Source of the DNA: Clostridia bacterium
GTDB lineage: Bacteria > Bacillota > Clostridia > Christensenellales > Borkfalkiaceae
Assembly (NCBI GenBank): GCA_017463105.1
Contig: JAFTPU010000012.1
Location: forward strand, 93,022-157,021
Direction of reading: 5' to 3'
Length of the DNA: 64,000 bases
The notes below the pieces were generated by a model. It saw only the letters and a list, made by a program, of their open reading frames with translations. It ran no database searches and had not been told where the DNA came from. A program made the position numbers and the translations under genes. Each line of letters starts with the position of its first letter. The first letter of the stretch is position 1. Below are positions 1 to 64,000 of the stretch, piece by piece.

Positions 1-974
1 ATTTTTTCCCGTGCCTGTAAAGGTATCGGGATTTTTTTATACTCTATTTTTCCGCCCTTCCGCTTGGCGTTGCGTGCAATTAAGAAATCGCCTTCAAAAT
101 GCACCTCGTTTACCTCGCACGGGCGCAAGCCAAAATAAAGCATTAAGAGAAACGTTCGTTTATAAGCCGAAAATTCGGGCAAATTCAAACGATTATGTAA
201 ACGGTCGAGTTCTTCCCCGTTCAATGCCCTTCTTTCGCTTTGTCGCCCCGCTTTTTTGAACGGTATCAACGTTACGGGATTATACGTCGTCACGCCGCTT
301 GCGATCGCATACTTGAATATCGAATTGAGCACCGTGCGGAGATCCTCGTATAAACGCTCTTGGTCGGCATCAAGAATTTTGTCGATATCGATCGTGCGGA
401 TCTTCAATATCGGAATATCGCCCAAAGGCTCGCGCAGATAGCGCCTGTAATAACTTTCGTAATTCCGATGCGTTCGCTCGTTGATCTTGCCTTTCTTGTA
501 TGCAAGCCATTCGCTCGCGATCTCGTGAAATAAGTTTTGCCCGCTGGGAACAATACGGACTTGATATTTGTCGATATTCTCGGGCTTCGTTGCTTCGAGA
601 AATTTTCGTTTTGCTTCTTTGATATCCGTGGAAGATACTTCGATCTTGTATCCGTTCCGACGGTATCGGATTTCGTAAAGAAAAGTTCTTTTACCGCTTT
701 GTCTTTTGATGATACGGGCAACAAGCCCGTTTGCTATAAATTCTTTTTTAAAAGTTTTTGCCATATCAGCGACCTCTTCTTGTGTAAATTTGATAGTCGC
801 TGTTACTGATTTTTCTTGGAGTGTACAGGGATTGTACGCTCTTTTTTCTTGCTCTATTACCCGCTCTATGAGCTTCCCAAATTCGCCCGATAGGCTAATG
901 ATTTCGCGCTTGCTTGCGCTCATCATAAGCTTAGAAGTAAGTAGAGTTAGTTCATCCGACAGTTTGTTTTTCAT
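1..974 (-). CDS. int: Tyrosine-type phage integrase, C-terminus cut by window edge
   Basis: A site-specific tyrosine recombinase that would integrate and excise the prophage. The frame is open from the ATG at 974 to the window edge, about 324 codons. The start follows GAGGTG; an internal ATG at 764 is the alternative. Residues about 95-130 look like the arm-binding domain, 148-195 the SAM-like core-binding domain, and FGLRPCE near residue 284 carries the first catalytic Arg. A basic Lys/Gly-rich hairpin follows. The HxxR and Tyr motifs lie outside the window. It reads outward toward the expected attL, which matches the attR-like site at 32101. Family assignment is firm; completeness cannot be judged. 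Confidence 0.93.
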   Translation of the reverse strand, partial: MKNKLSDELTLLTSKLMMSASKREIISLSGEFGKLIERVIEQEKRAYNPCTLQEKSVTATIKFTQEEVADMAKTFKKEFIANGLVARIIKRQSGKRTFLYEIRYRRNGYKIEVSSTDIKEAKRKFLEATKPENIDKYQVRIVPSGQNLFHEIASEWLAYKKGKINERTHRNYESYYRRYLREPLGDIPILKIRTIDIDKILDADQERLYEDLRTVLNSIFKYAIASGVTTYNPVTLIPFKKAGRQSERRALNGEELDRLHNRLNLPEFSAYKRTFLLMLYFGLRPCEVNEVHFEGDFLIARNAKRKGGKIEYKKIPIPLQAREK

Positions 975-998
975 AATATACACCTCATCATATGTTTT

Positions 999-1032
999 CG
1001 ATAAAATAATTTATCGTAATGAGAGTATATCA
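999..1032 (-). promoter_or_regulatory. Probable integrase promoter with overlapping palindrome
   Basis: On the minus strand TGATATACT (1024-1032) is an extended -10 box with no good -35. A palindrome with CGATAAA and TTTATCG arms (999-1016) sits at the expected transcription start, as an operator would. Confidence 0.5.
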
Positions 1033-1093
1033 GAATTTTTTTGGCGAAAATTGTAATATATTGTAGTAAATTAAGGAATTTTGTTAAAAAAAA

Positions 1094-1684
1094 TTAGTTT
1101 GCGTCGAGGTATGTCAAAACAATTGTTTTGATTGCGTGAGCAGCTTTTTCGCCTTTTTCATCTTTAATCGCACGGTATGCGTCAAGCAATTCTATTTCAT
1201 CGGCAGAAAGCTGTTCCTTGTATTCGGGTATGACGCCTGTGGCTTTTTCCTCGTCCGTCCATTTTATAGTAGGTTTGATGCCAGAGGAAAAAACGAGGGC
1301 TTCTAAGGAAACTTTATTAAACGAATTATCCGCAATTTTTCTTAAATCCACAAATGTAGGTTGTGTTTGTCTATCTATGATTTTTTTCAATTCCTCAACG
1401 TCAATAGCGCAAGCCTTGGCAAATTCTTCTAAACTACGTTGCCCGCGTGCATAATTGATTAAATCGCTTAATTTTAAGTTCGGAAAATTTTGTTGACTCA
1501 AATGCCCTAAAAGATAATCTGTTGAGACGTTGAAAATAGTTGCTAACTTACATAGCGTGTTATGATCGGCTTCGCGTTCGTTTTGCTCGTATCGCTGATA
1601 GGCTTGGGGAGTACAACCAAGTATCCTTGCAACGTCAGCTTGCGTAAGACCGCTTAATTTTCTGATGTTTTTTAAGTTGTTCAT
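1094..1684 (-). CDS. XRE-family CI-like phage repressor
   Basis: Lysogeny repressor candidate of 196 aa. Residues 5-58 form a helix-turn-helix of the HTH_3 type (LTQADVARILGCTPQAYQRYE), followed by the common end FNVSTDYLLG. The rest is helical and lacks the Ser/Lys dyad of LexA-type autocleaving repressors, so induction would need another route, such as an antirepressor. The start ATG follows AAGGAGA. It is transcribed toward the integrase and away from a region with three 17-bp operators, which it probably binds. The exact role is inferred from position. Confidence 0.85.
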   Translation of the reverse strand: MNNLKNIRKLSGLTQADVARILGCTPQAYQRYEQNEREADHNTLCKLATIFNVSTDYLLGHLSQQNFPNLKLSDLINYARGQRSLEEFAKACAIDVEELKKIIDRQTQPTFVDLRKIADNSFNKVSLEALVFSSGIKPTIKWTDEEKATGVIPEYKEQLSADEIELLDAYRAIKDEKGEKAAHAIKTIVLTYLDAN

Positions 1685-1706
1685 TGCTTTTCTCCTTTTT
1701 TTATTG

Positions 1707-1735
1707 ATTATAAGCTAAAAAATAAAAAAAGTCAA
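1707..1735 (-). promoter_or_regulatory. Promoter of the prophage repressor
   Basis: Minus-strand TTGACT (1730-1735), 17-bp spacer, TATAAT (1707-1712). Transcription would start near 1700, about 16 nt before the repressor ATG. Operator 1 lies just upstream of the -35, where a bound repressor could touch polymerase. Confidence 0.8.
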
Positions 1736-1741
1736 AAAAAA

Positions 1742-1819
1742 TACACCGAAATGGTAAAAAACGCTTGACAACGCACCAAAACGGTGTTATACTGATATCG
1801 AAAACACCGAAATGGTGTT
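1742..1819. promoter_or_regulatory. Three-operator array of the lysogeny switch
   Basis: Three 17-bp sites share the palindromic pattern AACACCGAAATGGTGTT: 1742-1758 (right arm degenerate), 1772-1788 and 1803-1819 (perfect arms). Start-to-start spacing is 30 and 31 bp, about three helical turns. Site 2 lies between the -35 and -10 of the rightward promoter and site 3 just after its start, so binding should shut that promoter. Confidence 0.82.
1765..1793 (+). promoter_or_regulatory. Rightward early (lytic) prophage promoter
   Basis: TTGACA (1765-1770), 17-bp spacer, TATACT (1788-1793), close to the sigma-A consensus. Start expected near 1800. The transcript first runs antisense across the exonuclease gene and then reaches the early genes from 2831. 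Confidence 0.82.
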
Positions 1820-1834
1820 TTATAAAAACAAAAC

Positions 1835-2737
1835 TTATTCAATCAAGGCGATAAAATCCTTTTCGGTAAGAAGTTCTATGCTTTGCCCAAGCGCGATAAG
1901 TTCTTGTGCCTTTTTATATTTGGACGTTGCAGAATCGCATCCGACGACGAGGATATTCGTTTTTCTTGTGACGGAGTTTGCGAGTATACCTCCGCGATTG
2001 ACAATCAATTGTAAAGCAGATACGCGGTTTATGGAAAGTTTCCCCGTGATAACACAAACTTTGCCGTAAAAAGGGTGGTTTTCGTCAAATTCGGTAACGG
2101 TGGGGAGAATATCGGCGGGCTTACCTGCAAAGCGTTGGTCGGGATAAAAAACGCTGATATTTCTGTCGAGTGCAGTATGCCAAATACAATCGTATAAAGC
2201 CTTCGTGGTTTGACAGTCCGCTTCGGCTCTATGGGCGGGAACAGGCAAACCCAAGACCTCGGCAAGATATCCCAGCTTATGACAGCTATATTCACGGAAA
2301 ACTTTTCGTGAAAGCGTAAGAGTATCCATATAGTCGTTTAAAAAAGGCTCGTTAAATAATTTGGCGGTATTTTCGGTAATAAACCGCAAGTCAAAGGTTA
2401 CGTTATGTCCGATAATTACATCGTCGCCGACAAAGGCAAGGAAATTCTTTAAAACCTCTTCAAGCGAGGGCGCAAGAGCCACCATATCGTCCGTAATCCC
2501 CGTCAGTTTTTGAATATGTTTGGGAATCGGGGCGGCGGTTTTTATAAGCGACGAAAAAGTATCGCAAATTTGATTATTGCGGACGCGCAAGGCGGTAATT
2601 TCCAACAAAATATCGTCTTCGGGAGAGAAGCCCGTAGTTTCAATGTCTACTACGCAATAGTCAAATAAAATTTCGCAAAGCGGGTTGCCGTAGCAGGGTT
2701 GTTCGCGTTCGATGGGGTTGTAAATAGCAATTTCCAT
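1835..2737 (-). CDS. DnaQ-like DEDDh 3'-5' exonuclease with C-terminal BRCT domain
   Basis: Predicted 3'-5' exonuclease of the DNA polymerase III epsilon superfamily, 300 aa. All DEDDh residues can be placed: D31/E33 in DIETTG, D116 in HNVTFDLRF, H169 and D174 in AHRAEAD. Residues about 225-300 form a BRCT-like domain (FYGKVCVITGKL and later NILVVG), as in some bacterial exonuclease-BRCT proteins and DNA ligase. The start ATG follows GGAG. It lies between the early promoter and the first early gene but on the opposite strand, so it may be a moron-type cargo gene. Its substrate is unknown. Confidence 0.9.
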   Translation of the reverse strand: MEIAIYNPIEREQPCYGNPLCEILFDYCVVDIETTGFSPEDDILLEITALRVRNNQICDTFSSLIKTAAPIPKHIQKLTGITDDMVALAPSLEEVLKNFLAFVGDDVIIGHNVTFDLRFITENTAKLFNEPFLNDYMDTLTLSRKVFREYSCHKLGYLAEVLGLPVPAHRAEADCQTTKALYDCIWHTALDRNISVFYPDQRFAGKPADILPTVTEFDENHPFYGKVCVITGKLSINRVSALQLIVNRGGILANSVTRKTNILVVGCDSATSKYKKAQELIALGQSIELLTEKDFIALIE

Positions 2738-2800
2738 AGATAAAGCTCCGTTGTTTGATAATTCATTTTATCATACGAAGAAATAAAAATCAAATAAAAA

Positions 2801-2816
2801 TTGCAGTCAACTGCAA
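2801..2816. repeat. Dispersed palindrome, copy 1
   Basis: TTGCAGTCAACTGCAA, arms TTGCAGT and ACTGCAA around CA, followed by an A run. It lies intergenically, just before the ribosome binding site of the gene at 2831. Same motif at 7585, 10999, 20678 and 29725. Confidence 0.75.
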
Positions 2817-2830
2817 AAAGGAGGTAAATA

Positions 2831-3043
2831 GTGACGTTTAAGGAATTGTTAAAGAAAAAGGATATCCACGGCGCGCAGCTTGCACGGAAAATAGGCTGTT
2901 CGAGAGCTTCTATATCCGCTTGGACTTTGGGTAAAAGTACACCGAGCTTGGCATATTGCCGATTGATTGCTACGGCATTGGGGATTTCCGTAAACGAGGT
3001 TGTCAATTGTTTTGTAAAAGATGAAAATAGCATTAAAAAGTAA
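2831..3043 (+). CDS. Small XRE helix-turn-helix protein, Cro-like position
   Basis: A 70-aa protein that is almost entirely one helix-turn-helix (GAQLARKIGCSRASISAWTLGKS, then LGISVNEVV). The GTG start is chosen because AAGGAGG precedes it at 7 nt. As the first rightward gene after the early promoter it could be a Cro-type regulator or a regulator of the DGR genes that follow. Its operator is not evident. Confidence 0.75.
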   Translation: MTFKELLKKKDIHGAQLARKIGCSRASISAWTLGKSTPSLAYCRLIATALGISVNEVVNCFVKDENSIKK

Positions 3044-3092
3044 ACTCCGTTGTCGCCAAACCAACCAAAATACAATTTAAAGGAGAATAAAA

Positions 3093-3701
3093 ATGAAAAA
3101 CTATATATGTATCAATGGCATAAAAACAGAGCTCACGGATGATCAGATGAAGCTGCTTGAAATTTTGAACGAGCCTGTCGCAACGTTAAGTGCCGACGGG
3201 GCGATTGCAAAAATTGGGAAATACGAGTTTATCGTGTTGAAGAATGATAAAACGCTTGGCACGGTAGAGTTGCTTTTGAAGAATACGCTCGGTGACGATA
3301 CCGTATTCGGCGATACTTGTGATTTTAAAACGAGCAAGGTAAAAGGTATTCTCGACACTTTTGCAAAGCAGGTCGAAGAGATTGTCGGGGAGGACAATCT
3401 GCTTGCGCACAATGTTGATTTAACGGCGTTAGACGGTCTGAAAGATTACGGGAGCGTAGAAACGAAAATGTCCTTGCTTACGCTTGCACAATATCAAGAA
3501 TACATAGAAATCCTTGACCGTGATATATTAGGCGCTTGGTGGTGGTTGGCTACGCCGTGGAGTACGCCTAAACACAATTACGAAAAAGTGGTATTATGCG
3601 TTTCGCCGCGCGGTTATGTTTACTTCAATTTCAGTGACTACGGCGGGGACGGCGTTCGTCCGTTTTGTGTCTTAAAATCTAATATCTTTGTATCTAAATA
3701 A
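3093..3701 (+). CDS. DGR target protein 1, C-type-lectin-like fold (DUF6273-like)
   Basis: Variable protein of the retroelement, 202 aa. Residues about 35-150 resemble the DUF6273/formylglycine-generating-enzyme-like C-type lectin fold, ending in the WWWLATP motif (149-155). The variable repeat covers residues about 169-191, starting at CVSPRG and ending at GVRPF, 11 residues from the C-terminus. There is no signal peptide or membrane segment, so it is cytoplasmic or a virion component by default. Start ATG follows AAAGGAG. A paralogous target follows 15 nt downstream. The ligand is unknown; display-type binding is the known role of such targets in other phages. Confidence 0.9.
   Translation: MKNYICINGIKTELTDDQMKLLEILNEPVATLSADGAIAKIGKYEFIVLKNDKTLGTVELLLKNTLGDDTVFGDTCDFKTSKVKGILDTFAKQVEEIVGEDNLLAHNVDLTALDGLKDYGSVETKMSLLTLAQYQEYIEILDRDILGAWWWLATPWSTPKHNYEKVVLCVSPRGYVYFNFSDYGGDGVRPFCVLKSNIFVSK
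3597..3665 (+). repeat. DGR variable repeat 1 (VR1)
   Basis: Aligned to the template core at 4680-4719, VR1 core 3615-3654 differs at 14 positions and every one is an adenine in the template. Flanks TGCGTTTCGCCGCGCGGT and GGCGTTCGTCCGT are unchanged. Product residues across the core read YVYFNFSDYGGDG. Confidence 0.93.
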
Positions 3702-3716
3702 AAGGAGAAAATAAAA

Positions 3717-4259
3717 ATGGAAAACAAAAAAAATCTAATGAAAGTAGGTGTCGGCGAGGTGTTCAATATCGCAGGGTTTGATTTTATCAAATTTTACGAC
3801 GAAAACGGAAATACGGTAGCGGTGGCGAAAGACAGTTGGTTTAGCTCTGTGTTTGGGGATAACAACAATTTTGCGAAAAGTAAGCCTTTGAAACGGTTAG
3901 TAAAAGAATACCTCCCGAAAATCGAGGCGGCAATAGGCGCGGAGAATATCGTGGCGCACGAGGTAGATTTGCTTTCTATGGACGGTTCGGATAAATGGGG
4001 AAAAGTAAATTGTAAAATAAGTATTCCCACGTTTGATTTTTACCGAAAGAACGTAAAAGTCTTTGATAAGCATAAACTCGATAGTTGGTGGTGGCTTGCA
4101 ACACCTGATACAACCACTGACCATTACAACCACGATTATTGGGTTTCTTGCGTTTCGCCGCGCGGTCATGTACGCAACTATTACAGTCGCAGCAGCGATT
4201 GCGGCGTTCGTCCGTTTGTAATTTTTGTATCTTCTATCTCTGTATCTTGTGAGGAATAA
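3717..4259 (+). CDS. DGR target protein 2, C-type-lectin-like fold
   Basis: Second variable protein, 180 aa, paralogous to its upstream neighbour in the middle and C-terminal parts (for example IVAHEVDLLSMDG against LLAHNVDLTALDG, and WWWLATP at 124-130). Its N-terminus is shorter and different. The variable repeat spans residues about 144-167 (CVSPRG to GVRPF), followed by a Ser-rich tail. No export signal is visible. Start ATG follows AAAAGGAG. Tandem targets under one template mean each can be rewritten independently. Confidence 0.9.
   Translation: MENKKNLMKVGVGEVFNIAGFDFIKFYDENGNTVAVAKDSWFSSVFGDNNNFAKSKPLKRLVKEYLPKIEAAIGAENIVAHEVDLLSMDGSDKWGKVNCKISIPTFDFYRKNVKVFDKHKLDSWWWLATPDTTTDHYNHDYWVSCVSPRGHVRNYYSRSSDCGVRPFVIFVSSISVSCEE
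4146..4216 (+). repeat. DGR variable repeat 2 (VR2)
   Basis: VR2 core 4167-4206 differs from the template core at 12 positions, all template adenines, giving HVRNYYSRSSDCG. Five positions (core 1, 7, 16, 22 and 29) are changed in both VR1 and VR2; the rest differ between the two, indicating independent rewriting. Confidence 0.93.
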
Positions 4260-4262
4260 AGT

Positions 4263-4631
4263 ATGGCTGACACGGATTTGAAAGTGATAGTAAAGGCAAA
4301 AGAGCTTGCCGTACATACGTTCAAATTAACGTCGAATTGTAACAGATACCCAAAGAAATTTCGGCATTCTCTTGTCGATAAAATGCAAATAAAAAGCCTT
4401 GATATTTATACGACGCTGTTTGAAGCAAACAGGATAAATAATCAATCGCATAAAAGTGCAAGGCTTGAAATGATAACGAGAGCGATAGCATATTGCGACG
4501 AATTACTATTCTTCATTGAGTTGTCTATGAATTTAGAGTTATTAACGGACAAATCGGCGGGCTATTGGACGAAAATGGTTTCCGACGTGAAGTATATGTC
4601 TATCGCTTGGAGAACGAAAGAAAAACAGTAA
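4263..4631 (+). CDS. avd: Avd-like accessory variability determinant
   Basis: A 122-aa all-helical protein fitting the four-helix-bundle Avd family of DGRs: helices about 8-25, 35-58, 64-90 and 96-118, with basic stretches. In characterised DGRs Avd forms a pentamer that binds the reverse transcriptase and template RNA and is needed for mutagenic retrohoming. Start ATG follows GAGGAATAAAGT, 3 nt after the target-2 stop. Target, avd, template, RT is the classic order of phage BPP-1. The assignment rests on context, length and helicity. Confidence 0.82.
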   Translation: MADTDLKVIVKAKELAVHTFKLTSNCNRYPKKFRHSLVDKMQIKSLDIYTTLFEANRINNQSHKSARLEMITRAIAYCDELLFFIELSMNLELLTDKSAGYWTKMVSDVKYMSIAWRTKEKQ

Positions 4632-4638
4632 TTTAAAC

Positions 4639-4799
4639 AGGTTGTGCGTTGTATTTTCTCTTGCGTTTCGCCGCGCGGTAATGTAAACAACAATAACAGT
4701 AACAACAACGAAAACGGCGTTCGTCCGTATTGGTGTAATGTTCGACAGAGTAGGCAACAGCCGAAATCAATACACACACAACAAAAGAACGCACAACCT
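4639..4799 (+). ncRNA. Probable DGR template RNA domain closed by a 12-bp inverted repeat
   Basis: AGGTTGTGCGTT (4639-4650) and AACGCACAACCT (4788-4799) are perfect inverted repeats that bracket the template repeat and about 55 nt of spacer. Transcribed, they would form a closing stem with the template in the loop, comparable in position to the structured spacer required for cDNA priming in BPP-1. The RNA ends are not known; the stem is directly visible. Confidence 0.65.
4659..4731 (+). repeat. DGR template repeat (TR)
   Basis: Invariant donor sequence, rich in AAC/AAT codons across 4680-4719 so that adenine mutagenesis reaches many amino acids. It shares both flanks with VR1 and VR2. The 3' GC-rich GGCGTTCGTCCGT is the counterpart of the initiation-of-mutagenic-homing region. 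Homology fades after about 4731. Confidence 0.93.
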
Positions 4800-4832
4800 T
4801 TCCGAAAGGATAAACAAAAAGGATTATGTTGT

Positions 4833-5906
4833 ATGACCGACTTTGAAAAGGTGATAGATTTTCAAAATATGTATAAAGCATACCGAAAATCACGGGCGGG
4901 TAAAGGCTTTAAGACAAGCTCGGCAAAATTCAATTTAATGGCTTTGGACGGAATAAACACCCTTATAGAGCAGTTAAAGAATAAGACTTATAAAATATCG
5001 GCTTATAACGAATTTAAGGTTTACGAGCCGAAAGAGCGCGTTATACAAACGACCTCGTTTAAAGATAAGGTCGTACAGCATAGTCTATGTGATAACGTTA
5101 TTCTACCAAGGTTGCAAAGCGTATTTCTTTACGATAATTGCGCGGGGCAAAAGGGGAAAGGTACGTTATTCGGGCTTGATAGATTAAGCGATCAGATGAA
5201 AGCTTTTTATGAAAGCTACGGTTTCGACGGCTATATTCTGAAATGTGATATTTCAAAATTTTTCTATAACATATCCCATAGGCAATTAAAGGATATCGTC
5301 AACTATTATTTTTCGTACGATAAAGATATTTGTTGGCTTTGTAATTTGTTTATAGACAGCACCGAGGGAAAAGGCATACCGCTCGGAAATCAAATAAACC
5401 AAGGCTTTGCTCTGCTTTATTTGGACGGTATGGATAAGCTGATAAAGTACGAGTTAAAAATAGAATTTTACGGGCGGTATATGGACGATTTCTATTTGAT
5501 ACACTGGGATAAAGAGTATCTAAAACATTGTCTTGGTGTAATAGCTGCGTTTTTGGAAACCTTGGATTTAACACTGAACGGAAAAACACAAATATTCCCG
5601 TTTAAAAACGGCGTAAATTATCTCGGCTTCCATACATACATAACGCCGACGGGCAAGGTTATCCGTAGGCTGAAAAATCAAAATAAGCGGAACGCACAAA
5701 AAAGATTTCTGCGAATAGCAAAGCTTGTTGCAAAAGGCAATCTGACGAAAGAGAAGTTTTATGCTTCTTATAATGCGTGGAAAAATCATATATCACACGG
5801 AAATTGCTATAATCTATCAAAATCAATAGATAAGAAAATCAAAAGCTGTTTAGGCGAAGGAGAAAATCAAAATGCGAAAACAACAAAAAAGAACGGCGTT
5901 TGCTGA
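4833..5906 (+). CDS. DGR reverse transcriptase
   Basis: RNA-directed DNA polymerase of 357 aa that would copy the template with adenine-directed errors. Motifs: KCDISKFFYNI with D139, GIPLGNQINQ at 181-190, and the catalytic YMDD at 216-219, followed by VNYLGFHTY. The GNxxxxQ motif replaces the QGxxxSP of most retroelement RTs and is typical of DGR enzymes, although here INQ stands where TSQ is usual. ATG 4833 is preferred, with AAAGGA upstream. The frame is open back to a GTG at 4644 through the template repeat, so a longer form cannot be excluded. Confidence 0.94.
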   Translation: MTDFEKVIDFQNMYKAYRKSRAGKGFKTSSAKFNLMALDGINTLIEQLKNKTYKISAYNEFKVYEPKERVIQTTSFKDKVVQHSLCDNVILPRLQSVFLYDNCAGQKGKGTLFGLDRLSDQMKAFYESYGFDGYILKCDISKFFYNISHRQLKDIVNYYFSYDKDICWLCNLFIDSTEGKGIPLGNQINQGFALLYLDGMDKLIKYELKIEFYGRYMDDFYLIHWDKEYLKHCLGVIAAFLETLDLTLNGKTQIFPFKNGVNYLGFHTYITPTGKVIRRLKNQNKRNAQKRFLRIAKLVAKGNLTKEKFYASYNAWKNHISHGNCYNLSKSIDKKIKSCLGEGENQNAKTTKKNGVC

Positions 5907-6096
5907 TTTATTGCGGTCGCGTAATATCAACGCGCGCAAGCTTGGGGAATTGCTCGGGTATAAGGATAAATCCCGTACTACCGTCTATAAATGGGTTTAC
6001 GGAAAAGGGGAGCCGAATGCGGCTACGATGTTGAGATTGATGGAAATACTTGACGTGTCGGCAGAAGAAATTTTACGCGTTTTTGCGGGCGAATGA
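5872..6096 (+). CDS. Small XRE-like helix-turn-helix protein
   Basis: A 74-aa basic protein with one helix-turn-helix (NARKLGELLGYKDKSRTTVY, then MEILDVSAEEIL). It overlaps the end of the RT gene by 35 nt and has GGAG upstream, which suggests translational coupling. It may be a regulator of the DGR or early operon, or a DNA-binding accessory to replication. No target site is visible. Confidence 0.75.
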   Translation: MRKQQKRTAFADLLRSRNINARKLGELLGYKDKSRTTVYKWVYGKGEPNAATMLRLMEILDVSAEEILRVFAGE

Positions 6097-6112
6097 AGGG
6101 GGCAGGTACGAG

Positions 6113-6322
6113 ATGAACAAGATAACGATACCGCAATGGTTAAGAAACGAGAAACCTGATGAGGCACATTTTTTAGAGATTATCAACGTGGCGTTGGAAG
6201 ATATGCCAGGGATCTCGCTTGCGGACTTTGCAAAAACGATTCACGACGTACTTTACGAGGAGTCTATGGAACGGCTGAAACGGGCAGAGGCAAGGCAGTT
6301 TAGAAACGGAGAACAAAAATGA
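6113..6322 (+). CDS. Hypothetical early phage protein, 69 aa
   Basis: Acidic, helical protein (MNKITIPQW to GEQK) with no recognised domain. ATG 6113 is preferred over an upstream start because it sits after a GGGGGCAGG purine tract and outside the previous gene. It overlaps the replication initiator by 4 nt and is probably co-translated with it. Confidence 0.6.
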   Translation: MNKITIPQWLRNEKPDEAHFLEIINVALEDMPGISLADFAKTIHDVLYEESMERLKRAEARQFRNGEQK

Positions 6323-7020
6323 TTAAGGACGAAAATTATTATACGGTGCAAGGCTGGATGCGAAACCGTCTGCACCTAAAAGGCAACGATTTGCACGTTT
6401 ACGCAATGCTATATTCCTTTTCGCAAGACGGACAATCGGAATTTCGCGGGTCCCTCGATTATATGTCGGAGTTTACCGGTGGAAGCGAGCGAAATATAAG
6501 GCGTAGCTTAAACCGTCTTGAAGAAAATGGGTTAATAGAAAAGGTTGTTTATAATGAAAAAACAGGTAAAACAAACGGATTTAAATGTGTCTCCATAGAC
6601 GACCTAAAAGTGATAGTAAATTGGGGCGGACAAAATGTCCACCCCCCGTTGGACAAAATGTCTGCCCCCGTTGGACAAAATGTCCGCCCCATACCTTATA
6701 ATAATATCTACAATAAAGTAGGTATAACAGTAAGAAAGAAAGAAATTGAAAAAAAGAATAACAAGCAACAGGCGCGCGCGCCTGCGCATGAGGGGAAATC
6801 TCACGAGGAAATTATGATGGAATGGGGTGTCCCAAAGCCGTTACGGCACGAGCTTGGATTATGGCTTACGTCCTGTTATAACAAAGGGCATTTGGTGTTG
6901 AACGAAGTCTTTGAGGATTTGCTCGGCAACCTGTACGATAAATACGGAAACGACTTTAACGCAATGCGCGAAGTAGTGCGAAATGCCACGGAAAGCGGTT
7001 ACGTGCGTATCGTGGTGTAG
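6319..7020 (+). CDS. Phage replication initiator / replisome organiser with internal origin
   Basis: A 233-aa protein whose N-terminal part (about 1-100) is a winged helix of the phage replisome-organiser type (LHVYAMLYSF, FTGGSERNIRRSLNRLEENGLIE). A linker at 104-125 encodes repeated GQNV(H/R)P, produced by three iterons in the DNA. The C-terminal 150-233 may contact the helicase loader. A bipartite protein with origin DNA in the middle of its gene parallels lambda O. No separate helicase or loader gene follows, so host proteins may be used. DNA-binding function is likely; the specific family is inferred. Confidence 0.75.
   Translation: MIKDENYYTVQGWMRNRLHLKGNDLHVYAMLYSFSQDGQSEFRGSLDYMSEFTGGSERNIRRSLNRLEENGLIEKVVYNEKTGKTNGFKCVSIDDLKVIVNWGGQNVHPPLDKMSAPVGQNVRPIPYNNIYNKVGITVRKKEIEKKNNKQQARAPAHEGKSHEEIMMEWGVPKPLRHELGLWLTSCYNKGHLVLNEVFEDLLGNLYDKYGNDFNAMREVVRNATESGYVRIVV
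6628..6750. other. Candidate phage replication origin: three iterons plus AT-rich tract
   Basis: GGACAAAATGTCC occurs at 6628-6640 and 6673-6685, with a one-base variant (final C to T) at 6651-6663. Each is a 5-3-5 palindrome, 22-23 bp apart, separated by C-rich spacers. An AT-rich, purine-skewed stretch from 6690 to about 6750 follows and could be the unwinding element. Confidence 0.7.
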
Positions 7021-7029
7021 GGAGGCATT

Positions 7030-7437
7030 ATGGATTTTAAACTCAATTTTCAAGCAGTAATATTTCCTATCCCTCAAATTGTAGCAACCTGTGGATCGTG
7101 TGGGGCGGAGCTCGCACGGCGGAATTATTCGGGGTATCACGATTATAATCAGCAAAAATCGAATTTAAGGAAGCAAATTGCTCGGTGTACATATTGTCAG
7201 CCGACGGCAGAGCGGGCGGCGGAGAAGGGAAATGCTCCAAAGTGGCAAAGAGAGCCGAACGGCGATTGGATTGCGAAAGCATTAAACGGCGACTTCCTGA
7301 TTTGGCGATACGGAAATTCTTTCAAATGGCGGTATAGAGGGTATGGAAAACAAGCCCCGGGTGTAATCGGTTTTTCCAAAACGATAGATGGAGCAAAGCA
7401 AGCGTGCGAAAAGCACAAGCAATGGCGAGGGGTATAG
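7030..7437 (+). CDS. Hypothetical phage protein with CxxC pairs
   Basis: A 135-aa protein with CGSC (residues 21-24) and CTYC (53-56), a likely structural zinc knuckle in the N-terminal half. The C-terminal half (DWIAKALNGDFLIWRYGNSF) is aromatic-rich and looks like a small beta domain. Start after GGGAGG. It belongs to the early operon; function unknown. Confidence 0.65.
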   Translation: MDFKLNFQAVIFPIPQIVATCGSCGAELARRNYSGYHDYNQQKSNLRKQIARCTYCQPTAERAAEKGNAPKWQREPNGDWIAKALNGDFLIWRYGNSFKWRYRGYGKQAPGVIGFSKTIDGAKQACEKHKQWRGV

Positions 7438-7620
7438 ATGAGCGGACGGTTTTGTAAAAATTATAAGCGTTGCTCGATACAAGAGATGGGCCCGTGCGAT
7501 CTTTGGGAATGCTGTCCCGTTTTTAAGGAAGTAAGCGTGGTAGAGAAAATTCTCGAAGTAAGGTGTGCGGCGGAAAAAGAAAAATTGCAGTCAACCGCAA
7601 AAAATAAAAATAAGGTGTAA
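7438..7620 (+). CDS. Cys-rich small phage protein
   Basis: A 60-aa protein with six cysteines in the first 27 residues (FCKNYKRC, CDLWECC), plausibly metal binding. The last codons are made of the dispersed palindrome, read as LQSTAKN. It starts directly after the previous stop. Function unknown. Confidence 0.55.
   Translation: MSGRFCKNYKRCSIQEMGPCDLWECCPVFKEVSVVEKILEVRCAAEKEKLQSTAKNKNKV
7585..7600. repeat. Dispersed palindrome, copy 2
   Basis: TTGCAGTCAACCGCAA followed by six A; one arm has a single change. It lies in frame near the 3' end of the Cys-rich gene. Confidence 0.7.
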
Positions 7621-7632
7621 AGGAGAAACACA

Positions 7633-8659
7633 ATGGTAAACAACACTCAATTAGATCAGCTTATGCTGACGGACAGCGGAGAACTCACTTTAAAGCAAAA
7701 GCAATTTGTAGATTTACATAAACAGATTTGCTACAATGCGCAAGCAACGGCGGAAAGCTTCGTAAGCTTCGTGCAGAACGTTCGCAAAATGAAAGACGAA
7801 CAGCTGTATTTGGCGGCGGGATATTCGGCATTTGAAGAATATACCGAGAATGCGTTACATATCAAGCAAAGACAGGCGTACTATTACGTGTCTATTGCAG
7901 AGAGGCTTCCCGAAAGCTTCGTGCGGGGAAACGCATCGCTTGGCGTGACAAAGCTGTCCCTTTTGACGACCGTGGACGAATCGGAACGGCAGGAATTGAT
8001 GGAGCGTATCAATCTTGAAGAAGCCTCTTCCCGTGAAATTTCGGCAGAAATCAAAGCTTTGAAAGCCGAGCGTGACGAAGCGCAAAAGCAATTATCTATT
8101 ACGACGGACGAGCTTGCGACGGCACAAAAACGAGAAGAAGGCATTAAGTGAAAAATATTCGGAAGCCTTGACGACGGCAAAGGGGCTTGCAAAGGAAAAC
8201 AAGGTTTTGGAAGCCAAGCTGGAAGACGCGCAAAAGGCGGCGGGAACTCCCGAGGTGGTGTATCAGCCTGACATGCAAACGGTAGCAGATTTGCAGGCGG
8301 CACAAAAACGAAACCAAGAATTAGAGGAAGAGGATAGCAAAAAAGCGGCTCGAATATCCGAGCTGGAAGAAAAGCTGAAAGCCAAGAAAGAGAAGGACGA
8401 GAAAAAGAAATCCTTGGAATTAGAGGCGGCGGAGCGGAAGCTGAAAGAGATGGCGGCGGAGCTGGAAGAAGCCAAAGCTAAGAAAACCACAATTACAGAC
8501 GATTCGCTTTTGACGTTCAAGGTCAAATTCGGTGACCTGCAACGCTTAGGTAGTGAAATTCAAGCTATTATCGACGCATCGGATAAAGAAACCGCGGACA
8601 AGCTTCGCAATGCTATGCGCGCGGTTATGACGAAATGGCAGGAGGGTATGAAGTTATGA
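7633..8659 (+). pseudogene. DUF3102/ParB-like coiled-coil phage protein, frameshifted near 8145
   Basis: The 5' part (7633-8151, 172 aa) has a ParB-like/DUF3102-type helical domain (YSAFEEYTENAL, IKQRQAYYYVSIAERL). The continuing coiled coil lies in the +1 frame to 8659. Both parts together measure 1027 nt, exactly one base more than a multiple of three. Dropping one G at about 8145 joins AQKREE to ALSEKYSEALTTAK and gives a natural protein of about 341 aa. It is either one broken gene, a sequence error, or less likely a programmed +1 shift. DUF3102-type proteins accompany phage and plasmid replication; the precise role is unknown. Confidence 0.7.
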
Positions 8660-9009
8660 ACGGTAAGGCATTTATCCGCATGATGCGCGAGGATATAGAA
8701 ACGCATAAAAACAAAGCTGTGCTTTCGAGCGTCGTAGACGTCATGGAATACGTGATCAATCAACATCCCGATTGTGAAATCGACCCCCACAAAAACGCCG
8801 AGGATTGTTATACCGCTATCTTTGAGGAGGTAAGAGTGAATACGGCGCAAAAAGAAGGCACGACGTATTGCTGTTCTACTCCGTCTATGTCGATTGAGGC
8901 GGTAAGTAAATATTTAGGTCTTATGAAGAGAACGGATAAGGAACAGCCAAAAGCTGTTCCGACGGCGACGGCGGGCGGCGGAGAAATCGCATTGGAAGAT
9001 TTCTTGTGA
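8656..9009 (+). CDS. Hypothetical phage protein (PcfK-like position)
   Basis: A 117-aa protein chosen to start at ATG 8656, which overlaps the preceding stop as ATGA with AGGAGGG upstream. The N-terminal two thirds is helical (KAFIRMMREDIETHKNKAVL). The tail has a low-complexity linker and an acidic end ALEDFL, reminiscent of beta-clamp-binding or SSB-like tips. It precedes a PcfJ-like gene, and PcfK-type proteins of this size often do, but similarity is weak. Confidence 0.6.
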   Translation: MNGKAFIRMMREDIETHKNKAVLSSVVDVMEYVINQHPDCEIDPHKNAEDCYTAIFEEVRVNTAQKEGTTYCCSTPSMSIEAVSKYLGLMKRTDKEQPKAVPTATAGGGEIALEDFL

Positions 9010-9019
9010 GGTAACAGTG

Positions 9020-10991
9020 ATGTGTATGTATAGTATGGGTGCTTCAAAACGCACGAAAAAATCGGTAGAAAAACAAAACAGAAAATTTCGGGACAGACAA
9101 GCTTTTGCAAAACGGGAAATTACGTATATGAGCGATAGATTGCCTGTAAAATGGGACGAGTGGGCGAACGGCTTTTTCGATAAAATTATGTTTTATGAAA
9201 AAACCGATAATAAAAAGTACAAAGGGTTTTGCGAATGCGGGGCTTGCGTTGCGCTTTCGCAAGCCCGCAGCGGAAGAAAAATTGAGTGTATAAGCTGTAA
9301 GGAAACGGTTGTATTAAAAGACTGGAAAAGAAAAACTACAATCGAGCAAAGGGATTATTTTGCATTCCTCGACCCCAAAGCTGACGCGTGGGTTCAGCGG
9401 TTATTCGTCGGATATAAGGCAAGCTATTTTGACGGCACGAATACGACGTATAAGCTCTATATGGTGGAGGAGGAACGGTGCTATTTGTATCCGGACGGAG
9501 ATAATTATCTTTTCCACGTTGCCTTTGGCGGGGAAATGGGAAAATGGTACGCTGGGTCCGGGCGCATTCATGCTAAGGGATATTGTTCTTGGCAGGTAAG
9601 CGATCAAGCTTTACATACCTATCCGTATAATTTGGAACGGATATTTCAAAATACCATTTTTCAATATTCCGCGTTTGAAATTGCCGCAAAAGTAAGTTTT
9701 GTCGATCCTGTGAGATACCTTTTGAGGGAAAGGAAAGAACCGAAGCTTGAAATGCTGTATAAACTGGGTTTGTATAAGCTGGCGGAGCAGGTTTATAACC
9801 CGAGCTGGTATGAGGATGAGATACTTGACGAATTACGAGATACAGACGCTTTAAAGAAAATCGGCATTGACCGTATGGAAGAGGTTGAAGAATGTCGGTA
9901 TTTATCATTTGACCAGTTGGTTGCGCGTAAAGAAATCAAAAGATGGAAGATAAATCCGTCGGATAGAATGGATGCGATAGAATTTATCAGGTGTTTAAAT
10001 GAAAAAAAGCGGTGCGGATTTTGAATACAGCTTCCTTTCTCGACAGGGACTGTTTAACTATTGGAAAACGCAACGCAATCAATGTACCCGATATGCAGAG
10101 GTAAGGAATTTTCTTCACGATTACACCGATTATATTTCCGACGCGCATCAATTGGGATTTAATTTAAAGGATACGAAAATTTCTAAACCGCGTGATTTTA
10201 AGAAAATGCACGATTGGGCGATGAACGAGCTTAAAATGCAAGAAACACAGGTGTACGATGCGCAGATACTCGCAGTTTATAACGCAATTCACAAGCTTTG
10301 CGAGTGGTCGGATAAAAACTACAAGGTGATAATGCCGTCCACCTCGCGGGAAATCGTGGAAGAGGGCATAAGGCAAGACCATTGTGTCGGTCGGTATTGC
10401 GAACGGGTGGCGAAAGGCGAAAGCGTAATTTTATTTGTACGCCGAGCGGATAAAACAGAAGAAAGCTGGTATACGATGGAGATTAAGCGGGATATGAATC
10501 GGCTCAATATCGTGCAATGCCGCGGATATAATAACGAAGATAAAAACGCCGAAGAGGCGGCGGAAATTGAGAAGGTCAAAGCAAAGTATACGCAATGGTT
10601 TAACCGTCGTCCCACGAACGGATATGAAAGCGAAATCATGGCAACCTACTATAAAGCGGTTCGTAAGAAAGGCGGGCGGTATATCAGTAATTTTGACAAT
10701 AAAACGGAGTATATCGTAGGGACGGAAATTTTTGCGGAAACAGAAAAAAATCCCGATAAGGCGGCGGTAAAAGGCTTGCATATTGCATCGCTTGAATTTG
10801 CACAACGGTTTGGCGATTCGTGGAAAGACGTAGCAATTTTAGAGGTACAAGTAAATATCCACGACGTGATAGTTCCCGATGCGTTGGACCAAGTCCGTGC
10901 ATCTAAATTGAAAGTTGTGCGGGAGGTCCCTTTGTCCGAGCTTGGCGAATGGGGGCAAAGACATTTAAGCAATCAGACTGCGGTGGCGTAA
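9020..10991 (+). pseudogene. PcfJ-like protein split by a frameshift in an A7 run
   Basis: The first frame (to 10024) carries a zinc ribbon (CECGACVAL and CISCKE) and the helical middle; the second frame (from 9999) carries the PcfJ signature (DHCVGRYCERVAKGESVILF). PcfJ-like proteins normally hold both parts in one chain. Removing one A from the A7 at 10000-10006 joins LNEK to SGADFEYSFLSRQ smoothly, and the total length is one base over a multiple of three. The second frame has no convincing ribosome binding site. PcfJ proteins occur on phages and conjugative plasmids; biochemical role unknown. ATG 9020 follows GAGG. Confidence 0.72.
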
Positions 10992-10998
10992 AGCCACT

Positions 10999-11014
10999 TT
11001 GCAGTCGATTGCAA
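10999..11014. repeat. Dispersed palindrome, copy 3
   Basis: TTGCAGTCGATTGCAA followed by an A run, in the 56-bp gap before the zinc-ribbon gene at 11048. Confidence 0.72.
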
Positions 11015-11047
11015 AAATCAGCATAATGGAGGATAAAAGAGAAAAAT

Positions 11048-11353
11048 ATGACGGAAACGTGCGTGTGTTGTGGCGAGGAGATTCCTGAGGGACGGCAGGT
11101 TTGTCCCACTTGCGAACAAAGGAATAAAGATAACGGTTTATCTGTTCAAGAACAGGCAGTGCAGGATTGTTTGGATTGGTTGATAGCGGAAGGCGGTGTG
11201 GATACCTGTTCGAAATGCGTCTATGTAAAAGAGGTCGGCGAGGATTGTATTTGTCGAAAAAATGAAACGGATGGAAACACGGCTTGTCGTATCGGGATAG
11301 TGGCATTTTTCGAGGAGGCGATCAATGCGGGCGGCGGAAAGAAAAGAGTTTGA
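11048..11353 (+). CDS. Small zinc-ribbon phage protein
   Basis: A 101-aa protein with an N-terminal zinc ribbon (CVCCGEEIP, then CPTCEQR) and a second Cys cluster (CSKCVYVKEVGEDCICRK). The second cluster resembles that of the gene at 11533, so the two share a module. Start after GGAGGATAAAAGAGAAAAAT. Function unknown; probably nucleic-acid or protein binding. Confidence 0.65.
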   Translation: MTETCVCCGEEIPEGRQVCPTCEQRNKDNGLSVQEQAVQDCLDWLIAEGGVDTCSKCVYVKEVGEDCICRKNETDGNTACRIGIVAFFEEAINAGGGKKRV

Positions 11354-11696
11354 GAGGCGGATCGAGATTCTCGAATGGGAAAAAGCGGAATTACATAAAA
11401 ACTACGTGAATGCTGTGAAGGATACGGTCAAAGAGTTTTGCGGGATTATGCTTTCCGACGAATGGGTCTGTTATTTCGAGGTGGAGATTGTCAAAGCAAT
11501 CGCAAAAGAATGTTACGGTGTGGAGTTGAAGTATGAACCAAAAAGAACGAAAAGACAAGGAAACACGAGATCGGATACTGATCGTCATTACAAGGACGGA
11601 GCAGCGATGTCAAGGTGCGGATTGTACCAAGTGTCAATACAGTCACTTGGGCGAGGATTGTTATCCGACGATGCTCGTGCGGGCGTTGCGGTGTAG
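11325..11696 (+). CDS. Hypothetical coiled-coil phage protein with doubtful C-terminus
   Basis: The first about 70 residues (RKEFERRIEILEWEKAELHK onwards) are a plausible helical protein, and GAGGAGG precedes the ATG. The frame then overlaps the next gene by 164 nt, and that part looks like out-of-frame translation. Either the stop was lost or the overlap is genuine. Function unknown. Confidence 0.45.
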   Translation: MRAAERKEFERRIEILEWEKAELHKNYVNAVKDTVKEFCGIMLSDEWVCYFEVEIVKAIAKECYGVELKYEPKRTKRQGNTRSDTDRHYKDGAAMSRCGLYQVSIQSLGRGLLSDDARAGVAV

Positions 11697-11748
11697 CGGT
11701 TTGGTGTTGCGGGAAGAAGCGAGCCGTTCGGCGGCGGACAAGGGGTGA
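11533..11748 (+). CDS. Small Cys-cluster phage protein
   Basis: A 71-aa protein with CQGADCTKCQYSHLGEDC, matching the Cys spacing of the C-terminal half of the protein at 11048. Start after GGAGTTGAAGT. Probable metal-binding fold; function unknown. Confidence 0.55.
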   Translation: MNQKERKDKETRDRILIVITRTEQRCQGADCTKCQYSHLGEDCYPTMLVRALRCSGLVLREEASRSAADKG

Positions 11749-11752
11749 GCGG

Positions 11753-12112
11753 ATGAAGTATAAAAAAAGAGACAAAAGCCACGTCGGTGCGGAAAACGTG
11801 TTGATTGCGCTCGTAGCGGATTATGATAATCGTCGCAGGGCGGCGGAAAAAGCCGCTCGGGCGGCGGTAAAGGGAGGAGATACGAGGACATTGACCGAAA
11901 TCGAACTCTTTACCGAAACGAATAAAACAATCGATCAATGCTTGGAATTTATAGAACCGTTCCTTCGTTCGTACATACGCGAGGATATCGGAGAGAGGAA
12001 AGGCTGGGATAAATCGCAAGCCGCACCGTTTATCGCCAAGGACGCGTATTATGCGCGCAAAAACAAAGCGATTAAAAAAATGTTGATAGCTTTTCGATTG
12101 ATTTTACGGTGA
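11753..12112 (+). CDS. Hypothetical phage protein in the position of a late-gene regulator
   Basis: A 119-aa basic, helical protein. ATG 11753 is preferred to upstream starts because GGGGTGAGCGG precedes it and the upstream part overlaps another gene. It is the last early gene, immediately before a terminator and the presumed late promoter. That is where ArpU/RinA-type activators sit in related phages, but no signature of those families is recognisable. Confidence 0.55.
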   Translation: MKYKKRDKSHVGAENVLIALVADYDNRRRAAEKAARAAVKGGDTRTLTEIELFTETNKTIDQCLEFIEPFLRSYIREDIGERKGWDKSQAAPFIAKDAYYARKNKAIKKMLIAFRLILR

Positions 12113-12121
12113 ATTTCATTG

Positions 12122-12150
12122 AAAAAAGGCAGGGAAAACCTGTCTTTTTT
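12122..12150 (+). terminator. Rho-independent terminator of the early operon
   Basis: AAAAAAGGCAGG, loop GAAAA, CCTGTCTTTTTT: 12-bp stem with one wobble ending in T6, directly after the last early gene. Confidence 0.8.
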
Positions 12151-12192
12151 CTTGCTCGAAAAGAAAAGTAGGAAAATTTCGCAAATATTCTG

Positions 12193-12221
12193 TGTTATAA
12201 TCCTTTATACAAAGTATAAGG
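12193..12221 (+). promoter_or_regulatory. Probable late-operon promoter with palindrome
   Basis: TGTTATAAT (12193-12201) is an extended -10 box without a consensus -35, as expected of an activator-dependent late promoter. CTTTATAC AAA GTATAAGG (12203-12221) is a near-perfect palindrome at the start site. The interval 12222-12342 otherwise holds a C8 tract and no gene I can support. Confidence 0.5.
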
Positions 12222-12342
12222 GCGTGCAATACCCCCCCCTACCCCAACGAAAAAACAAAAAAAGCGGGACAAGCGCGCCAGAAGCAAATTTTTTCACTTT
12301 TCCCCTTTTCAAAAATTTTTGCTTTTCGGGGAGGAATAAGCG

Positions 12343-12675
12343 GTGCAAAAGGAAAAGAATACAAATTATCACGGACGATATAATTCATTTTATCAAAGCA
12401 AGGCGTGGCGCAAGCTTCGAACGGCGTTCTTCGCTTCCAAAAACGGTTTGTGCGAGCGATGCGCGAAAAAAGGCGTCGTTCGTCCGGGGAAAGAGGTGCA
12501 TCATATCGTTCCTATCGAAAAAAATTGGGAAAGGCGTTTTGATTGGGCAAACCTCGAACTGCTTTGTTACGAATGCCATCAGGGGAAAGAGCACGGGCGC
12601 GAAAGCGCGTTGCAAAAATTCAATGATTTTTGGGAGGAATTGAATGCCGAGAAAACCGAATCTCGATCCAACTAA
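12343..12675 (+). CDS. HNH endonuclease
   Basis: A 110-aa HNH nuclease, the small protein that partners terminase in many HK97-type phages and is needed for specific cos or pac cleavage. Motifs: CERC near 37-40, VHHIVP near 52-57, NLELLCYECH near 71-80, with conserved Asn and the CxxCH end. GTG start after GGGGAGG. It overlaps TerS by 32 nt. Confidence 0.92.
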   Translation: MQKEKNTNYHGRYNSFYQSKAWRKLRTAFFASKNGLCERCAKKGVVRPGKEVHHIVPIEKNWERRFDWANLELLCYECHQGKEHGRESALQKFNDFWEELNAEKTESRSN

Positions 12676-13159
12676 AAAACCGCACCGTTCGAACGAGCAG
12701 CTAAAAAAGCGCGAGGACGAAACGCCCGTTTATCTCAAACAGGAATTTAAAGCTCCGAAAACCTTAACCAAAGAGGAAAAGAAAATTTGGAAATGGCTGG
12801 TAGGGATATTTCACGAAACGGTCAATTGCCGAGTGTCGGACGCGGACGTGCATTTAATGGAATTGTATTGTCGGGCAAAGGCGGCAACGGACGAAGCGGA
12901 CGCTGAGCTAAAAAAAGAGGGAGCGCAGCCGTTTGAACAATATCAATGCGGGTACGACGATGAGGGGAAGCCTAAATATCAGCTTAAAGCAAACCCGAAT
13001 ATCAAAAAGAGAGCAGACAATGCGGCGCTTTGCATAAAGCTGTTCGATCAGTTGGGATTGTCGCCGTTGGCGCGTGCAAAGGCGGGGCTTGCCAGCGCAA
13101 ATCAAAAGAAAAAGGCAAAAGATTCGCTTTTGGATATGATGAAGCGGACGGACGAGTAA
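12644..13159 (+). CDS. terS: Terminase small subunit, P27 family
   Basis: A 171-aa DNA-recognition subunit of the packaging motor. The N-terminus is basic and Pro-rich, the middle has the family pattern LTKEEKKIWKWLVG and VSDADVHLMELYCRA, and the tail has LGLSPLARAKAGL, the typical P27-family end. Start after GGGAGGAATTGA. It abuts TerL without a gap. Confidence 0.92.
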   Translation: MPRKPNLDPTKKPHRSNEQLKKREDETPVYLKQEFKAPKTLTKEEKKIWKWLVGIFHETVNCRVSDADVHLMELYCRAKAATDEADAELKKEGAQPFEQYQCGYDDEGKPKYQLKANPNIKKRADNAALCIKLFDQLGLSPLARAKAGLASANQKKKAKDSLLDMMKRTDE

Positions 13160-14926
13160 ATGCTTCGCTGGATAACCGATTATATCCGACACGTCGAAAA
13201 TCATCCCCAAGAATTTAACGAGGACGTCAAAAACAACGTTCGACAAATCAAAGAGCTGATATCTCGAAAGAACGTGTATTACAAGGAAGCCGACCCGTTG
13301 GCGTTTCAAGACTTCGCTCGAATGTTCCGCCATCGTGAGGGCGAATGGGCGGGCGAGCCGATTGAACTCAACCGCGAGCAGAAATATATCGTAGCTTGTA
13401 TCCTCGGTATCAAAATATACGACAAGAAAAAGGAACGGTATATCCGCTATTTTACGGAAATGGATTTATTCGTCGCCCGAAAGTGGGGCAAGGATACGTT
13501 CATCGTTCCCTTAATTGCGTATTTCGTGGGAATAGATAAAGAGCCGTCGGCACTTTGTCAGATTGTAGCGGAAAATCTGACGCAATCAAAGCGAACGTAT
13601 AAGCTTATACAAAAGAATATCGAAGACGGCGATTTAAGCGAATGGTTCGTAGAGAATAAAACGGAGAAATACATTTATTGTCCGTATACCGAGGGCGAGA
13701 TACATTACCTGTCGGGGCGTTCCAAGGGTAAAGACGGACCAAACCCCAGCGTAGGCGTTGCGAACGAGGTACACGAAATAACTTCGTTTAATCAGTATAC
13801 GGCGTTGAAAAGCGGTATGGGCGCACGCTCGCAGCCGATGATGATCGTTATCTCCTCGGCGGGTATTACGCCCGAAAGCTTGTATGAAACACTCCACGAA
13901 AGAAACAGAAAGTTTCTTAAAAAAACGAAGCTGGGCGCGAACGACAGAATATTTGCTTTGATGTTCGGTATTGACGACACGGACGATTATCGCGACGAAA
14001 CGACTTGGATTAAAGCGAACCCCGCAATGTACGAGGGCAGACCGTCGATGTCCTATCTTCGTCAACAGTTTGAAGATTGTAAAAACGACCCCGTTTTGCT
14101 AAATAACTTTATCGCAAAACAGCTGAACCGCCAAATCGGGGCAAGTATCGACTATTTCGATATGGTTGCGATAAAAAACGCAATGCGAAAGGTATTGAAA
14201 ACGGACTTCGACAACACCTACGCCGTCGGCGGCGTAGACCTTGCCGAAACAACCGACCTTTGTAACGCGACAGCGCAGATTCTTACCAAAGAGGGCAAAT
14301 TCATTTACTTGCAAGCGTACTTTATCGCAGCGGATTGCCTTGCGAGAAATTCCGCAAAAGATAAGCAGGACTATCAAAGAATGACGAATTTGGGCACGGA
14401 AAACCGCGTGACCTCGGAGCTGGTAATAATCACTCCGGGCGCGTACGTGCAAAAAGAATACGTAACCCGTTGGTTCGTAATGCTCCGCGATGAGTTTCAA
14501 ATCAATTTCTTAAAAATCGGATATGACCGTGCGCTGTCGAAAGAATGGCTTACGGATATGCAAGAGAACGGCTTTTCGCATGAAAAGGTTATTTACAACA
14601 AGGAAGATCATACGACGGAGCGGGATTACGGGATATTGACGGAAGTGGCACAAGGCGGCTGGACGCTAAGCGAGCCGATCAAGATTGTCAAATCTCTTTT
14701 CGACAGCGGGCGATTGGTCGCCGACGTGAATAATAAGCTGTTCGCCTACTGTTTTTACAATCTCAAAGTACGACAGGACACGAACAATAATCTTTCGCCG
14801 CATAAGGCGAAATCGACGGGGCATATAGACGGTGCGATCGGCGTGTTTAACAGCTTTGTGGCGTATCAGCGCGCAAAAGGTTTAAAGGAGTACATAGAGC
14901 AAATCCCGCAATATTTTGCGGTATAA
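13160..14926 (+). CDS. terL: Terminase large subunit (ATPase-nuclease)
   Basis: A 588-aa DNA-packaging motor. The Walker A-like motif ARKWGKDT is at 106-113. The Walker B position reads VGVANEVHE (about 198-206), so Asn202 stands where the usual Asp precedes catalytic Glu203. The motif III-like VISSAG follows. The RNase H-like nuclease half begins at GGVDLAETTD near 355 and ends near HIDGAIGVF. Length is normal. The Asp-to-Asn change (AAC for GAC) may weaken Mg-ATP binding. Confidence 0.95.
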   Translation: MLRWITDYIRHVENHPQEFNEDVKNNVRQIKELISRKNVYYKEADPLAFQDFARMFRHREGEWAGEPIELNREQKYIVACILGIKIYDKKKERYIRYFTEMDLFVARKWGKDTFIVPLIAYFVGIDKEPSALCQIVAENLTQSKRTYKLIQKNIEDGDLSEWFVENKTEKYIYCPYTEGEIHYLSGRSKGKDGPNPSVGVANEVHEITSFNQYTALKSGMGARSQPMMIVISSAGITPESLYETLHERNRKFLKKTKLGANDRIFALMFGIDDTDDYRDETTWIKANPAMYEGRPSMSYLRQQFEDCKNDPVLLNNFIAKQLNRQIGASIDYFDMVAIKNAMRKVLKTDFDNTYAVGGVDLAETTDLCNATAQILTKEGKFIYLQAYFIAADCLARNSAKDKQDYQRMTNLGTENRVTSELVIITPGAYVQKEYVTRWFVMLRDEFQINFLKIGYDRALSKEWLTDMQENGFSHEKVIYNKEDHTTERDYGILTEVAQGGWTLSEPIKIVKSLFDSGRLVADVNNKLFAYCFYNLKVRQDTNNNLSPHKAKSTGHIDGAIGVFNSFVAYQRAKGLKEYIEQIPQYFAV

Positions 14927-14942
14927 AGGAAGGAAACGGCAA

Positions 14943-16190
14943 ATGGGGCTGATGGCAAAAATCGGACAGGTATTTTCAAGAAAACGGGAGCCTGAACTGC
15001 GGACGATTATTCGCGAATATTACGGCGGAAACGTCGGCTGGTTCGCGTGGAATTACGCGCAGAATATTTATTCCATTCCCGAAGTGCGGACGGCAATCGA
15101 GAAATTCGCGGGTATCTTTGCCGTGATTCCGAAATATTTTGAACGCAAGGATAAAAGGGGTTTTGTCACTTATTATGAGGACGAGGCTTCGCGCGTTATC
15201 AACGTAAAAGCAAACCCGTTGCAAAACGCCACGCAGTTTTGGGTAAACGCGATTACGATGCTGATGCTACACAGCAACGTCTTTGTGGAGCCGACGTTTA
15301 ATCGGCAAACAGGCGCGTTGCAATACTTATATGTATTACCGCGCGACAGCTTTGATTTCACGCTCCACGAAAATTATGCTACGGTGAAATTTTTGGGGCT
15401 TGGGAAAACGTACCGCATGGACGATTTAATTTATTTGAATCGTTTTTCACAGCTTTCCGGAGGGACGAAAAACGACCTCGGCTTATATGAAACGGTCATT
15501 CAGGCGTTGGCTTCACAGGCGATTAACGTAGCAAATCCCAAAAAACCGCGGGCGATATTACAAGCCCAAGTCGGCTCGCAGGGTAACTTGAAATCGACGG
15601 ATAAAACGGGTACGATGAAAGACCTCAAAGGCAATTTCGACGAGGCGGTAAACGGGATTGTTTATTTCGACCCGCAATGGAAGGTAACGCCTATCAACTG
15701 GCAGGAAAACGACGTCAACCGTGAACTGATGCAGTTTATCGTAAATATCGTTTACAACTATTTCGGAATGACGGAAAATATCGTCAACAATAAGGCGGGC
15801 GAGCTGGAATGGGCAATGTTCGTCAAAACGAACGTCGAGCCTATCGCAAAACAGATTGAGCAGGAATTTACGGCGAAGCTGTTTACGAAACGGGAGCAGG
15901 AAGTGGGAAATCGTTTGGAATTGGACGTATTCAATCTTTCAATTTCCACTCTGCAAGCAAAAACGGCGTACTTCAACGTCGCTTCAAGGCAAGGCGTGCA
16001 CAATATCGACGAAATGCGCGAGATCGTCGGCTATCCGCCTCTTCCCGACGGGTTGGGGCAAATGTTCAGGGTAACCGCCGACACCGTCGATATTACAAAG
16101 GTAAACGAATATCAGATGTCGAAAAACGGAAAGGGCAATTTTAGCGAGGAGAAGTCGCCGTCGCCCGATTCGGAAGGAGGTAAGCAATGA
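14943..16190 (+). CDS. Phage portal protein, HK97 type
   Basis: A 415-aa subunit of the dodecameric portal through which DNA enters and leaves the head. ATG 14943 is chosen because AAAGGAAGG precedes it. Family features: YSIPEVRTAIEKFAGIFA near the N-terminus, the central LSGGTKNDLGLYET, and NYFGMTENIVNNKAGELEW, the usual clip/stem region. It overlaps the protease gene by 4 nt. Confidence 0.94.
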   Translation: MGLMAKIGQVFSRKREPELRTIIREYYGGNVGWFAWNYAQNIYSIPEVRTAIEKFAGIFAVIPKYFERKDKRGFVTYYEDEASRVINVKANPLQNATQFWVNAITMLMLHSNVFVEPTFNRQTGALQYLYVLPRDSFDFTLHENYATVKFLGLGKTYRMDDLIYLNRFSQLSGGTKNDLGLYETVIQALASQAINVANPKKPRAILQAQVGSQGNLKSTDKTGTMKDLKGNFDEAVNGIVYFDPQWKVTPINWQENDVNRELMQFIVNIVYNYFGMTENIVNNKAGELEWAMFVKTNVEPIAKQIEQEFTAKLFTKREQEVGNRLELDVFNLSISTLQAKTAYFNVASRQGVHNIDEMREIVGYPPLPDGLGQMFRVTADTVDITKVNEYQMSKNGKGNFSEEKSPSPDSEGGKQ

Positions 16191-16855
16191 AAATCAGGGA
16201 CGAAAAAATGCCGAATTTGAGAAGCGCGTATCATTTTAAAGCAAATTTTAAAACGGAATGCCGTTCGCAGGAGGACGGTAACGGCGGTAAAAAGCTGGTT
16301 ATACGCGGATATCCCATTTTGTTCAACGTAGAAACGAAAATTTACGATTGGTGGTACGGCGAGGTTACGGAAGTAATTTTACCGACGGCACTCGAAGGCA
16401 CGAAAATGGACGGCTTGTACCTGCTCGTAGGGCATAACCCCGACAACGTGCTGGGGCGCGAGGGCGTTAATATGCGCTTGGAAATCGACGAAACAGGTTT
16501 GTTTTTCGAATGTGAGCTGCCGAATACGCAGCTTGCGCGCGATTGGTATAACCTTATCGAAAGCGGAATCGTGGACGGTATGAGCTTTGGCTTTATCAGT
16601 CACGATAAGGTGAACGATTCCACGCTGACGAGAACGATTACGCACATTGACGAACTGTACGAAATCACGATAACACCGTTCCCCGCTTATTACGAAGCGA
16701 GTGTGGTTGCAAAGGCAAACGCGAAAACGGAGGAAGAGAACGTCCGCATCGCCGCCGAAGAGGAACTTCGCGCTCGTAGAGAAGCCGAAGAGAAAGCGCG
16801 AAAAGAAGAAGCGGAAAAACGGCAAAAATTCATAAAGGAAATGGAGGACTGGTAA
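16187..16855 (+). CDS. HK97-family prohead maturation protease
   Basis: A 222-aa serine protease that cleaves capsid scaffold segments before expansion. H83 in LVGHNPD and S133 in VDGMSFGF match the catalytic His and Ser of the family. FPAYYEASV marks the end of the protease fold. The last 45 residues are a charged coiled coil (EEELRARREAEEKARKEEA) that may link it to the capsid precursor. Confidence 0.94.
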   Translation: MKIRDEKMPNLRSAYHFKANFKTECRSQEDGNGGKKLVIRGYPILFNVETKIYDWWYGEVTEVILPTALEGTKMDGLYLLVGHNPDNVLGREGVNMRLEIDETGLFFECELPNTQLARDWYNLIESGIVDGMSFGFISHDKVNDSTLTRTITHIDELYEITITPFPAYYEASVVAKANAKTEEENVRIAAEEELRARREAEEKARKEEAEKRQKFIKEMEDW

Positions 16856-18054
16856 TGGACGGATTTATCGAAGAAATGAGAGATATCGATTTAGACATTC
16901 AGGCACTGATCGCCCGTAAAGAGGCGATCAAACAAAAAGCTATCGAGCACAGGGATTCGATTACCGACGAGGAGCAAGCGCAGCTGCGCAGCGAAAAGAC
17001 GGAAATCGAAACGAAGCTCAAAGTGTTGGAACAATGTAAAAAAGACCTGCAAGAGCGGGCAAATCAAAAGGAAAAAGGAGAAAACGGAACTATGGACAAC
17101 GCAATGTTACATTTCAAAGAAGGTATGGAGCGCGCCGACGTGCTGAACACGCTGGAATACAGGTCGGCGTTCTTTAAAACGATGCAGGGGAAAGAGCTGA
17201 CGACAGAGGAAAAAAGAAGTATGACCTCGGCGGCGGAATCGGGCGGTGCGGCTATCCCCACGCAAACGATGAATATGATTATCGGGCAGATTCAGGAATC
17301 GCCTACGGTGCTCAATTTGATTACCGTGCTGAATATTCCCGAACTTATTTCGTTGCCGATTGAAAACCTCGTCAACGACGCGGCTTGGATTTCGGAAACG
17401 GGCGATTCTACGCCGAGCGAGGACAAGCTTGGGTCGCTGACGTTGAGCGCGTACAAGCTCATCAAGACGGTCAAGATTTCGGCAAAGCTGAAAGAAATGG
17501 CAATCGACGCGTTCGAGGCTTGGATCGTCGGGGCAATCACGAAGAAGATGACGGCGGCTTGCCAAAAGGCGGTGTTCGACGGTACGGGCGTGGAACAGCC
17601 CACGGGCTTGAATACGATTACTTGGAACGATACGAACAGCGTTTCCGCAACGGGCGCGCCCACCTACGACAATCTCGTGGATACGGAAGCACTCGTGGGC
17701 GAGGACTATATTTCGAACGCCGTTTGGGTAATGAACCGCAAAACGAAAGCGATGGTTATGAAGCTGAAAGACGACCAAAAGCGGCCCATTTTCGAAAGGG
17801 CGGTCGAGGACGGCTTCGTGGGGTATTTGCTCGGCTATCCTGTGCGTCTCAACAAGCACGTTAAAAACGGCGAGGCGTTTTTGGGCGACTGGAAGGCTGC
17901 GTACGTTATGAACTTTGCAAAGGCTATCGAGTACGCCGTATCGAAAGAGGCGGGCTTTATGAGCGGTTCGACGATCTATCGCGGGCTTGCGCTCGTAGAC
18001 GGTAAGCCGACGAAAATCGAGGGTGCGATGGCGAAGCTGATCGTTACCGAGTAA
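16855..18054 (+). CDS. Major capsid protein, HK97 fold
   Basis: A 399-aa head subunit. Residues 1-75 are a coiled coil (delta domain) serving as internal scaffold and probably removed by the protease. The HK97 fold follows: ESGGAAIPTQTMNMII near 125, the spine helix region, and GYPVRLNKHVKNGEAFLGDW in the P domain. ATG overlaps the protease stop. No separate scaffold gene is present, consistent with a fused delta domain. Confidence 0.95.
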   Translation: MDGFIEEMRDIDLDIQALIARKEAIKQKAIEHRDSITDEEQAQLRSEKTEIETKLKVLEQCKKDLQERANQKEKGENGTMDNAMLHFKEGMERADVLNTLEYRSAFFKTMQGKELTTEEKRSMTSAAESGGAAIPTQTMNMIIGQIQESPTVLNLITVLNIPELISLPIENLVNDAAWISETGDSTPSEDKLGSLTLSAYKLIKTVKISAKLKEMAIDAFEAWIVGAITKKMTAACQKAVFDGTGVEQPTGLNTITWNDTNSVSATGAPTYDNLVDTEALVGEDYISNAVWVMNRKTKAMVMKLKDDQKRPIFERAVEDGFVGYLLGYPVRLNKHVKNGEAFLGDWKAAYVMNFAKAIEYAVSKEAGFMSGSTIYRGLALVDGKPTKIEGAMAKLIVTE

Positions 18055-18067
18055 GGAGTGAAAAGCA

Positions 18068-18355
18068 ATGTCGGATTTGTTGACAACGTTTAAATTGACG
18101 ATAGGCGATCTTACGCCGAATACGGAAAACGACGGCTATTATCAAAATTTTATCAATCAAGCCAAAGCACAGTTATTATCTAACGATATAGACGAAGAAA
18201 CGCTGACGGGCACCGAGCTTGGGCAATCGGCGGTTGTGGCGTATGCCGAGGCTTTGATGAATAAGCGCGACGTGGCGACGGATCCGACGTTGACTCTTCT
18301 TCGCAACACACTTTCCGCACAAACCAAAGGAAAACGCTATGCTGACGAATCCTAA
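18068..18355 (+). CDS. Head-tail connector, gp6-like
   Basis: A 95-aa helical protein (FKLTIGDLTPNTENDGYYQNF, LGQSAVVAYAEALMNKRD) of the size, fold class and position of HK97 gp6-type adaptors that sit under the portal. Start after AAGGAGTG. Confidence 0.82.
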   Translation: MSDLLTTFKLTIGDLTPNTENDGYYQNFINQAKAQLLSNDIDEETLTGTELGQSAVVAYAEALMNKRDVATDPTLTLLRNTLSAQTKGKRYADES

Positions 18356-18698
18356 AAAATATATTCTTGCCGACGTGAAAAGCGTGCAAAATACGGAAAC
18401 GGGCGATAGGACGAAGGTTGTTACAAGCGCGCGCGTTCTCGTGGATACGGTCGATTTGGTAGGCGTAAACACGGCGCAGCTGGGACAAATTCAGGGCTTT
18501 ACCCTTTCGTATTCGGTAGAGATTTCCCGGGCGTTATATAAAAATGAAAAATTTTTATATTTCGACGGGGCTTTATACGAAGTGAAAACCTTGGGTAAGA
18601 CGAAGATTCCGACGAAAATGCTCTTAAACGTGCAGGCGTTAAAGGACGAAGAAACGCTGACGGCGATAGAGGTATGGATAAATGAAAATTTACGATAA
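18339..18698 (+). CDS. Head closure / stopper protein
   Basis: A 119-aa beta-rich protein (YILADVKSVQNTETGDRTKV, FLYFDGALYEVKTLGKTKIP) that follows the connector and overlaps it by 17 nt. Position and size fit the stopper that seals the head after packaging. Assignment is mainly positional. Confidence 0.7.
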   Translation: MLTNPKKYILADVKSVQNTETGDRTKVVTSARVLVDTVDLVGVNTAQLGQIQGFTLSYSVEISRALYKNEKFLYFDGALYEVKTLGKTKIPTKMLLNVQALKDEETLTAIEVWINENLR

Positions 18699-19074
18699 AT
18701 CATCGGCGGGGGCGTTGTGGGAGCTCGTAAGCCCGTTGCTTGTATACGGCAAGGAATTGCCCATCTACAAAGAGGTTATGGACGAGGACGAAAACGACGT
18801 GCCTAATTCGTATCTTCTTATTCGCCGTGATATTACCGACAGAGGTAAAATCCGCGGCGACGGGCAGACCCTTTACCGCAAGTCGAGTTGCGATTTGATA
18901 CTCGTTTCAAAATCCAAAGGGAAAAACTCGGGGGATATTCACAATATCAATATCGAGCGTATCAAAGAGGTTTTGGAAAAGGCGGAAGTCGCCTACGAGG
19001 GGCATAATCTCGGCTATAACGAGGCTCAAAAACAGTCGGAATATTCGTGGAGCGTAGAATTGATTTATGGCTGA
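18682..19074 (+). CDS. Probable tail terminator or tail-completion protein
   Basis: A 130-aa mixed alpha/beta protein with a short N-terminal helix, a beta core (SYLLIRRDITDRGKI, SCDLILVSKSKGKN) and an end YSWSVELIYG. It lies in the connector cluster where the tail terminator or gp10-type gene is expected. No family signature strong enough to choose. Confidence 0.62.
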   Translation: MKIYDKSSAGALWELVSPLLVYGKELPIYKEVMDEDENDVPNSYLLIRRDITDRGKIRGDGQTLYRKSSCDLILVSKSKGKNSGDIHNINIERIKEVLEKAEVAYEGHNLGYNEAQKQSEYSWSVELIYG

Positions 19075-19477
19075 TTGGAAGGGCAGAAAACGTAAGCCGC
19101 GGAGCAAGCGACAATCGTTAAAGCCTACTCTAAACGAGCTCCAAGCCGCGCTTTCGGAGTTTCTCGACGATATTCAAGCGGAAATTTACGAAAAAGTAGA
19201 TCGCGGCTTGGATAAAGCCACGGAATACTTAAAGGGCAAACTGGAAGACGCGACGCCTATCGACAGCGGTATAACGCGTGGAAAGTGGGAAGCAGACCTC
19301 CGTTATACGAACGTGCGGTATATCAATAACGTACAGTGTAACGAAAACGGCATTCCTATCGTCAATCTTTTGGAGTTTGGAAGCAGAGGCAAACCGTTCG
19401 TGCGGAAGACGGTTGCGGAAAGTCAAAACGAAGTAATCAACATCATAAAAGGAGAAATCGAAAATGGGAGCTCTTGA
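19067..19477 (+). CDS. HK97 gp10-like tail-completion protein
   Basis: A 136-aa protein with a very basic N-terminus, a long helix and the family-type motif EDATPIDSGITRGKW, followed by NLLEFGSRGKPFVRKTV. This matches the gp10/tail-component family that joins tail to head. It overlaps both neighbours by 8-14 nt. Confidence 0.78.
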   Translation: MADWKGRKRKPRSKRQSLKPTLNELQAALSEFLDDIQAEIYEKVDRGLDKATEYLKGKLEDATPIDSGITRGKWEADLRYTNVRYINNVQCNENGIPIVNLLEFGSRGKPFVRKTVAESQNEVINIIKGEIENGSS

Positions 19478-20120
19478 TAAAAACAATAAAGACCTCGTGC
19501 AATACAACGTGCAAAACGCGGTGTATGCGCTTGCCGACGATACGGCGGGTACGGTCAAGCCTTTGACCTTTATGAACACCTTTTCCAAGGACAGAAACGT
19601 AAAGGTTAAGGATTTTTACGGCGACGGCGAGGTACAGGATTCGGCGTATTCCGATTTAACGATATCGGGCGCGGTCGGCGTGACGGCGCGCGACATGGAT
19701 TTCGAAAAAGATATCGGACTCGTTGAAACGCTGAAAGACGGATTGTCGGCGGAGCTTGCCGTAACGGGCACGAAACGCGTGCATTTGGGTTTGGAAACCT
19801 TTATCAAAAAGAAAGGGCAGGCGGCGCAGGTAAAGCGCGTATGGGTATTCAATTTACAAATTTCGCCCCCGTCGGAGTCCTTGACGCAGACGAAGGAAGA
19901 CATTACCGAAAGCACGTTCGATTACAGCTACGTAGGCTACGGCGTAAACGTCAAATCGGCTGACGGTTCAGCCGATTACGTGGATGAAAACGGTATGCGT
20001 AAAAAGGCGTTTACCGTATCGGCTCGGCCCGATGATGCGGGTTATAAAACTTTTTTTGAGAAAGTGCCCGTACCTACCGTCGCCACCACTACAACGACAA
20101 CCACAACCACCACGGAATAA
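19464..20120 (+). CDS. Major tail tube protein, phi13 family type
   Basis: A 218-aa tube subunit. The N-terminal pattern VQNAVYALADDTAGTVKPLT and the middle DSAYSDLTISGAVGVTARDM fit the phi13-type major tail protein of siphophages. The C-terminus ends in a run of ten Thr (VATTTTTTTTTTE), an unusual low-complexity tail. A hairpin follows the gene. Confidence 0.88.
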   Translation: MGALDKNNKDLVQYNVQNAVYALADDTAGTVKPLTFMNTFSKDRNVKVKDFYGDGEVQDSAYSDLTISGAVGVTARDMDFEKDIGLVETLKDGLSAELAVTGTKRVHLGLETFIKKKGQAAQVKRVWVFNLQISPPSESLTQTKEDITESTFDYSYVGYGVNVKSADGSADYVDENGMRKKAFTVSARPDDAGYKTFFEKVPVPTVATTTTTTTTTTE

Positions 20121-20125
20121 ACAAA

Positions 20126-20155
20126 AAACGCTCCTTTCGGCAGAATGGAGCGTTT
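20126..20155 (+). terminator. Attenuator-type hairpin after the tail tube gene
   Basis: AAACGCTCC, 12-nt loop, GGAGCGTTT, then only TTT. A partial terminator here would lower expression of the downstream chaperone and tape measure relative to the abundant tube protein. Confidence 0.6.
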
Positions 20156-20158
20156 AAA

Positions 20159-20217
20159 GGGGCGATCCGGCTTGGGCGTAGCGCCATTGCGTAGCCGTTG
20201 AACTCGGCTGTCGCCCT
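20159..20217 (+). other. Compact structured element between tail tube and chaperone genes
   Basis: GGGGCGA (20159-20165) pairs with TCGCCCT (20211-20217). Inside, CGGCT pairs with AGCCG and a small GGCG/CGCC hairpin fits, with GCCG/CGGC as an alternative. It ends 26 nt before the next start codon and could act as an RNA structure in the leader. Confidence 0.4.
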
Positions 20218-20243
20218 TCACCTTATGGCGCAAGGAGGATATT

Positions 20244-20624
20244 ATGAAAATTTATTTACCGGTCGTCACGAAAAATGAGTACGACAATAAAAGCAAAACA
20301 CACTTATTCGAAACGCAGGAACGGTCGTTTGAATTCGATTGTTCTTTGGGCTGCCAAATGAAATGGGAAGCAAAATTCCCTGCGCAAGCGGAAAAGGAAT
20401 CTATTGTAGATTACGTAAAGCGTGTTTCCGAATATCCGCATTCTGCGGCGACCTTGCTTTCAAAAATGAAAGCCGTCTATTGCTTCATAAACGGCGAAAA
20501 CCTTTCGTTTGAATCATTCGTCAGGATGTTCGACTTTACCCGTCGTGAGTACGTAGAAACGCTCACGGAGCGATTTAAGGAGATATTCGACCTTTTCGAA
20601 AGCGAGGCGGCAGAAAAAAACTGA
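20244..20624 (+). CDS. Tail assembly chaperone, zero-frame product (gpG-like)
   Basis: A 126-aa protein between tube and tape-measure genes, where siphophages encode the chaperone that coats the tape measure. N-terminal beta strands (MKIYLPVVTKNEY, ERSFEFDCSLGC) and a helical C-terminal half. The last codons contain an A AAA AAC slippery heptamer just before TGA, so a second product extended in the -1 frame to 20914 is expected. Start after AAGGAGG. Confidence 0.82.
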   Translation: MKIYLPVVTKNEYDNKSKTHLFETQERSFEFDCSLGCQMKWEAKFPAQAEKESIVDYVKRVSEYPHSAATLLSKMKAVYCFINGENLSFESFVRMFDFTRREYVETLTERFKEIFDLFESEAAEKN

Positions 20625-20914
20625 GTGGGCATCGGAAGGAACTCGTGCGGATATTTTCGAAAATCCGCACGGCGGATTTGCAGTCAACTGCAAAAAACTT
20701 TCCGATGCCGAAATCGCTGGAGTATATTAAAATCCTGGGAAACGAGGGGATTGCGTGGCAGGGCTTACACGTAACGGACGCTTTTAGCCTCGTTTGTTCT
20801 ATCCGTATTGACGCGGCAAAAAAATATTTGCATATCAAAGGACAGGAACGGCTGAAAAAAGCGGGGATAAATTCTTTTACTAGCGCAACGCAGGAAGATT
20901 TCGACAGTTTATAA
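20244..20914 (+). CDS. Predicted frameshifted tail chaperone fusion (gpGT-like)
   Basis: A -1 shift at 20615-20621 would join the 126-aa protein to a downstream domain (about 20622-20914), giving about 223 aa. The downstream domain (PKSLEYIKILGNEGIAWQGL, then QERLKKAGINSF) has the size expected of a T domain that recruits tube protein. The -1 phase is exactly that seen in lambda G/GT. It also contains dispersed palindrome copy 4 in its linker. Confidence 0.72.
20615..20621 (+). promoter_or_regulatory. Programmed -1 frameshift site A AAA AAC
   Basis: Canonical X XXY YYZ heptamer in the correct phase (GAA AAA AAC TGA). A 26-nt hairpin with GTGCGGAT/ATCCGCAC arms lies downstream at 20645-20670, a little far for a classic stimulator. 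Confidence 0.78.
20678..20693. repeat. Dispersed palindrome, copy 4
   Basis: TTGCAGTCAACTGCAA plus A run, identical to copy 1, here read as LQSTAKN within the frameshift extension of the tail chaperone. Confidence 0.75.
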
Positions 20915-20924
20915 GGAGGTTATT

Positions 20925-22631
20925 ATGTCCCAAAAGAGCTATACCGTAAAAATCGGCGCGGATACGCAGGATTTTATTAAAGGCATAAGAACAGCTGAAA
21001 AAGAAATCGGTAAAACGCAAAAAACGGCGAATAACCTTTCAAAGAGCCTCGACCTTAAATTCAGCGATACCAAGCTGACGGCGGCGCAAAAGCAATACCA
21101 AAAGGCGTTGGCACAAACGGAGGCAAACGCCGACAGCTTGCGTAAAAAATTACAAGAACTGGAAGAGGGCGGTCACGTCGATACAGCCGATTATTCCGAG
21201 CTGGAATTGCTGTTGGCGAAAACGGAAACGAAAGCGGACGAGCTCCGTCAAAAGCTTGAAAAGCTGAACGACGTAAAGGTAGAGAAGCTTTCGGAAAAAT
21301 TCGAAAGCTTAGGCGGTAAGCTTACGAACGCGGGGAAAAAGATGCAGGGTCTTTCGCTCGGCGCGGCGGGTGTTATTGCGGGCGGTGCGGCGATCGTGAA
21401 ATCGGCGGCAACGGCGGGCGCGGAGATAGACGACCTTTCTCAACGCTTCGACGTTTCGGCGGAAACCATCCAACGCTGGCAGTATCTCGCTATGCAGGGC
21501 GGCGTAGACGTGGACGTGTTCACGAAGGGACTTGTAAAAATGCGCGCGGCGGTTGCTGACGTGGCGACGGGAACGAACAACAAAGCGACGGAATCGCTGT
21601 TTGCGTTGGGACTTGACCCTACGCAGTTTTCTTCTACGGAGGAAATGGTCAACTCCATCACGCAAGCGCTTGCTTCCATGGAAGATAAAACGCTGCAAAC
21701 AGCGTATGCAAACGAAATATTCGGCGATAAAATCGCCACGGAGATGCTGCAATATATCAACGCGGGCACGGAGGATATCGCCAAGTGGAACGCCGAATTC
21801 GATGCGATGTCGCCGCTTACAAGCGAACAGGTTAAAAATCTTGCCGATCTTGACGATCAGTTTAACCGTTTAAAAACTTCGATGTCGAACGCGGGGGCAG
21901 AGCTGGGCTTGGCGTTCGCGCCGATTATGGAAAAGGCGATCGGGTGGATAGAGGAACACGTTATTCCCGCCATAGAGAAGCTTTCGGAAAAATTCAGCGA
22001 GCTTCCCGAGGGAACACAAAACTTTCTTTTCGGCGGGTTGGCGCTCATAGCATTCGGCGCGCCGTTTTTGAAATTTTGCGGGGGTATTACGGGCGGAATC
22101 GGCAAAGTGGTAAAAGCCTTTAAAGATTTACAGCCTGCACAATTAAAAGCCGCGGGCGGTTTTACGGCGGTGTTGGCGGCGGCTGGCTTGGCGTTTGCTT
22201 TATTTGAAAATTGGGGCAAGATGGAAACTTGGCAAAAGGTTTTAGGCGTAATCGGTGTCGTCACCGTTGCGGTGCTGGGCTTGGCGATGGCGTTCGGCGC
22301 GTTTCATTCGGCGGTAAGCATGGGGCTTGCCGTTGCGGGTATCATTGCGGGTATCGCCGCAGTTTCCACCGCCTTGCTTACGGCAAAGGACGAGTTTGAC
22401 GTTCCCGATACCTCGGGAAGCTCGGGAACGACCCCTTCAACCGATTTTTCATACGACCCCGACGATTACGATATTCCCGAATATCCAACCACGGGTAACA
22501 GCTATACGGAAAACTCGTCAAACGACACCTATAACGTGACAGTCGTGATAGAAGGTTCGGAGCTTTCCAAAGAAGAGATTGCCGAAGAGGTCAGCAAAAA
22601 AATCGCCACGCTGGCGCAGTCGAGGGGGTAA
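20925..22631 (+). CDS. Tail tape measure protein
   Basis: A 568-aa protein that sets tail length. Residues 1-150 are coiled coil (SYTVKIGADTQDFIKGIRTA), followed by the tape-measure core (FDVSAETIQRWQYLAMQGG), hydrophobic segments near 410-500 (MAFGAFHSAVSMGLAVAGII and neighbours) and a short acidic Ser/Tyr-rich tail. It is short for the family, so a short tail is predicted. Start after AAGGAGG. Confidence 0.92.
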   Translation: MSQKSYTVKIGADTQDFIKGIRTAEKEIGKTQKTANNLSKSLDLKFSDTKLTAAQKQYQKALAQTEANADSLRKKLQELEEGGHVDTADYSELELLLAKTETKADELRQKLEKLNDVKVEKLSEKFESLGGKLTNAGKKMQGLSLGAAGVIAGGAAIVKSAATAGAEIDDLSQRFDVSAETIQRWQYLAMQGGVDVDVFTKGLVKMRAAVADVATGTNNKATESLFALGLDPTQFSSTEEMVNSITQALASMEDKTLQTAYANEIFGDKIATEMLQYINAGTEDIAKWNAEFDAMSPLTSEQVKNLADLDDQFNRLKTSMSNAGAELGLAFAPIMEKAIGWIEEHVIPAIEKLSEKFSELPEGTQNFLFGGLALIAFGAPFLKFCGGITGGIGKVVKAFKDLQPAQLKAAGGFTAVLAAAGLAFALFENWGKMETWQKVLGVIGVVTVAVLGLAMAFGAFHSAVSMGLAVAGIIAGIAAVSTALLTAKDEFDVPDTSGSSGTTPSTDFSYDPDDYDIPEYPTTGNSYTENSSNDTYNVTVVIEGSELSKEEIAEEVSKKIATLAQSRG

Positions 22632-22634
22632 ATT

Positions 22635-23486
22635 ATGCGAAAATTTGCGTTTGTCGTATTCGGTATCGATAATACGATTATCGACCGTACGCCGCTCGAT
22701 CTCGTGACTGATCTCGGCGGTTTGGGCTGGAAACTCAAGCTTACTACGATTTCGGGCGACGTCGTTTCGGTGATCACGAAGGTGGTGCAGGAAAAGCAGT
22801 CCGTAAGTCTTACTTTAAACTTTTTGGGACGTGGCTACGAAAAATACGCGATACTCTCGCAATGGCTGCAAAAATATGCGCGGGCGGAAAATCATCTTGC
22901 GCTCGAATACGACGACGGCGTATCGAAAAGATACGTGGAGGGGCGGGTAACGGCGCTTGGGCGTACGGAAAAGGACGAGTATCAAAATCTCGTCGCGCCG
23001 CTCACTTTTACCCCTTTGACGCCGTTTTTCCGCGTGATCGAGAACAGTATCAAAATACAGGTTTCCGCAATCGGAAAATGCTATCCGTTCAAATATCCGT
23101 ATTCGTACGGAAAAAATAAGCTCGAGAACAATGAAATCGATAATCCGTATCTTGCGGACATACCCGTCACAGTGACGATTTACGGCGCAATATCCAATCC
23201 TACCGTCTCTTTGCTTTATCTTGACTCGGATTACAATTGGACGGTATATAATACGGTCAAATTCCCCGATCTCGATTTGACGGAGGGACAGCATATACTT
23301 ATCAACAGCGCGCAAAGAAAGATTTGGTATTTCGACGGCGCTTCTTTACTGGATTACTCGGCACATACCGATCCGTCGCTCGACAGTTTTTTGATGGCGC
23401 AAAACGGGGTAAGCAGGATATCGGTCAACCTCGAAACGCTGGACAGCGGTCGACTGGAAGGAAATTGGAGGCAATATACTTTATGA
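22635..23486 (+). CDS. Distal tail protein (Dit-like)
   Basis: A 283-aa hub protein at the tail tip. The N-terminal half has the Dit pattern (LTTISGDVVSVITKVVQ, SLTLNFLGRGYEKYAIL, VEGRVTALGRTEKDEY, then PLTFTPLTPFFR); the C-terminal half is a beta-sandwich (TVTIYGAISNPTVSLLY) like Dit galectin-type domains. It overlaps the next gene through ATGA. Confidence 0.82.
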   Translation: MRKFAFVVFGIDNTIIDRTPLDLVTDLGGLGWKLKLTTISGDVVSVITKVVQEKQSVSLTLNFLGRGYEKYAILSQWLQKYARAENHLALEYDDGVSKRYVEGRVTALGRTEKDEYQNLVAPLTFTPLTPFFRVIENSIKIQVSAIGKCYPFKYPYSYGKNKLENNEIDNPYLADIPVTVTIYGAISNPTVSLLYLDSDYNWTVYNTVKFPDLDLTEGQHILINSAQRKIWYFDGASLLDYSAHTDPSLDSFLMAQNGVSRISVNLETLDSGRLEGNWRQYTL

Positions 23487-24541
23487 TCGTTTCGTTTTAC
23501 GACGCGGGTTTTAAAGGATTGCAAAACAATGCGTCGCTTGTTGTAGACAATGCAAGCTATAAGTTGGTAAAACGGGGCGTAGAGTTCGATTCGATGTCTT
23601 GCAAATGCGAAGCGTTTACAGGGGATGCACAGCCGACGTATTGCGTGGTCAAGGATGATCGGGGACGATACGTTTACGGTTGCTTGGCGGGCGTTCCGCA
23701 GTTGAATAACGACAATCAGACGGAGATTCAGGCATCCGATTTAAAGCTTATGCTGGATTGCGACGTGGCGCTGGATACGTCGCAGACCTTTTTTTCCCTT
23801 TTCGATTATTTACGCGCGGTATTCGACACGTGGAAGGAATATACGCTTCAGTATGACGTAGAGCTCGTTTGCCCCGAGGAAAACGTTTCTTGGGTCTACT
23901 TGAAGCCACCCGAGGGCGGTTATGTGTGCTATAACGTATGGCACGATCTGATCGCGCCGTATTTGAAGTTTTACGGCTTGTATATGACGTCGAAAATCGA
24001 TCTTGTAAACAAGAAGGTCGTCTTTACTGTCGGAAAATCGATGATAACGCCGAAAGCCGTCAGACTTTGGGAATATGGCATAAAAAATTTCGGAAAGGTG
24101 ACGACAGGTGTTTCCGAAGCGCAATGTATCGTATACGATAAGACCGGTGGAACGTTGGTGTATGGATATCATTGGGTCTTGGGTCAAAACAATACCGTTA
24201 CTGTCGCCCATATTGATGCGTTTGATTATTTACCGACGATATATCCCATTCGACGTAAGATCGTATGGAAAGAGACGGAAAACTATGAGGAAGAAGGAAC
24301 CTCGCTGTTGAACGAAGGGAACAGAGAAGCTTTGGAGATCCTTACGAAGTATATGTTCAACGAGAACATCGAGCTGAGTAATTTCGAGGCGGATTTTTCC
24401 ACGCGCTTCGATATCTACTTGTCGAGAGGAGGTAATAAATACAAGTCGTTGCCTTGCGGCGAGCTTCATTACGATGCGAACGGGCTTGTTAAAGTACAAA
24501 TCGGTTACCGTTTTACGGGAATAGAATTTTTATTGAGGTGA
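23483..24541 (+). CDS. Tail-tip / baseplate protein (Tal-like position)
   Basis: A 352-aa protein. ATG 23483 overlaps the Dit stop and is preferred to an upstream start that lies inside Dit. The sequence is beta-rich with two hub-type regions (DSMSCKCEAFTGDAQPTYCV; GYHWVLGQNNTVTVAHIDAF), fitting the N-terminal hub of tail-associated proteins. The lytic C-terminal domain often fused to Tal is absent. Confidence 0.68.
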   Translation: MIVSFYDAGFKGLQNNASLVVDNASYKLVKRGVEFDSMSCKCEAFTGDAQPTYCVVKDDRGRYVYGCLAGVPQLNNDNQTEIQASDLKLMLDCDVALDTSQTFFSLFDYLRAVFDTWKEYTLQYDVELVCPEENVSWVYLKPPEGGYVCYNVWHDLIAPYLKFYGLYMTSKIDLVNKKVVFTVGKSMITPKAVRLWEYGIKNFGKVTTGVSEAQCIVYDKTGGTLVYGYHWVLGQNNTVTVAHIDAFDYLPTIYPIRRKIVWKETENYEEEGTSLLNEGNREALEILTKYMFNENIELSNFEADFSTRFDIYLSRGGNKYKSLPCGELHYDANGLVKVQIGYRFTGIEFLLR

Positions 24542-24544
24542 AAT

Positions 24545-25573
24545 ATGGCGATTAGGCTGATAAGACAGGAATCGGATACGCCGAACGTATCGAATACGGA
24601 CGATGCGAGAATGGCGCGTTATGCCTATGGCGGGCGCGACGGTGTAGTAAAAGGTTACGGGCAAGAGTGTGCATATACGGTAAACGGCAAAACCTTTTCG
24701 GTGGGAAGTGGGTGTATCGTATTGCAGGGCTGGGAGGTCTTGTTGGACGCAAACGGTTGGTCCATTACGATGAGTACGGCAAGCGTCGCGCGCAATTTTT
24801 TGGTTTATTTGGAAATCAATCTTGCCACGCAAACGGCGGCAATCAATACCGTTTATACGACGGGAACTACGACTCCGGTGATCAATTCCGGGGACGATCT
24901 TACGAATAATACGACAGGAACGGCAAGATTGTCGCTGTATCGTTTTACGGTCGATTCGAGCGGTGTGATCATCGACGGAACGAATATCGCTTTGAATAAT
25001 GTAAGAACGTGTTTTTCTGTATTGGATTACGATCCTACCGTAGACGTAAAAAAATCTATAGAAGAATTATCGGTTCGACTTGAAGAACAGGGTTTTAAAC
25101 AGGCAACCGTCGAGGATGGCGGAATCGCTTTAAATAGTGACTGGACGGTTGCCGTTACCGAAGGTAGTATTGTGAATGGAGAGATAGTCTATACACAAAC
25201 CTTTCCGCAGGGAGTAATAATGAAGTCGGGCAAATTGTGTCTTTTAAAAATTTTGCAATGTGCAACGGAGAGTAAGGAGAATTTTGAGGTAGAAACTTCC
25301 ACTGGGAAGATACGATTACAAGGCATCATAACGACTTTGGATAGTAGTTTCGCGCCCAAAGAAAAGCAAGTATTCAATTGTGATTTTTTTGCTATTGCTT
25401 ATGATTCGACTGTTGGGAAAAACATACAAGGCTCAGCAAAGGGGACATTTACAATAGGGACAGACGGCATTGTTTCTTTTAACGGAAGTATTAGTGATAC
25501 CGAATATTCCTCAATACCGGAAGAAACCTATTTAGGCAAAATTTGGATGTCTATGTGTGGATATGAAATTTGA
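24545..25573 (+). CDS. Baseplate upper / tail fibre attachment protein
   Basis: A 342-aa protein. Residues 1-150 (YAYGGRDGVVKGYGQECAYT, FSVGSGCIVLQGWEVLLDA) resemble the N-terminal domain of siphophage tail-appendage proteins that dock on Dit. A helix near 163-185 may trimerise. The C-terminal part is beta-rich and encoded in more AT-rich DNA than the upstream tail genes, suggesting exchange. The same N-terminal type appears in the next gene. Confidence 0.65.
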   Translation: MAIRLIRQESDTPNVSNTDDARMARYAYGGRDGVVKGYGQECAYTVNGKTFSVGSGCIVLQGWEVLLDANGWSITMSTASVARNFLVYLEINLATQTAAINTVYTTGTTTPVINSGDDLTNNTTGTARLSLYRFTVDSSGVIIDGTNIALNNVRTCFSVLDYDPTVDVKKSIEELSVRLEEQGFKQATVEDGGIALNSDWTVAVTEGSIVNGEIVYTQTFPQGVIMKSGKLCLLKILQCATESKENFEVETSTGKIRLQGIITTLDSSFAPKEKQVFNCDFFAIAYDSTVGKNIQGSAKGTFTIGTDGIVSFNGSISDTEYSSIPEETYLGKIWMSMCGYEI

Positions 25574-25591
25574 TGTTTAAGAGGTATTTTT

Positions 25592-28375
25592 ATGGCATAT
25601 AAAATTCTTGAAGAGAACGGCGTGGATAATGAAAACGTGGACGGCGCGGCGTTGAATAATTTTATTGCAAGAGATAAAAGCGGGATCGTCAACGGCGTAT
25701 TATCGGAATGTGTCTTAACGGCAACGGGCTCACAGATCGGCGTTTCGCCGGGGCTGTTGCTCATTCACGGAATACGTGTAAAGATCACGGAAATGGAAAC
25801 GTTGGGCATTACTTCTGCTCCTATTGAAGCTACGGAATATCAGATCGTTGCACAGGTTGTGCTTGGGAGTAGCGGCGGAGTGGGGTTTTCTTTGTTTTTG
25901 CAGTTGCCTGCAACGCTTACGCAAGAGGAGTTATACGTATCGAATCACGGTACTTATCAAGTGGAGTTGGGGCGATTTACGCACGCGACGGACGGCTCGA
26001 TTACGAATTTGAAGCAAACCTTGCAAATCATAGGCGAAGCAGAAAGCCTTGGGGGAAGCTCTATCTCGGAATGGGATAGCACGGTTACGTACAAAGACGG
26101 AGATATCGTTTATCGGGACGGGAATATTTATCTTTGCATAGCCGATTCGGCGGACACAGACCCTCCCGAAACCTTGCTTGGCGATTCGTGGGAGCTGATA
26201 AGCAAAGGCGAAAATCCTCGCGGGGAACTTTCTATCACAGCAACCTTTAATATCGCGGAAGCAAACACCGTGATTACCTTGAAAAACCTTGTAGGAATGA
26301 CCTCTATTGATTGGGGGGACGGCACGGTTGACAGCAACCTTACGCATACTTATACGACGATAGGCGAGTACATTGCAAAAATTTACAGCGTTACGGCGAT
26401 TGGGGTTAATATAGTAGGAAATGACGGGCTGAATGGTTTTTTAAACTGTAAACCGCTCACAAAATTAACGATAGGGAATAGCGTTACGGAAATTAGTACT
26501 TGGGGTATTGGGCGTTGTGATAATTTAGTAAGTGTAACGATACCCGACAGTGTAACGAGTATTAGGGCATGTGCGTTTGCCCATTGTTACAATCTAACGA
26601 GCATAAATATTCCGTATGGTATTACGAGCATACCTGATTATTGTTTTCGTGAAACGGGTTTAACGAGCATAGAAATTCCCGAAAGCGTGACGAGTATTGG
26701 GTATGTTGCTTTCTCTGTTTGTAGTAACTTAAAAACCGTAACGATAAAGGCAACCACGCCACCTACACTCGGCGAGGGTGTATTTGGCGAAGGGACAAAC
26801 CTTACAAAAATCATCGTACCACTTGAAAGCCTTGGAGCCTATAAAAACGCAGAGGGTTGGAGTAATTACGCAACGCTGTTGTGCTGTTATGTAACGAGTA
26901 AAGAGCTTGACTGGAAGCTTGATAAAGTAACATTAACGAGAGGAGTATATGGTACAGATTATAACGGGGCTCAGACTACATATCGCATAGATTTCGCTAA
27001 TACGGCAAGTGTAAATAGAATACCCTTTCGTGGGTTGAACGGCTCAATTATGATACCCGACGAATCTTTCCATAATGCAGGTGTGGTAGAGGACGGGTTG
27101 CAAGCTGTAAATAAAAACAAGCTCTTGGAATATAACGCTCGTGTACAAGATATTATACCATTTACCGATATTTATACGGTTTATTATAAACAAAATTGCT
27201 ATTTGGAAAATAGAAACGACACTTTACAATCGTTTCATTTTGTTAACCCGCAAAATAATAGGTCGTATTGTCAAATTCCCAATCAGCAACACGTAACACG
27301 CATACGCACAAACGACGGCTACTTAATGTGGGTTTACAGGAATAACGGCACAAACTTATTGGAAGGGTATAACAACCTTACCACAGATTGGGTTAAAGAA
27401 TACTTAATCGACGATAAAGAAAATTATTATACGATCGCGTTTAGAAAAGAAGATAATAGCGATTTTGAGGGTGGCGAAGATGTTGCGACAATAGTATTCG
27501 GCAATGTTTATAAAGAACTTGCGGAGATAAAAAACAGCGAAACAGATACAAATTACCCGTATGCGGTAAGTGGCGAAAGAATAGATGTTATTAAACAGCA
27601 ATACCGCACTTCTGATTTAGGGTTTGGTGCTCACAGTTGGATAAATCAAGGAATGGCAATCCATAACGGTATAGCATTTAATTTGTCAAGCACTGATGGG
27701 AATGTTTATCTTTATGACCTCAATACATACAACTTTTTAACAAATTATGCTATAACTGGGGGGCATGCAAGTAGTGCTTGTTTTTCAAACGAATATTACG
27801 AAAGCACAGACGAATTTCCGCTCTTGTATATAAACGATTGTTACGAGCCTAAAATTTATATCAACAGGGTAACGAGAACAGAAGCAACGCTTATAAAAAC
27901 ATTGTATTTTGGCACAAATGCCGAGATCGGGTATTATACGGCGCACGCTTTCGATGTAATCAATAAACGCTTGTATATGTTGGCTTATACACAAAACAGT
28001 TTTTATGCTTCCAGCGATAATCCGATGATTTTTAGCGTTTGGAATATGGCGAATTTAACGCAAAACGAGGATGGTACATATACGCCTTTGCTTATAGAAA
28101 AAACAAATATAAACTCAATAAACTGCGTTCAAGACGTCAAATTTTTTAACGGGAAAATCGTTGTAATGTCGTCAACGGATAGCGCAAGCGACACAGAGAT
28201 ATATTGTATCAATCCGATAACAAAATTGATAACTACGACAATGACGGATTTTGGGAGTGATTTAAAATCGTTTGAAGTTGAAGGGTTCGATTTTGTTTTG
28301 AATGCAGACGGCACGAAATACGATATTATTTGTAGTCCTATATATAAGAATTTTTACGAGATAGAATTTAATTAA
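25592..28375 (+). CDS. Modular tail fibre with carbohydrate-binding and BspA leucine-rich repeats
   Basis: A 927-aa receptor-binding candidate. Order: docking domain (1-150); CBM5/12-like module (WDSTVTYKDGDIVYRDGNIY, about 165-205); PKD-like strand set (SIDWGDGTVDSNLTHTY, about 230-265); BspA-type leucine-rich repeats (VTIPDSVTSIRACAFAHCYN and others, about 285-420); then a long C-terminal region with beta-propeller-like repeats (NKRLYMLAYTQNSFYA). DNA from about 26400 is clearly more AT-rich than the rest of the late operon, pointing to acquisition. Host specificity is a reasonable inference. Confidence 0.78.
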   Translation: MAYKILEENGVDNENVDGAALNNFIARDKSGIVNGVLSECVLTATGSQIGVSPGLLLIHGIRVKITEMETLGITSAPIEATEYQIVAQVVLGSSGGVGFSLFLQLPATLTQEELYVSNHGTYQVELGRFTHATDGSITNLKQTLQIIGEAESLGGSSISEWDSTVTYKDGDIVYRDGNIYLCIADSADTDPPETLLGDSWELISKGENPRGELSITATFNIAEANTVITLKNLVGMTSIDWGDGTVDSNLTHTYTTIGEYIAKIYSVTAIGVNIVGNDGLNGFLNCKPLTKLTIGNSVTEISTWGIGRCDNLVSVTIPDSVTSIRACAFAHCYNLTSINIPYGITSIPDYCFRETGLTSIEIPESVTSIGYVAFSVCSNLKTVTIKATTPPTLGEGVFGEGTNLTKIIVPLESLGAYKNAEGWSNYATLLCCYVTSKELDWKLDKVTLTRGVYGTDYNGAQTTYRIDFANTASVNRIPFRGLNGSIMIPDESFHNAGVVEDGLQAVNKNKLLEYNARVQDIIPFTDIYTVYYKQNCYLENRNDTLQSFHFVNPQNNRSYCQIPNQQHVTRIRTNDGYLMWVYRNNGTNLLEGYNNLTTDWVKEYLIDDKENYYTIAFRKEDNSDFEGGEDVATIVFGNVYKELAEIKNSETDTNYPYAVSGERIDVIKQQYRTSDLGFGAHSWINQGMAIHNGIAFNLSSTDGNVYLYDLNTYNFLTNYAITGGHASSACFSNEYYESTDEFPLLYINDCYEPKIYINRVTRTEATLIKTLYFGTNAEIGYYTAHAFDVINKRLYMLAYTQNSFYASSDNPMIFSVWNMANLTQNEDGTYTPLLIEKTNINSINCVQDVKFFNGKIVVMSSTDSASDTEIYCINPITKLITTTMTDFGSDLKSFEVEGFDFVLNADGTKYDIICSPIYKNFYEIEFN

Positions 28376-28410
28376 AAAGAAGCCACGAAAATCAATAAAG
28401 GAGAAAAACT

Positions 28411-28749
28411 ATGGGACTTAAAACCACGAACTATGAAGTAAAGAAGCTGGGGATTACGCTCCCCGAAGCGTATGCGATTATCGACAAAATCGATAACGAG
28501 AAAAACAGTGTAAGCGTTACATTCGGTATTTACGCAAAACGGGAAGGCCAAGAAAAATTGCAACCGATTGAAATAAAGAAAATTCATTTCGTTTGGGACA
28601 GAAAGAGCGATATTGCGGTAACGGCTTACGAGATAGCGAAAGGACAACAGCTTGTCGAGCACGAAGACCCTGAAACGGGAAAAATCGAAACGACCACGGT
28701 AAACGGCATTTTGTACGGCTGGGAAGATGATTACTTGATGGTGGAATAA
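28411..28749 (+). CDS. Hypothetical phage protein after the fibre gene
   Basis: A 112-aa soluble alpha/beta protein (YEVKKLGITLPEAYAIIDKI; KIHFVWDRKSDIAVTAYEIA) with no recognised family. Start after AAAGGAG. Position suggests a fibre chaperone or small tail component, but nothing in the sequence proves it. Confidence 0.6.
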   Translation: MGLKTTNYEVKKLGITLPEAYAIIDKIDNEKNSVSVTFGIYAKREGQEKLQPIEIKKIHFVWDRKSDIAVTAYEIAKGQQLVEHEDPETGKIETTTVNGILYGWEDDYLMVE

Positions 28750-28767
28750 TACAAAAAGAGGTGGGTT

Positions 28768-28914
28768 ATGAAAATATTTGGCGCAATTATCAGAACGCTG
28801 CTCGGCATCGTGTTTGTGGCGTTTTGTGCAGTCGTTTTAACGTTTTTCTTAACGGTGTTTATACCGAATAATGTGCTGAACGCCGTTGAGATATTCAGGA
28901 AACTTTTGCAATAA
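28768..28914 (+). CDS. Small single-span membrane protein, 48 aa
   Basis: MKIFGAIIRTLLGIVFVAF begins one long transmembrane helix (residues about 3-32), followed by a short amphipathic tail. AAAGAGGTGGGTT precedes the ATG. It could be a small holin or spanin-like helper in the lysis cassette; no direct evidence. Confidence 0.55.
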   Translation: MKIFGAIIRTLLGIVFVAFCAVVLTFFLTVFIPNNVLNAVEIFRKLLQ

Positions 28915-28975
28915 CGCAAATGATCATTATCGGCTCGGAAAAGGGCGGTAAAATAACGAAAAGGAGGTATACGGT

Positions 28976-29281
28976 ATGACTACGCAGTTTGAACAGAATT
29001 TGCAGAATTTGGTTGCTTCGCTTGACGCGCAAAAAAATGACTATCGTGCGAAAAAGTGGGAAGAAATCAAAAACGGCGAACTCGCGACCTATCGGCGCGA
29101 AACGGAAAGCGAATACACGCAAGGCGTTGAAATTTTACGCCAAAAGCGCGACTTGGCTATTTCCGAACGCGAAAAAGAGCTTCGCAAGCAACTTGACGAA
29201 GAAGTCGAAACGAAGTTCGCGGAAGCAGAACGCTATTTGAAAGAAACGCAAGCATTGTTTTCCGCGACGGCGGAGAACTGA
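28976..29281 (+). CDS. Coiled-coil phage protein
   Basis: A 101-aa highly charged helical protein (EILRQKRDLAISEREKELRK), preceded by AAAAGGAGGT. Probably oligomeric; such proteins occur next to lysis and tail genes. Function unknown. Confidence 0.6.
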   Translation: MTTQFEQNLQNLVASLDAQKNDYRAKKWEEIKNGELATYRRETESEYTQGVEILRQKRDLAISEREKELRKQLDEEVETKFAEAERYLKETQALFSATAEN

Positions 29282-29295
29282 CACAAGGAGATATA

Positions 29296-29814
29296 ATGCA
29301 GGAGGTCCTCAATTTTATGATTTTTCAAGTAAAGCTGTACGGCGTAAGCGCAGTGATCGCGTTTTGTGCCGTACTCATAACGTCGTTGATCAAGCTTGTA
29401 ACGTCGGCTATTGTAAAAAAGCGCGGGAAAGAGATCCCTTCGGCGGTAAAGGAATACATATTTACGCCCTTGGCGATCGTGCTTTCAGGCGGCGGTGTGT
29501 TTATTTGGCTTACGCGTTGGATGGGCATCAAGGATGCGGAATTTATCATTCTGTGTACCGTTTCGTTTGCGATCGCGACGATGTTTTTGTACTGGCTGAT
29601 TTTTCAGCCTACGCGAAAGCTCGCCGTGAAGCTGATGAAGATCGTCGCTGAGCGTGTAAGGCTAAAAGAGCTTGCGGAAACGCTGAAAGCGGCGGCGGAC
29701 GGGAAAGACGTCACGAAAGAAGATTTGCAGTCGATTGCAAAAACCGACGCGGACAAGCCGCCCGCCACGGCGGACGAGGAATTTCACAATGCGGTAAACG
29801 CGTTGAAGAAATGA
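29296..29814 (+). CDS. Holin-like membrane protein
   Basis: A 172-aa protein with three predicted membrane helices (about 8-35, 50-72, 80-103) and a long charged cytosolic tail. Location at the end of the late operon, directly before its terminator, fits a holin. No endolysin is adjacent. Dispersed palindrome copy 5 is read here as LQSIAKT. Start after CAAGGAG. Confidence 0.62.
   Translation: MQEVLNFMIFQVKLYGVSAVIAFCAVLITSLIKLVTSAIVKKRGKEIPSAVKEYIFTPLAIVLSGGGVFIWLTRWMGIKDAEFIILCTVSFAIATMFLYWLIFQPTRKLAVKLMKIVAERVRLKELAETLKAAADGKDVTKEDLQSIAKTDADKPPATADEEFHNAVNALKK
29725..29740. repeat. Dispersed palindrome, copy 5
   Basis: TTGCAGTCGATTGCAA followed by an A run, within the 3' part of the holin-like gene, in the same reading phase as copies 2 and 4. 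Confidence 0.72.
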
Positions 29815-29818
29815 AAAC

Positions 29819-29850
29819 GGGAGCGACGAAAGTCGCTCCCAAAATTTTTT
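29819..29850 (+). terminator. Terminator of the late operon
   Basis: GGGAGCGAC, GAAA tetraloop, GTCGCTCCC, then AAAATTTTTT. Confidence 0.9.
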
Positions 29851-29890
29851 AAGGAAAATTAAATTTTTTTGAAAAAGTGCGTTTATTTGC

Positions 29891-29919
29891 TTGACTTATC
29901 ATAGTGCATATGATATAAT
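29891..29919 (+). promoter_or_regulatory. Strong promoter of the lysogenic small-gene cluster
   Basis: TTGACT (29891-29896), 17-bp spacer, TATAAT (29914-29919); start near 29926. It would be active without phage factors, so the following small genes may be expressed in the lysogen. Confidence 0.85.
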
Positions 29920-29969
29920 ATATATACAAGGTTGAGGGAGACCTAAGTCAATAAAAGGAGGGTAACGAA

Positions 29970-30104
29970 ATGGAAGAAATAACAAAAGCCTTGCAAGAAC
30001 TTGCAAAAGCGATTGAAAATCAAAATGCGGTCCAAAGCGTAAGAATTTCAATAGTGCTTAAAAAGAGCAAGCCAAACAAGGCGAACAGCCAAGACGATAC
30101 ATAA
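29970..30104 (+). CDS. Small hypothetical protein, 44 aa
   Basis: MEEITKALQELAKAIENQNA then a basic tail. AAAAGGAGGGTAACG gives a strong ribosome binding site. The promoter 50 nt upstream makes it the first gene of a probable conversion unit. Function unknown. Confidence 0.6.
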   Translation: MEEITKALQELAKAIENQNAVQSVRISIVLKKSKPNKANSQDDT

Positions 30105-30120
30105 TCGTCGTAGGCAGAGC

Positions 30121-30136
30121 GGGCGGGTAACCGCCC
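30121..30136 (+). terminator. GC-rich hairpin after the 44-aa gene
   Basis: GGGCGG, GTAA loop, CCGCCC; no immediate T run (CTATTTTATC comes 11 nt later), so weak terminator or mRNA-stabilising hairpin. Confidence 0.45.
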
Positions 30137-30188
30137 CTCGTAAGTCCTATTTTATCACAAAGAAAAATCATTTGTCAAGGAGGATTTT

Positions 30189-30356
30189 ATGAAAATCGAA
30201 AAAAACGGTAAAATTTATGAAGTAGAAGACAATAAAAGTGCATGGGTGCTTTCGGTTAAAATGGGAAAAGTTTCTCTGGATTACCGTATTTCAAAATCGG
30301 ATTGTGCCGATTTTGAGGCATTAAGGCTGTTTGTATTAGAAAATCCAACCCTTTAA
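30189..30356 (+). CDS. Small hypothetical protein, 55 aa
   Basis: MKIEKNGKIYEVEDNKSAW onwards; an alpha/beta mini-domain with a central strand LSVKMGKVSLDYRI. CAAGGAGG precedes the ATG at 4 nt spacing. Function unknown. Confidence 0.55.
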   Translation: MKIEKNGKIYEVEDNKSAWVLSVKMGKVSLDYRISKSDCADFEALRLFVLENPTL

Positions 30357-30366
30357 GGAGGAGAAC

Positions 30367-30573
30367 ATGAGGAGTGCGGCACAAAAGGCGGCGGATAAGA
30401 AATACGCAGCCAAAATTCAAAAAGAAAAAAAATACGAGCGATTTCTTGTAAATCTGAATAGAGATGAGTTCGCGTACGTGGAGGAAGTGCTCAAAGCGCG
30501 CGGAATGGGAAAGGCGGAGTTTCTTCGTTGGGCAATTTCCGAGCTGGAAAAAATCGGCGTAGAGAAACCGTAA
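30367..30573 (+). CDS. Ribbon-helix-helix-like small protein
   Basis: A 68-aa basic protein whose second half (YERFLVNLNRDEFAYVEEVL, then GMGKAEFLRWAI) has the strand-helix-helix pattern of Arc/MetJ-type regulators. AAGGAGGAG precedes the ATG. A bidirectional terminator follows. It may regulate the small-gene cluster or be an antitoxin, but no toxin partner is apparent. Confidence 0.6.
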   Translation: MRSAAQKAADKKYAAKIQKEKKYERFLVNLNRDEFAYVEEVLKARGMGKAEFLRWAISELEKIGVEKP

Positions 30574-30591
30574 AAAGGAAAAAGACAAAAT

Positions 30592-30619
30592 AAAGGCGGG
30601 TCAGTATTGACCCGCCTTT
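30592..30619. terminator. Bidirectional terminator between convergent genes
   Basis: AAAGGCGGGTCA, loop GTAT, TGACCCGCCTTT. It serves the rightward small genes and the leftward Ltp-like gene. Confidence 0.88.
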
Positions 30620-30624
30620 GCCGT

Positions 30625-31104
30625 TTAATAGAAGCCGTTTGCTTGCGCTCCTGCAAGAGCCTGGGCATAAGTAAAACCTTCGTATAATAATAAGTCGATA
30701 ATTCGGTCTTTGGTGCTATTAGGATATATCACTAAGTAAACGCCGGCTTGATAGGCGGCTTGTTCGTTCCAATTTGCTCCGCAGTTATCTGCCGCGAATC
30801 TCGCCGTCTCGGCAGAAAATCCGTTGCGTTGGAGCTTTTCCATAAGCTCTTGATGCGAATATCCGTTATAATCTTCTAAATAGTTGTCGATATACGAACA
30901 CGCTTTTTCTAACGCCTTTTTTTCGTCAGGGGTAACGGATACGACCGAACCGTTCGGCAAAGTGATTTCCGTTTCCCGTGAAGCATACTCGAAAACGAGA
31001 AATAAAATTCCGCTTAAAAAAACAATAATAACGGCGAGTATTCCAAAAAGGCGTTTCTCCTTTGCGGTCATTTGTTGTTTCTTATTGGTTTGTTGGTCTG
31101 CCAT
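30625..31104 (-). CDS. Ltp-like superinfection-exclusion membrane protein
   Basis: A 159-aa protein with an N-terminal membrane anchor (LFGILAVIIVFLSGILFLVF, about 19-38) and two Ltp-type repeats of the host cell-surface-exposed lipoprotein family: ALEKACSYIDNYLEDYNGYS with GFSAETARFAADNCGANW, then a second copy ending LLYEGFTYAQALAGAQANGF. In phage TP-J34 the Ltp protein blocks DNA entry of related phages. Here a transmembrane anchor replaces the lipobox. A strong promoter and its own operator favour expression in the lysogen. Confidence 0.85.
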   Translation of the reverse strand: MADQQTNKKQQMTAKEKRLFGILAVIIVFLSGILFLVFEYASRETEITLPNGSVVSVTPDEKKALEKACSYIDNYLEDYNGYSHQELMEKLQRNGFSAETARFAADNCGANWNEQAAYQAGVYLVIYPNSTKDRIIDLLLYEGFTYAQALAGAQANGFY

Positions 31105-31135
31105 ATAAGCACTCCTTTGTATAGATTTTTAAAAC

Positions 31136-31192
31136 ATTATACCACTCAATTTATTGAGTGTCAAGTATTTTATTCAATATATTGAGTATAAT
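31136..31192. promoter_or_regulatory. Divergent control region between the Ltp-like and XRE genes
   Basis: Leftward promoter: TTGACA (31159-31164, complement), 17-bp spacer, TATAAT (31136-31141, complement). Operator A, CACTCAATTTATTGAGTG (31143-31160), fills its spacer and touches the -35. Operator B (31172-31187, a related palindrome) abuts the rightward -10 TATAAT (31187-31192), which lacks a good -35. Confidence 0.8.
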
Positions 31193-31198
31193 ATAGGT

Positions 31199-31405
31199 AT
31201 GAAAGTATTTGGGGAAAGATTAGTAGAATTACGAAAAGAGAAGAAAATCAGTCAAGCCAAGCTTGCGAAAAACTTGGGCGTGAGCTATTCCGTGGTATGT
31301 TATTGGGAAACGGACAGAAGCGAACCGACCGCCCCGAACATAGTAAAAATCGCAGATTTTTTTAACGTTACTACGGATTATTTATTGGGACGGTCGGAGT
31401 ATTAA
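31199..31405 (+). CDS. XRE regulator, probably leaderless, controlling the Ltp-like gene
   Basis: A 68-aa single-domain helix-turn-helix (ISQAKLAKNLGVSYSVVCYW and FNVTTDYLLGRSEY). No ribosome binding site precedes ATG 31199, and the -10 box ends only 6 nt upstream, so transcription would begin at or next to the start codon. This is the leaderless arrangement of lambda cI from its maintenance promoter. It probably represses the divergent Ltp-like gene through operator A. Confidence 0.82.
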   Translation: MKVFGERLVELRKEKKISQAKLAKNLGVSYSVVCYWETDRSEPTAPNIVKIADFFNVTTDYLLGRSEY

Positions 31406-31406
31406 A

Positions 31407-31619
31407 TTAAAGGGGATAGCGTTGTTCCACGTTAAAAGCCAAGCCCTTTTTATCTGTCTCGTTCCATTTTAAAAGAATTTCAAGGCATTCCGTATAAGCG
31501 GTTTTTTCGCCGTAAGCGAATTGCTGTTCGGGGGAATCTTGCACGTCTGACAGCTCGGATAAGTAAAAAGTAAGCAACGAGATGGCGTTTGTCAAAATTT
31601 CATTTGCATTATTCATCAT
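31407..31619 (-). CDS. Small hypothetical helical protein
   Basis: A 70-aa helical protein (MMNNANEILTNAISLLTFYL) starting at ATG 31619 after GAGGTG. It overlaps the upstream regulator gene closely, so the two form an operon. No family recognised. Confidence 0.6.
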   Translation of the reverse strand: MMNNANEILTNAISLLTFYLSELSDVQDSPEQQFAYGEKTAYTECLEILLKWNETDKKGLAFNVEQRYPL

Positions 31620-31624
31620 ACACC

Positions 31625-31870
31625 TCAATCATCGTCGGAAATGTTTTCAATTTCAAATTGCGCGTCGTTGAAGAAATCCACTAAACGGATATCGAAGCCA
31701 CGGCAAATATTTAGGATGCTTTCCAGTGTTACGGTATGACTCTTGCATCGCATAATATGCGAAAGGGTGGAGAGGGGTAGGGCGCTGCGCTGTGCAAGCT
31801 GGTACTGTGTCCAATTTCGAGCCTTTAACAGCTCTTTCATTCTTAAAGATACGAGTTTGTTGATTTTCAT
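31625..31870 (-). CDS. XRE-family regulator
   Basis: An 81-aa helix-turn-helix protein (NWTQYQLAQRSALPLSTLSH, then LNICRGFDIRLVDFF) with an acidic C-terminus. AAGGAGG precedes the ATG. Outermost gene of the prophage at the right end. Interval 31871-32051 holds AT-rich DNA and two TTTGGGGAG direct repeats, no gene. Confidence 0.8.
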   Translation of the reverse strand: MKINKLVSLRMKELLKARNWTQYQLAQRSALPLSTLSHIMRCKSHTVTLESILNICRGFDIRLVDFFNDAQFEIENISDDD

Positions 31871-32051
31871 AAAAATCCTCCTTGGTGATGATTACCTTTG
31901 ATTGTATTTTTTTGAAAAAACAAATTACTTCGGTGGATTGGAAAAAAATGGAATTTTTTTCCAATGATGTTTTTTCAAAAAACAAGAAAGAGGATTAAAT
32001 TTTAAATCAATCAGTAACAGCGAGGAGTTTTGGGGAGTGTTTGGGGAGAAA

Positions 32052-32088
32052 AAGCCCGACAGCCTTATAAATAAAGGCTGTCGGGCTT
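32052..32088. terminator. 15-bp perfect hairpin near the right prophage end
   Basis: AAGCCCGACAGCCTT, loop ATAAATA, AAGGCTGTCGGGCTT. Strong stem without a T run, 12 bp before the attachment-site core. Confidence 0.65.
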
Positions 32089-32100
32089 GGTGTTTGCTCC

Positions 32101-32123
32101 TTCAATTCCTGTCGACCGCACCA
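32101..32123 (+). other. attR: attR-like site: 3' end of a tRNA gene
   Basis: TTCAATT (T loop), CCTGT (T stem), CGACCGC (acceptor), A, CCA: exactly the last 23 nt of a tRNA, with no matching 5' half. ACAGG is missing upstream, where phage DNA sits. The acceptor implies a tRNA beginning GCGGTCG, common in tRNA-Leu. The intact tRNA should lie beyond the left window edge next to the integrase. Confidence 0.75.
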
Positions 32124-32128
32124 GCGTA

Positions 32129-32168
32129 AGGCATTTATGCAAGAAAAGTTGCATAAATGCCCTTTTTC
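32129..32168 (+). terminator. Terminator of the original tRNA gene
   Basis: GGCATTTATGCAA, loop GAAAAG, TTGCATAAATGCC, then CTTTTTCTTTG, a few bp after the CCA end. Confidence 0.85.
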
Positions 32169-32373
32169 TTTGTATTTTTGCATAAATATTCTATGAAAAA
32201 GCCGTGATTTTCACGTTTTTCGCCCAGATTGGCGTGTTTTTTGGCGAGTTAAATAGATAGAAAGACCTGTCGATTATTCCTGAAAAACCTGTCGACTTAC
32301 AGAAAAGCATAAATCCTTTCTTTTCGGCGCGCATTTGGCGTAGGGCATTGATAAAGGCTTATAAAAAGAGAAA

Positions 32374-32411
32374 CCGTTTGGCGAGTGATTTTCTCGTCAA
32401 ACGGCGTTTTA
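32374..32411 (+). terminator. Terminator-like hairpin
   Basis: CCGTTTGGCGAG, 7-nt loop, CTCGTCAAACGG, then CGTTTTAT. One wobble in a 12-bp stem. No gene is recognisable between 32169 and 32373. Confidence 0.6.
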
Positions 32412-32425
32412 TAGGTTAAAAATGA

Positions 32426-32454
32426 TTGACAGGTTTTTATTTTTGTTATATACT
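32426..32454 (+). promoter_or_regulatory. Consensus promoter of an unassigned non-coding RNA
   Basis: TTGACA (32426-32431), 17-bp spacer, TATACT (32449-32454). GCATTATTGATAATGC (32461-32476), a palindrome, lies at the expected start. Confidence 0.82.
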
Positions 32455-32460
32455 TATAGT

Positions 32461-32791
32461 GCATTATTGATAATGCCCAATCAGCTTTATTACAAAGAGG
32501 ACGACTGCGATACTAATTAAGCAGGGTGAAAAATCATGATTTTCTTTACGTCTATTGATTGGCGGGTGTAGCCTTAAAGTTTGACACAGGTAGGCGCGTT
32601 TTAGAAGTTTGACGCCGTAACGCCTGAACCCGACGTTAATTACAAATAGGCCACGTGACATGAAAGTGCTTCACGATCTGCAGCTTTACGCTTTATGTTA
32701 GTTTTGCGTTTAGTAACGAAATGTTTAAATAGCGGCTAATGGAACTTCTAAATCCAAGCTCATCTTTTGAATGAGCTTGGATTTTTTATCT
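32461..32791 (+). ncRNA. Candidate structured non-coding RNA of about 330 nt
   Basis: Bounded by a consensus promoter and a terminator with a 13-bp stem (AATCCAAGCTCAT / ATGAGCTTGGATT, 32751-32783, then T tract). Visible pairings: CCAATCA (32477-32483) with TGATTGG (32556-32562), enclosing GACG/CGTC and two hairpins; CGGGT (32563-32567) with ACCCG (32628-32632); GCCT with AGGC; CGTGA with TCACG; CGTT with AACG. Longest ATG frames with any start context are 11-13 codons. I do not see the signatures of RNase P, SRP, tmRNA or 6S RNA. Confidence 0.68.
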
Positions 32792-32832
32792 AAAATTCAA
32801 ATATAACTTTATCCATTTCCGATTTCATGAAC

Positions 32833-34265
32833 TTATCGGGGAAGTGCGTATATACTCTGCCGACCAATCTTACCTTCACCAAACTTCTTATGAATAACGA
32901 CCGCGTCTGCAACTGCTCCCGACAAGTCAAGTTCGGGTTTTTCTTCTTGCTCTTGGGGTTGCTCAGGGCGACTTGTCACCACAATTCCGACTCTACCGCT
33001 AAAACGATCGTAATCGGCAGGCGTAACCGTTTGTCCATCCTGCGTAACAGCAACTTTCGACTCGACAACGGCAGGGGCGATTTCTTCCACGATTTCGGGC
33101 ATTGCCTCCGCCACAAAATCCATTGTCGCTTGTTGATTGAAGAACAGCTTTTGATATTCTTCCCTGCGGATAACGGTATCCCAACCGCCGATCTCGTCAG
33201 AAATATTCTTCTCAATACCCGTATAAGACAGCGACGAATCTTCATAACGCTTAAACTTAAAAATAGCGTCGTTCATCAAACTTGCGTTAAACACGCCGAT
33301 AGAACACAAAAGGTTGAAATCGTTAACGTCCAAGCCCGTAACTTTCTTGAAAAGCCCGGGCTCTAACTGCGTGATAACGTCCTTCAAAGACCGTTCGCGA
33401 TAATCCGTCAAATACATAAACACAGGCACGCGCGTAGCGAACTTGATGAGTTTTTCCTGTATCTGCTTACGCATAGACTTGTATTCTTTTTCTTCTTGCG
33501 AAAGTTCTTTCTTTTCTTTATCGGTGAGTTTTTGCTCTTTCTCTTTCTTCGCCTTCTTCACGGCTTCCGACTTGTTGATAATTGCCGTAATATCTTGGTT
33601 AAGAGAGCGGAAACCTTCGATACGCATAGGCGGACGCTTGTCTTGCCCAAGTTTCAAATCGTCAACGCTCGATGGCAGATACGAACCGCGAATCAAATCC
33701 AACCACTTTTGCACTTCGTTTTCATAAACGAATTTCGCATCCGCGCCCTTGCCTTTTGCCGAGAAAAACACGTTAAGGTCAAATTCGTCATATTCGCCTT
33801 GAACCGCAATTTGACGGATGCTTTCGGGAATACGGTAGGTCAGCATCACCATTCGGGGCAATGCCAAGTAGGGATTTCCCAAACCTATCCACGATTCCTT
33901 TGCGTTTTGCTCGTCCGAATACGTCCAGTTGTAGATTTGGTCTTCGATAAACTCACCGCTGTTGATAGCGCGGAAAGGCGTACCCGAAAGGAAAAGATAA
34001 TATCCCGTGGAAATAGGCAAAAACGTTTCGTTGTACGCGTTGTCCGCCTCGGTGCGTTTGTACTGTTCCATATCGAAATCCGCGTTTTCTTCTTCGTCGG
34101 GATTTTCAAACAGCTTTTTCGCATTCTCACGCCACGCGCCGAAATGGTATTCGTCAAAGATAACCAAATCCCATTGCGTAGTGTGGATAAACTCGTTTTT
34201 CGCCTTGATACCGCCGTTTTCATTCGTGCCTAAAAGGTCTTGGAACGAACCGAATACCACGATAT
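32833..34265 (-). pseudogene. Truncated restriction-type DEAD-box helicase subunit
   Basis: C-terminal two thirds of a large superfamily-2 restriction helicase. Retained: LVIFDEYHFGAW (motif II), YYLFLSGTPFRA (motif III) and a long helical C-terminal region. The N-terminus with Walker A and motif I is missing. The reading frame opens into unrelated coding DNA of a methylase fragment at about 34265, so translation from its apparent start would give a chimera. Remnant of a type III or Eco57I-like restriction-modification system. Confidence 0.75.
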
Positions 34266-34627
34266 CCTGAAAAATTAGTATAGGGGTTGTTGTAGTATTC
34301 ACCGTCGATAAGTTTAATTTTTTCTAAAATTTGATAAGATTTTGGATCTCTAATAACAATACCTGCATTTGTAGAATCCAAATAATCGTAGCGTTCTTGT
34401 ACTGTTTGATTCCCCGACGGGTGGAAAAAGTATTGACATTTTCCCTCATAGTCATTTTCATATAAGAAATAATTTACACCACCCATAATGCTAACGCCAG
34501 GGAAACAATCTGACGAATCTTCAAAATCGTGAATAACTCTAAAATGATTTGATTTTAATAAAGCTTCTACCCATTCGTCGGGAATACCTTGCGAAGTTTT
34601 AGTCATCCAACGACTTGGCGTAATCAT
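34266..34627 (-). pseudogene. Fragment of an Eco57I-like DNA adenine methylase
   Basis: Residues MITPSRWMTKTSQGIPDEWV and later FRVIHDFEDSSDCFPGV, GGVNYFLYEND match the middle of Eco57I-type modification methylases. The upstream NPPY catalytic motif and downstream target-recognition part are absent. It is fused out of frame to the helicase remnant, a deletion joint between two genes of one restriction-modification locus. Confidence 0.75.
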
Positions 34628-34700
34628 ACATAAGTATAGGAAAGTTCTTTGATTACAAAATCAAAAACGTCTCCGAGCGGGGCGTTTTTTTGTATGGTAA

Positions 34701-34723
34701 AACCACGCCATAGCGGCGTGGTT
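34701..34723 (-). terminator. Terminator of the M28 peptidase gene
   Basis: AACCACGCC / GGCGTGGTT with 5-nt loop; on the minus strand it runs into TTTTAC. A second GC hairpin with a T7 tract at 34661-34691 points rightward. Confidence 0.72.
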
Positions 34724-34750
34724 CGTATCTCCGTATTATAACTCGAACCG

Positions 34751-37099
34751 TCACTCCGTCAAGACGTAGCGGTTTAAAAGCCACAAATTAAAGTGCAGTT
34801 TTTCTTCGTCGTTCGCGTAAGCTTCGGGGATAAGAGGCGCGTGGTCTCTTACGACCTCTTTATAAGATACGGCGGCGCTCCCGCCGTTTACCGTCACGGT
34901 GCAATCGTAGTGGATCGCGATCGAATACAGACTACCTGCGCTCCCCAGCTCGTACGTCTGCGAGGTAACGCCGTCGTCGATCGTAAACGACCGTGCGCTT
35001 TCGTTCGTGAATTCGAGGTATACGATCGCTCCGTCCGTCGTTTTTTCTATCGTCAGCGCGTTCCCTTCCGCCGTCGAAAGCACGGAAAGTCCCACCGCGA
35101 GTTCCTCGCCTTCGCCCGCGTAGTGATCGTTCGTATAGTCCATTTCGGGCGCGTATTTTTTCAGAGCGCGATAGGCGTTCAGATCGTAAATACGGTATTC
35201 GGTATCGCCGTTTTCGTCCACGACGTACACGAGCGCGTCGTCGAACGGCAGCTTCGAATTTCCTTGTTTTCCCTGTAAATTCACGCTCGCGTTCGGAACG
35301 ATCAGGCTGACGACGAGGAATATCGCCATGGCGACGGCTACGATATGGAGCGAGCCTTCCGCAGGGGAAACGGCAAGCTCCTTTTTGTCTTTACGGCACG
35401 CGCGGACGACCGTGCGTACGGACGCGTATTTGCATACGGGCGTGATACGGATCCCCGCGCCGAACAGAGTGAGCGCGAATACGAGACCGTAAACGTACGC
35501 CATCGTCAAGCCCAAAGCGGAGGTCGCCAAAACGATCACGGGAGTCACGACGGGCAAATACAGCGCCGTGGCGAGCAATTCGCCGTGGAACTCCGCAAAA
35601 TCGAATTTTTTAAGGCACGTGATCAGCAGTTCGTTGACAGTCAACAAGATACCGCTGAACGTAAAGAGGTAGCTTGCGTCGGGCAACGCGAAGGAGAGGA
35701 CGATTCCCAAAAACGCGTGGACGTATGCGAACGCCCGCGCCATATCTCTGCGTTCGATCTTGAGCCATTTACACGCAAAATGCGTCGTCAACGCGGTAAC
35801 GCCGAGCGAAAGGATCGCAAGCCCTACCACGATCGCCGTATTCGAATACGTGATCGTACCGATCGTGTGAATATCGATCACGCCGAACAGTGCCGCGATC
35901 AGCTGGAAGAAGTAGTAGCAGACGAACGCCGCGACGGCGGCGACAAGCAATCCCGCGACGATCCCCGCGATCGCTTTCGCCGTCTTTTTCCAATTGTTTT
36001 CTTTGCGGTAAAAGATCGCAAGCAGAACGTTCGCCGCGATCAGGACGATCGCCAGCACGGCAAGCACGATCACCGTCGTATGGTTATAAACGACCGTGGA
36101 AACGTTCAGATAGGAAAAGAAGATCGCCGATTCCTCCGCATCGTAAAGGGAAGAAAGCTCGTAATCGGCAAGCCGCGAGATCAACCCGTCCACAAGCTGC
36201 GCCTGTTGGGAAAGATAGCTCATGCCCACGCTTTCGGGATCATCGTTTTGCGTGTGGTAATCCTCGCCGCCGTTGATATTCGCCACGTTCAGTCCCTGAT
36301 ACGCGTCCTTGAAGGTCGTGAAATCGGTATTGTTCGGCATCATATCGTAAACCATCGTCGCGACCGAGCAAGTGAATAAATTCTCGTTTACCTCGGCAAA
36401 CAGCTTGACGGTATTATAATTGTTCTTGCCCGTCTCGAACATGATAAGCGTGCCGCTCGTTCCGCGCGATTCGAGATTCGTCACGAATTTCGTGCGTCCG
36501 ATCGCGTCGTTAAAACCCGTAAATTCCGCCGCCATCGCCTCCGAACCGTACATGCCGAACTCCTCGCCGTTCACGAAACAAAACAGCAGGTCGTTGGAAA
36601 GGGTATACCCGTTTTCCATTTTATCCAAATAATAACGGATCGCTTCCAGCATCACCGCGCACGCCACGCCGTCGTCGGAGGAGCCCTGTCCCATGGGAAC
36701 GGAATCGAAATGCCCCATAAACATCACCGCTTCGTTGCTTTTTTTCGCGCCGTTTGCGGGAATATGCACGATCAGATTCTTTAAATACCAATTCTGATGA
36801 TCGCTGTCGACCGCCACGAAATCCTGCACGAGATAGGCGGGCTTCTCCGTCGTGTCCCCGTTCGTCACCCCGTAGCTTTCCACCGTCGAGATAAGATATT
36901 CCAGCGCTTTCTCGTTGGCTTCCGTGTGCATGATCGACCGCGGTCCGTTCTCGGACAGCTTTTCGACGTGCGCCGTTATCCGCGCTTGGTCGAATACGGT
37001 CTGTTTGCGCGTTTCGTTCGTGTCGACGATCGACAAAACGAAAAACAGACACAGAATAACCCCAAGCACAACGTTTACGATCTTTTTGATCTTGTTCAT
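34751..37099 (-). CDS. Membrane-bound M28 family metallopeptidase
   Basis: A 782-aa zinc aminopeptidase-type protein. One N-terminal membrane helix (about 7-26) places the catalytic domain outside. Di-zinc motifs: H130 in MGHFDSV, D142/D143 in GSSDDGVA, E179/E180 in VNGEEFG, E210 in NLESRG, and a His in EDYHTQND near 278. About eight membrane helices follow (about 340-610) and then an extracytoplasmic C-terminal domain of about 180 aa, like eukaryotic Fxna/ERMP1-type M28 proteins. It likely trims external peptides, suited to the Opp importer nearby. It has its own promoter and operator. Confidence 0.92.
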   Translation of the reverse strand: MNKIKKIVNVVLGVILCLFFVLSIVDTNETRKQTVFDQARITAHVEKLSENGPRSIMHTEANEKALEYLISTVESYGVTNGDTTEKPAYLVQDFVAVDSDHQNWYLKNLIVHIPANGAKKSNEAVMFMGHFDSVPMGQGSSDDGVACAVMLEAIRYYLDKMENGYTLSNDLLFCFVNGEEFGMYGSEAMAAEFTGFNDAIGRTKFVTNLESRGTSGTLIMFETGKNNYNTVKLFAEVNENLFTCSVATMVYDMMPNNTDFTTFKDAYQGLNVANINGGEDYHTQNDDPESVGMSYLSQQAQLVDGLISRLADYELSSLYDAEESAIFFSYLNVSTVVYNHTTVIVLAVLAIVLIAANVLLAIFYRKENNWKKTAKAIAGIVAGLLVAAVAAFVCYYFFQLIAALFGVIDIHTIGTITYSNTAIVVGLAILSLGVTALTTHFACKWLKIERRDMARAFAYVHAFLGIVLSFALPDASYLFTFSGILLTVNELLITCLKKFDFAEFHGELLATALYLPVVTPVIVLATSALGLTMAYVYGLVFALTLFGAGIRITPVCKYASVRTVVRACRKDKKELAVSPAEGSLHIVAVAMAIFLVVSLIVPNASVNLQGKQGNSKLPFDDALVYVVDENGDTEYRIYDLNAYRALKKYAPEMDYTNDHYAGEGEELAVGLSVLSTAEGNALTIEKTTDGAIVYLEFTNESARSFTIDDGVTSQTYELGSAGSLYSIAIHYDCTVTVNGGSAAVSYKEVVRDHAPLIPEAYANDEEKLHFNLWLLNRYVLTE

Positions 37100-37170
37100 A
37101 AAACCTCCGTCTCTCTTGCTTTTATATTATCGTCGCGCGAAAACACGCAAAGACAAGCAAAAGTAAAACT

Positions 37171-37220
37171 TGTTGATTTATCAACAGGCAGATTATACTA
37201 TATACTTGTTGTAAAGTCAA
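37171..37220 (-). promoter_or_regulatory. Promoter and operator of the M28 peptidase gene
   Basis: Minus strand: TTGACT (37215-37220), 17-bp spacer, TATAAT (37192-37197). TGTTGAT TT ATCAACA (37171-37186), a perfect palindrome, overlaps the start site. Interval 37221-37396 shows no gene. Confidence 0.82.
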
Positions 37221-37396
37221 GAAGATGAAGGTAAATATTTCGAAAATTTTTCCCGAAGGGTACAAAAAACGCGAAAACGCCACGACGGGGAAAAGGCGCT
37301 TTTCTTTCGGAAACGCGAAACGTGCGCACGGGGGGAAGTGCGGTCGTATCTGCGCAAAAAAATGCCGAAAAATGCGGTAAAAATTCTTTAAATCAG

Positions 37397-37425
37397 TTGC
37401 AAAACCATAATCGGTGTGCTATAAT
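37397..37425 (+). promoter_or_regulatory. Promoter of the peptide-uptake locus
   Basis: TTGCAA (37397-37402), 17-bp spacer ending in TGC, TATAAT (37420-37425): an extended -10 promoter. Start near 37432, giving a leader of about 250 nt before the first gene. Confidence 0.7.
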
Positions 37426-37509
37426 AAAGAAGAAATAACATCGTTGTTTGGTAGGTTTATACCATGGCTTCGAGTCGATCGGGCGCGCGGGATCGTCGAA
37501 TTATGGTTT

Positions 37510-37651
37510 CGGGCTTTTGTCCGATACCGTAGTCTTGTATCGGACAAAAGCCCGACGTTGCGGAAACCAAAAATCGGGTCGGACGTCGAAGAAAACGGCT
37601 CGAAAAAAATAACAGGGACGTCCCTGTTAGCTTAACTATTGTTAAGCTAAC
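37510..37651 (+). promoter_or_regulatory. Structured 5' leader with three inverted repeats
   Basis: An 18-bp perfect stem pairs 37510-37527 (CGGGCTTTTGTCCGATAC) with 37537-37554, extended outward by GGTTTC/GGAAACC. Then AACAGGGACGTCCCTGTT (37611-37628), a perfect palindrome, overlaps GTTAGCTTAAC TATT GTTAAGCTAAC (37626-37651) followed by CAAAAAAT. The last two are mutually exclusive, as in an attenuator. It is not a riboswitch class I recognise; a small mobile repeat is the alternative. Confidence 0.55.
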
Positions 37652-37681
37652 AAAAAATATTTATCGGATCGTGAAGGAAAG

Positions 37682-38854
37682 ATGAAAGAGGTTCGCAGGA
37701 AATTGAAGAGATGGCTCGTAGGCGCGTTGGCGATATTCGCGGCTGCGTTATGCGGCGCGTGTACTTCGGCGACGGGAAAGGAAGGAAAGACGAAGATCGT
37801 TTTCGAATTGGAGGGCGGAACCTATCGGAACTGCGTGCTCCCGATCGTTTGCTATTATGATTTCGAAGAGAATACGCAGAATCTGATCTTGGAGCCGACC
37901 GCGCTTTCCAAGATAGAGATCACCCGCGCGGGGTATCGGATCGAGGGCTGGTATCAAACGAAAACGCAAGAGGGCGAAAATTTTGTTTATTCGGACAAAT
38001 GGGATTTCTCCACGGACAAAGTCACCTCGGACGGGGTCACGCTTTACGCGAAGTGGGAAAAGGAGATCCGATATTCGTACAACGTTTGCTACCGCGACGA
38101 CAAGGGCGAGGCGCAGGTACTGGGCAGCTACGAGGTGAACGAGGGAGAAGCGTTCGAAGATTATCTTAGTTACGCGACGAAGCGTTACGGCTACACGGCG
38201 TTGGGCTACAGGACGGAGCAAGGAGAGGTTTGGGATAAAACGTTTACCCACCCCGGCGGAGAAGAGAGCCTTGCCGTCAACGTGTTCGTGGAATACATAG
38301 AGGGCACGTACGCCATAGTGGAGACGGCGGCGCAACTCAAAGCGAACAAAACGAAGAACATCTACCTTATCGCCGACATCGATTTCGACGGAGCGGATTT
38401 CGGCTTCGGGGATTATCGGGGTACGCTTTTGGGGAACGGACACAAGATTTCCAATTTCAAATTGCAATACGACGCGACCAAAAACGCGTTGACGACCGAT
38501 TTTGACGACGAGAACAAGAAGAGCCTTTGTATCGGGCTGTTCGGAAACGCGAACGGCGCGGTGATCGAAAACGTGCGTTTTGAAAACGTAACGGTGGACG
38601 TGGCGACGGGCTTGTCGATCACGCACAGGATATACGTGGCGCCTTTGGGCGTGGACGTAAAGAATACGCGGATAAGCAACGTAACGTTCGAAGGAACGTT
38701 CGGCTATTCCAAATTGCCCGACGGCTTCGACGCGGAAGAAAACCTGAAGTTCGTTACGGACGGGGCGTATTACAGAAAGGACGACGGCACGACGGTGGAA
38801 AACTTTACCGCCGACATCGATATCGTCGGAGAAATAACGGAAAAACAAGAATAA
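37682..38854 (+). CDS. Lipoprotein with InlB-type repeat and GLUG-like beta-helix region
   Basis: A 390-aa lipoprotein: basic N-region, hydrophobic core and lipobox LCGAC with Cys27. Residues about 40-120 form a Listeria-Bacteroides/InlB-B-type repeat (ITRAGYRIEGWYQTK, SDGVTLYAKWEKE), with a diverged second one to 200. From 215 strands such as IYLIADIDFDGADFGFGDYR and IENVRFENVTVDVATG resemble GLUG or right-handed helix repeats seen in adhesins. It is the first gene of the Opp operon. Probably a surface protein; ligand unknown. Confidence 0.78.
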   Translation: MKEVRRKLKRWLVGALAIFAAALCGACTSATGKEGKTKIVFELEGGTYRNCVLPIVCYYDFEENTQNLILEPTALSKIEITRAGYRIEGWYQTKTQEGENFVYSDKWDFSTDKVTSDGVTLYAKWEKEIRYSYNVCYRDDKGEAQVLGSYEVNEGEAFEDYLSYATKRYGYTALGYRTEQGEVWDKTFTHPGGEESLAVNVFVEYIEGTYAIVETAAQLKANKTKNIYLIADIDFDGADFGFGDYRGTLLGNGHKISNFKLQYDATKNALTTDFDDENKKSLCIGLFGNANGAVIENVRFENVTVDVATGLSITHRIYVAPLGVDVKNTRISNVTFEGTFGYSKLPDGFDAEENLKFVTDGAYYRKDDGTTVENFTADIDIVGEITEKQE

Positions 38855-38869
38855 CGAGGAGAAACGAAT

Positions 38870-41503
38870 ATGAATCCGAAAAAAACGAAAAGATTTTTGA
38901 AAAGATCTCTGTCGCTCGCACTTGCGACGGCAACGGTATTTTCCGCTGCTTCGTTGGGCGCGTGTAAGGACGACGGCAACGATAACGCCGTTTACTTCGA
39001 CAACGAAAGCGACCCTTTGGTGTTTTCGTCGCAAGAGGTGGATAAGGTATTTAATCCCTTCTTCTCCACGACGGCGGCGGACAGCAACGTGGTGGGCTTG
39101 ACGCAGATCGGTATGTTGACCAACGATAAGGACGGCAACCCCGTCTACGGCGACGACGAGGCGGTGGTAACGAAGGATCTGGAGATCGTCACGAAGGGGA
39201 CGGAGGACGTCGATCAGACGACCACGTATTATTTCGTACTGAAAAACGACGTCAAATTCTCCAACGGCTCGTTGCTTACGATCAAGGACGTTCTGTTTAA
39301 TCTGTACGTATATCTCGACCCCGCGTACACGGGCTCGAGCACGATCTATTCGACGGATATCGTGGGATTGGACGAATACCGCACGCAGGAAACGAACGAG
39401 AACGAGCAGGATAACTTCAAGGTACAGTTCGAAGTCGTCGCGGAATCCCGTATCGACGCGTTGATCGACGCTTGCGCGGAAATTCTTCAAGATCACGAAA
39501 ACGAGGATCTCAGCGACAAATTCGAGGAATATCTTGCAGAATATACCGAGTATTCGGATACGTACGCCAACGTTGTGAAGGATTACGAAAAGGCTTTGGA
39601 GCTTTTCCGCGAAGAGTTGGAGACGGATTATTCGAATTCCCTCGATTCCTATGCGGATACGTCGTTTACCGATGACGAAGGAAAGGTACATAAAAATCTG
39701 TTTACGACGGACGTGGAAATGTTCCTGTATAACGAGGGGTACATTTCTTGGAACAAAAAGGACGGGAAGCTGACCTCCTCGCTCGTCAACGACCCCGCCG
39801 AATTAAAGACGTGGACGAAAGAAAAGGCGATCGAGACGATCCTCGCCGACAAGATCCCGAACTCGATCGAAGAGGTCCTGATGTATTGGAACACCTCCGT
39901 TACGTTGAACACGTATCTTGTCAACGAAGCGATGGAAAATTACTTCAGCGATCCGAGCAAGAGAAAGTTTAACAGTATTTCGGGTATTCGGTTCGCAAAC
40001 CGCGAACAGCCCGTCGAGGTCAACGGCGTGGAGTACGGCGTGCCCGTATACGACGAGGACGGCGTATTGAAGAGCGGCAACGAGGTGTTGAGTATTCAGA
40101 TCAACAACGTCGACCCGAAAGCGATTTGGAACTTCTCGTTCGGCGTTGCGCCCATGTATTATTATTCGGACGCGGAGCACATCGAAAAATTCGACTACGT
40201 TTCCAATTTCGGCGTGGAATACTGCTCGCAGACGTTCATGAGCACGGTCGTGAAAGACCCCGATAAGATCGGCGTGCCCGTCGGCGCGGGACCCTACGCG
40301 GCGAGCAAATCCTCGGGCGGTATCCAAAATATCAAAGCGGGCGATTTCTACAGCCTCGGCGTTATCTATTTCGAACGCAACCCGTACTTCGTTTTGGGCG
40401 CGCCCAAGATCAAGAAAGTACGTTATCAGGTAGTGGCGTCGGCGCAGATGCTCAACTCGCTGTATAACGGCGAGATCGATTTCGCAGAGCCCAATGCGAA
40501 GCCCGAAACCATTTCCGAGCTCGACGGTAAAAAATCGAACGGTATCGGCAACAAGTCCATTCAGACGGCGGGTTACGGATATATCGGTATCAACGCGGGC
40601 AAAGTGCCCGATCTGGCGGTAAGACAGGCGATCATGCACTCCATCAATACGCAGGAATGCGTCGACTATTATAAGACGACGGCGAAAGCGATCTACCGTT
40701 CGATGTCGTTGTCGAGCTGGGCGTATCCGAAGGGTTGCACGCCGTACTATCCTTACGTGGGCGGTGCGATCCCCGAAGATCTGAGCGTCGTCAATCCCGC
40801 TTATGCGGAGTACGTAACGAAGCTGGGCAAGAAAGCGGGCGAAAAGCTCACCGAAGCGGAACAGAAAAACTTCCTCGTAAGTTTGGTGGAAGGCGCGGGC
40901 TATACCTTGAACGGTAACGGCGTTTATCAGAAGGGCGCGAACGTGTTGAAATACACCTTCACGATCGCCGGGGAAGAGACCGATCACCCCGCATGGGACG
41001 CGATGTATCATGCGAGCGAGCTGTTGAATAAGGTAGGCTTCCAAACTTACGTCACTACCGATTCCAACGCGTTGAAGAAGCTTTCCACGGGCGACCTCAC
41101 CGTATGGGCGGCGGCATGGGGCTCGACGATCGACCCCGATATGTATCAGGTCTACCATAAGGAATCGAACGCGACGTCCGTACTCAATTGGGGTTACAAG
41201 CAGATCTTGCTCAACGTCGGCGGCAAGTACGATACGGAAGTGGCGTTGATCGACAGTCTGTCCGACCTGATCGACGCGGCGCGCAGAACGAACGATCAGA
41301 ACAGAAGATCGTATATCTATTCGCAGGCGTTGGATATCGTAATGCAGCTTGCGATCGAATTGCCCACCTATCAAAGAGACGACCTGTTTGCGTACAACAC
41401 GAATAAGATCGACGTGTCGACGCTTACGCCCGATAGCGAGCTTTCCTCCTTCCAAGGTCTTACGACGAATCTTTGGACGGTTTCGCTGAATCAGGCAAAA
41501 TAA
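38870..41503 (+). CDS. oppA: Oligopeptide-binding lipoprotein (OppA-like) with large insertion
   Basis: An 877-aa solute-binding protein of the SBP_bac_5 family. Lipobox LGAC with Cys32. Family motifs: VFNPFFSTTAADSNVVGL near the N-terminus, YYFVLKNDVKFSNGSLLTIKD, VGAGPYAASK, YIGINAGKVPDLAVRQAIMH, then WAAAWGSTIDPDMYQVYH. Typical members have about 500-600 residues; the excess is a charged, helical insertion of roughly residues 165-400. It precedes oppBCDF, with a stem-loop between. Confidence 0.92.
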   Translation: MNPKKTKRFLKRSLSLALATATVFSAASLGACKDDGNDNAVYFDNESDPLVFSSQEVDKVFNPFFSTTAADSNVVGLTQIGMLTNDKDGNPVYGDDEAVVTKDLEIVTKGTEDVDQTTTYYFVLKNDVKFSNGSLLTIKDVLFNLYVYLDPAYTGSSTIYSTDIVGLDEYRTQETNENEQDNFKVQFEVVAESRIDALIDACAEILQDHENEDLSDKFEEYLAEYTEYSDTYANVVKDYEKALELFREELETDYSNSLDSYADTSFTDDEGKVHKNLFTTDVEMFLYNEGYISWNKKDGKLTSSLVNDPAELKTWTKEKAIETILADKIPNSIEEVLMYWNTSVTLNTYLVNEAMENYFSDPSKRKFNSISGIRFANREQPVEVNGVEYGVPVYDEDGVLKSGNEVLSIQINNVDPKAIWNFSFGVAPMYYYSDAEHIEKFDYVSNFGVEYCSQTFMSTVVKDPDKIGVPVGAGPYAASKSSGGIQNIKAGDFYSLGVIYFERNPYFVLGAPKIKKVRYQVVASAQMLNSLYNGEIDFAEPNAKPETISELDGKKSNGIGNKSIQTAGYGYIGINAGKVPDLAVRQAIMHSINTQECVDYYKTTAKAIYRSMSLSSWAYPKGCTPYYPYVGGAIPEDLSVVNPAYAEYVTKLGKKAGEKLTEAEQKNFLVSLVEGAGYTLNGNGVYQKGANVLKYTFTIAGEETDHPAWDAMYHASELLNKVGFQTYVTTDSNALKKLSTGDLTVWAAAWGSTIDPDMYQVYHKESNATSVLNWGYKQILLNVGGKYDTEVALIDSLSDLIDAARRTNDQNRRSYIYSQALDIVMQLAIELPTYQRDDLFAYNTNKIDVSTLTPDSELSSFQGLTTNLWTVSLNQAK

Positions 41504-41514
41504 GAAAAAGTTCA

Positions 41515-41545
41515 TTGCCGAGAGGGAAAAAATACCTCTCGGCAA
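41515..41545 (+). other. mRNA stem-loop between oppA and oppB
   Basis: TTGCCGAGAGG, 9-nt loop, CCTCTCGGCAA, no T run. Such hairpins commonly protect the upstream binding-protein message so that it exceeds the permease. Confidence 0.75.
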
Positions 41546-41617
41546 GAAGTGCTTATACGGAGGCGGGCGCGGAATACCCGAGCTCTCCCGTGTACGTAGC
41601 GCAACGACGGGGAATAT

Positions 41618-42625
41618 ATGTTTAAATATATATTGAAAAGATTATTTATCTCCATATTTATTTTGGTCGGGGTATCCTTGATCATTTACGCGTTGGTACG
41701 AATGATGCCGAATAACTACATAGATCTCAAATACAGAGAACAGTTGCAGATGGGAAGCATCACGCAGGCGCAGATAGACGAGTTCAAGAATCTGTACGGG
41801 ATCGGGGACAATTCTTTCCGCGGCATCATCGGCGGATATTTCAATTGGCTGGGAAATCTTTGTCGGGGCGATCTCGGCGTTTCCTTCAAATACGAAAAGC
41901 CCGTTACGCAGGTGATCGGGGAGAATATGTGGATATCCTTTGCCATTGCCGTGGTCGCGACCGTTCTTCAGTTTCTCATCGCGATTCCGCTCGGGATATC
42001 GGGCGCCACGCACCAATATTCGGCGCAGGATTATGTCGTAACGATATTTACCATGATCGGTATTTCTCTCCCCACCTATTTCTTCGCGGCGATCGTCATC
42101 AAGGTGTTTTCCGTGGAATTGGGCTGGCTGCCCGCGAACGGTCTGATCTACGCCAGCCGCGATTACGCGAATACGTTTGCGGGGCAAATGCAGAAATTCG
42201 GGGATATCGTCCTCCACCTGATATTGCCTATTTTCGTCAGCGTTATCCTGTCGATCGGCGGTTTGATGCGCTATACGAGAACGAATACGTTAGAGGTATT
42301 AAACGCCGATTATATCCGTACGGCAAGGGCGAAGGGACTTTCGGAAAAGAAAGTCATTTACGTGCATGCGTTCCGAAATACGATGATCCCCATCGCCACG
42401 TTGCTGGCGGGAATATTGCCTTCCCTGTTCGGCGGCATGATGATCACCGAGCAGGTTTTCGGTATCGACGGGATCGGACGGCTTGCCTATCAGGCGCTCC
42501 GCGAAGGGGATATCCCTTTCGTCATGGGGTATAATATGTTCCTTGCGGTCCTCACCATTATCGGAACGTTGTTCTCCGATATCATGTATTCGATCGTAGA
42601 CCCGAGAGTCAAGTTGGGGAAGTGA
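41618..42625 (+). CDS. oppB: Oligopeptide ABC transporter permease OppB
   Basis: A 335-aa inner-membrane permease with six helices. First helix ISIFILVGVSLIIYALVRM, the OppB-type loop and the EAA region LNADYIRTARAKGLSEKKVI that contacts the ATPases. FGGMMITEQVFGIDGIGRL is the usual end motif. It works with OppC to form the channel. Confidence 0.94.
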   Translation: MFKYILKRLFISIFILVGVSLIIYALVRMMPNNYIDLKYREQLQMGSITQAQIDEFKNLYGIGDNSFRGIIGGYFNWLGNLCRGDLGVSFKYEKPVTQVIGENMWISFAIAVVATVLQFLIAIPLGISGATHQYSAQDYVVTIFTMIGISLPTYFFAAIVIKVFSVELGWLPANGLIYASRDYANTFAGQMQKFGDIVLHLILPIFVSVILSIGGLMRYTRTNTLEVLNADYIRTARAKGLSEKKVIYVHAFRNTMIPIATLLAGILPSLFGGMMITEQVFGIDGIGRLAYQALREGDIPFVMGYNMFLAVLTIIGTLFSDIMYSIVDPRVKLGK

Positions 42626-42629
42626 TAAA

Positions 42630-43703
42630 ATGAAAGAAAACGAAGAAATGAAAAAAGTCGCGGAAACGTCCGAAATTTCCGAAGCGGCGCAAGTGAAAGA
42701 AGCGGCGTCGGAGCAGGTGGTGGCGACGTATAAGGAATTGAGTCCCATACAGCTTGTCCTGCGGAGATTCTTCCGTTCGAAGCTTTCGATCGTCGGGCTG
42801 GTGCTGATCGTATTTCTGTTTTTATTCTCTTTCCTCGGACCCGTCGTATACAGGGCGTGGGGCGAGGAAACGGTGGACAGAACGTCCGTCGTGGAACAGA
42901 TCGAAACGACGTATACCTACGTGGACGAAAACGGGGAAGAGATCACCGTGATCGAGGTTTTGGAGCACGTCGACAGTATCAACAAATACGCGTCGCCGAG
43001 CGGAGAGCACCTTTTGGGCACGGACGAAAAGGGAATGGACGTGTTCGTGAGACTGATGTACGGCGGCAGGATCTCGTTGACGATCGGGTTTATCGTCGTT
43101 ATCCTCGAAACGCTGATCGGCGTGCTGTTGGGCGGTCTTGCCGGATATTTCGGCGGCTGGGTGGACCAACTCATCATGCGGCTTGTGGATATCTTCAACT
43201 GTATTCCCACGTTGCCGATCCTGTTGATCGCCTCGGCGGTGATCGATTCGTGGAATATCGAGCCCGATAAACGGATTTACATATTGATGGTGATCATCAC
43301 CGTATTCAGCTGGAGCGGCGTCGCCCGTCTGGTGCGAGGACAGATCCTTTCCTTGCGGGAACAGGAATATATCACGGCGACCGAAGTCATGGGATTGCCG
43401 ACGTGGAGAAAGATATTCAAGCATCTGATCCCGAACGTCATGCCGCAGCTGATCGTATCCATGACGTTGGGGCTGGGTAGCGTTATCCTTTACGAATCGA
43501 CGCTCAGTTATCTCGGTCTCGGCGTGCAGATGCCGAAGGCGGCGTGGGGTACCATGATCGCGGCGGCGAACGATCCGCAGGTGCTCAACTATCATCTGAA
43601 CATGTGGTTGCCCGCGGGTATCATGATCGTTATCGCCGTGCTCGGCTTTAACTTTATCGGCGACGGACTTCGCGACGCGATGGACCCCAAAGCGAGGAAA
43701 TAA
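42630..43703 (+). CDS. oppC: Oligopeptide ABC transporter permease OppC
   Basis: A 357-aa permease. A Glu/Ala-rich cytosolic head (1-40) precedes the first helix; then an external loop ends in HLLGTDEKGMDVFVRLMYGG, the OppC signature. The EAA region is EYITATEVMGLPTWRKIFKH, and the C-terminal helix ends FIGDGLRDAMDPK. It starts 4 nt after oppB. Confidence 0.94.
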   Translation: MKENEEMKKVAETSEISEAAQVKEAASEQVVATYKELSPIQLVLRRFFRSKLSIVGLVLIVFLFLFSFLGPVVYRAWGEETVDRTSVVEQIETTYTYVDENGEEITVIEVLEHVDSINKYASPSGEHLLGTDEKGMDVFVRLMYGGRISLTIGFIVVILETLIGVLLGGLAGYFGGWVDQLIMRLVDIFNCIPTLPILLIASAVIDSWNIEPDKRIYILMVIITVFSWSGVARLVRGQILSLREQEYITATEVMGLPTWRKIFKHLIPNVMPQLIVSMTLGLGSVILYESTLSYLGLGVQMPKAAWGTMIAAANDPQVLNYHLNMWLPAGIMIVIAVLGFNFIGDGLRDAMDPKARK

Positions 43704-43714
43704 CGGAGAAAACA

Positions 43715-44884
43715 ATGAAAACAAAGAAAAATTCCGCTTATATTTCTCTGAAAGAAAGTCGGAAAATCATCAAATACAATATTAAACAGATGAAGTATTA
43801 CGAGAGCTTGAAACGGCGGAACTCGGAGGAGAGCGAATATACTTCGGTGATGCGCGACGAGAACAATATCCTCGAGATCGACGGGCTGGAAACCTGCTTT
43901 TTCACGGACAACGGCACGGTGAAAGCGGTCAACGGAGTGTCGTTCGATATTCCGAAAAACAAGATCGTCGGCGTAGTGGGCGAATCGGGTTGCGGAAAGA
44001 GTGTGACCTCGCTGTCCGTTATGCAGCTCGTACAGGCGCCGCAAGGGCAGGTCACGGGCGGGCAGATCCGCTTTAACGCCGCAGAGCTCGGATACGACGG
44101 GGAGGGAAAAAAGCGCGCGTACGATATCCGTAATATGCCGACCAAGGAAATGTATAAGATCCGCGGTAAGGACATTACGATGATCTTTCAAGAGCCGATG
44201 ACGAGTCTGAATCCCGTATTCACCATCGGGTATCAGCTGGACGAGGTGACGTTGATCCACGACCCCGAAGCCACGCCCGAGAAAGCGAAAGAGCTCAGCG
44301 TCGAAATGTTGAAAAAGGTGGGCATCTCCATGCCCGAGCACGTGTACGCCAGCTATCCGCACGAGCTGTCGGGGGGTATGCGTCAACGCGTTATGATCGC
44401 CATGGCGCTGGCGGGCGACCCGAAGCTGATCATCGCCGACGAACCGACGACGGCGCTTGACGTTACCATTCAGGCGCAGATCCTCGAGCTGTTGAAGGAG
44501 CTGCAACGGAAACAGGGGTGTTCGGTCATGCTGATCACGCACGATCTGGGCGTGATCGCGGAAATGGCGGACGAAGTAGTGATCATGTACGCGGGCAGAG
44601 TGATCGAAAAAGGGACGGCAAAGGATATCTTCCACAATCCCCTGCACCCCTATACGATCGGATTGCAGAAGAGCAAACCGCTCATCAATTCGGATACGAA
44701 CGAAAAGCTGTATTCGATTCCCGGTCAGGTACCCAATCCCATCAATTTGCCTGATAGCTGTTATTTCAAAAACAGATGCGAAAGATGTACGGGAAAATGC
44801 GACGGCGCGTATCCGCCCGAGATCCGCGTAAGCGATACGCATTCCGTATCCTGCTATTTATACGACGAGAAGCGAGGTGGTTGA
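43715..44884 (+). CDS. oppD: Oligopeptide ABC transporter ATPase OppD
   Basis: A 389-aa ATPase. Walker A GESGCGKS begins near residue 89, signature LSGGMRQR and Walker B LIIADEPTTALD follow; the C-terminal CYFKNRCERCTGKC region is the Cys-rich oligopeptide transporter tail that can hold an iron-sulfur cluster. An N-terminal extension of about 50 basic residues is longer than usual. It overlaps oppF by 8 nt. Confidence 0.95.
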   Translation: MKTKKNSAYISLKESRKIIKYNIKQMKYYESLKRRNSEESEYTSVMRDENNILEIDGLETCFFTDNGTVKAVNGVSFDIPKNKIVGVVGESGCGKSVTSLSVMQLVQAPQGQVTGGQIRFNAAELGYDGEGKKRAYDIRNMPTKEMYKIRGKDITMIFQEPMTSLNPVFTIGYQLDEVTLIHDPEATPEKAKELSVEMLKKVGISMPEHVYASYPHELSGGMRQRVMIAMALAGDPKLIIADEPTTALDVTIQAQILELLKELQRKQGCSVMLITHDLGVIAEMADEVVIMYAGRVIEKGTAKDIFHNPLHPYTIGLQKSKPLINSDTNEKLYSIPGQVPNPINLPDSCYFKNRCERCTGKCDGAYPPEIRVSDTHSVSCYLYDEKRGG

Positions 44885-46019
44885 ATTGGAAGAGATCAGA
44901 ATCGAAGATACGCAAAGCGTCTGCCCTTCGGAGCCCGCCTCGGAATATATTCTCGAAGTGAGAAATCTGAAGAAGTATTTCCCCATCGAAAAGAACCTGT
45001 TCGGTAAGCCGACGAGATATCTCAAGGCGGTGGACGACATCAGCTTCAAGATCGAAAAGGGCACCGCGATCGGCGTTGTGGGCGAGTCGGGTTGCGGTAA
45101 AACGACCCTCGGACGGACGATACTCAAGCTGTACGAAGCAGACGGCGGGGAGATCTTTTTCGAGGGCAGAAATCTGAACGGCATAAGCAAGAAAGAAATG
45201 CGGAAGCTGCGCACGGAAATGCAGCTGATCTTTCAAGACCCGTATTCGAGTCTGCCTCCCCGTATGACGATCGGCAACATTATTGCGGAGGCGGTGCGGG
45301 TACACCGTATCGTGCCCGCGGAGGACGTGACCTCTTACGTGCGCGATATCATGAAAAAATGCGGTCTGCAACCGCAGCATTACGACCGTTATCCCCATGA
45401 ATTTTCGGGCGGACAAAGACAAAGGATCTGTATCGCGCGCGCCTTGGCGGTAAACCCAAAGCTCGTGATTTGCGACGAGCCCGTTTCGGCGCTCGACGTG
45501 TCCATTCAGGCGCAGATCATCAATTTGTTGAAAGAATTGCAGAACAATTTGGGCTTGACGTACGTGTTCATTTCGCACGATCTGTCCGTGGTAAAATATA
45601 TCACCGATCGGATTTTGGTCATGTATTTGGGCAACATGATGGAGTACGGCGACACGAAGGCGTTGTTTGCGAATCCTTTGCATCCGTATACGCAGGCGCT
45701 TTTCTCCGCCGTTCCGATCCCCGACCCCGACGTAAAAATGCAACGGATCATTCTCGAGGGAGACATTCCCTCTCCCGCGTCGCCGCCTCGGGGCTGTAAA
45801 TTTCACACCCGTTGCTCGAAGTGCATGAAGGTGTGTAAATATCTGCAACCCGAATACGTGGAGGCGGAGGAAGGGCATTTCGTTTCCTGTCACCTTTATA
45901 ATCCGACGGTCATGGACGATCTGTCGAAATACGACGAGGAATACGACAGGCTGACGGAGGAAGAAGAGAGAAGGAAGGAAGATGAAAAAAAGAAAGGCAA
46001 AGCAAGAATACGTCGATGA
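44877..46019 (+). CDS. oppF: Oligopeptide ABC transporter ATPase OppF
   Basis: A 380-aa ATPase, partner of OppD. Walker A GESGCGKTTLGR near residue 69, signature FSGGQRQR, Walker B LVICDEPVSALD, and CKFHTRCSKCMKVC near the C-terminus. The last 40 residues are a charged tail overlapping the next gene. GTG 44877 is used; a TTG 9-10 nt later is possible. Confidence 0.95.
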   Translation: MVELEEIRIEDTQSVCPSEPASEYILEVRNLKKYFPIEKNLFGKPTRYLKAVDDISFKIEKGTAIGVVGESGCGKTTLGRTILKLYEADGGEIFFEGRNLNGISKKEMRKLRTEMQLIFQDPYSSLPPRMTIGNIIAEAVRVHRIVPAEDVTSYVRDIMKKCGLQPQHYDRYPHEFSGGQRQRICIARALAVNPKLVICDEPVSALDVSIQAQIINLLKELQNNLGLTYVFISHDLSVVKYITDRILVMYLGNMMEYGDTKALFANPLHPYTQALFSAVPIPDPDVKMQRIILEGDIPSPASPPRGCKFHTRCSKCMKVCKYLQPEYVEAEEGHFVSCHLYNPTVMDDLSKYDEEYDRLTEEEERRKEDEKKKGKARIRR

Positions 46020-46245
46020 CGGACATACCGTTTACGATATGGACGGCATAGGACGGACCGATTGGTGGTCTTCCCGCAGTAAAAAACCGAAAGGGAAAAC
46101 CAAGGAAGAAAACCCCGTCGGATTGACCCGAAAGGAAAGGTGGGCGGCGATACGCGCCGCAATGTCCTGTTATCTGCCGATGCTGCTCGTGATATTGGTC
46201 GGCTTCGGGTTGGCGATGGTCTTAATGTTTTTTTGGCTTCGTTAA
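45982..46245 (+). CDS. Small membrane protein linked to the Opp operon
   Basis: An 87-aa protein with a charged cytosolic N-terminal half and one hydrophobic helix (SCYLPMLLVILVGFGLAMVL, about 62-84). The start lies inside oppF with GGAAGGAAG upstream, indicating coupling. No family recognised; could assist the transporter or the giant protease that follows. Confidence 0.68.
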   Translation: MKKRKAKQEYVDDGHTVYDMDGIGRTDWWSSRSKKPKGKTKEENPVGLTRKERWAAIRAAMSCYLPMLLVILVGFGLAMVLMFFWLR

Positions 46246-46267
46246 GTGAGAAGGAGTAGTAATTACC

Positions 46268-49200
46268 ATGAATAAAAAGATTTTTTCCGGTTTACTGTCT
46301 TGCTTTTTGGCGGTGGTATGCGCCGCATGCGGCGTACATCCCGGCACGCAAGCGAGCGGGGGCTCGTCGGACGCCGATACGGGAAAGAGCGGGTCGACTT
46401 CACAGCAGCTCGAAATATTGAAAACCGACGCGAAGCTGACGCAGGAGCAGATGACCTCTCGAATAAAAGCGGAATATCTCAAGGAAAACGACGGCTATCA
46501 GGATTCCGATCCGATCGTCGCCGTGGTCACGCTTCCCGACGACGCGTTGATCGATACGTATATAAACGAATACACGGGAACGGCGAAAACGCTGTCCGAT
46601 TACGCCAAAGTCGCGGCGGGCGCCGCACAGGCGAAACGGATCGCGAGCGCGCAGGAAAGTCTGATCGGAACGCTGAAAAGCAAGGGGCTTATCGATAGCG
46701 TGGAACGTTCGTATTCCACGATACTCAACGGTTTTTCCGTGAATACGACGTACGGAGATCTGCAAGCGATCGAAAAAACGGCGGGCGTGGACGCGGTGAT
46801 CCTTTCCGATACGTTTAACCGTCCTCAGTCCACGGACGCGTCCGCGATCGAAAATCTCGTGGATATCTATTCCACCGGTATTTTCAATTCCGGAAGCGTT
46901 TCGTATACGGGTAAAGGAACGGCGGTCGCCGTGCTCGACTCGGGCTTTGATTGCAGTCACTCGGTTTTCGCTACGCCGCCCGAAGGGACGTTGATGATCA
47001 CCGAACAGGAGGTCGCGGGCGCGCTGTCGCAGACGAACGCGGCGAAAACGACGAAAAATCTGGAATTGAGCGACGTATATTACAGCCGCAAGATTCCGTT
47101 CGTGTACGATTACGCGGATAAGGACGCGGACGTATTCCCGTACGATTCCGAACACGGTACGCACGTAGCGGGCATTATCGGCGGTAAGGACGGCGAGATC
47201 ACGGGCGTTGCGGTCAATACGCAGCTCGTACTGATGAAAGTGTTCCCCGATCTTAACGACGGGGCGGATACGGACGATATTTTGGCGGCTTTGGAGGACG
47301 CGGTGCTTTTGGGCGTGGACGCGATCAACCTGTCGCTCGGTTCTTCCTGCGGTTTCGCAAGGGAAGAGGACGGAAACAAGATCAACGAGGTTTACGACAA
47401 GATCAACGAGAGCGGTATCAGCCTGATCACGGCGGCAAGCAACAGCTACAGCTCCGGGTTCGGCGGCGCGCAGGGCAATACCAATAAGGTGACGAATCCC
47501 GATTCCGCAACGGTCGGCTCGCCGTCCACGTACGACGCGTCCCTGTCCGTCGCGTCCATCAGCGGAACGAAGAGCAGATATCTCGTCGGCAACGATCAAC
47601 AGGTCGTTTTCTTCAAGGAATCCAATTCCATTACGGGCGACGAGAACGATTTCTTCGCCGAACTCGGACTTAAAGAAGGGGAAACGAAAACGTACGAATA
47701 CGTGACGATCCCCGGTTCGGGCTTGAAAGTAAACTATTCCACCGTGGGCGATCTGACGGGTAAGATCGCGTTGATCCGTCGCGGCGACAACACCTTCGAG
47801 GAAAAAGCGCAAAACGCGAAAAACGCGGGTGCGGCGGCTTGTATCATTTACAATAACGTCGAAGGCGACATCATTATGTCGATGGGTAAATCCGACCATA
47901 TCCCCACCGTCTCCATTTCCAAGGACGACGGTACGATCCTTGCGGCGCAGAACAGCGGCACGTTGACGGTGAGCTACGAATATCAGGCGGGACCGTTCAT
48001 GTCCGATTTCTCCTCGTGGGGTCCCACGCCCTCGCTGGGTTTGAAGCCCGAGATCACGGCGCACGGCGGCAATATCCGTTCGGCGGTGCCGGGCGGCGGA
48101 TACGACGAAATGAGCGGTACGTCCATGGCGACGCCCAACCTTTGCGGTATCGTGGTGTTGATCCGTCAGTATATCAAGGACAATTTCCCCGAGCTGACCG
48201 CGAAACAGGTCTCCGTTATGACGAATCAATTGTTGATGTCCACGGCGACCATTATCAAGAACGAGCAGGGGAATCCCTATTCCCCGAGAAAACAGGGCGC
48301 GGGGCTTGCGAGTCTGTTCAACGCCGTTACGACGAAAGCGTATCTGACGGTGGACGGTTCGGACAGAAGTAAGCTGGAGCTGTTGGACGACCCGAAACGG
48401 ACGGGCGTATACGAAATGCAATTCAACGTCGTGAACCTTTCGGGGTCGACCCTTTCCTACGATCTGTCGTTGGTGGGTATGACGGAAAGCGTTTCTTCGT
48501 CCGATTCCGATTACGTTGCGGAAAGATCGCAGCTTTTGGGCGGGGATTGCGCGTACGAAGTAACGGGTGCGGGAACGCTCAACGGCAACACCGTCACCGT
48601 ACAGCCCAATCAGACGGCGAAGGTTAAAGTGACGTATTCGTTATCTGAAGCGGACAAAAAGATCATCGATTCGCAGTTCCCCTACGGTATGTACGTGGAG
48701 GGCTTTGTGAAGTTGGCGGCGCAAGGGGAGGAGATCGATCTGAACATACCCTTCCTCGCGTTCTACGGCGATTGGACGGAAGCGCCCATGTTCGATAAGA
48801 CGTATTACGAAGTGGAAACGGAAGCGCACGACGCCGCGATCGACGAAGAGGATAAGCTCAAAGCCGATTATTACGCGACGACGCCGTACGGCTCGTACTA
48901 TTATAACTATATCATTCCTTTGGGCACGTACTTATACGACGTCGATCTGGACAAATACGACGCGATCCCCGCGGACGAGGAGCATATAGCCGTTTCCAAT
49001 TCGTTGGGCACGATCGACGGTATCGCGACGGTCTATGCGGGATTGCTTCGTAACGCGAAAACGATGACGTATACGATCACGGATAAGCTGACGGGCGAAG
49101 TGGTGCACGAGCACGTGGACCACAATGCGAACAAGGCGTATTCGAACGGCGCGACGAGCATTCCTTATTTCGATTACTTCCGACTTAAATCGTACGAGCT

Positions 49201-52200
49201 GGGTTTGGTGAATAACCGTCAGTACGAATTCAAGATGACGGGCGTACTCGATTACGGCGACGGCGGCGTGACGACGAATCTGAGAAATTCGTTTACGTTC
49301 GATTTCTATTTGGACGACGAGGCACCCGTTCTCAAGGACGTCTCGTACGAAAAAATTTACGATAAGACGCTGAAAAAAGACCGTTACTACATAAATATGA
49401 CGGTGTACGACAACCAATACGTACAGTCGATTACGCCGATCATCTTCAATTCTTCTTCCAGCTATACGTTCCTTACGGAAAATCCGATCCCCGTATACAG
49501 CGAGAAGGGCTGCGACAATACGGTGCGTTTCGAAATCACCGATTATCTGGAAGATATTACGGACGATAAACTGATCACCAGCGCGTTGGCGTTTTCGATC
49601 GACGATTACGCGCTCAACTCCAATATTTATCTGTGTCAGCTTCCCGGAACGAAAGGGGATTTCAAATTCACGGCGGACGGCACGCCGCAGGGCAGCGATC
49701 TGATCATTCTGTCCATGTACGAGGGCGAACTGATCGACCTTACGGAATACCTGTCCACAACGGACGCTACCGTGGACGCGGAAAAAGACTACCTTAAATA
49801 CCTTAGCTGGGAATCCTCCAACGAGGAAGTGGCGCAGGTGGAGGAAGGGATCGTAAAATGCCTGAAAGCGGGCAAAGCCACGATCACCGTACGCGAGCAG
49901 ATGGATCTGAAACAAGCCATTCTGATCATCAACGTGAAGCCCAAAACGGAGGACGTCGGCAGCAGTACGGGAAAAGTGGGCGAAACGGCGGACGCGACGA
50001 TCGATACTATTCGATTTTCGCATTTCGAAACGCTGTTCGCATATTCGAGAGCGGCGCAGACCAGCGAGATCGGCGCGACGGGCGACCGTAGGTTTATTTC
50101 GGCGACGTCCGAGATCAGCTTCTATCCCGGGGAAAAGATACGGCTTTTCCACGATTTCGACCCTTGGTATGCGGCGGACGCTTACGAGATATCCTACGAA
50201 TCCACCAATCCCACGGTGGCGACGGTAGACGAAGAAGGCGTCGTTACGGCGTGCAAAAAGGGCTCGTCGACGATCGTTCTGAACGTGAAGGGCTCCAACT
50301 TAAAAGCACGCATAAGGGTAGAGGTCAAGAGCGAATTCATCATCGAAAACCGTATGCTCGTGGCGTATAAAGGTTTGGGCGGAGAAGTCGTCATTCCCGA
50401 CGACGAGGGTATCCTGTATATCGGCGCGTATGCGTTCTGTCTGTACGAGACCGATCAGTCGATTGAATTGACGGAAGAGGACTACGACGCGAACAAGATC
50501 CCCGCCATGAACACGACGGTCACTTCGGTCGTCATTCCCAAGGGCGTGGAGGATATTCAAAAATACGCTTTCTTCAACTGTACGGGATTGCGTTCGGTCA
50601 CGATCCCCGATTCGGTAAAATACGTAAGAGAGTTCTCTTTCTACAACGATAAAAAACTCGAGACGGTCGATCTTTCGAACGTGGAAGTGGTGGGCAGAGA
50701 AGCCTTTGCAAACTGCGAATCGCTTAAAAACGTCGATTTCGGCAACGTTTACGCCATGGGCGCCTCCGCTTTTGCGGGCTGTAAGGCGTTGGAAAAGGCG
50801 GATCTGACGGCGTTGCGCAACGCGGGCGCGACCGTTTTCAAGGATTGTACGTCGCTTGCTTCCGTCACGATGAACGAGCACACGAGGCTTTCGTACGCGA
50901 TGTTCGTCAACTCGGGCTTGAAGAGCGTCGATATTTACGAACGGGAAGGGATCCCCGCGTTCTGTTTCGCAAAATGCAAAGAGCTCGAAACGGTTACGCT
51001 GCATAACGATTTGATCTCCGTCGGAATGGGCGCGTTCAGCGAATGTACGTCGCTTACGCAATTCAACGTAAACGGGAAAGCGGAAGCGTTCGGAGAACAG
51101 GCGTTCTACGGTACGGACCGCTTGGAAAAATTCGTGTTGCCCGACAATAACGTTACGCTGGGCAACTACTGCTTCTATCGGTGCTCGGCGCTTTCGGAAC
51201 TCGTTTTCGGCGCGAACACGCAGATCGAGGATATTCAGGGCTCGATCTTCGAGGACACCGCGCTGACGACGTTCACGGTGGATACGGACAATCCTCATTA
51301 CGCGACGGACGGGGGGCTTTTGACCGATAAAGCGGGCAAGACGGTGATCTTTGCGGCTGTGGACGCGGAGTACGGCGAGCTCGTGCTCGACGCGAAATAT
51401 GAAAGGATCGGCAAGGGCGCGTTCAGCGGCGTTTCCGTCACCGCGCTTACTTTCACGAATAAAGATATCGTGATCGGAGATTACGCTTTTGCAAACTGCG
51501 AGGAATTGACGAAGGTCACGTTCCCGACGGAAAAGGGCGCGGAGCTCGGCGCGCACGTATTCAATTACGCAAGCAAGCTCGAAACGCTCGAGAATCTCGA
51601 AAACGTGTCGGCGATCGGCGAATATGCGTTCGCCAATACGGGCGTGAAAAACGCGGCGATCGGCGAAAACGTCGAGGTCGGCGAGGGCGCGTTCTTCCAA
51701 TCCAAGCTGGAAACGGCGACGATCGGAGCGGGCGCGAAATTCGGAATGGGCGCGTTCCAAAGCTGTTCCTATCTCGAAAAGGTCGATATCGCCGAGGGCG
51801 GCAACGTGCATTTCGGCAGGGGCTGTTTCGCATACGACGGCAAGCTTTCGAAGATCGATCTCAGCCGTATCGACGAAACGCTGGAAGAGGAAACGTTCTA
51901 CGGTTGCACCTCGTTGAAATCCGCGATCCTCACGAACGTGAAAACGATCGGGAACTACGCGTTCTCCGATTGCGCGGCGCTCAACAGAGTGGATATGCCC
52001 GTAGTGGAAGTCATCGGCGAGGGCGCGTTCTCCCGCTACGAAACGTACGGCGGCGCCCCCACGTTCAGCGAAGTGCTCCTTCCCGATACGTTGACGACGA
52101 TCAAGGACGGCGCGTTCCTCGGTTGCGAGGGGCTTACGTCGATCGAAATTCCTTCCTCCGTAACGGAAACGGGCGATTATCTGTTCGCTTACTGCGTGAA

Positions 52201-53713
52201 CCTGCGGACGGTGAAGCTGCCCGAAACGATCGACCGTATCGGTCTGTATTCGTTCGCGGGCTGTGAGGTTTTGGGAACGGTCAACACGGAAAATATCGAA
52301 GAATTTGCGGATTACGCTTTCACGTCCTGTACGTCTCTGACGACCGTCGATTTGTCGAAAGCGAAAACGATCGGGTTCGGCGCGTTCGCGTCGACTTGGT
52401 TGCAGGGCGATTACGTAGCGCCCGAACTGACTTCGGTGGGCGATTACGCGTTCCAGAGCGCGGATATCGCAACGTTTGAAGCGCCGAAGCTGGCGAAGAT
52501 CGGGGAAGGCGCGTTCCAGGACAACGCGTCGCTGAAAGGGTTTACTTTCTCCGAGGCTTTGGAGGAGATCGGCAGCTTTGCGTTCCTCGGTTGTACTTCG
52601 ATCGAAAACTTCTCGTTCGAGAAGGACGGCGGCGAGGCGACGGACGGCGCGGTGAACGATTACGCGCTTCTGAAAGACGGCGTGCTTTACACGAAGATGA
52701 AATCGGGGAATTGGCAGCTCGACTCCGTTCCCGCAGGTAAGAACGTGGAAACGCTCGAGGTTATGGAGGGCACATACAGGATAGACCTTTACGCAGGGAA
52801 CGAAAACAAATTCGTCACGAAGATCGTGCTGCCCGATACGCTGAAATCGATCGGCAACTATGCGTTCTACGGTTACGACAAGCTCGCGACGGTAGAATTC
52901 AAATCGGTGGTCGCTCCCGCCTTGGAGGATTCCTACAACTATAATTCCGAGCTCACGGAAGAGGATCCCGGCTTCGAGCTGTTGCATAAGCATTTCGATC
53001 TGTTCGGGCTGGAGCTGTATTATTACACGTTTATCGACCTTGTCGGTAAGAAAGAGCCCATCAAAATGATCTTGCCCGCGAACGAGGACGTTCAAGGATA
53101 CGATTCGATCGTGTTCGAAGCGTACTTCGGGAAAGCGGCGGACAGCGAGAGAAGCGAATACGTGGCGATGGAAAAGAGCATGATCGATTTCTTCGGCTAT
53201 GCGGAAAAGATCTCGAAGCTGTCGGTGATCACCCTTTCGGACGAAAAGCTTGTCAACGACGCACTCTCCGCGTACAACGCGATCAAGCAGGATCCGACCG
53301 ATTACGGGTACAGCGAAGAGGAATGGGCGGCAGGCGTCAAGACGGTGACCGACGCCAAAGCGAAGATCGTCGCACTCAAGCTCGCAAGCTCGAGCGCAAC
53401 GGTACAGGCGTTGCAAGCGAGGATCGACGCGTTGCCCGCACAGTTTGCGGTGACGGACGTCGCGACGTTGAGAGAGTTGGCGGCGGAGATCGGCGCCTTG
53501 AAGCCCGAGGATAAAGTCATTCTCGATCTGACGGCATACAACGCGTTGACGGCGCAATACAACGAATACTGCGCGGCGCTGGAAGCGGAAACGCAGGCGA
53601 TCGTAGAGGACGTGAACGGTTCGTTCGCTAACGTCGGCGTTGCGATTGCGGCTGTCGCGAGTCTGTTGGGACTGTTGTCATTCGGGATCACGAAAAAATA
53701 TTTCGGAATGTAA
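46268..53713 (+). CDS. Giant surface S8 (subtilisin-like) protease with BspA leucine-rich array
   Basis: A 2481-aa exported protease. Order: signal peptide (1-20, AAC possible lipobox); propeptide (about 60-190); S8 domain with D224 (AVLDSGFD), H296 (HGTHVAGIIGG) and S619 (SGTSMATPN); a PA domain inserted at about 440-570; Fn3/lactocepin-type beta domains (about 700-1100); two Big_2-like domains (about 1155-1210, 1285-1355); BspA/LRR_5 repeats (about 1370-2210); helical stalk; C-terminal membrane helix (about 2455-2475) with KKYFGM tail. It could supply peptides to the Opp importer. Lactocepin-type proteases lack the LRR array. Confidence 0.93.
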   Translation: MNKKIFSGLLSCFLAVVCAACGVHPGTQASGGSSDADTGKSGSTSQQLEILKTDAKLTQEQMTSRIKAEYLKENDGYQDSDPIVAVVTLPDDALIDTYINEYTGTAKTLSDYAKVAAGAAQAKRIASAQESLIGTLKSKGLIDSVERSYSTILNGFSVNTTYGDLQAIEKTAGVDAVILSDTFNRPQSTDASAIENLVDIYSTGIFNSGSVSYTGKGTAVAVLDSGFDCSHSVFATPPEGTLMITEQEVAGALSQTNAAKTTKNLELSDVYYSRKIPFVYDYADKDADVFPYDSEHGTHVAGIIGGKDGEITGVAVNTQLVLMKVFPDLNDGADTDDILAALEDAVLLGVDAINLSLGSSCGFAREEDGNKINEVYDKINESGISLITAASNSYSSGFGGAQGNTNKVTNPDSATVGSPSTYDASLSVASISGTKSRYLVGNDQQVVFFKESNSITGDENDFFAELGLKEGETKTYEYVTIPGSGLKVNYSTVGDLTGKIALIRRGDNTFEEKAQNAKNAGAAACIIYNNVEGDIIMSMGKSDHIPTVSISKDDGTILAAQNSGTLTVSYEYQAGPFMSDFSSWGPTPSLGLKPEITAHGGNIRSAVPGGGYDEMSGTSMATPNLCGIVVLIRQYIKDNFPELTAKQVSVMTNQLLMSTATIIKNEQGNPYSPRKQGAGLASLFNAVTTKAYLTVDGSDRSKLELLDDPKRTGVYEMQFNVVNLSGSTLSYDLSLVGMTESVSSSDSDYVAERSQLLGGDCAYEVTGAGTLNGNTVTVQPNQTAKVKVTYSLSEADKKIIDSQFPYGMYVEGFVKLAAQGEEIDLNIPFLAFYGDWTEAPMFDKTYYEVETEAHDAAIDEEDKLKADYYATTPYGSYYYNYIIPLGTYLYDVDLDKYDAIPADEEHIAVSNSLGTIDGIATVYAGLLRNAKTMTYTITDKLTGEVVHEHVDHNANKAYSNGATSIPYFDYFRLKSYELGLVNNRQYEFKMTGVLDYGDGGVTTNLRNSFTFDFYLDDEAPVLKDVSYEKIYDKTLKKDRYYINMTVYDNQYVQSITPIIFNSSSSYTFLTENPIPVYSEKGCDNTVRFEITDYLEDITDDKLITSALAFSIDDYALNSNIYLCQLPGTKGDFKFTADGTPQGSDLIILSMYEGELIDLTEYLSTTDATVDAEKDYLKYLSWESSNEEVAQVEEGIVKCLKAGKATITVREQMDLKQAILIINVKPKTEDVGSSTGKVGETADATIDTIRFSHFETLFAYSRAAQTSEIGATGDRRFISATSEISFYPGEKIRLFHDFDPWYAADAYEISYESTNPTVATVDEEGVVTACKKGSSTIVLNVKGSNLKARIRVEVKSEFIIENRMLVAYKGLGGEVVIPDDEGILYIGAYAFCLYETDQSIELTEEDYDANKIPAMNTTVTSVVIPKGVEDIQKYAFFNCTGLRSVTIPDSVKYVREFSFYNDKKLETVDLSNVEVVGREAFANCESLKNVDFGNVYAMGASAFAGCKALEKADLTALRNAGATVFKDCTSLASVTMNEHTRLSYAMFVNSGLKSVDIYEREGIPAFCFAKCKELETVTLHNDLISVGMGAFSECTSLTQFNVNGKAEAFGEQAFYGTDRLEKFVLPDNNVTLGNYCFYRCSALSELVFGANTQIEDIQGSIFEDTALTTFTVDTDNPHYATDGGLLTDKAGKTVIFAAVDAEYGELVLDAKYERIGKGAFSGVSVTALTFTNKDIVIGDYAFANCEELTKVTFPTEKGAELGAHVFNYASKLETLENLENVSAIGEYAFANTGVKNAAIGENVEVGEGAFFQSKLETATIGAGAKFGMGAFQSCSYLEKVDIAEGGNVHFGRGCFAYDGKLSKIDLSRIDETLEEETFYGCTSLKSAILTNVKTIGNYAFSDCAALNRVDMPVVEVIGEGAFSRYETYGGAPTFSEVLLPDTLTTIKDGAFLGCEGLTSIEIPSSVTETGDYLFAYCVNLRTVKLPETIDRIGLYSFAGCEVLGTVNTENIEEFADYAFTSCTSLTTVDLSKAKTIGFGAFASTWLQGDYVAPELTSVGDYAFQSADIATFEAPKLAKIGEGAFQDNASLKGFTFSEALEEIGSFAFLGCTSIENFSFEKDGGEATDGAVNDYALLKDGVLYTKMKSGNWQLDSVPAGKNVETLEVMEGTYRIDLYAGNENKFVTKIVLPDTLKSIGNYAFYGYDKLATVEFKSVVAPALEDSYNYNSELTEEDPGFELLHKHFDLFGLELYYYTFIDLVGKKEPIKMILPANEDVQGYDSIVFEAYFGKAADSERSEYVAMEKSMIDFFGYAEKISKLSVITLSDEKLVNDALSAYNAIKQDPTDYGYSEEEWAAGVKTVTDAKAKIVALKLASSSATVQALQARIDALPAQFAVTDVATLRELAAEIGALKPEDKVILDLTAYNALTAQYNEYCAALEAETQAIVEDVNGSFANVGVAIAAVASLLGLLSFGITKKYFGM

Positions 53714-53728
53714 GGGGGGCGATATAAT

Positions 53729-54298
53729 ATGACGAAAAGAAAGAAATTACTGTTGATCATATTGCCGATCGCGGCGGTCGTTCTCGTCGGGATCGTCGTC
53801 CTGATCGTCGCACTTGCGCCGAAAGGGCTTGACGATTACGTGAAATGGATGGAAAAATCGGAAAAAGAGGTCGTATCCGTGCGTTCCGATATAGAAGTGA
53901 CGGATAGCGGCGTAAGCGTTTACGGTTACGGAAAGACGCTGGAATTCGCGGCGGACGGCAGCGTAACGGCGACCGTTTCCGAAACGAAACTCAATTCCGC
54001 GTTCCAAACGGAAACGAAAGAGACGACGGAGACCCTGACGGAGGCGGACAGAGAAAGCCTTCTCGACTTTTCGTTGGAAAAGGAGGGCGTGAAGGAATAT
54101 TCTTACGACGACGGCGTTCTTACCGTGGTCGTCGGGAAAGACGCGCTGAAAAGCGTGCTGGGTTGGGAATCCGTTGAAACGGAAAACGACGTGCGATTGG
54201 CGTTCCGATTCGAAAGCAAAAAACTGACCGAAACGTCCTGTTCCTTCCAAACGACGACGGGAAAGACCGTGACGGTCCGCGTCGTTTACGGATATTGA
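53729..54298 (+). CDS. Membrane-anchored extracytoplasmic protein
   Basis: A 189-aa protein with an N-terminal membrane helix (LLLIILPIAAVVLVGIVVLI, about 6-30) and a beta-rich outer domain (GVSVYGYGKTLEFAADGSVT, then TSCSFQTTTGKTVTV). It starts 15 nt after the protease gene. Family not recognised; perhaps an accessory to the lipoproteins next to it. Confidence 0.65.
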   Translation: MTKRKKLLLIILPIAAVVLVGIVVLIVALAPKGLDDYVKWMEKSEKEVVSVRSDIEVTDSGVSVYGYGKTLEFAADGSVTATVSETKLNSAFQTETKETTETLTEADRESLLDFSLEKEGVKEYSYDDGVLTVVVGKDALKSVLGWESVETENDVRLAFRFESKKLTETSCSFQTTTGKTVTVRVVYGY

Positions 54299-54312
54299 GG
54301 AGGTAGACCGTA

Positions 54313-56616
54313 ATGAAAAGACTCATCAGTTTATTATTGCTGATCGTTCTCGCGTTCTCGTTCGTTTCGTGCGATACGGGCGAGGAACAGCCGAAGGCGT
54401 TGGCGGCGCCGACGAACGTAAGCGTCTCCGAGGACGGACTGATCACGTGGGACGCGGTGGAAAACGCGGGCGAATACGTGGTGAAGATCAACGGCGTCGA
54501 ATATACGTGCGCTACCAACTCGTATCAAGTTCAATCGGTGATCAACGATTTCACGGTAAGTATCTCGGCGAAGGCGGCGGATCGCGAAGCCTCGCCCTGG
54601 ACGCAGGAGATCAAGTTCGAAGGGAAGGGCAATCCCGTGCCCACCCCTCCCAAGCAGGAGATCTCGGTCGCGATCTTGGGCGGCTCCGAGGTAAAGAGCG
54701 GGAAAACGCTCCAGCTCGAAGCGACCGTCAGCGGCACCGTGGATTGGTCGGTGGAATGGAAGATCGTGAAGGGCGGAGAATACGCTACCGTGAGCGGAAA
54801 CGGTCTGATCACGGCGGCGCAGGTGGACGGCGACAAGCTCCTCGAGGTGCAGGTCACCAGCAAGGTGGACGAGACCGTGAAGGCGACGAAGATCGTCACC
54901 GTGGTGGCAAAGCCCAAGTTGACGCAGGGCATGCTCGACGCGATCAAGCGGGACAAGATCGGGTTCGAGGGATATCTCGGCATCAGCCTTTATTCGATCG
55001 GTCAGTTCGAGAAGCTGGAAACCACCTATACGACGGGAGTCAAAACGTCGATGGACGGCACGAATTGGTATGCGGAATACGACAATACCAGCCTCGGGAT
55101 CAAGTCCGCGCTGTATTATAAAAAGCATAACGATCTGGCTTGTCAGGTGGGCGTAAGCCTCATGAACGAGGAGGAATATTTCCCTCTTACCGACGAGCTC
55201 AACAGAGAGGTTTCTTGGGAGAACGCGGGACTTTATAACAATTTCGGCAATTTGACCGTGAACGATTTCGAGTTTAACGAGGAGACGTGGCGGTACGAAT
55301 ACAAGGGCACAGATCCTTCTTTCAAAACGAGAGTGCTGGCTTCGGCGAATCCTTACGATTTCGACCCCGCGAGCGTCGCGTTGATCATCGGCGAGGGCGA
55401 AGTGCTCGGCGTGTACGCAAAGAGCAACGACGATTATAATATCCTGTCGGGATACAAGGGCATACAAGAGCTGTTCGTCGCGATCGACGTCGGCGACGCG
55501 GTGAGCGTACCTTCGATCGCCAAATATACCCATGAGGATATTCACGACGATCTGAGCGAGGCGCTCGGGAACATGCGGACGCTCGAAAGTTATACGCTCG
55601 ATTTCAAGGAAATTACGGCGTCCTATCTCACGACGGGTTACGTGCAGAGCGGCTTCACCGAAACGGTCACGGCGAACGATTGCTATTTCCGTCCGTACAA
55701 GGTAAGCTACGACGAATACGGAGAAGAGGTACATACGTATACGCCAGACGCGGAATACGGCTATCAAAAAAAGAGCGATACGCTGTATAATTCGTACGTA
55801 TCCGACGGCGAAGGGAACTTCCGTGCGGCGCGCGCCTTCGAACGCGATTTCGAAAACGCCAAGCCGTCCTTTGCTTTCGCCGCGGAGATCTTCCGCTCCT
55901 ATTACGAGGACGAAGAAGCGGGTACGACGACCTATTACGTCGACTCGATCATGTCGTACGTTGCCTCCACGCTTTATTACGGCGTCGGAAACGATATCAA
56001 TCTGTACGGCATTTTCGCAACGGAAGGGTATATTTCCTCTACGGAATCGTTTACGCCTTACGTGGTCGTGAAAGACGGATATATCGTGGAAGCATGCTTC
56101 TATTTCTATCTCGGCTCGATGTACGGCGTCGTGGAGCTCGAATATTCCGATTTCGATGACGCCGCGTTGCCGGAGGACGCGAACGTCGAATTCGAAACGA
56201 GAAACGTTCCCGTTTCGTGGAGCGAGCTGACGATCTCCGTTTCGGCGGAATCGGGTACGACCGCAGACGATTACGAGGTGAACGCGCTGAACTATCTGAA
56301 GGAATTCTACGACGACGAGAATATCGAAGAGAAGATGCCTTTCTTCGGCGATCCGCTCGGGGACACTTACGGATTCGGCTTGACGACGATCCGCATACCC
56401 GGTGGTTCGGGCACGGCAAAGAGCGCCGTGGTGTTCTATTACGACGTGCCGCTGGATATCGATTACACGATCGATTCCTCGCTGAAAGCGGTGGAAGATT
56501 ATCTTTTGAACATGGGCTTTACGAAAAACGGCTACAGTGAATTTACCAAAGGAAATATTGTGGTCGCGCCCGTCGATTCCAGCCTCGATCTTATGATCTA
56601 TATTTGGAAAAAATAA
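54313..56616 (+). CDS. Lipoprotein with Fn3-like and Big_2-like modules
   Basis: A 767-aa lipoprotein, lipobox SFVSC with Cys20. Residues 30-100 are Fn3-like (APTNVSVSEDGLITWDAVEN, AGEYVVKINGVEY); 115-195 Big_2-like (GSEVKSGKTLQLEATVSG); then about 560 residues of unassigned beta-rich sequence in two subdomains, ending YLLNMGFTKNGYSEFTKGNI. The last subdomain aligns in pattern with the end of the next gene, so they are paralogs. Ligand unknown. Confidence 0.75.
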   Translation: MKRLISLLLLIVLAFSFVSCDTGEEQPKALAAPTNVSVSEDGLITWDAVENAGEYVVKINGVEYTCATNSYQVQSVINDFTVSISAKAADREASPWTQEIKFEGKGNPVPTPPKQEISVAILGGSEVKSGKTLQLEATVSGTVDWSVEWKIVKGGEYATVSGNGLITAAQVDGDKLLEVQVTSKVDETVKATKIVTVVAKPKLTQGMLDAIKRDKIGFEGYLGISLYSIGQFEKLETTYTTGVKTSMDGTNWYAEYDNTSLGIKSALYYKKHNDLACQVGVSLMNEEEYFPLTDELNREVSWENAGLYNNFGNLTVNDFEFNEETWRYEYKGTDPSFKTRVLASANPYDFDPASVALIIGEGEVLGVYAKSNDDYNILSGYKGIQELFVAIDVGDAVSVPSIAKYTHEDIHDDLSEALGNMRTLESYTLDFKEITASYLTTGYVQSGFTETVTANDCYFRPYKVSYDEYGEEVHTYTPDAEYGYQKKSDTLYNSYVSDGEGNFRAARAFERDFENAKPSFAFAAEIFRSYYEDEEAGTTTYYVDSIMSYVASTLYYGVGNDINLYGIFATEGYISSTESFTPYVVVKDGYIVEACFYFYLGSMYGVVELEYSDFDDAALPEDANVEFETRNVPVSWSELTISVSAESGTTADDYEVNALNYLKEFYDDENIEEKMPFFGDPLGDTYGFGLTTIRIPGGSGTAKSAVVFYYDVPLDIDYTIDSSLKAVEDYLLNMGFTKNGYSEFTKGNIVVAPVDSSLDLMIYIWKK

Positions 56617-56651
56617 TTAAAAAATAAAATTTTTATAAGTGAGGTAAAACT

Positions 56652-59045
56652 ATGAAGAAACTCAACAAATGGCTGAAAAAAGGCCTGTCCTTGACCCTTG
56701 CCTCCTTGATGGCATTCGGAGCCGTTGCTTGTACCGATGGGGGCGATTCGACCGGTTCGACCGGCTCGAGCGATTCGTCGGATACCGCTTCGGATACTTT
56801 GTCGGATACTACTTCCGATTCGGGCGACGATCTGCCGATAGAAGCGGTAGAGATTTCCGTCACGGCGGAAAAAGATACGATCAAGAAAGGGGAAGAGGTC
56901 GCTTTGACCGTTACCGTTTCCAACGCGACGGATAAGGGCTATACGTGGTCGGTATCCAAGGACGGTATCGTCAAGATCCAAAACGACGTGCTTTCCGTCG
57001 TTGCCGACGTTAAAGTGGACACGATCGTTACGATAACGGCTACGTCGAAGGAGGATCCCACCAAATCGGCGTCCAAAACGTTCACGGTAAAAGCGCCCGT
57101 TATCGAAGGGCAGGTAGGGGAGCTTACCTCCGACATGCTCGAGGAGCTCGGCAACGCAAGCATCACCGTCGACGGCGTGCTGACCGATTACTATCAGGAT
57201 TTCAACAGCAGCTTCAACAACTCCACGCAGATATACGACATGAAAGTGACGATGGAAGAGGGCGCGTGGAGCGGTTCGTGGAACGCACGCAACAGCGCGA
57301 ACGTGATCAGCGATACGTATATCAAAGGCGACGAGGACGGCTTGAAGGACCAATACGGTAACGAGGGGCACGCGCTGGAAAGAGTTTATATCGACAAAAA
57401 CAATCAGCTTGCAAGCGCCGTCGAAAAGGACTACATCAGCATGCCCGCGATTTGGGAGGCGCAGCACCTTTGGAACCATATCGGCAATTTGCAGATCACG
57501 AAATTCACCTATGACGCGGAGAATGAGGTATACAAATACAATGCCGATCTGACGAAAGAAGAGGACGCGTATCTGATGACGTATCTTTCCTACTCGTTGA
57601 CGCCTTTGCTTTCGGATACCCTTGCCGAAGTATATTTCAAAATCGAGGACGGCGCGATCACCAAGATGATCGCGCAGACGGAAACGCTTTATTACGGGGA
57701 ATACGTCGATCAATCGACGAACGAGACCAAATACGACGCGTTGAGCTATTCTACGGTCGAGCTTACCTTCTCCGAGGTCGGCACCACGAAGGTCGCGATG
57801 CCTCAGCCGTATGCGGCGCCGCAGTACGTGGATAAATTGCAGAAAGCGATCGAGACTATGGCTTCGGCTAAGAACTACACGTTCCACACGGTAGACGTAC
57901 AGACGTATGCGCCCAGCGGCGACAGCAGCGATTACGAGATCGAGGCGACGTCTACGGGTACGGTTACGAGATCGGTAAGCAACAACGTGTCCTCCGAGGG
58001 TACGGTGGGTTGCTACGGTCAGATAACGGAAACCGCCGCGCTTTTCGCAACGACGGGAAAATACAGCTATACGATGGACGGTAAGAATTATCATACCTCG
58101 TACAGCGGCTTGAAACAGAACGGCGACGGTACGTACGACCAATTCGAGTACAAAAACGACGCTTTGACGGGCACCAAGAAGGTAAAGGGCAACATTTTCG
58201 ACGCGCTTCCTTCCTTCGATTTCTCGCCCAACATTTTCCGTTTCTCCGCACTCAGCGTTCAGAACGGCAAAAACGTTTATAAATTCATTCTCAACGAAAC
58301 CGCGATCATGAGAGATTTGGCGATGGAGGTGTGCGCGTACAGCTACGCGGACGACGCCGCCGCTTCCGCGACCGAGAACTTCAGCATCGTCGTCGACGAG
58401 GACGGAAATCTTATTTCCACGACGTTCCCCTACGACCTTGTAAGCGGTACCTATATGGGCTATTGCACGACGACGTATTCGAACGTCGGCACGACGGTCC
58501 TCGAGGATACGCTGTTCGATAACTACGTGCCGAGAATAACGATTACCGGTTGGGGCGATTTCACCACGAAATATTATACGCCTACGTTCTCGACGTTGGA
58601 TTCGCATGAAGAGAATACGGAGGTCGTTATTGCGGCAACGTACGGCGACGCGGCGGACGAGATTCCTTCGCCCACGCTGTTCATGGATATTTTCGGAGAC
58701 AACATCAGCGGTCCCTTCTATGATTATAAGCAGAAAGGCACGGACGCGGACGGCAACCCCGTTTACACGGGCTGGCTCGGCTTCACGACGACGAGTTCCG
58801 AATACGACGAAAACGGTCAGATCACCAATTTCGAAGAGATCATCGAGCAACTGACGACCGCTTTGACGGCGGAAGGCTTTACGCTTTCTCCCGCAAACAC
58901 GGATACGACGGGCGGAGCTTCGGGCAGAAGCAACCGTTACGTGACCTTCGTGAAAGAGGATATCATGATCGTTATCGAAAACAACTTCACGAAATATTTC
59001 TGGATCGATTTCTATAAGGCGGGCGATTGGACTTTGAACAGATAA
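56652..59045 (+). CDS. Paralogous lipoprotein with Ser/Asp linker and Big_2-like module
   Basis: A 797-aa lipoprotein, lipobox GAVAC with Cys27, followed by a Ser/Thr/Asp linker (SDSSDTASDTLSDTTSDSG) and a Big_2-like domain (IEAVEISVTAEKDTIKKGEE). The remaining 640 residues show the same layout as the preceding gene: a helix-start LTSDMLEELG, a lipid-binding-like beta region, and a C-terminal EEIIEQLTTALTAEGFTLSP subdomain. Tandem duplication with divergence. Surface-exposed; function unknown. Confidence 0.75.
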   Translation: MKKLNKWLKKGLSLTLASLMAFGAVACTDGGDSTGSTGSSDSSDTASDTLSDTTSDSGDDLPIEAVEISVTAEKDTIKKGEEVALTVTVSNATDKGYTWSVSKDGIVKIQNDVLSVVADVKVDTIVTITATSKEDPTKSASKTFTVKAPVIEGQVGELTSDMLEELGNASITVDGVLTDYYQDFNSSFNNSTQIYDMKVTMEEGAWSGSWNARNSANVISDTYIKGDEDGLKDQYGNEGHALERVYIDKNNQLASAVEKDYISMPAIWEAQHLWNHIGNLQITKFTYDAENEVYKYNADLTKEEDAYLMTYLSYSLTPLLSDTLAEVYFKIEDGAITKMIAQTETLYYGEYVDQSTNETKYDALSYSTVELTFSEVGTTKVAMPQPYAAPQYVDKLQKAIETMASAKNYTFHTVDVQTYAPSGDSSDYEIEATSTGTVTRSVSNNVSSEGTVGCYGQITETAALFATTGKYSYTMDGKNYHTSYSGLKQNGDGTYDQFEYKNDALTGTKKVKGNIFDALPSFDFSPNIFRFSALSVQNGKNVYKFILNETAIMRDLAMEVCAYSYADDAAASATENFSIVVDEDGNLISTTFPYDLVSGTYMGYCTTTYSNVGTTVLEDTLFDNYVPRITITGWGDFTTKYYTPTFSTLDSHEENTEVVIAATYGDAADEIPSPTLFMDIFGDNISGPFYDYKQKGTDADGNPVYTGWLGFTTTSSEYDENGQITNFEEIIEQLTTALTAEGFTLSPANTDTTGGASGRSNRYVTFVKEDIMIVIENNFTKYFWIDFYKAGDWTLNR

Positions 59046-59094
59046 TTTCAAGGCGAAACGAAAAGAAAAGACTAAATAAGTCGAGGGCAGTATC

Positions 59095-62000
59095 ATGAAA
59101 AAAAGAACAAAAATATTTGCCGGAATACTTATGTCGATAATTCTTGCGTATGCGGGATGTAAAGAAGCCGACGTGTCGGGGGATTCTTCCCCTGATACGC
59201 CTCCCGCGGGCAGCTCCGAAACGCTCTCGGACGAATCCGAAACGACGTCGGGCGGTTCCGAGACGGGTTCGGATAACACCCAAACGGATTCGGATAACAC
59301 CCAAACGGATTCGGGCAGTTCTTCGGCGGATCCCGTCGTTGTGATAACCCCCGTTTCGGAAAGCGTCGATATCAAGGACGAGGAGATCGCTTCGTACGAT
59401 TTTACGAAATTATTCTCGGTTACCTCGGAAGGAGCCGCCTTGACGGTGGACGCTTCTTGGATAGACGTTTCCGCGCTTTCTCAGACGGCGGGAAGCTACG
59501 AGATCTCGTGCGACTACGGCGGCGCTTCGGCGAAGATATGCGTGAACGTTCTTGCGACCGTCTATGACGTACAGTTATCGCTCGAAGAGATCACCCTCAA
59601 TAAATCGTTGTACGAAACGTACGATTTCAAGAGTCTGTTCACCGTTTTGGCGGACGGCGAGAACGTGGAGATCACGGACGACATGATCGAAACGGATCTG
59701 CGTGCAGAAGCGGGCTCGTATACGTATACGGTGACGGTGAAGGGCGTGAGCAAGACGCTGAAGGTGCAGCTTACGAACGAGCACGATATCCTTATCGTGA
59801 ACACGTATCCCGAAATGGCAATATCGGAAACGGAGCTTGCGGATTTCGATTATACGAAGCTGTTTTCCCTGTACGTGGACGGCGTGCAGGTAAAGGTGAC
59901 GGCGGACATGATCGACGCGTCCGCGCTTGCGGACGCTGCGGCGGGCAATCGCTACGCGGTTTCGCTTGCCTATACGCAGGACGACTCAACGCTTGAAGAG
60001 ACGGCGTACGTAAACGTAAAAGAGGCGGAGGCGCTGACGATCAACGCCAAAAACGTCGTGACCTATCCCAACGGCGAATTCATCGATCTTACCACGCTGT
60101 TCGAGATCAGAAGGGGCGAGGAAATCATTCCCGTTACCGACGACATGATCACGGGTTCGATCGATTATACGACGGTGGGAGAAAACCAAATCACGCTGGA
60201 ATACGAAGGCGAGATCAAGACCGCCGTCGTGGAAGTGAAACGCGGAGTTATTATCAATTATAAGCTCGCCGATACCATCGTAGTCAAGAAAGGAACGGAT
60301 ATGTTCTCGTATTCTTTCGCGAACGATTTCGTCGTGACGATCAACGGGATTCGCTTTACGGGAATCGACGGGTATATCGATACGACGGAAGTGGATTTCG
60401 ACACGGTCGGAGAATATACCGCGACGCTGACGATACCGTACAACGAAAAGACGGTCGGCTTGAGCGGCGTGAAGTTCGATTACATAGAAGCCGCGATCCG
60501 TTACGTGGTCGTGGAAAAGGATTACGAGCTTTCGGTCAACGCCGAATCCGTCCGACTTCCCTTGGGAACGACGGAGTATAACGTGTTCGGGAATCTGAAG
60601 CTGACGATCAACGGCAAGAATCAGACGCTTACGCAGAATAAGGATTACGTGGACGTGATCACCTGTTATGCGGAGCTCCTTTCCGACCCGATCGATTTTA
60701 ACGACGCGGCGGAACAGGAGGTATGCGTCGCCGTGTACGTCAACGGTACGGAAAACGATCCCGTGACGGTACGCTACACCGTGCAGATACAGTCGGATAT
60801 CGTCATTACGCCGACGGATAAAGTCGTCTATGCGGGGCAAACGCTCTTTACCACCGATCTGTTTACGGTGACGGAGGGCGGAACGGAGATCGAACCCACG
60901 TACGAGATGATCACGGGCAAAGCCGACGTGTTCACGCCCGGCGTTTACCTCGTGGATATCGATTATAAAGGCGTAAAAGCACAGGCGCGGGTGGTCGTTT
61001 TGGACAACGCCATCAAGGGCGTATACCACACTGAATTGAAAACGATCGTCGAAACCTCGAACGATACGGACGAAGAGTACGGAACGGAGACCACTACCGC
61101 GACGACTTTGGAAGATCTGGTCATCGACGAGGACGGCAAGATCGCGATCGGCGGTAGAGAACTCACGCTTTTAAACGCTTTGGACGAAAACACGCTGCTT
61201 CTGAAATACAGATCGTACGAATACACGATGTATATTTCCGACGGCATCGTCGTGCTCGACCCCGACAATTCGATCAGACTTTCTTACAACAACGACAAGC
61301 GGCCCATGGTCTATTTCGACGCGGATACGTGGACGGTCGAGGAGCACGTAACGATCAATTACGGCAGTACGTACGTATTGCAAGGCACGTATGCGGGACA
61401 TTATTCGATCGACGCGTTCAGACTCGTTTCCACGGAAAACGAAACGGAGCTTTGGTACGGTTTGAACGTTCTTCTTGTCGACAGGAACTCGGCGGATACC
61501 GTTTATAGCGTGTCGTGGGGCGAAGTGGAGTTTGCCGAAGATTTCGTACGGGAGACGGGCGCGCAATCCTCTGCCGTAATGAACGGAACAACGTATAAAT
61601 TCACGATGACAAGCGCGACGGTCGCCACGGCGAAACGGGAGACGGCGGAAAAGAAATATACGAACATGACCTTTACGGGCACGATCGACGGGGCGGAAGC
61701 CAAGCTTTACGCCGATCAGTACGAGGGCTTCTCGCTGTATATCGGCACGGAGAAGATATTCGGCGCGAGTACGCTGGAGATCTCCGAGATGAAAAACGGC
61801 GGCGTGAATTATGCGGAGGACACCGTATTCTTCTACGATTACGACGACGCCGTATATTCCTATAAGTTCGTTTTGGACGTCGAATCCCTTACGTTCACCG
61901 TTGCGGAGCGCGACGGACTTTTCGGAAAATATGAGACGGACGGAAAATTCATTTTCCTCGACGGCTACGGAACGGGCGTCGTGAGCTTCGATACGAGCTC

Positions 62001-63513
62001 CTATTATACGACGCAGCTTGCGTACAGCCTTCACGACCGTAAACTCGATCTGCGCTACGTAAATACGACGTATAAATTCCAATACGGCACGTACGCGACG
62101 TTGTTTATCGATCCGTTCATGAACGTGCTGACGGCGGCGGATTTTGCCGATCCTAAGCTGAACGGTACGGAGTTTGTCAACAGTGTGGTCACGAACGGTG
62201 CGATCGTCCGTATCCATTCGTATAAAGTGGGCGCCGCAAGCGACTCGGTGGCGAAAGCGCAATTGTATTCGAATATCGAGATCGTCACGAAGGACGGCGC
62301 GTTGGACAGCACGCAGAAAAAATCGTATATCAACACCTCGTGTATCCGTTTCAACACGCCGGGCTTTTATCAGATGATCGTTACGGTCGATTCGGTGCAA
62401 GCGTATTATACGATACAGGTGCTAGAAGCCGTTTACGCGGACAACGCCTTGGCGAAAACCTACGGCGCGGGCGTTCTGTTCCCGCAGAACAGCTTCTCGA
62501 TCGATCAATACGGTCAGGCGACGATCAACGTCGACGGCACCATGTACAGCGGTAACGCGAAGATCACGGAAGTAAGCGACGCGTTTCTGATCAACGCTTC
62601 CTGTGAAGGAAAAGCCGCGATCACCTTGAAAGGCGAACGCCTCGCGGACGGGCTCGTCCTCGTCAGATGTACGGGCGGCGCCGTATTCAACGACTATTTC
62701 ACGACGAATAACTACACCGTTTCGGGAACCTCCGACTTTATCCTCCGCGGCTTTGCCGCGGGCGAACGGACCGTGTACGTGTACAGCAAGAGCGAGACCG
62801 CGCTCGGCGAGATCGTCACGGTGGAAAGTCTTTCCGATACGGTCGCGCTCGGCGCGATCCTCAAGATCACGGCGACGGACGGCGAGCACTACGTAAAACT
62901 TCTCGGTTTTTCGGACGTCAAAAAGGGCTTGGAAAAGGCGGACGCTTACCGCGGCGCGTATACCGTCGGCGACGCTACGCTGACGTTGGACGGCTTCGGC
63001 AACGCAACGCTCGGTACGGCAAGCGGCGCGTATACGCTGAACGGCAGAGTCGCGCTTGTGACCGTGAACGACAAGACCTCCGTTTACCGTTTGGACAACG
63101 CGACGTACACGGCGGCGCTGTTGGATATCAAATTGGATAACAGCCTCGTCAACGGCAAAACGTTCGGCGCGTCCTACTACTTCACCTGCGACGGCTATAT
63201 GTATTTGGCGGAAACCACGTTCGAGTTCGGCGATAACGGCGTTGTGACGGTGCGTTCCACGTCCTCGGAACACGATAACGGCGAGGACGCTTGCACGACC
63301 GATCTGTATGCGCCCGATTTCGCCTCGGCGAGCGGCGTGGCGGGTACGTATTCGGTGAACGGTAACAAGCTGACCGTGACCGTTGCGGGAAAAACTTTTG
63401 TGTTTGTGATAGGAAACGTGGTAAGCGTAGACAGTATCACGTGCGAAACGACTACGGCGGCGAGCGATGCCCACGGGTATTTCTCCGTCGGAACCGTATT
63501 TGAAAACGTATAG
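59095..63513 (+). CDS. Large multi-Ig-like surface lipoprotein
   Basis: A 1472-aa exported protein with probable lipid anchor (LAYAGC, Cys22). A Ser/Thr/Asp linker with a 21-bp DNA repeat follows (30-80). About six Ig-like bacterial domains of 75-100 residues run from 85 to 640, each with a DFTKLF or related phrase followed by VTADMID-like strands and a closing VNV. From 640 the protein changes to beta-rich lipocalin-like units (VYHTELKTIVETSND; GKYETDGKFIFLDGYGTGVV). Adhesin or substrate-binding role is inferred from architecture only. Confidence 0.78.
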   Translation: MKKRTKIFAGILMSIILAYAGCKEADVSGDSSPDTPPAGSSETLSDESETTSGGSETGSDNTQTDSDNTQTDSGSSSADPVVVITPVSESVDIKDEEIASYDFTKLFSVTSEGAALTVDASWIDVSALSQTAGSYEISCDYGGASAKICVNVLATVYDVQLSLEEITLNKSLYETYDFKSLFTVLADGENVEITDDMIETDLRAEAGSYTYTVTVKGVSKTLKVQLTNEHDILIVNTYPEMAISETELADFDYTKLFSLYVDGVQVKVTADMIDASALADAAAGNRYAVSLAYTQDDSTLEETAYVNVKEAEALTINAKNVVTYPNGEFIDLTTLFEIRRGEEIIPVTDDMITGSIDYTTVGENQITLEYEGEIKTAVVEVKRGVIINYKLADTIVVKKGTDMFSYSFANDFVVTINGIRFTGIDGYIDTTEVDFDTVGEYTATLTIPYNEKTVGLSGVKFDYIEAAIRYVVVEKDYELSVNAESVRLPLGTTEYNVFGNLKLTINGKNQTLTQNKDYVDVITCYAELLSDPIDFNDAAEQEVCVAVYVNGTENDPVTVRYTVQIQSDIVITPTDKVVYAGQTLFTTDLFTVTEGGTEIEPTYEMITGKADVFTPGVYLVDIDYKGVKAQARVVVLDNAIKGVYHTELKTIVETSNDTDEEYGTETTTATTLEDLVIDEDGKIAIGGRELTLLNALDENTLLLKYRSYEYTMYISDGIVVLDPDNSIRLSYNNDKRPMVYFDADTWTVEEHVTINYGSTYVLQGTYAGHYSIDAFRLVSTENETELWYGLNVLLVDRNSADTVYSVSWGEVEFAEDFVRETGAQSSAVMNGTTYKFTMTSATVATAKRETAEKKYTNMTFTGTIDGAEAKLYADQYEGFSLYIGTEKIFGASTLEISEMKNGGVNYAEDTVFFYDYDDAVYSYKFVLDVESLTFTVAERDGLFGKYETDGKFIFLDGYGTGVVSFDTSSYYTTQLAYSLHDRKLDLRYVNTTYKFQYGTYATLFIDPFMNVLTAADFADPKLNGTEFVNSVVTNGAIVRIHSYKVGAASDSVAKAQLYSNIEIVTKDGALDSTQKKSYINTSCIRFNTPGFYQMIVTVDSVQAYYTIQVLEAVYADNALAKTYGAGVLFPQNSFSIDQYGQATINVDGTMYSGNAKITEVSDAFLINASCEGKAAITLKGERLADGLVLVRCTGGAVFNDYFTTNNYTVSGTSDFILRGFAAGERTVYVYSKSETALGEIVTVESLSDTVALGAILKITATDGEHYVKLLGFSDVKKGLEKADAYRGAYTVGDATLTLDGFGNATLGTASGAYTLNGRVALVTVNDKTSVYRLDNATYTAALLDIKLDNSLVNGKTFGASYYFTCDGYMYLAETTFEFGDNGVVTVRSTSSEHDNGEDACTTDLYAPDFASASGVAGTYSVNGNKLTVTVAGKTFVFVIGNVVSVDSITCETTTAASDAHGYFSVGTVFENV
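59268..59309 (+). repeat. 21-bp tandem repeat in the linker of the Ig-like lipoprotein
   Basis: Two copies starting TTCGGATAACACCCAAACGG, with a partial third, encode SDNTQTD repeats. Seven-codon units allow in-frame length change of the linker. Confidence 0.75.
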
Positions 63514-63553
63514 TACAATTTTACTATAAAAAATATATAAAGGAGAAACAAAA

Positions 63554-64000
63554 ATGAAAAGAAACAAACTGTTGGCTTTAACGGCGCTCGTCTTTTCTCT
63601 GGCGCTCTTCGGCGCTTGCGACGATTCCGAATCGTCGTCGGAGTCCCACGAGCACTCTTACGGCGCATGGACGATCGTGAACGAACCCACGGAAAGTGCC
63701 GCGGGTAAAGCAACGAGAGAATGCGACTGCGATGAAGTGGAAGAAAAGCCGCTCCCCGCTTTGAGCGACGCCTCCGTTTGGCAGGTAACGGAAACCCCCG
63801 CAACGCACGAAGCGGCGGGTAGCAAGGTCTACACCTCCGAATACGGCACGGTAACCGTAACGATTGCGCAGGGCACGCATACTTACGGCGCATGGACGAT
63901 CGTGAACGAACCCACGGAAACGACGGAGGGTAAAGCGACGAGAACGTGCGATTGCACGGACGTCGAGGAAAAAACTTTGCCCGTATTGACGGACGCCACC
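63554..64000 (+). CDS. Lipoprotein with 75-residue tandem repeats, cut by window edge
   Basis: The first 149 codons are visible. Lipobox LFGAC with Cys22, short Ser/Glu linker, then repeats beginning HSYGAWTIVNEPTE (63653) and HTYGAWTIVNEPTE (63878), 225 nt apart, each with a CDC motif. The intervening half (WQVTETPATHEAAGSKVY) is a related unit. AAGGAG precedes the ATG. Similar short repeats occur in surface proteins of gut Clostridia; function unknown. Confidence 0.75.
   Translation, partial: MKRNKLLALTALVFSLALFGACDDSESSSESHEHSYGAWTIVNEPTESAAGKATRECDCDEVEEKPLPALSDASVWQVTETPATHEAAGSKVYTSEYGTVTVTIAQGTHTYGAWTIVNEPTETTEGKATRTCDCTDVEEKTLPVLTDAT

Follow-up and report, generated by a model that had tools for sequence, protein, structure and literature searches.

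Phage DGRs are mostly interpreted as host-range devices. What, then, is a phage DGR doing in the early region, beside the lysogeny switch? The question is raised by a 64,000-nucleotide stretch of a Clostridia bacterium contig (JAFTPU010000012.1), called the window here. The element's host is a dormant temperate prophage in a gut Clostridia bacterium. A first-pass annotation had proposed a complete phage DGR with two tandem targets in BPP-1 order, and both proposals hold. PHROG, Pfam and repeat analyses recover every part of it within positions 3093-5906: targets T1 and T2, Avd, TR, and RT, in that order (Table 1). BPP-1 shows the same order: mtd with its VR; bbp7, which we take to be avd; TR; and brt.

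Table 1. Coordinates and supporting evidence for features of the window
Feature	Position	Strand	Evidence
cI-type repressor, lysogeny switch	1094..1684	-	HTH_3 1.6e-16
Three operator-like palindromes CACCRAAAYGGTG (1744, 1774, 1805)	1744..1817	.	operator role predicted
DnaQ-like exonuclease with BRCT	1835..2737	-	RNase_T 1.3e-33, BRCT 3.7e-7
Small HTH (Cro-like), directly 5' of cassette	2831..3043	+	HTH_3 5.7e-12; PHROG transcriptional regulator
Target T1, 202 aa, DUF6273-like	3093..3701	+	PHROG 9958 1.8e-30; T1 clade in tree
VR1, 3' end of T1	3597..3663	+	mismatches only at TR adenines
Target T2, 180 aa, DUF6273-like, T1 paralogue	3717..4259	+	PHROG 9958 1e-31
VR2, 3' end of T2	4146..4215	+	mismatches only at TR adenines
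Avd accessory protein, 122 aa	4263..4631	+	PHROG 3206 'Avd protein of DGR' 4.3e-20
Stem 5' arm, 12 bp, brackets TR in DGR RNA	4639..4650	+	covariation
TR, 22 adenines	4659..4728	+	repeat finder; A-wildcard pattern
Stem 3' arm, brackets TR	4788..4799	+	covariation
DGR RT, 357 aa, YMDD	4833..5906	+	RVT_1 1.2e-12; PHROG 1423 1.1e-105
HTH regulator, overlaps RT end	5872..6096	+	HTH_3 5.5e-8
Replication initiation / DnaD-like protein	6319..7020	+	PHROG 270 6.1e-12, PHROG 186 1.7e-8
Terminase large subunit, packaging/head genes	13160..14926	+	PHROG 9 7.5e-91
Tail genes: major tail, tape measure, Dit, fibre-like	19464..28375	+	gene annotation
Superinfection-exclusion-type gene	30625-31104		PHROG 4980 1.1e-16

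The RT aligns with that of PDB 8ub7 (4.5e-33), its YMDD intact. The Avd-type gene adjoins TR, and each VR lies at the C-terminal end of its target gene. The Pfam match of Avd (23S IVP/bAvd) is weak, and nothing credibly similar to Avd, T1, or T2 emerged from sequence searches against solved structures.

Over a core of 67 bases (TR 4662-4728), all 14 VR1 mismatches and all 12 VR2 mismatches fall at TR adenines (hypergeometric 3e-9 and 1e-7, respectively); a longer VR1 copy from the repeat finder, 3594-3663, adds two non-A mismatches at its 5' end. The TR pattern with adenines as wildcards, allowing at most three mismatches, matches three places in the window versus none in 100 shuffles. The ranges suggested earlier for amplicon sequencing, 3597-3665 and 4146-4216, agree with VR1 and VR2 to within two bases. 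By its sequence, this prophage region is well supported as a DGR.

Adenine-directed variation in related prophages, set beforehand as the test on which the assignment could fail, is present. Among 71 of 73 family TR/VR pairs, differences occur at 764 of 1446 TR adenines versus 16 of 3333 other bases, under a scoring that favours adenine mismatches. (The pairs come from 24 earlier loci and 13 chosen GTDB loci; L080 and the low-scoring T1 and T2 of L113 were left out.) A single-target relative from the sister group also appears to carry the signature of DGR activity: its two near-identical records show 12 differences over 11,926 bases, every one of them in the VR at a TR adenine. Many near-identical pairs of relatives have VRs without any difference. 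An exact TR/VR scan of viral contigs gave no match, and no second strain of the window phage was found. Changes from A to C affect 42 of 665 first-position TR adenines versus 3 of 764 at second positions, a codon-position bias that could be due to selection or to RT context.

Between avd and RT, the alignment of 17 sequences points to a structured TR RNA, formed by a covarying stem around TR. Two-sided changes occur at 4 of 11 counted pairs, and all 187 cells are paired, in a structure derived from the same alignment used to test covariation. One of five measures, the count of further pair types, was not above shuffles (416 of 500), nor was the stability of the window TR RNA alone (z -0.65). 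No stem-loop like that of BPP-1 follows the window VRs beyond chance.

The phage is temperate and tailed, of siphophage type by its tail genes. An ORF that spans the start of the window resembles an integrase: it shares 25% identity (7e-10) with an ORF in record G404 that clusters with a PHROG integrase. Two Pfam models found no integrase on contig C10. The early location near the lysogeny switch was described correctly, with the exonuclease/BRCT gene, on the opposite strand, lying between repressor and cassette; so was the distance from the tail genes, which occupy about 19.5-28.4 kb. Amid the operator-like palindromes lies a candidate promoter, a consensus-like plus-strand site at 1765-1793 (11 of 12), in a region with 20 promoter-like sites versus 17.9 expected by shuffling. 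Before T1, the promoter scan gave only a weak site (9 of 12, 3000-3028). Read-through from the candidate promoter at 1765 would be antisense to the exonuclease/BRCT gene. Another palindrome, at 2801, was rejected as an operator: it recurs at six window places, and those at 1744-1817 are better candidates.

A repressor normally silences early genes in a lysogen, and the cassette runs with the early genes. This counts against a prophage-expressed immunity, in which the lysogen would use diversified T1 and T2 to sense or block superinfecting phages, to the benefit of the host. So does the lack of an effector domain in either target (Pfam). The closeness of the repressor to the cassette and the superinfection-exclusion-type gene of the same prophage speak for such immunity, and a DGR-based form of immunity in cells is proposed in PMC10053308. 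We rate this explanation as very unlikely.

What are the targets? PHROG 9958, which both match, is a family of unknown function. Their scores against Pfam DUF6273 (PF19789), 18.2 bits for T1 and 20.4 for T2, fall below the curated cut-off of 23.5; of three relatives scanned, L044 (25.0) and L056 (24.2) exceed it, and L050 has no match. The T1 and T2 profiles align with one another (probability 100, 5.9e-70). Published models of other DUF6273 targets, described in PMC10743442, show a C-type lectin fold, which by analogy is the putative fold of T1 and T2. The targets had been said to lack export signals, and this extends to the family: simple hydropathy finds no signal or membrane-like hydrophobic stretch in any of 47 family targets.

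The odd early position is not peculiar to the window prophage. Distinct cassettes were defined by an RT at least 70% identical and enough upstream DNA (n = 35). Both targets are kept in 32 of these: side by side in 30, and about 5.5-6 kb apart in two. The target tree contains two supported clades, T2 (20 rows, 100/100) and T1 (21 rows, 96/93), with six rows, from L048, L056, and L062, outside both. (L042 T1 and L080 T2, which have internal stops with the borders used, were dropped, and L015 lacks T2.) Co-evolution of T1 with T2 is weak once shared descent is allowed for: across 31 loci the partial correlation given RT is 0.21, and 14 of 2000 permutations are as high (L015, L042, L048, L056, L062, L080, and L113 left out).

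Flanking ORFs of at least 110 aa were collected, downstream to at most 7 kb; two remote T2 genes had been taken out of the upstream set of 114, and a single very long ORF out of the downstream set of 135. The 112 upstream ORFs, from 22 loci, include HTH/cI, S24, integrase, DnaB, SSB, ParA, and methylases; the 134 downstream ORFs, from 20 of the 22 loci, include Rep, SSB, replisome organiser, sigma-like, terminase, portal, and capsid. Tail families are absent from the 25 commonest of 70 families upstream and of 67 downstream. Closer in, 12 of the 20 genes that are next to the cassette or one removed have a named function, and none of the 12 is a virion gene: RecT, DNA methyltransferase, ParB-like (two), and a recombination directionality factor upstream; SSB (two), replication initiation (three), Holliday resolvase, and RecT downstream. 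The other eight have unknown function or no match, including the ORFs overlapped by T1 in L022 and L038. In five loci (L003, L012, L021, L022, and L038) the first 4 nt of T1 lie within the ORF before it on the same strand, which suggests a shared operon. Conserved target pairing and early position are thus both seen in the sampled relatives. A relative with a single target (L107) resides in Eubacterium plexicaudatum ASF492, which can be cultured.

Such company could simply reflect DGR mechanics: retrohoming would need replicating, partly single-stranded DNA, whatever the targets do. SSB, RecT, replication initiators, and Holliday resolvase are all among the neighbours, and in a reconstituted BPP-1 system the preferred target orientation is described as dictated by replication direction (PMC12875486). 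However, the tail-module DGRs of nd12, Brigit, and BPP-1 manage without such a position, and T2 lies about 7 kb from RT in L038 and L055. Moreover, mechanics would account for the place of RT but not for targets that lack virion-type domains. We consider this explanation quite unlikely.

When the window prophage was compared with six contigs of relatives, T1/T2, Avd, and RT were the only proteins that all seven had in common (BLASTP E 1e-5; ORFs of 70 aa or longer; the first 40,000 bases of records G401 and G404). At this BLASTP level, the cassette is evidently independent of any one virion type. Virion genes of three records were identified by PHROG scans of long ORFs; a tape-measure Pfam search of 16 records and 13 genomes gave no match, with a model that probably fits these phages poorly.

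Comparison with known DGRs sharpens the contrast with tail-module elements. In the RT tree the cassette family is a clade of its own (100/99), and seven tail-module DGRs, among them BPP-1, fall outside it. The BPP-1 RT is 31.4% identical to that of the window, and its target, an annotated tail protein of 381 aa, has no similarity to the T2 profile. The RTs of nd12 and nd4 are 49.9% and 42.1% identical to the window RT, respectively. PMC10743442 describes for both phages two targets served by one TR, a tentaclin and a stand-alone DUF6273 tgt2; the window cassette likewise has two targets per TR and the DUF6273 scaffold. In contrast to the early window cassette, those of nd12 and nd4 follow the tail genes and precede an amidase, and their tgt1 is described as having Ig-like domains (PMC10743442; nd12 Big_13 scores below cut-off). 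The 296-aa ORF upstream of the nd12 RT, presumed to be tgt2, has no profile similarity to T2, and a VR scan of nd12 picked up those of the tentaclin alone. DUF6273 DGR targets also occur in Faecalibacterium phages Lelie, CP11, Roos, and Pioen, with two VRs in Lelie and CP11 (PMC11792537). The Lelie RT is 36.6% identical to the window RT, and its cassette follows the baseplate genes. In both reports the authors consider that these other DUF6273 targets might bind receptors or be structural (PMC10743442, PMC11792537).

Quimbyviridae already offer a precedent for a phage DGR target that is not structural: PMC8008677 describes a hypervariable target of C-type-lectin type that is encoded apart from the structural module, close to defence and counter-defence genes. 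Compared by description, one of the two Quimbyviridae targets is near tail fibre genes, whereas both window targets are outside the structural region. Quimbyviridae hosts are predicted to be mainly Bacteroidetes, whereas the cassette family belongs to phages of Clostridia.

Might T1 and T2 nevertheless be virion-associated binders of receptors or environment, Mtd- or tentaclin-like, encoded early and attached late? An early gene location is compatible with incorporation into virions, and proteins without a signal can exit the cell at lysis. The viral targets of three DGR clades are reported in PMC8144416 as mostly annotated tail proteins; the T2 profile aligns with nd12 tentaclin over its VR end (51 columns, probability 96.5); and T1 weakly matches a Hoc-like head decoration PHROG (4.2e-4). 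But the marks of a tail-tropism DGR, a target within the tail module and virion-anchoring domains, are both absent here: Pfam finds no Ig, Mtd-like N-terminus, or other known virion-anchoring domain in T1 or T2, and the T2 profile has no similarity to Mtd. Nor is any virion protein common to the seven cassette-carrying sequences (in the same BLASTP comparison, with two contigs partly covered), and in record G401 portal and terminase are encoded on the other strand from the cassette. This alternative seems unlikely, and carriage of T1 and T2 into virions is the less likely fate.

We infer instead that T1 and T2 are early, soluble, DUF6273-like binders, diversified in pairs and most likely cytoplasmic, a reading whose chances we put at about even. 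The first-pass annotation had raised action inside the cell, for example in immunity or anti-defence, alongside late carriage into virions, and its interpretation is partly supported. Early expression and cytoplasmic action are favoured by the place of the cassette amid regulatory, replication, and recombination genes in phages with differing virion genes, and by targets that show neither an obvious export signal nor a recognised virion-anchoring domain nor linkage to tail genes. The sequence signature shows errors at TR adenines, which RT and Avd would introduce as they copy TR, by analogy with BPP-1 enzymology; the cDNA would then rewrite adenine-rich codons near the C-terminal ends of both targets. 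Made early in the cytoplasm, T1 and T2 would serve as two evolving binders whose partner varies, presumably a target in host defence or host takeover, or else part of a rival phage. If so, phages would be directing the evolution of their proteins against targets inside the cell, whether of the host or of rivals.

A bolder version, which we rate as very unlikely, would make T1 and T2 an obligate two-chain intracellular recognition protein, in which both chains would have a hypermutated face of their own encoded by a shared template, a self-evolving counter-defence binder of temperate Clostridia phages. If true, this would place an antibody-like two-chain logic within a phage early operon. A circumstantial pointer to anti-defence is that some cassettes have DNA methyltransferase and Tad2-like genes nearby. 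In any case, a clade of small, apparently soluble, paired targets, encoded early in phages with differing virion genes, allows a direct test of whether phages hypermutate proteins with intracellular roles, and the simple architecture of the T1/T2 pair is convenient for studies of expression and binding.

Window positions 3093-5906 hold a complete diversity-generating retroelement (DGR), a well-established identification. As the first-pass annotation had proposed, two tandem target genes (T1 and T2, DUF6273-like paralogues ending in variable repeats VR1 and VR2) lie in the interval, followed in turn by Avd, the template repeat (TR) and the reverse transcriptase (RT). This order is that of BPP-1, whose bbp7 we take to be avd. 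Across the 64 kb, the A-wildcard pattern matches only the TR and the two variable repeats, and it matches nothing in 100 shuffles. Within the 67-base core, mismatches to the TR fall exclusively at TR adenines: 14/14 in VR1 and 12/12 in VR2. The RT, the sole RVT_1 match in the genome (1.29-Mb draft, 14 contigs), aligns with that of PDB 8ub7, presumably the BPP-1 enzyme, at 4.5e-33, YMDD included.

Features of the window and of two relative loci with split targets
Feature	Position	Strand	Remark
cI-type repressor	1094-1684	minus	
Three operator-like palindromes	1744-1817		flank a consensus-like rightward promoter
DnaQ-like exonuclease with BRCT domain	1835-2737	minus	opposite to early genes; between repressor and cassette
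Stem bracketing TR	4639-4650, 4788-4799 (arms)		candidate RNA element
TR	4659-4728	plus	template repeat
Split cassette, L038	476-1003 with 6797-9047		T2 apart from T1-Avd-TR-RT, other genes between
Split cassette, L055	758-1285 with 6792-8681		T2 apart from T1-Avd-TR-RT, other genes between

The left end of the prophage is marked by an integrase-like ORF overlapping the window start; Pfam integrase models searched on the contig gave no match. Beyond the repressor, promoter and DnaQ-like gene come, from left to right, a small HTH gene, the cassette, a second HTH gene and a replication initiation/DnaD-like gene, followed by HNH, terminase, portal, protease, capsid and tail genes ending at ~28.4 kb. 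This arrangement puts the cassette in the rightward early region. It may be transcribed from the promoter-like site at 1765; such sites are no commoner in the scanned region than in shuffles (20 vs 17.9), and read-through would traverse the opposite-strand DnaQ-like gene. A relative of that gene sits near the integrase in record G405. The palindrome TTGCAGTCAACTGCAA, or one-mismatch variants, occurs at 2801, 7585, 10999, 20678, 25898 and 29725 (shuffle mean 1.6), some copies resembling terminators. At the right end is a superinfection-exclusion-type gene (30625-31104, minus; PHROG 4980, 1.1e-16), and the host part of the window contains very large ORFs with lipoprotein-like starts (46268-53713, 2481 aa; 59095-63513, 1472 aa).

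Several comparisons of sampled relatives support an early position for the clade. Pfam scans covered 22 loci on the upstream side (112 ORFs) and 20 of them on the downstream side (134 ORFs). Upstream are regulators, integrase, DnaB, SSB, ParA and methylases; downstream are replication proteins, SSB, sigma-like proteins, terminase, portal and capsid. On each side, the 25 commonest families include none of tail type. Twenty genes adjoining cassettes or one removed comprise 12 with a PHROG function, 5 from families of unknown function and 3 unmatched at 1e-5. All 12 named neighbours concern DNA metabolism, methylation, partition or integration/excision: upstream, RecT, a methyltransferase, two ParB-like proteins and a recombination directionality factor; downstream, two SSB, three replication initiators, a Holliday resolvase and RecT. 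In one record (G401), portal and terminase lie on the strand opposite to the cassette. With such neighbours in the relatives, and the window's own tail genes far to the right, the early-region site claimed earlier holds.

T1/T2, Avd and RT alone are common to all seven sequences in a BLASTP comparison of the window prophage with six relative contigs; antisense frames of these genes are also shared, by fewer contigs. The terminases form two sets of three, with the seventh contig in neither, and one capsid cluster takes in two contigs. Unlike the window clade, the annotated DGRs of phages nd12, nd4, Brigit, Toutatis, Lelie, Shimadzu and BPP-1 adjoin tail or baseplate genes; none of these seven falls inside the 30-row RT clade (support 100/99) that contains the window. 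Two loci from the single-target group of this clade, where 8 of 10 neighbour ORFs matched a family, have methyltransferase and nucleotidyltransferase neighbours, one with a sigma factor. Two of the 134 downstream ORFs match Tad2-like (Thoeris anti-defence) proteins, one ~1 kb downstream of its cassette (L026:10112-10615).

The RT scan yielded 77 loci in IMG/VR and 48 in GTDB genomes. Close labelled relatives are draft genomes of Oscillospiraceae and other Clostridia, many carrying hindgut-sample labels (goat, sheep, yak, buffalo or deer). Clustering at 95% RT DNA identity (134 loci) defined distinct cassettes, 58 with RT identity of at least 50%. Among the 35 with at least 70% identity and sufficient upstream DNA, 30 carry T1 and T2 as neighbours, two are split (T1 beside Avd, T2 5.5-5.8 kb further upstream), one has T1 without T2 (L015), and two look degraded (L104, L111). 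At 50-70% identity, 4 of 13 with enough upstream DNA have two targets and 9 have one. In the target tree, one supported clade gathers 21/24 T1 rows and a second such clade 20/23 T2 rows; the other six rows (L048, L056, L062) fall outside both. Separate clades and pairing counts together argue that the pair is old in the main group. The remote T2 of both split cassettes still carries the adenine signature. Degraded-looking cassettes, with an RT match from residue 30 beside a T1 fragment (L034, L104) or in two pieces (L079), suggest that decay of the DGR is possible in some phages. Two contigs have two close RT-like matches: L117 (1393-2415, 2897-3904) and L074 (370-1290, 2480-3259).

Adenine-directed variation in related prophages had been set beforehand as a test, and it was found: in 71 of 73 family TR/VR pairs, 764/1446 TR adenines differ vs 16/3333 other bases, an optimistic ratio given scoring that favours A mismatches. 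Two records of a single-target relative (L043/L078; RT 60%) differ at 12 sites in 11,926 bases, all at TR adenines inside the 84-base VR. In the pair L053/L062, which has two targets, VR1 is identical and VR2 has 7 differing sites; 29 further differences lie within the first 8,000 bases. In many more near-identical pairs the VRs do not differ, which means either that the DGR is not always active or that the paired records derive from one sample. For the window itself, its exact TR/VR matched no viral contig. Among 57 genomes of its genus, no other RT exceeds 33% identity to the window's, and among 398 of its family the best reaches 76%; no second strain of the phage was found in these three sets. 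In the 71 pairs, substitution of A by C is very rare at second codon positions (3/764) and less so at first positions (42/665); where the TR has Asn codons, the VR residues are mostly N, Y, D, G, S and F.

RT-Avd in the window cassette probably copies TR RNA mutagenically, into error-prone cDNA as in BPP-1 (according to the summary in PMC12875486). This cDNA would rewrite VR1 and VR2, yielding two apparently soluble binders whose faces vary. The profiles of T1 and T2 can be aligned across 175 columns (probability 100), T1 having ~25-30 more N-terminal residues. For other DUF6273 targets, section 2.5 of PMC10743442 describes models with C-type lectin folds and the VR as a surface hairpin. Simple hydropathy found no hydrophobic signal or membrane-like stretch in 47/47 targets, in keeping with the earlier statement that they lack export signals. 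Searching the window with the two profiles brought up no further gene of this kind, the frame holding TR and RT excepted; an insensitive Pfam DUF6273 search of the genome returned T2 only, below cut-off. The anatomy suggests early cytoplasmic action, for which host defence proteins, host takeover targets or rival-phage proteins could each be a moving target justifying hypermutation. The preferred reading is an intracellular role, with roughly even odds. In the open-access PMC literature searched, no account came up of a DGR clade that sits in the early region and has paired DUF6273-like targets. PMC8144416 has viral targets of its clades 1, 4 and 6 mostly annotated as tail proteins. Among the literature found, the closest precedent for a non-structural target is the Quimbyviridae DGR, one target of which PMC8008677 places in a defence-related island.

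Conservation is strong across the avd-RT interval. The TR-bracketing stem pairs in all 187 cells of 17 sequences, with both-side changes at 4/11 pairs (shuffle mean 1.2; 2/500 shuffles as high; lower counts in all six slid controls), the structure being derived from the same alignment as the count. The number of further pair types is within shuffle range, and the window's own copy of this RNA, taken as a whole, folds no better than shuffles. After the TR, the motif GACAGAGTAGGCA is near-invariant; with the stem, it forms a candidate RNA family of this DGR clade.
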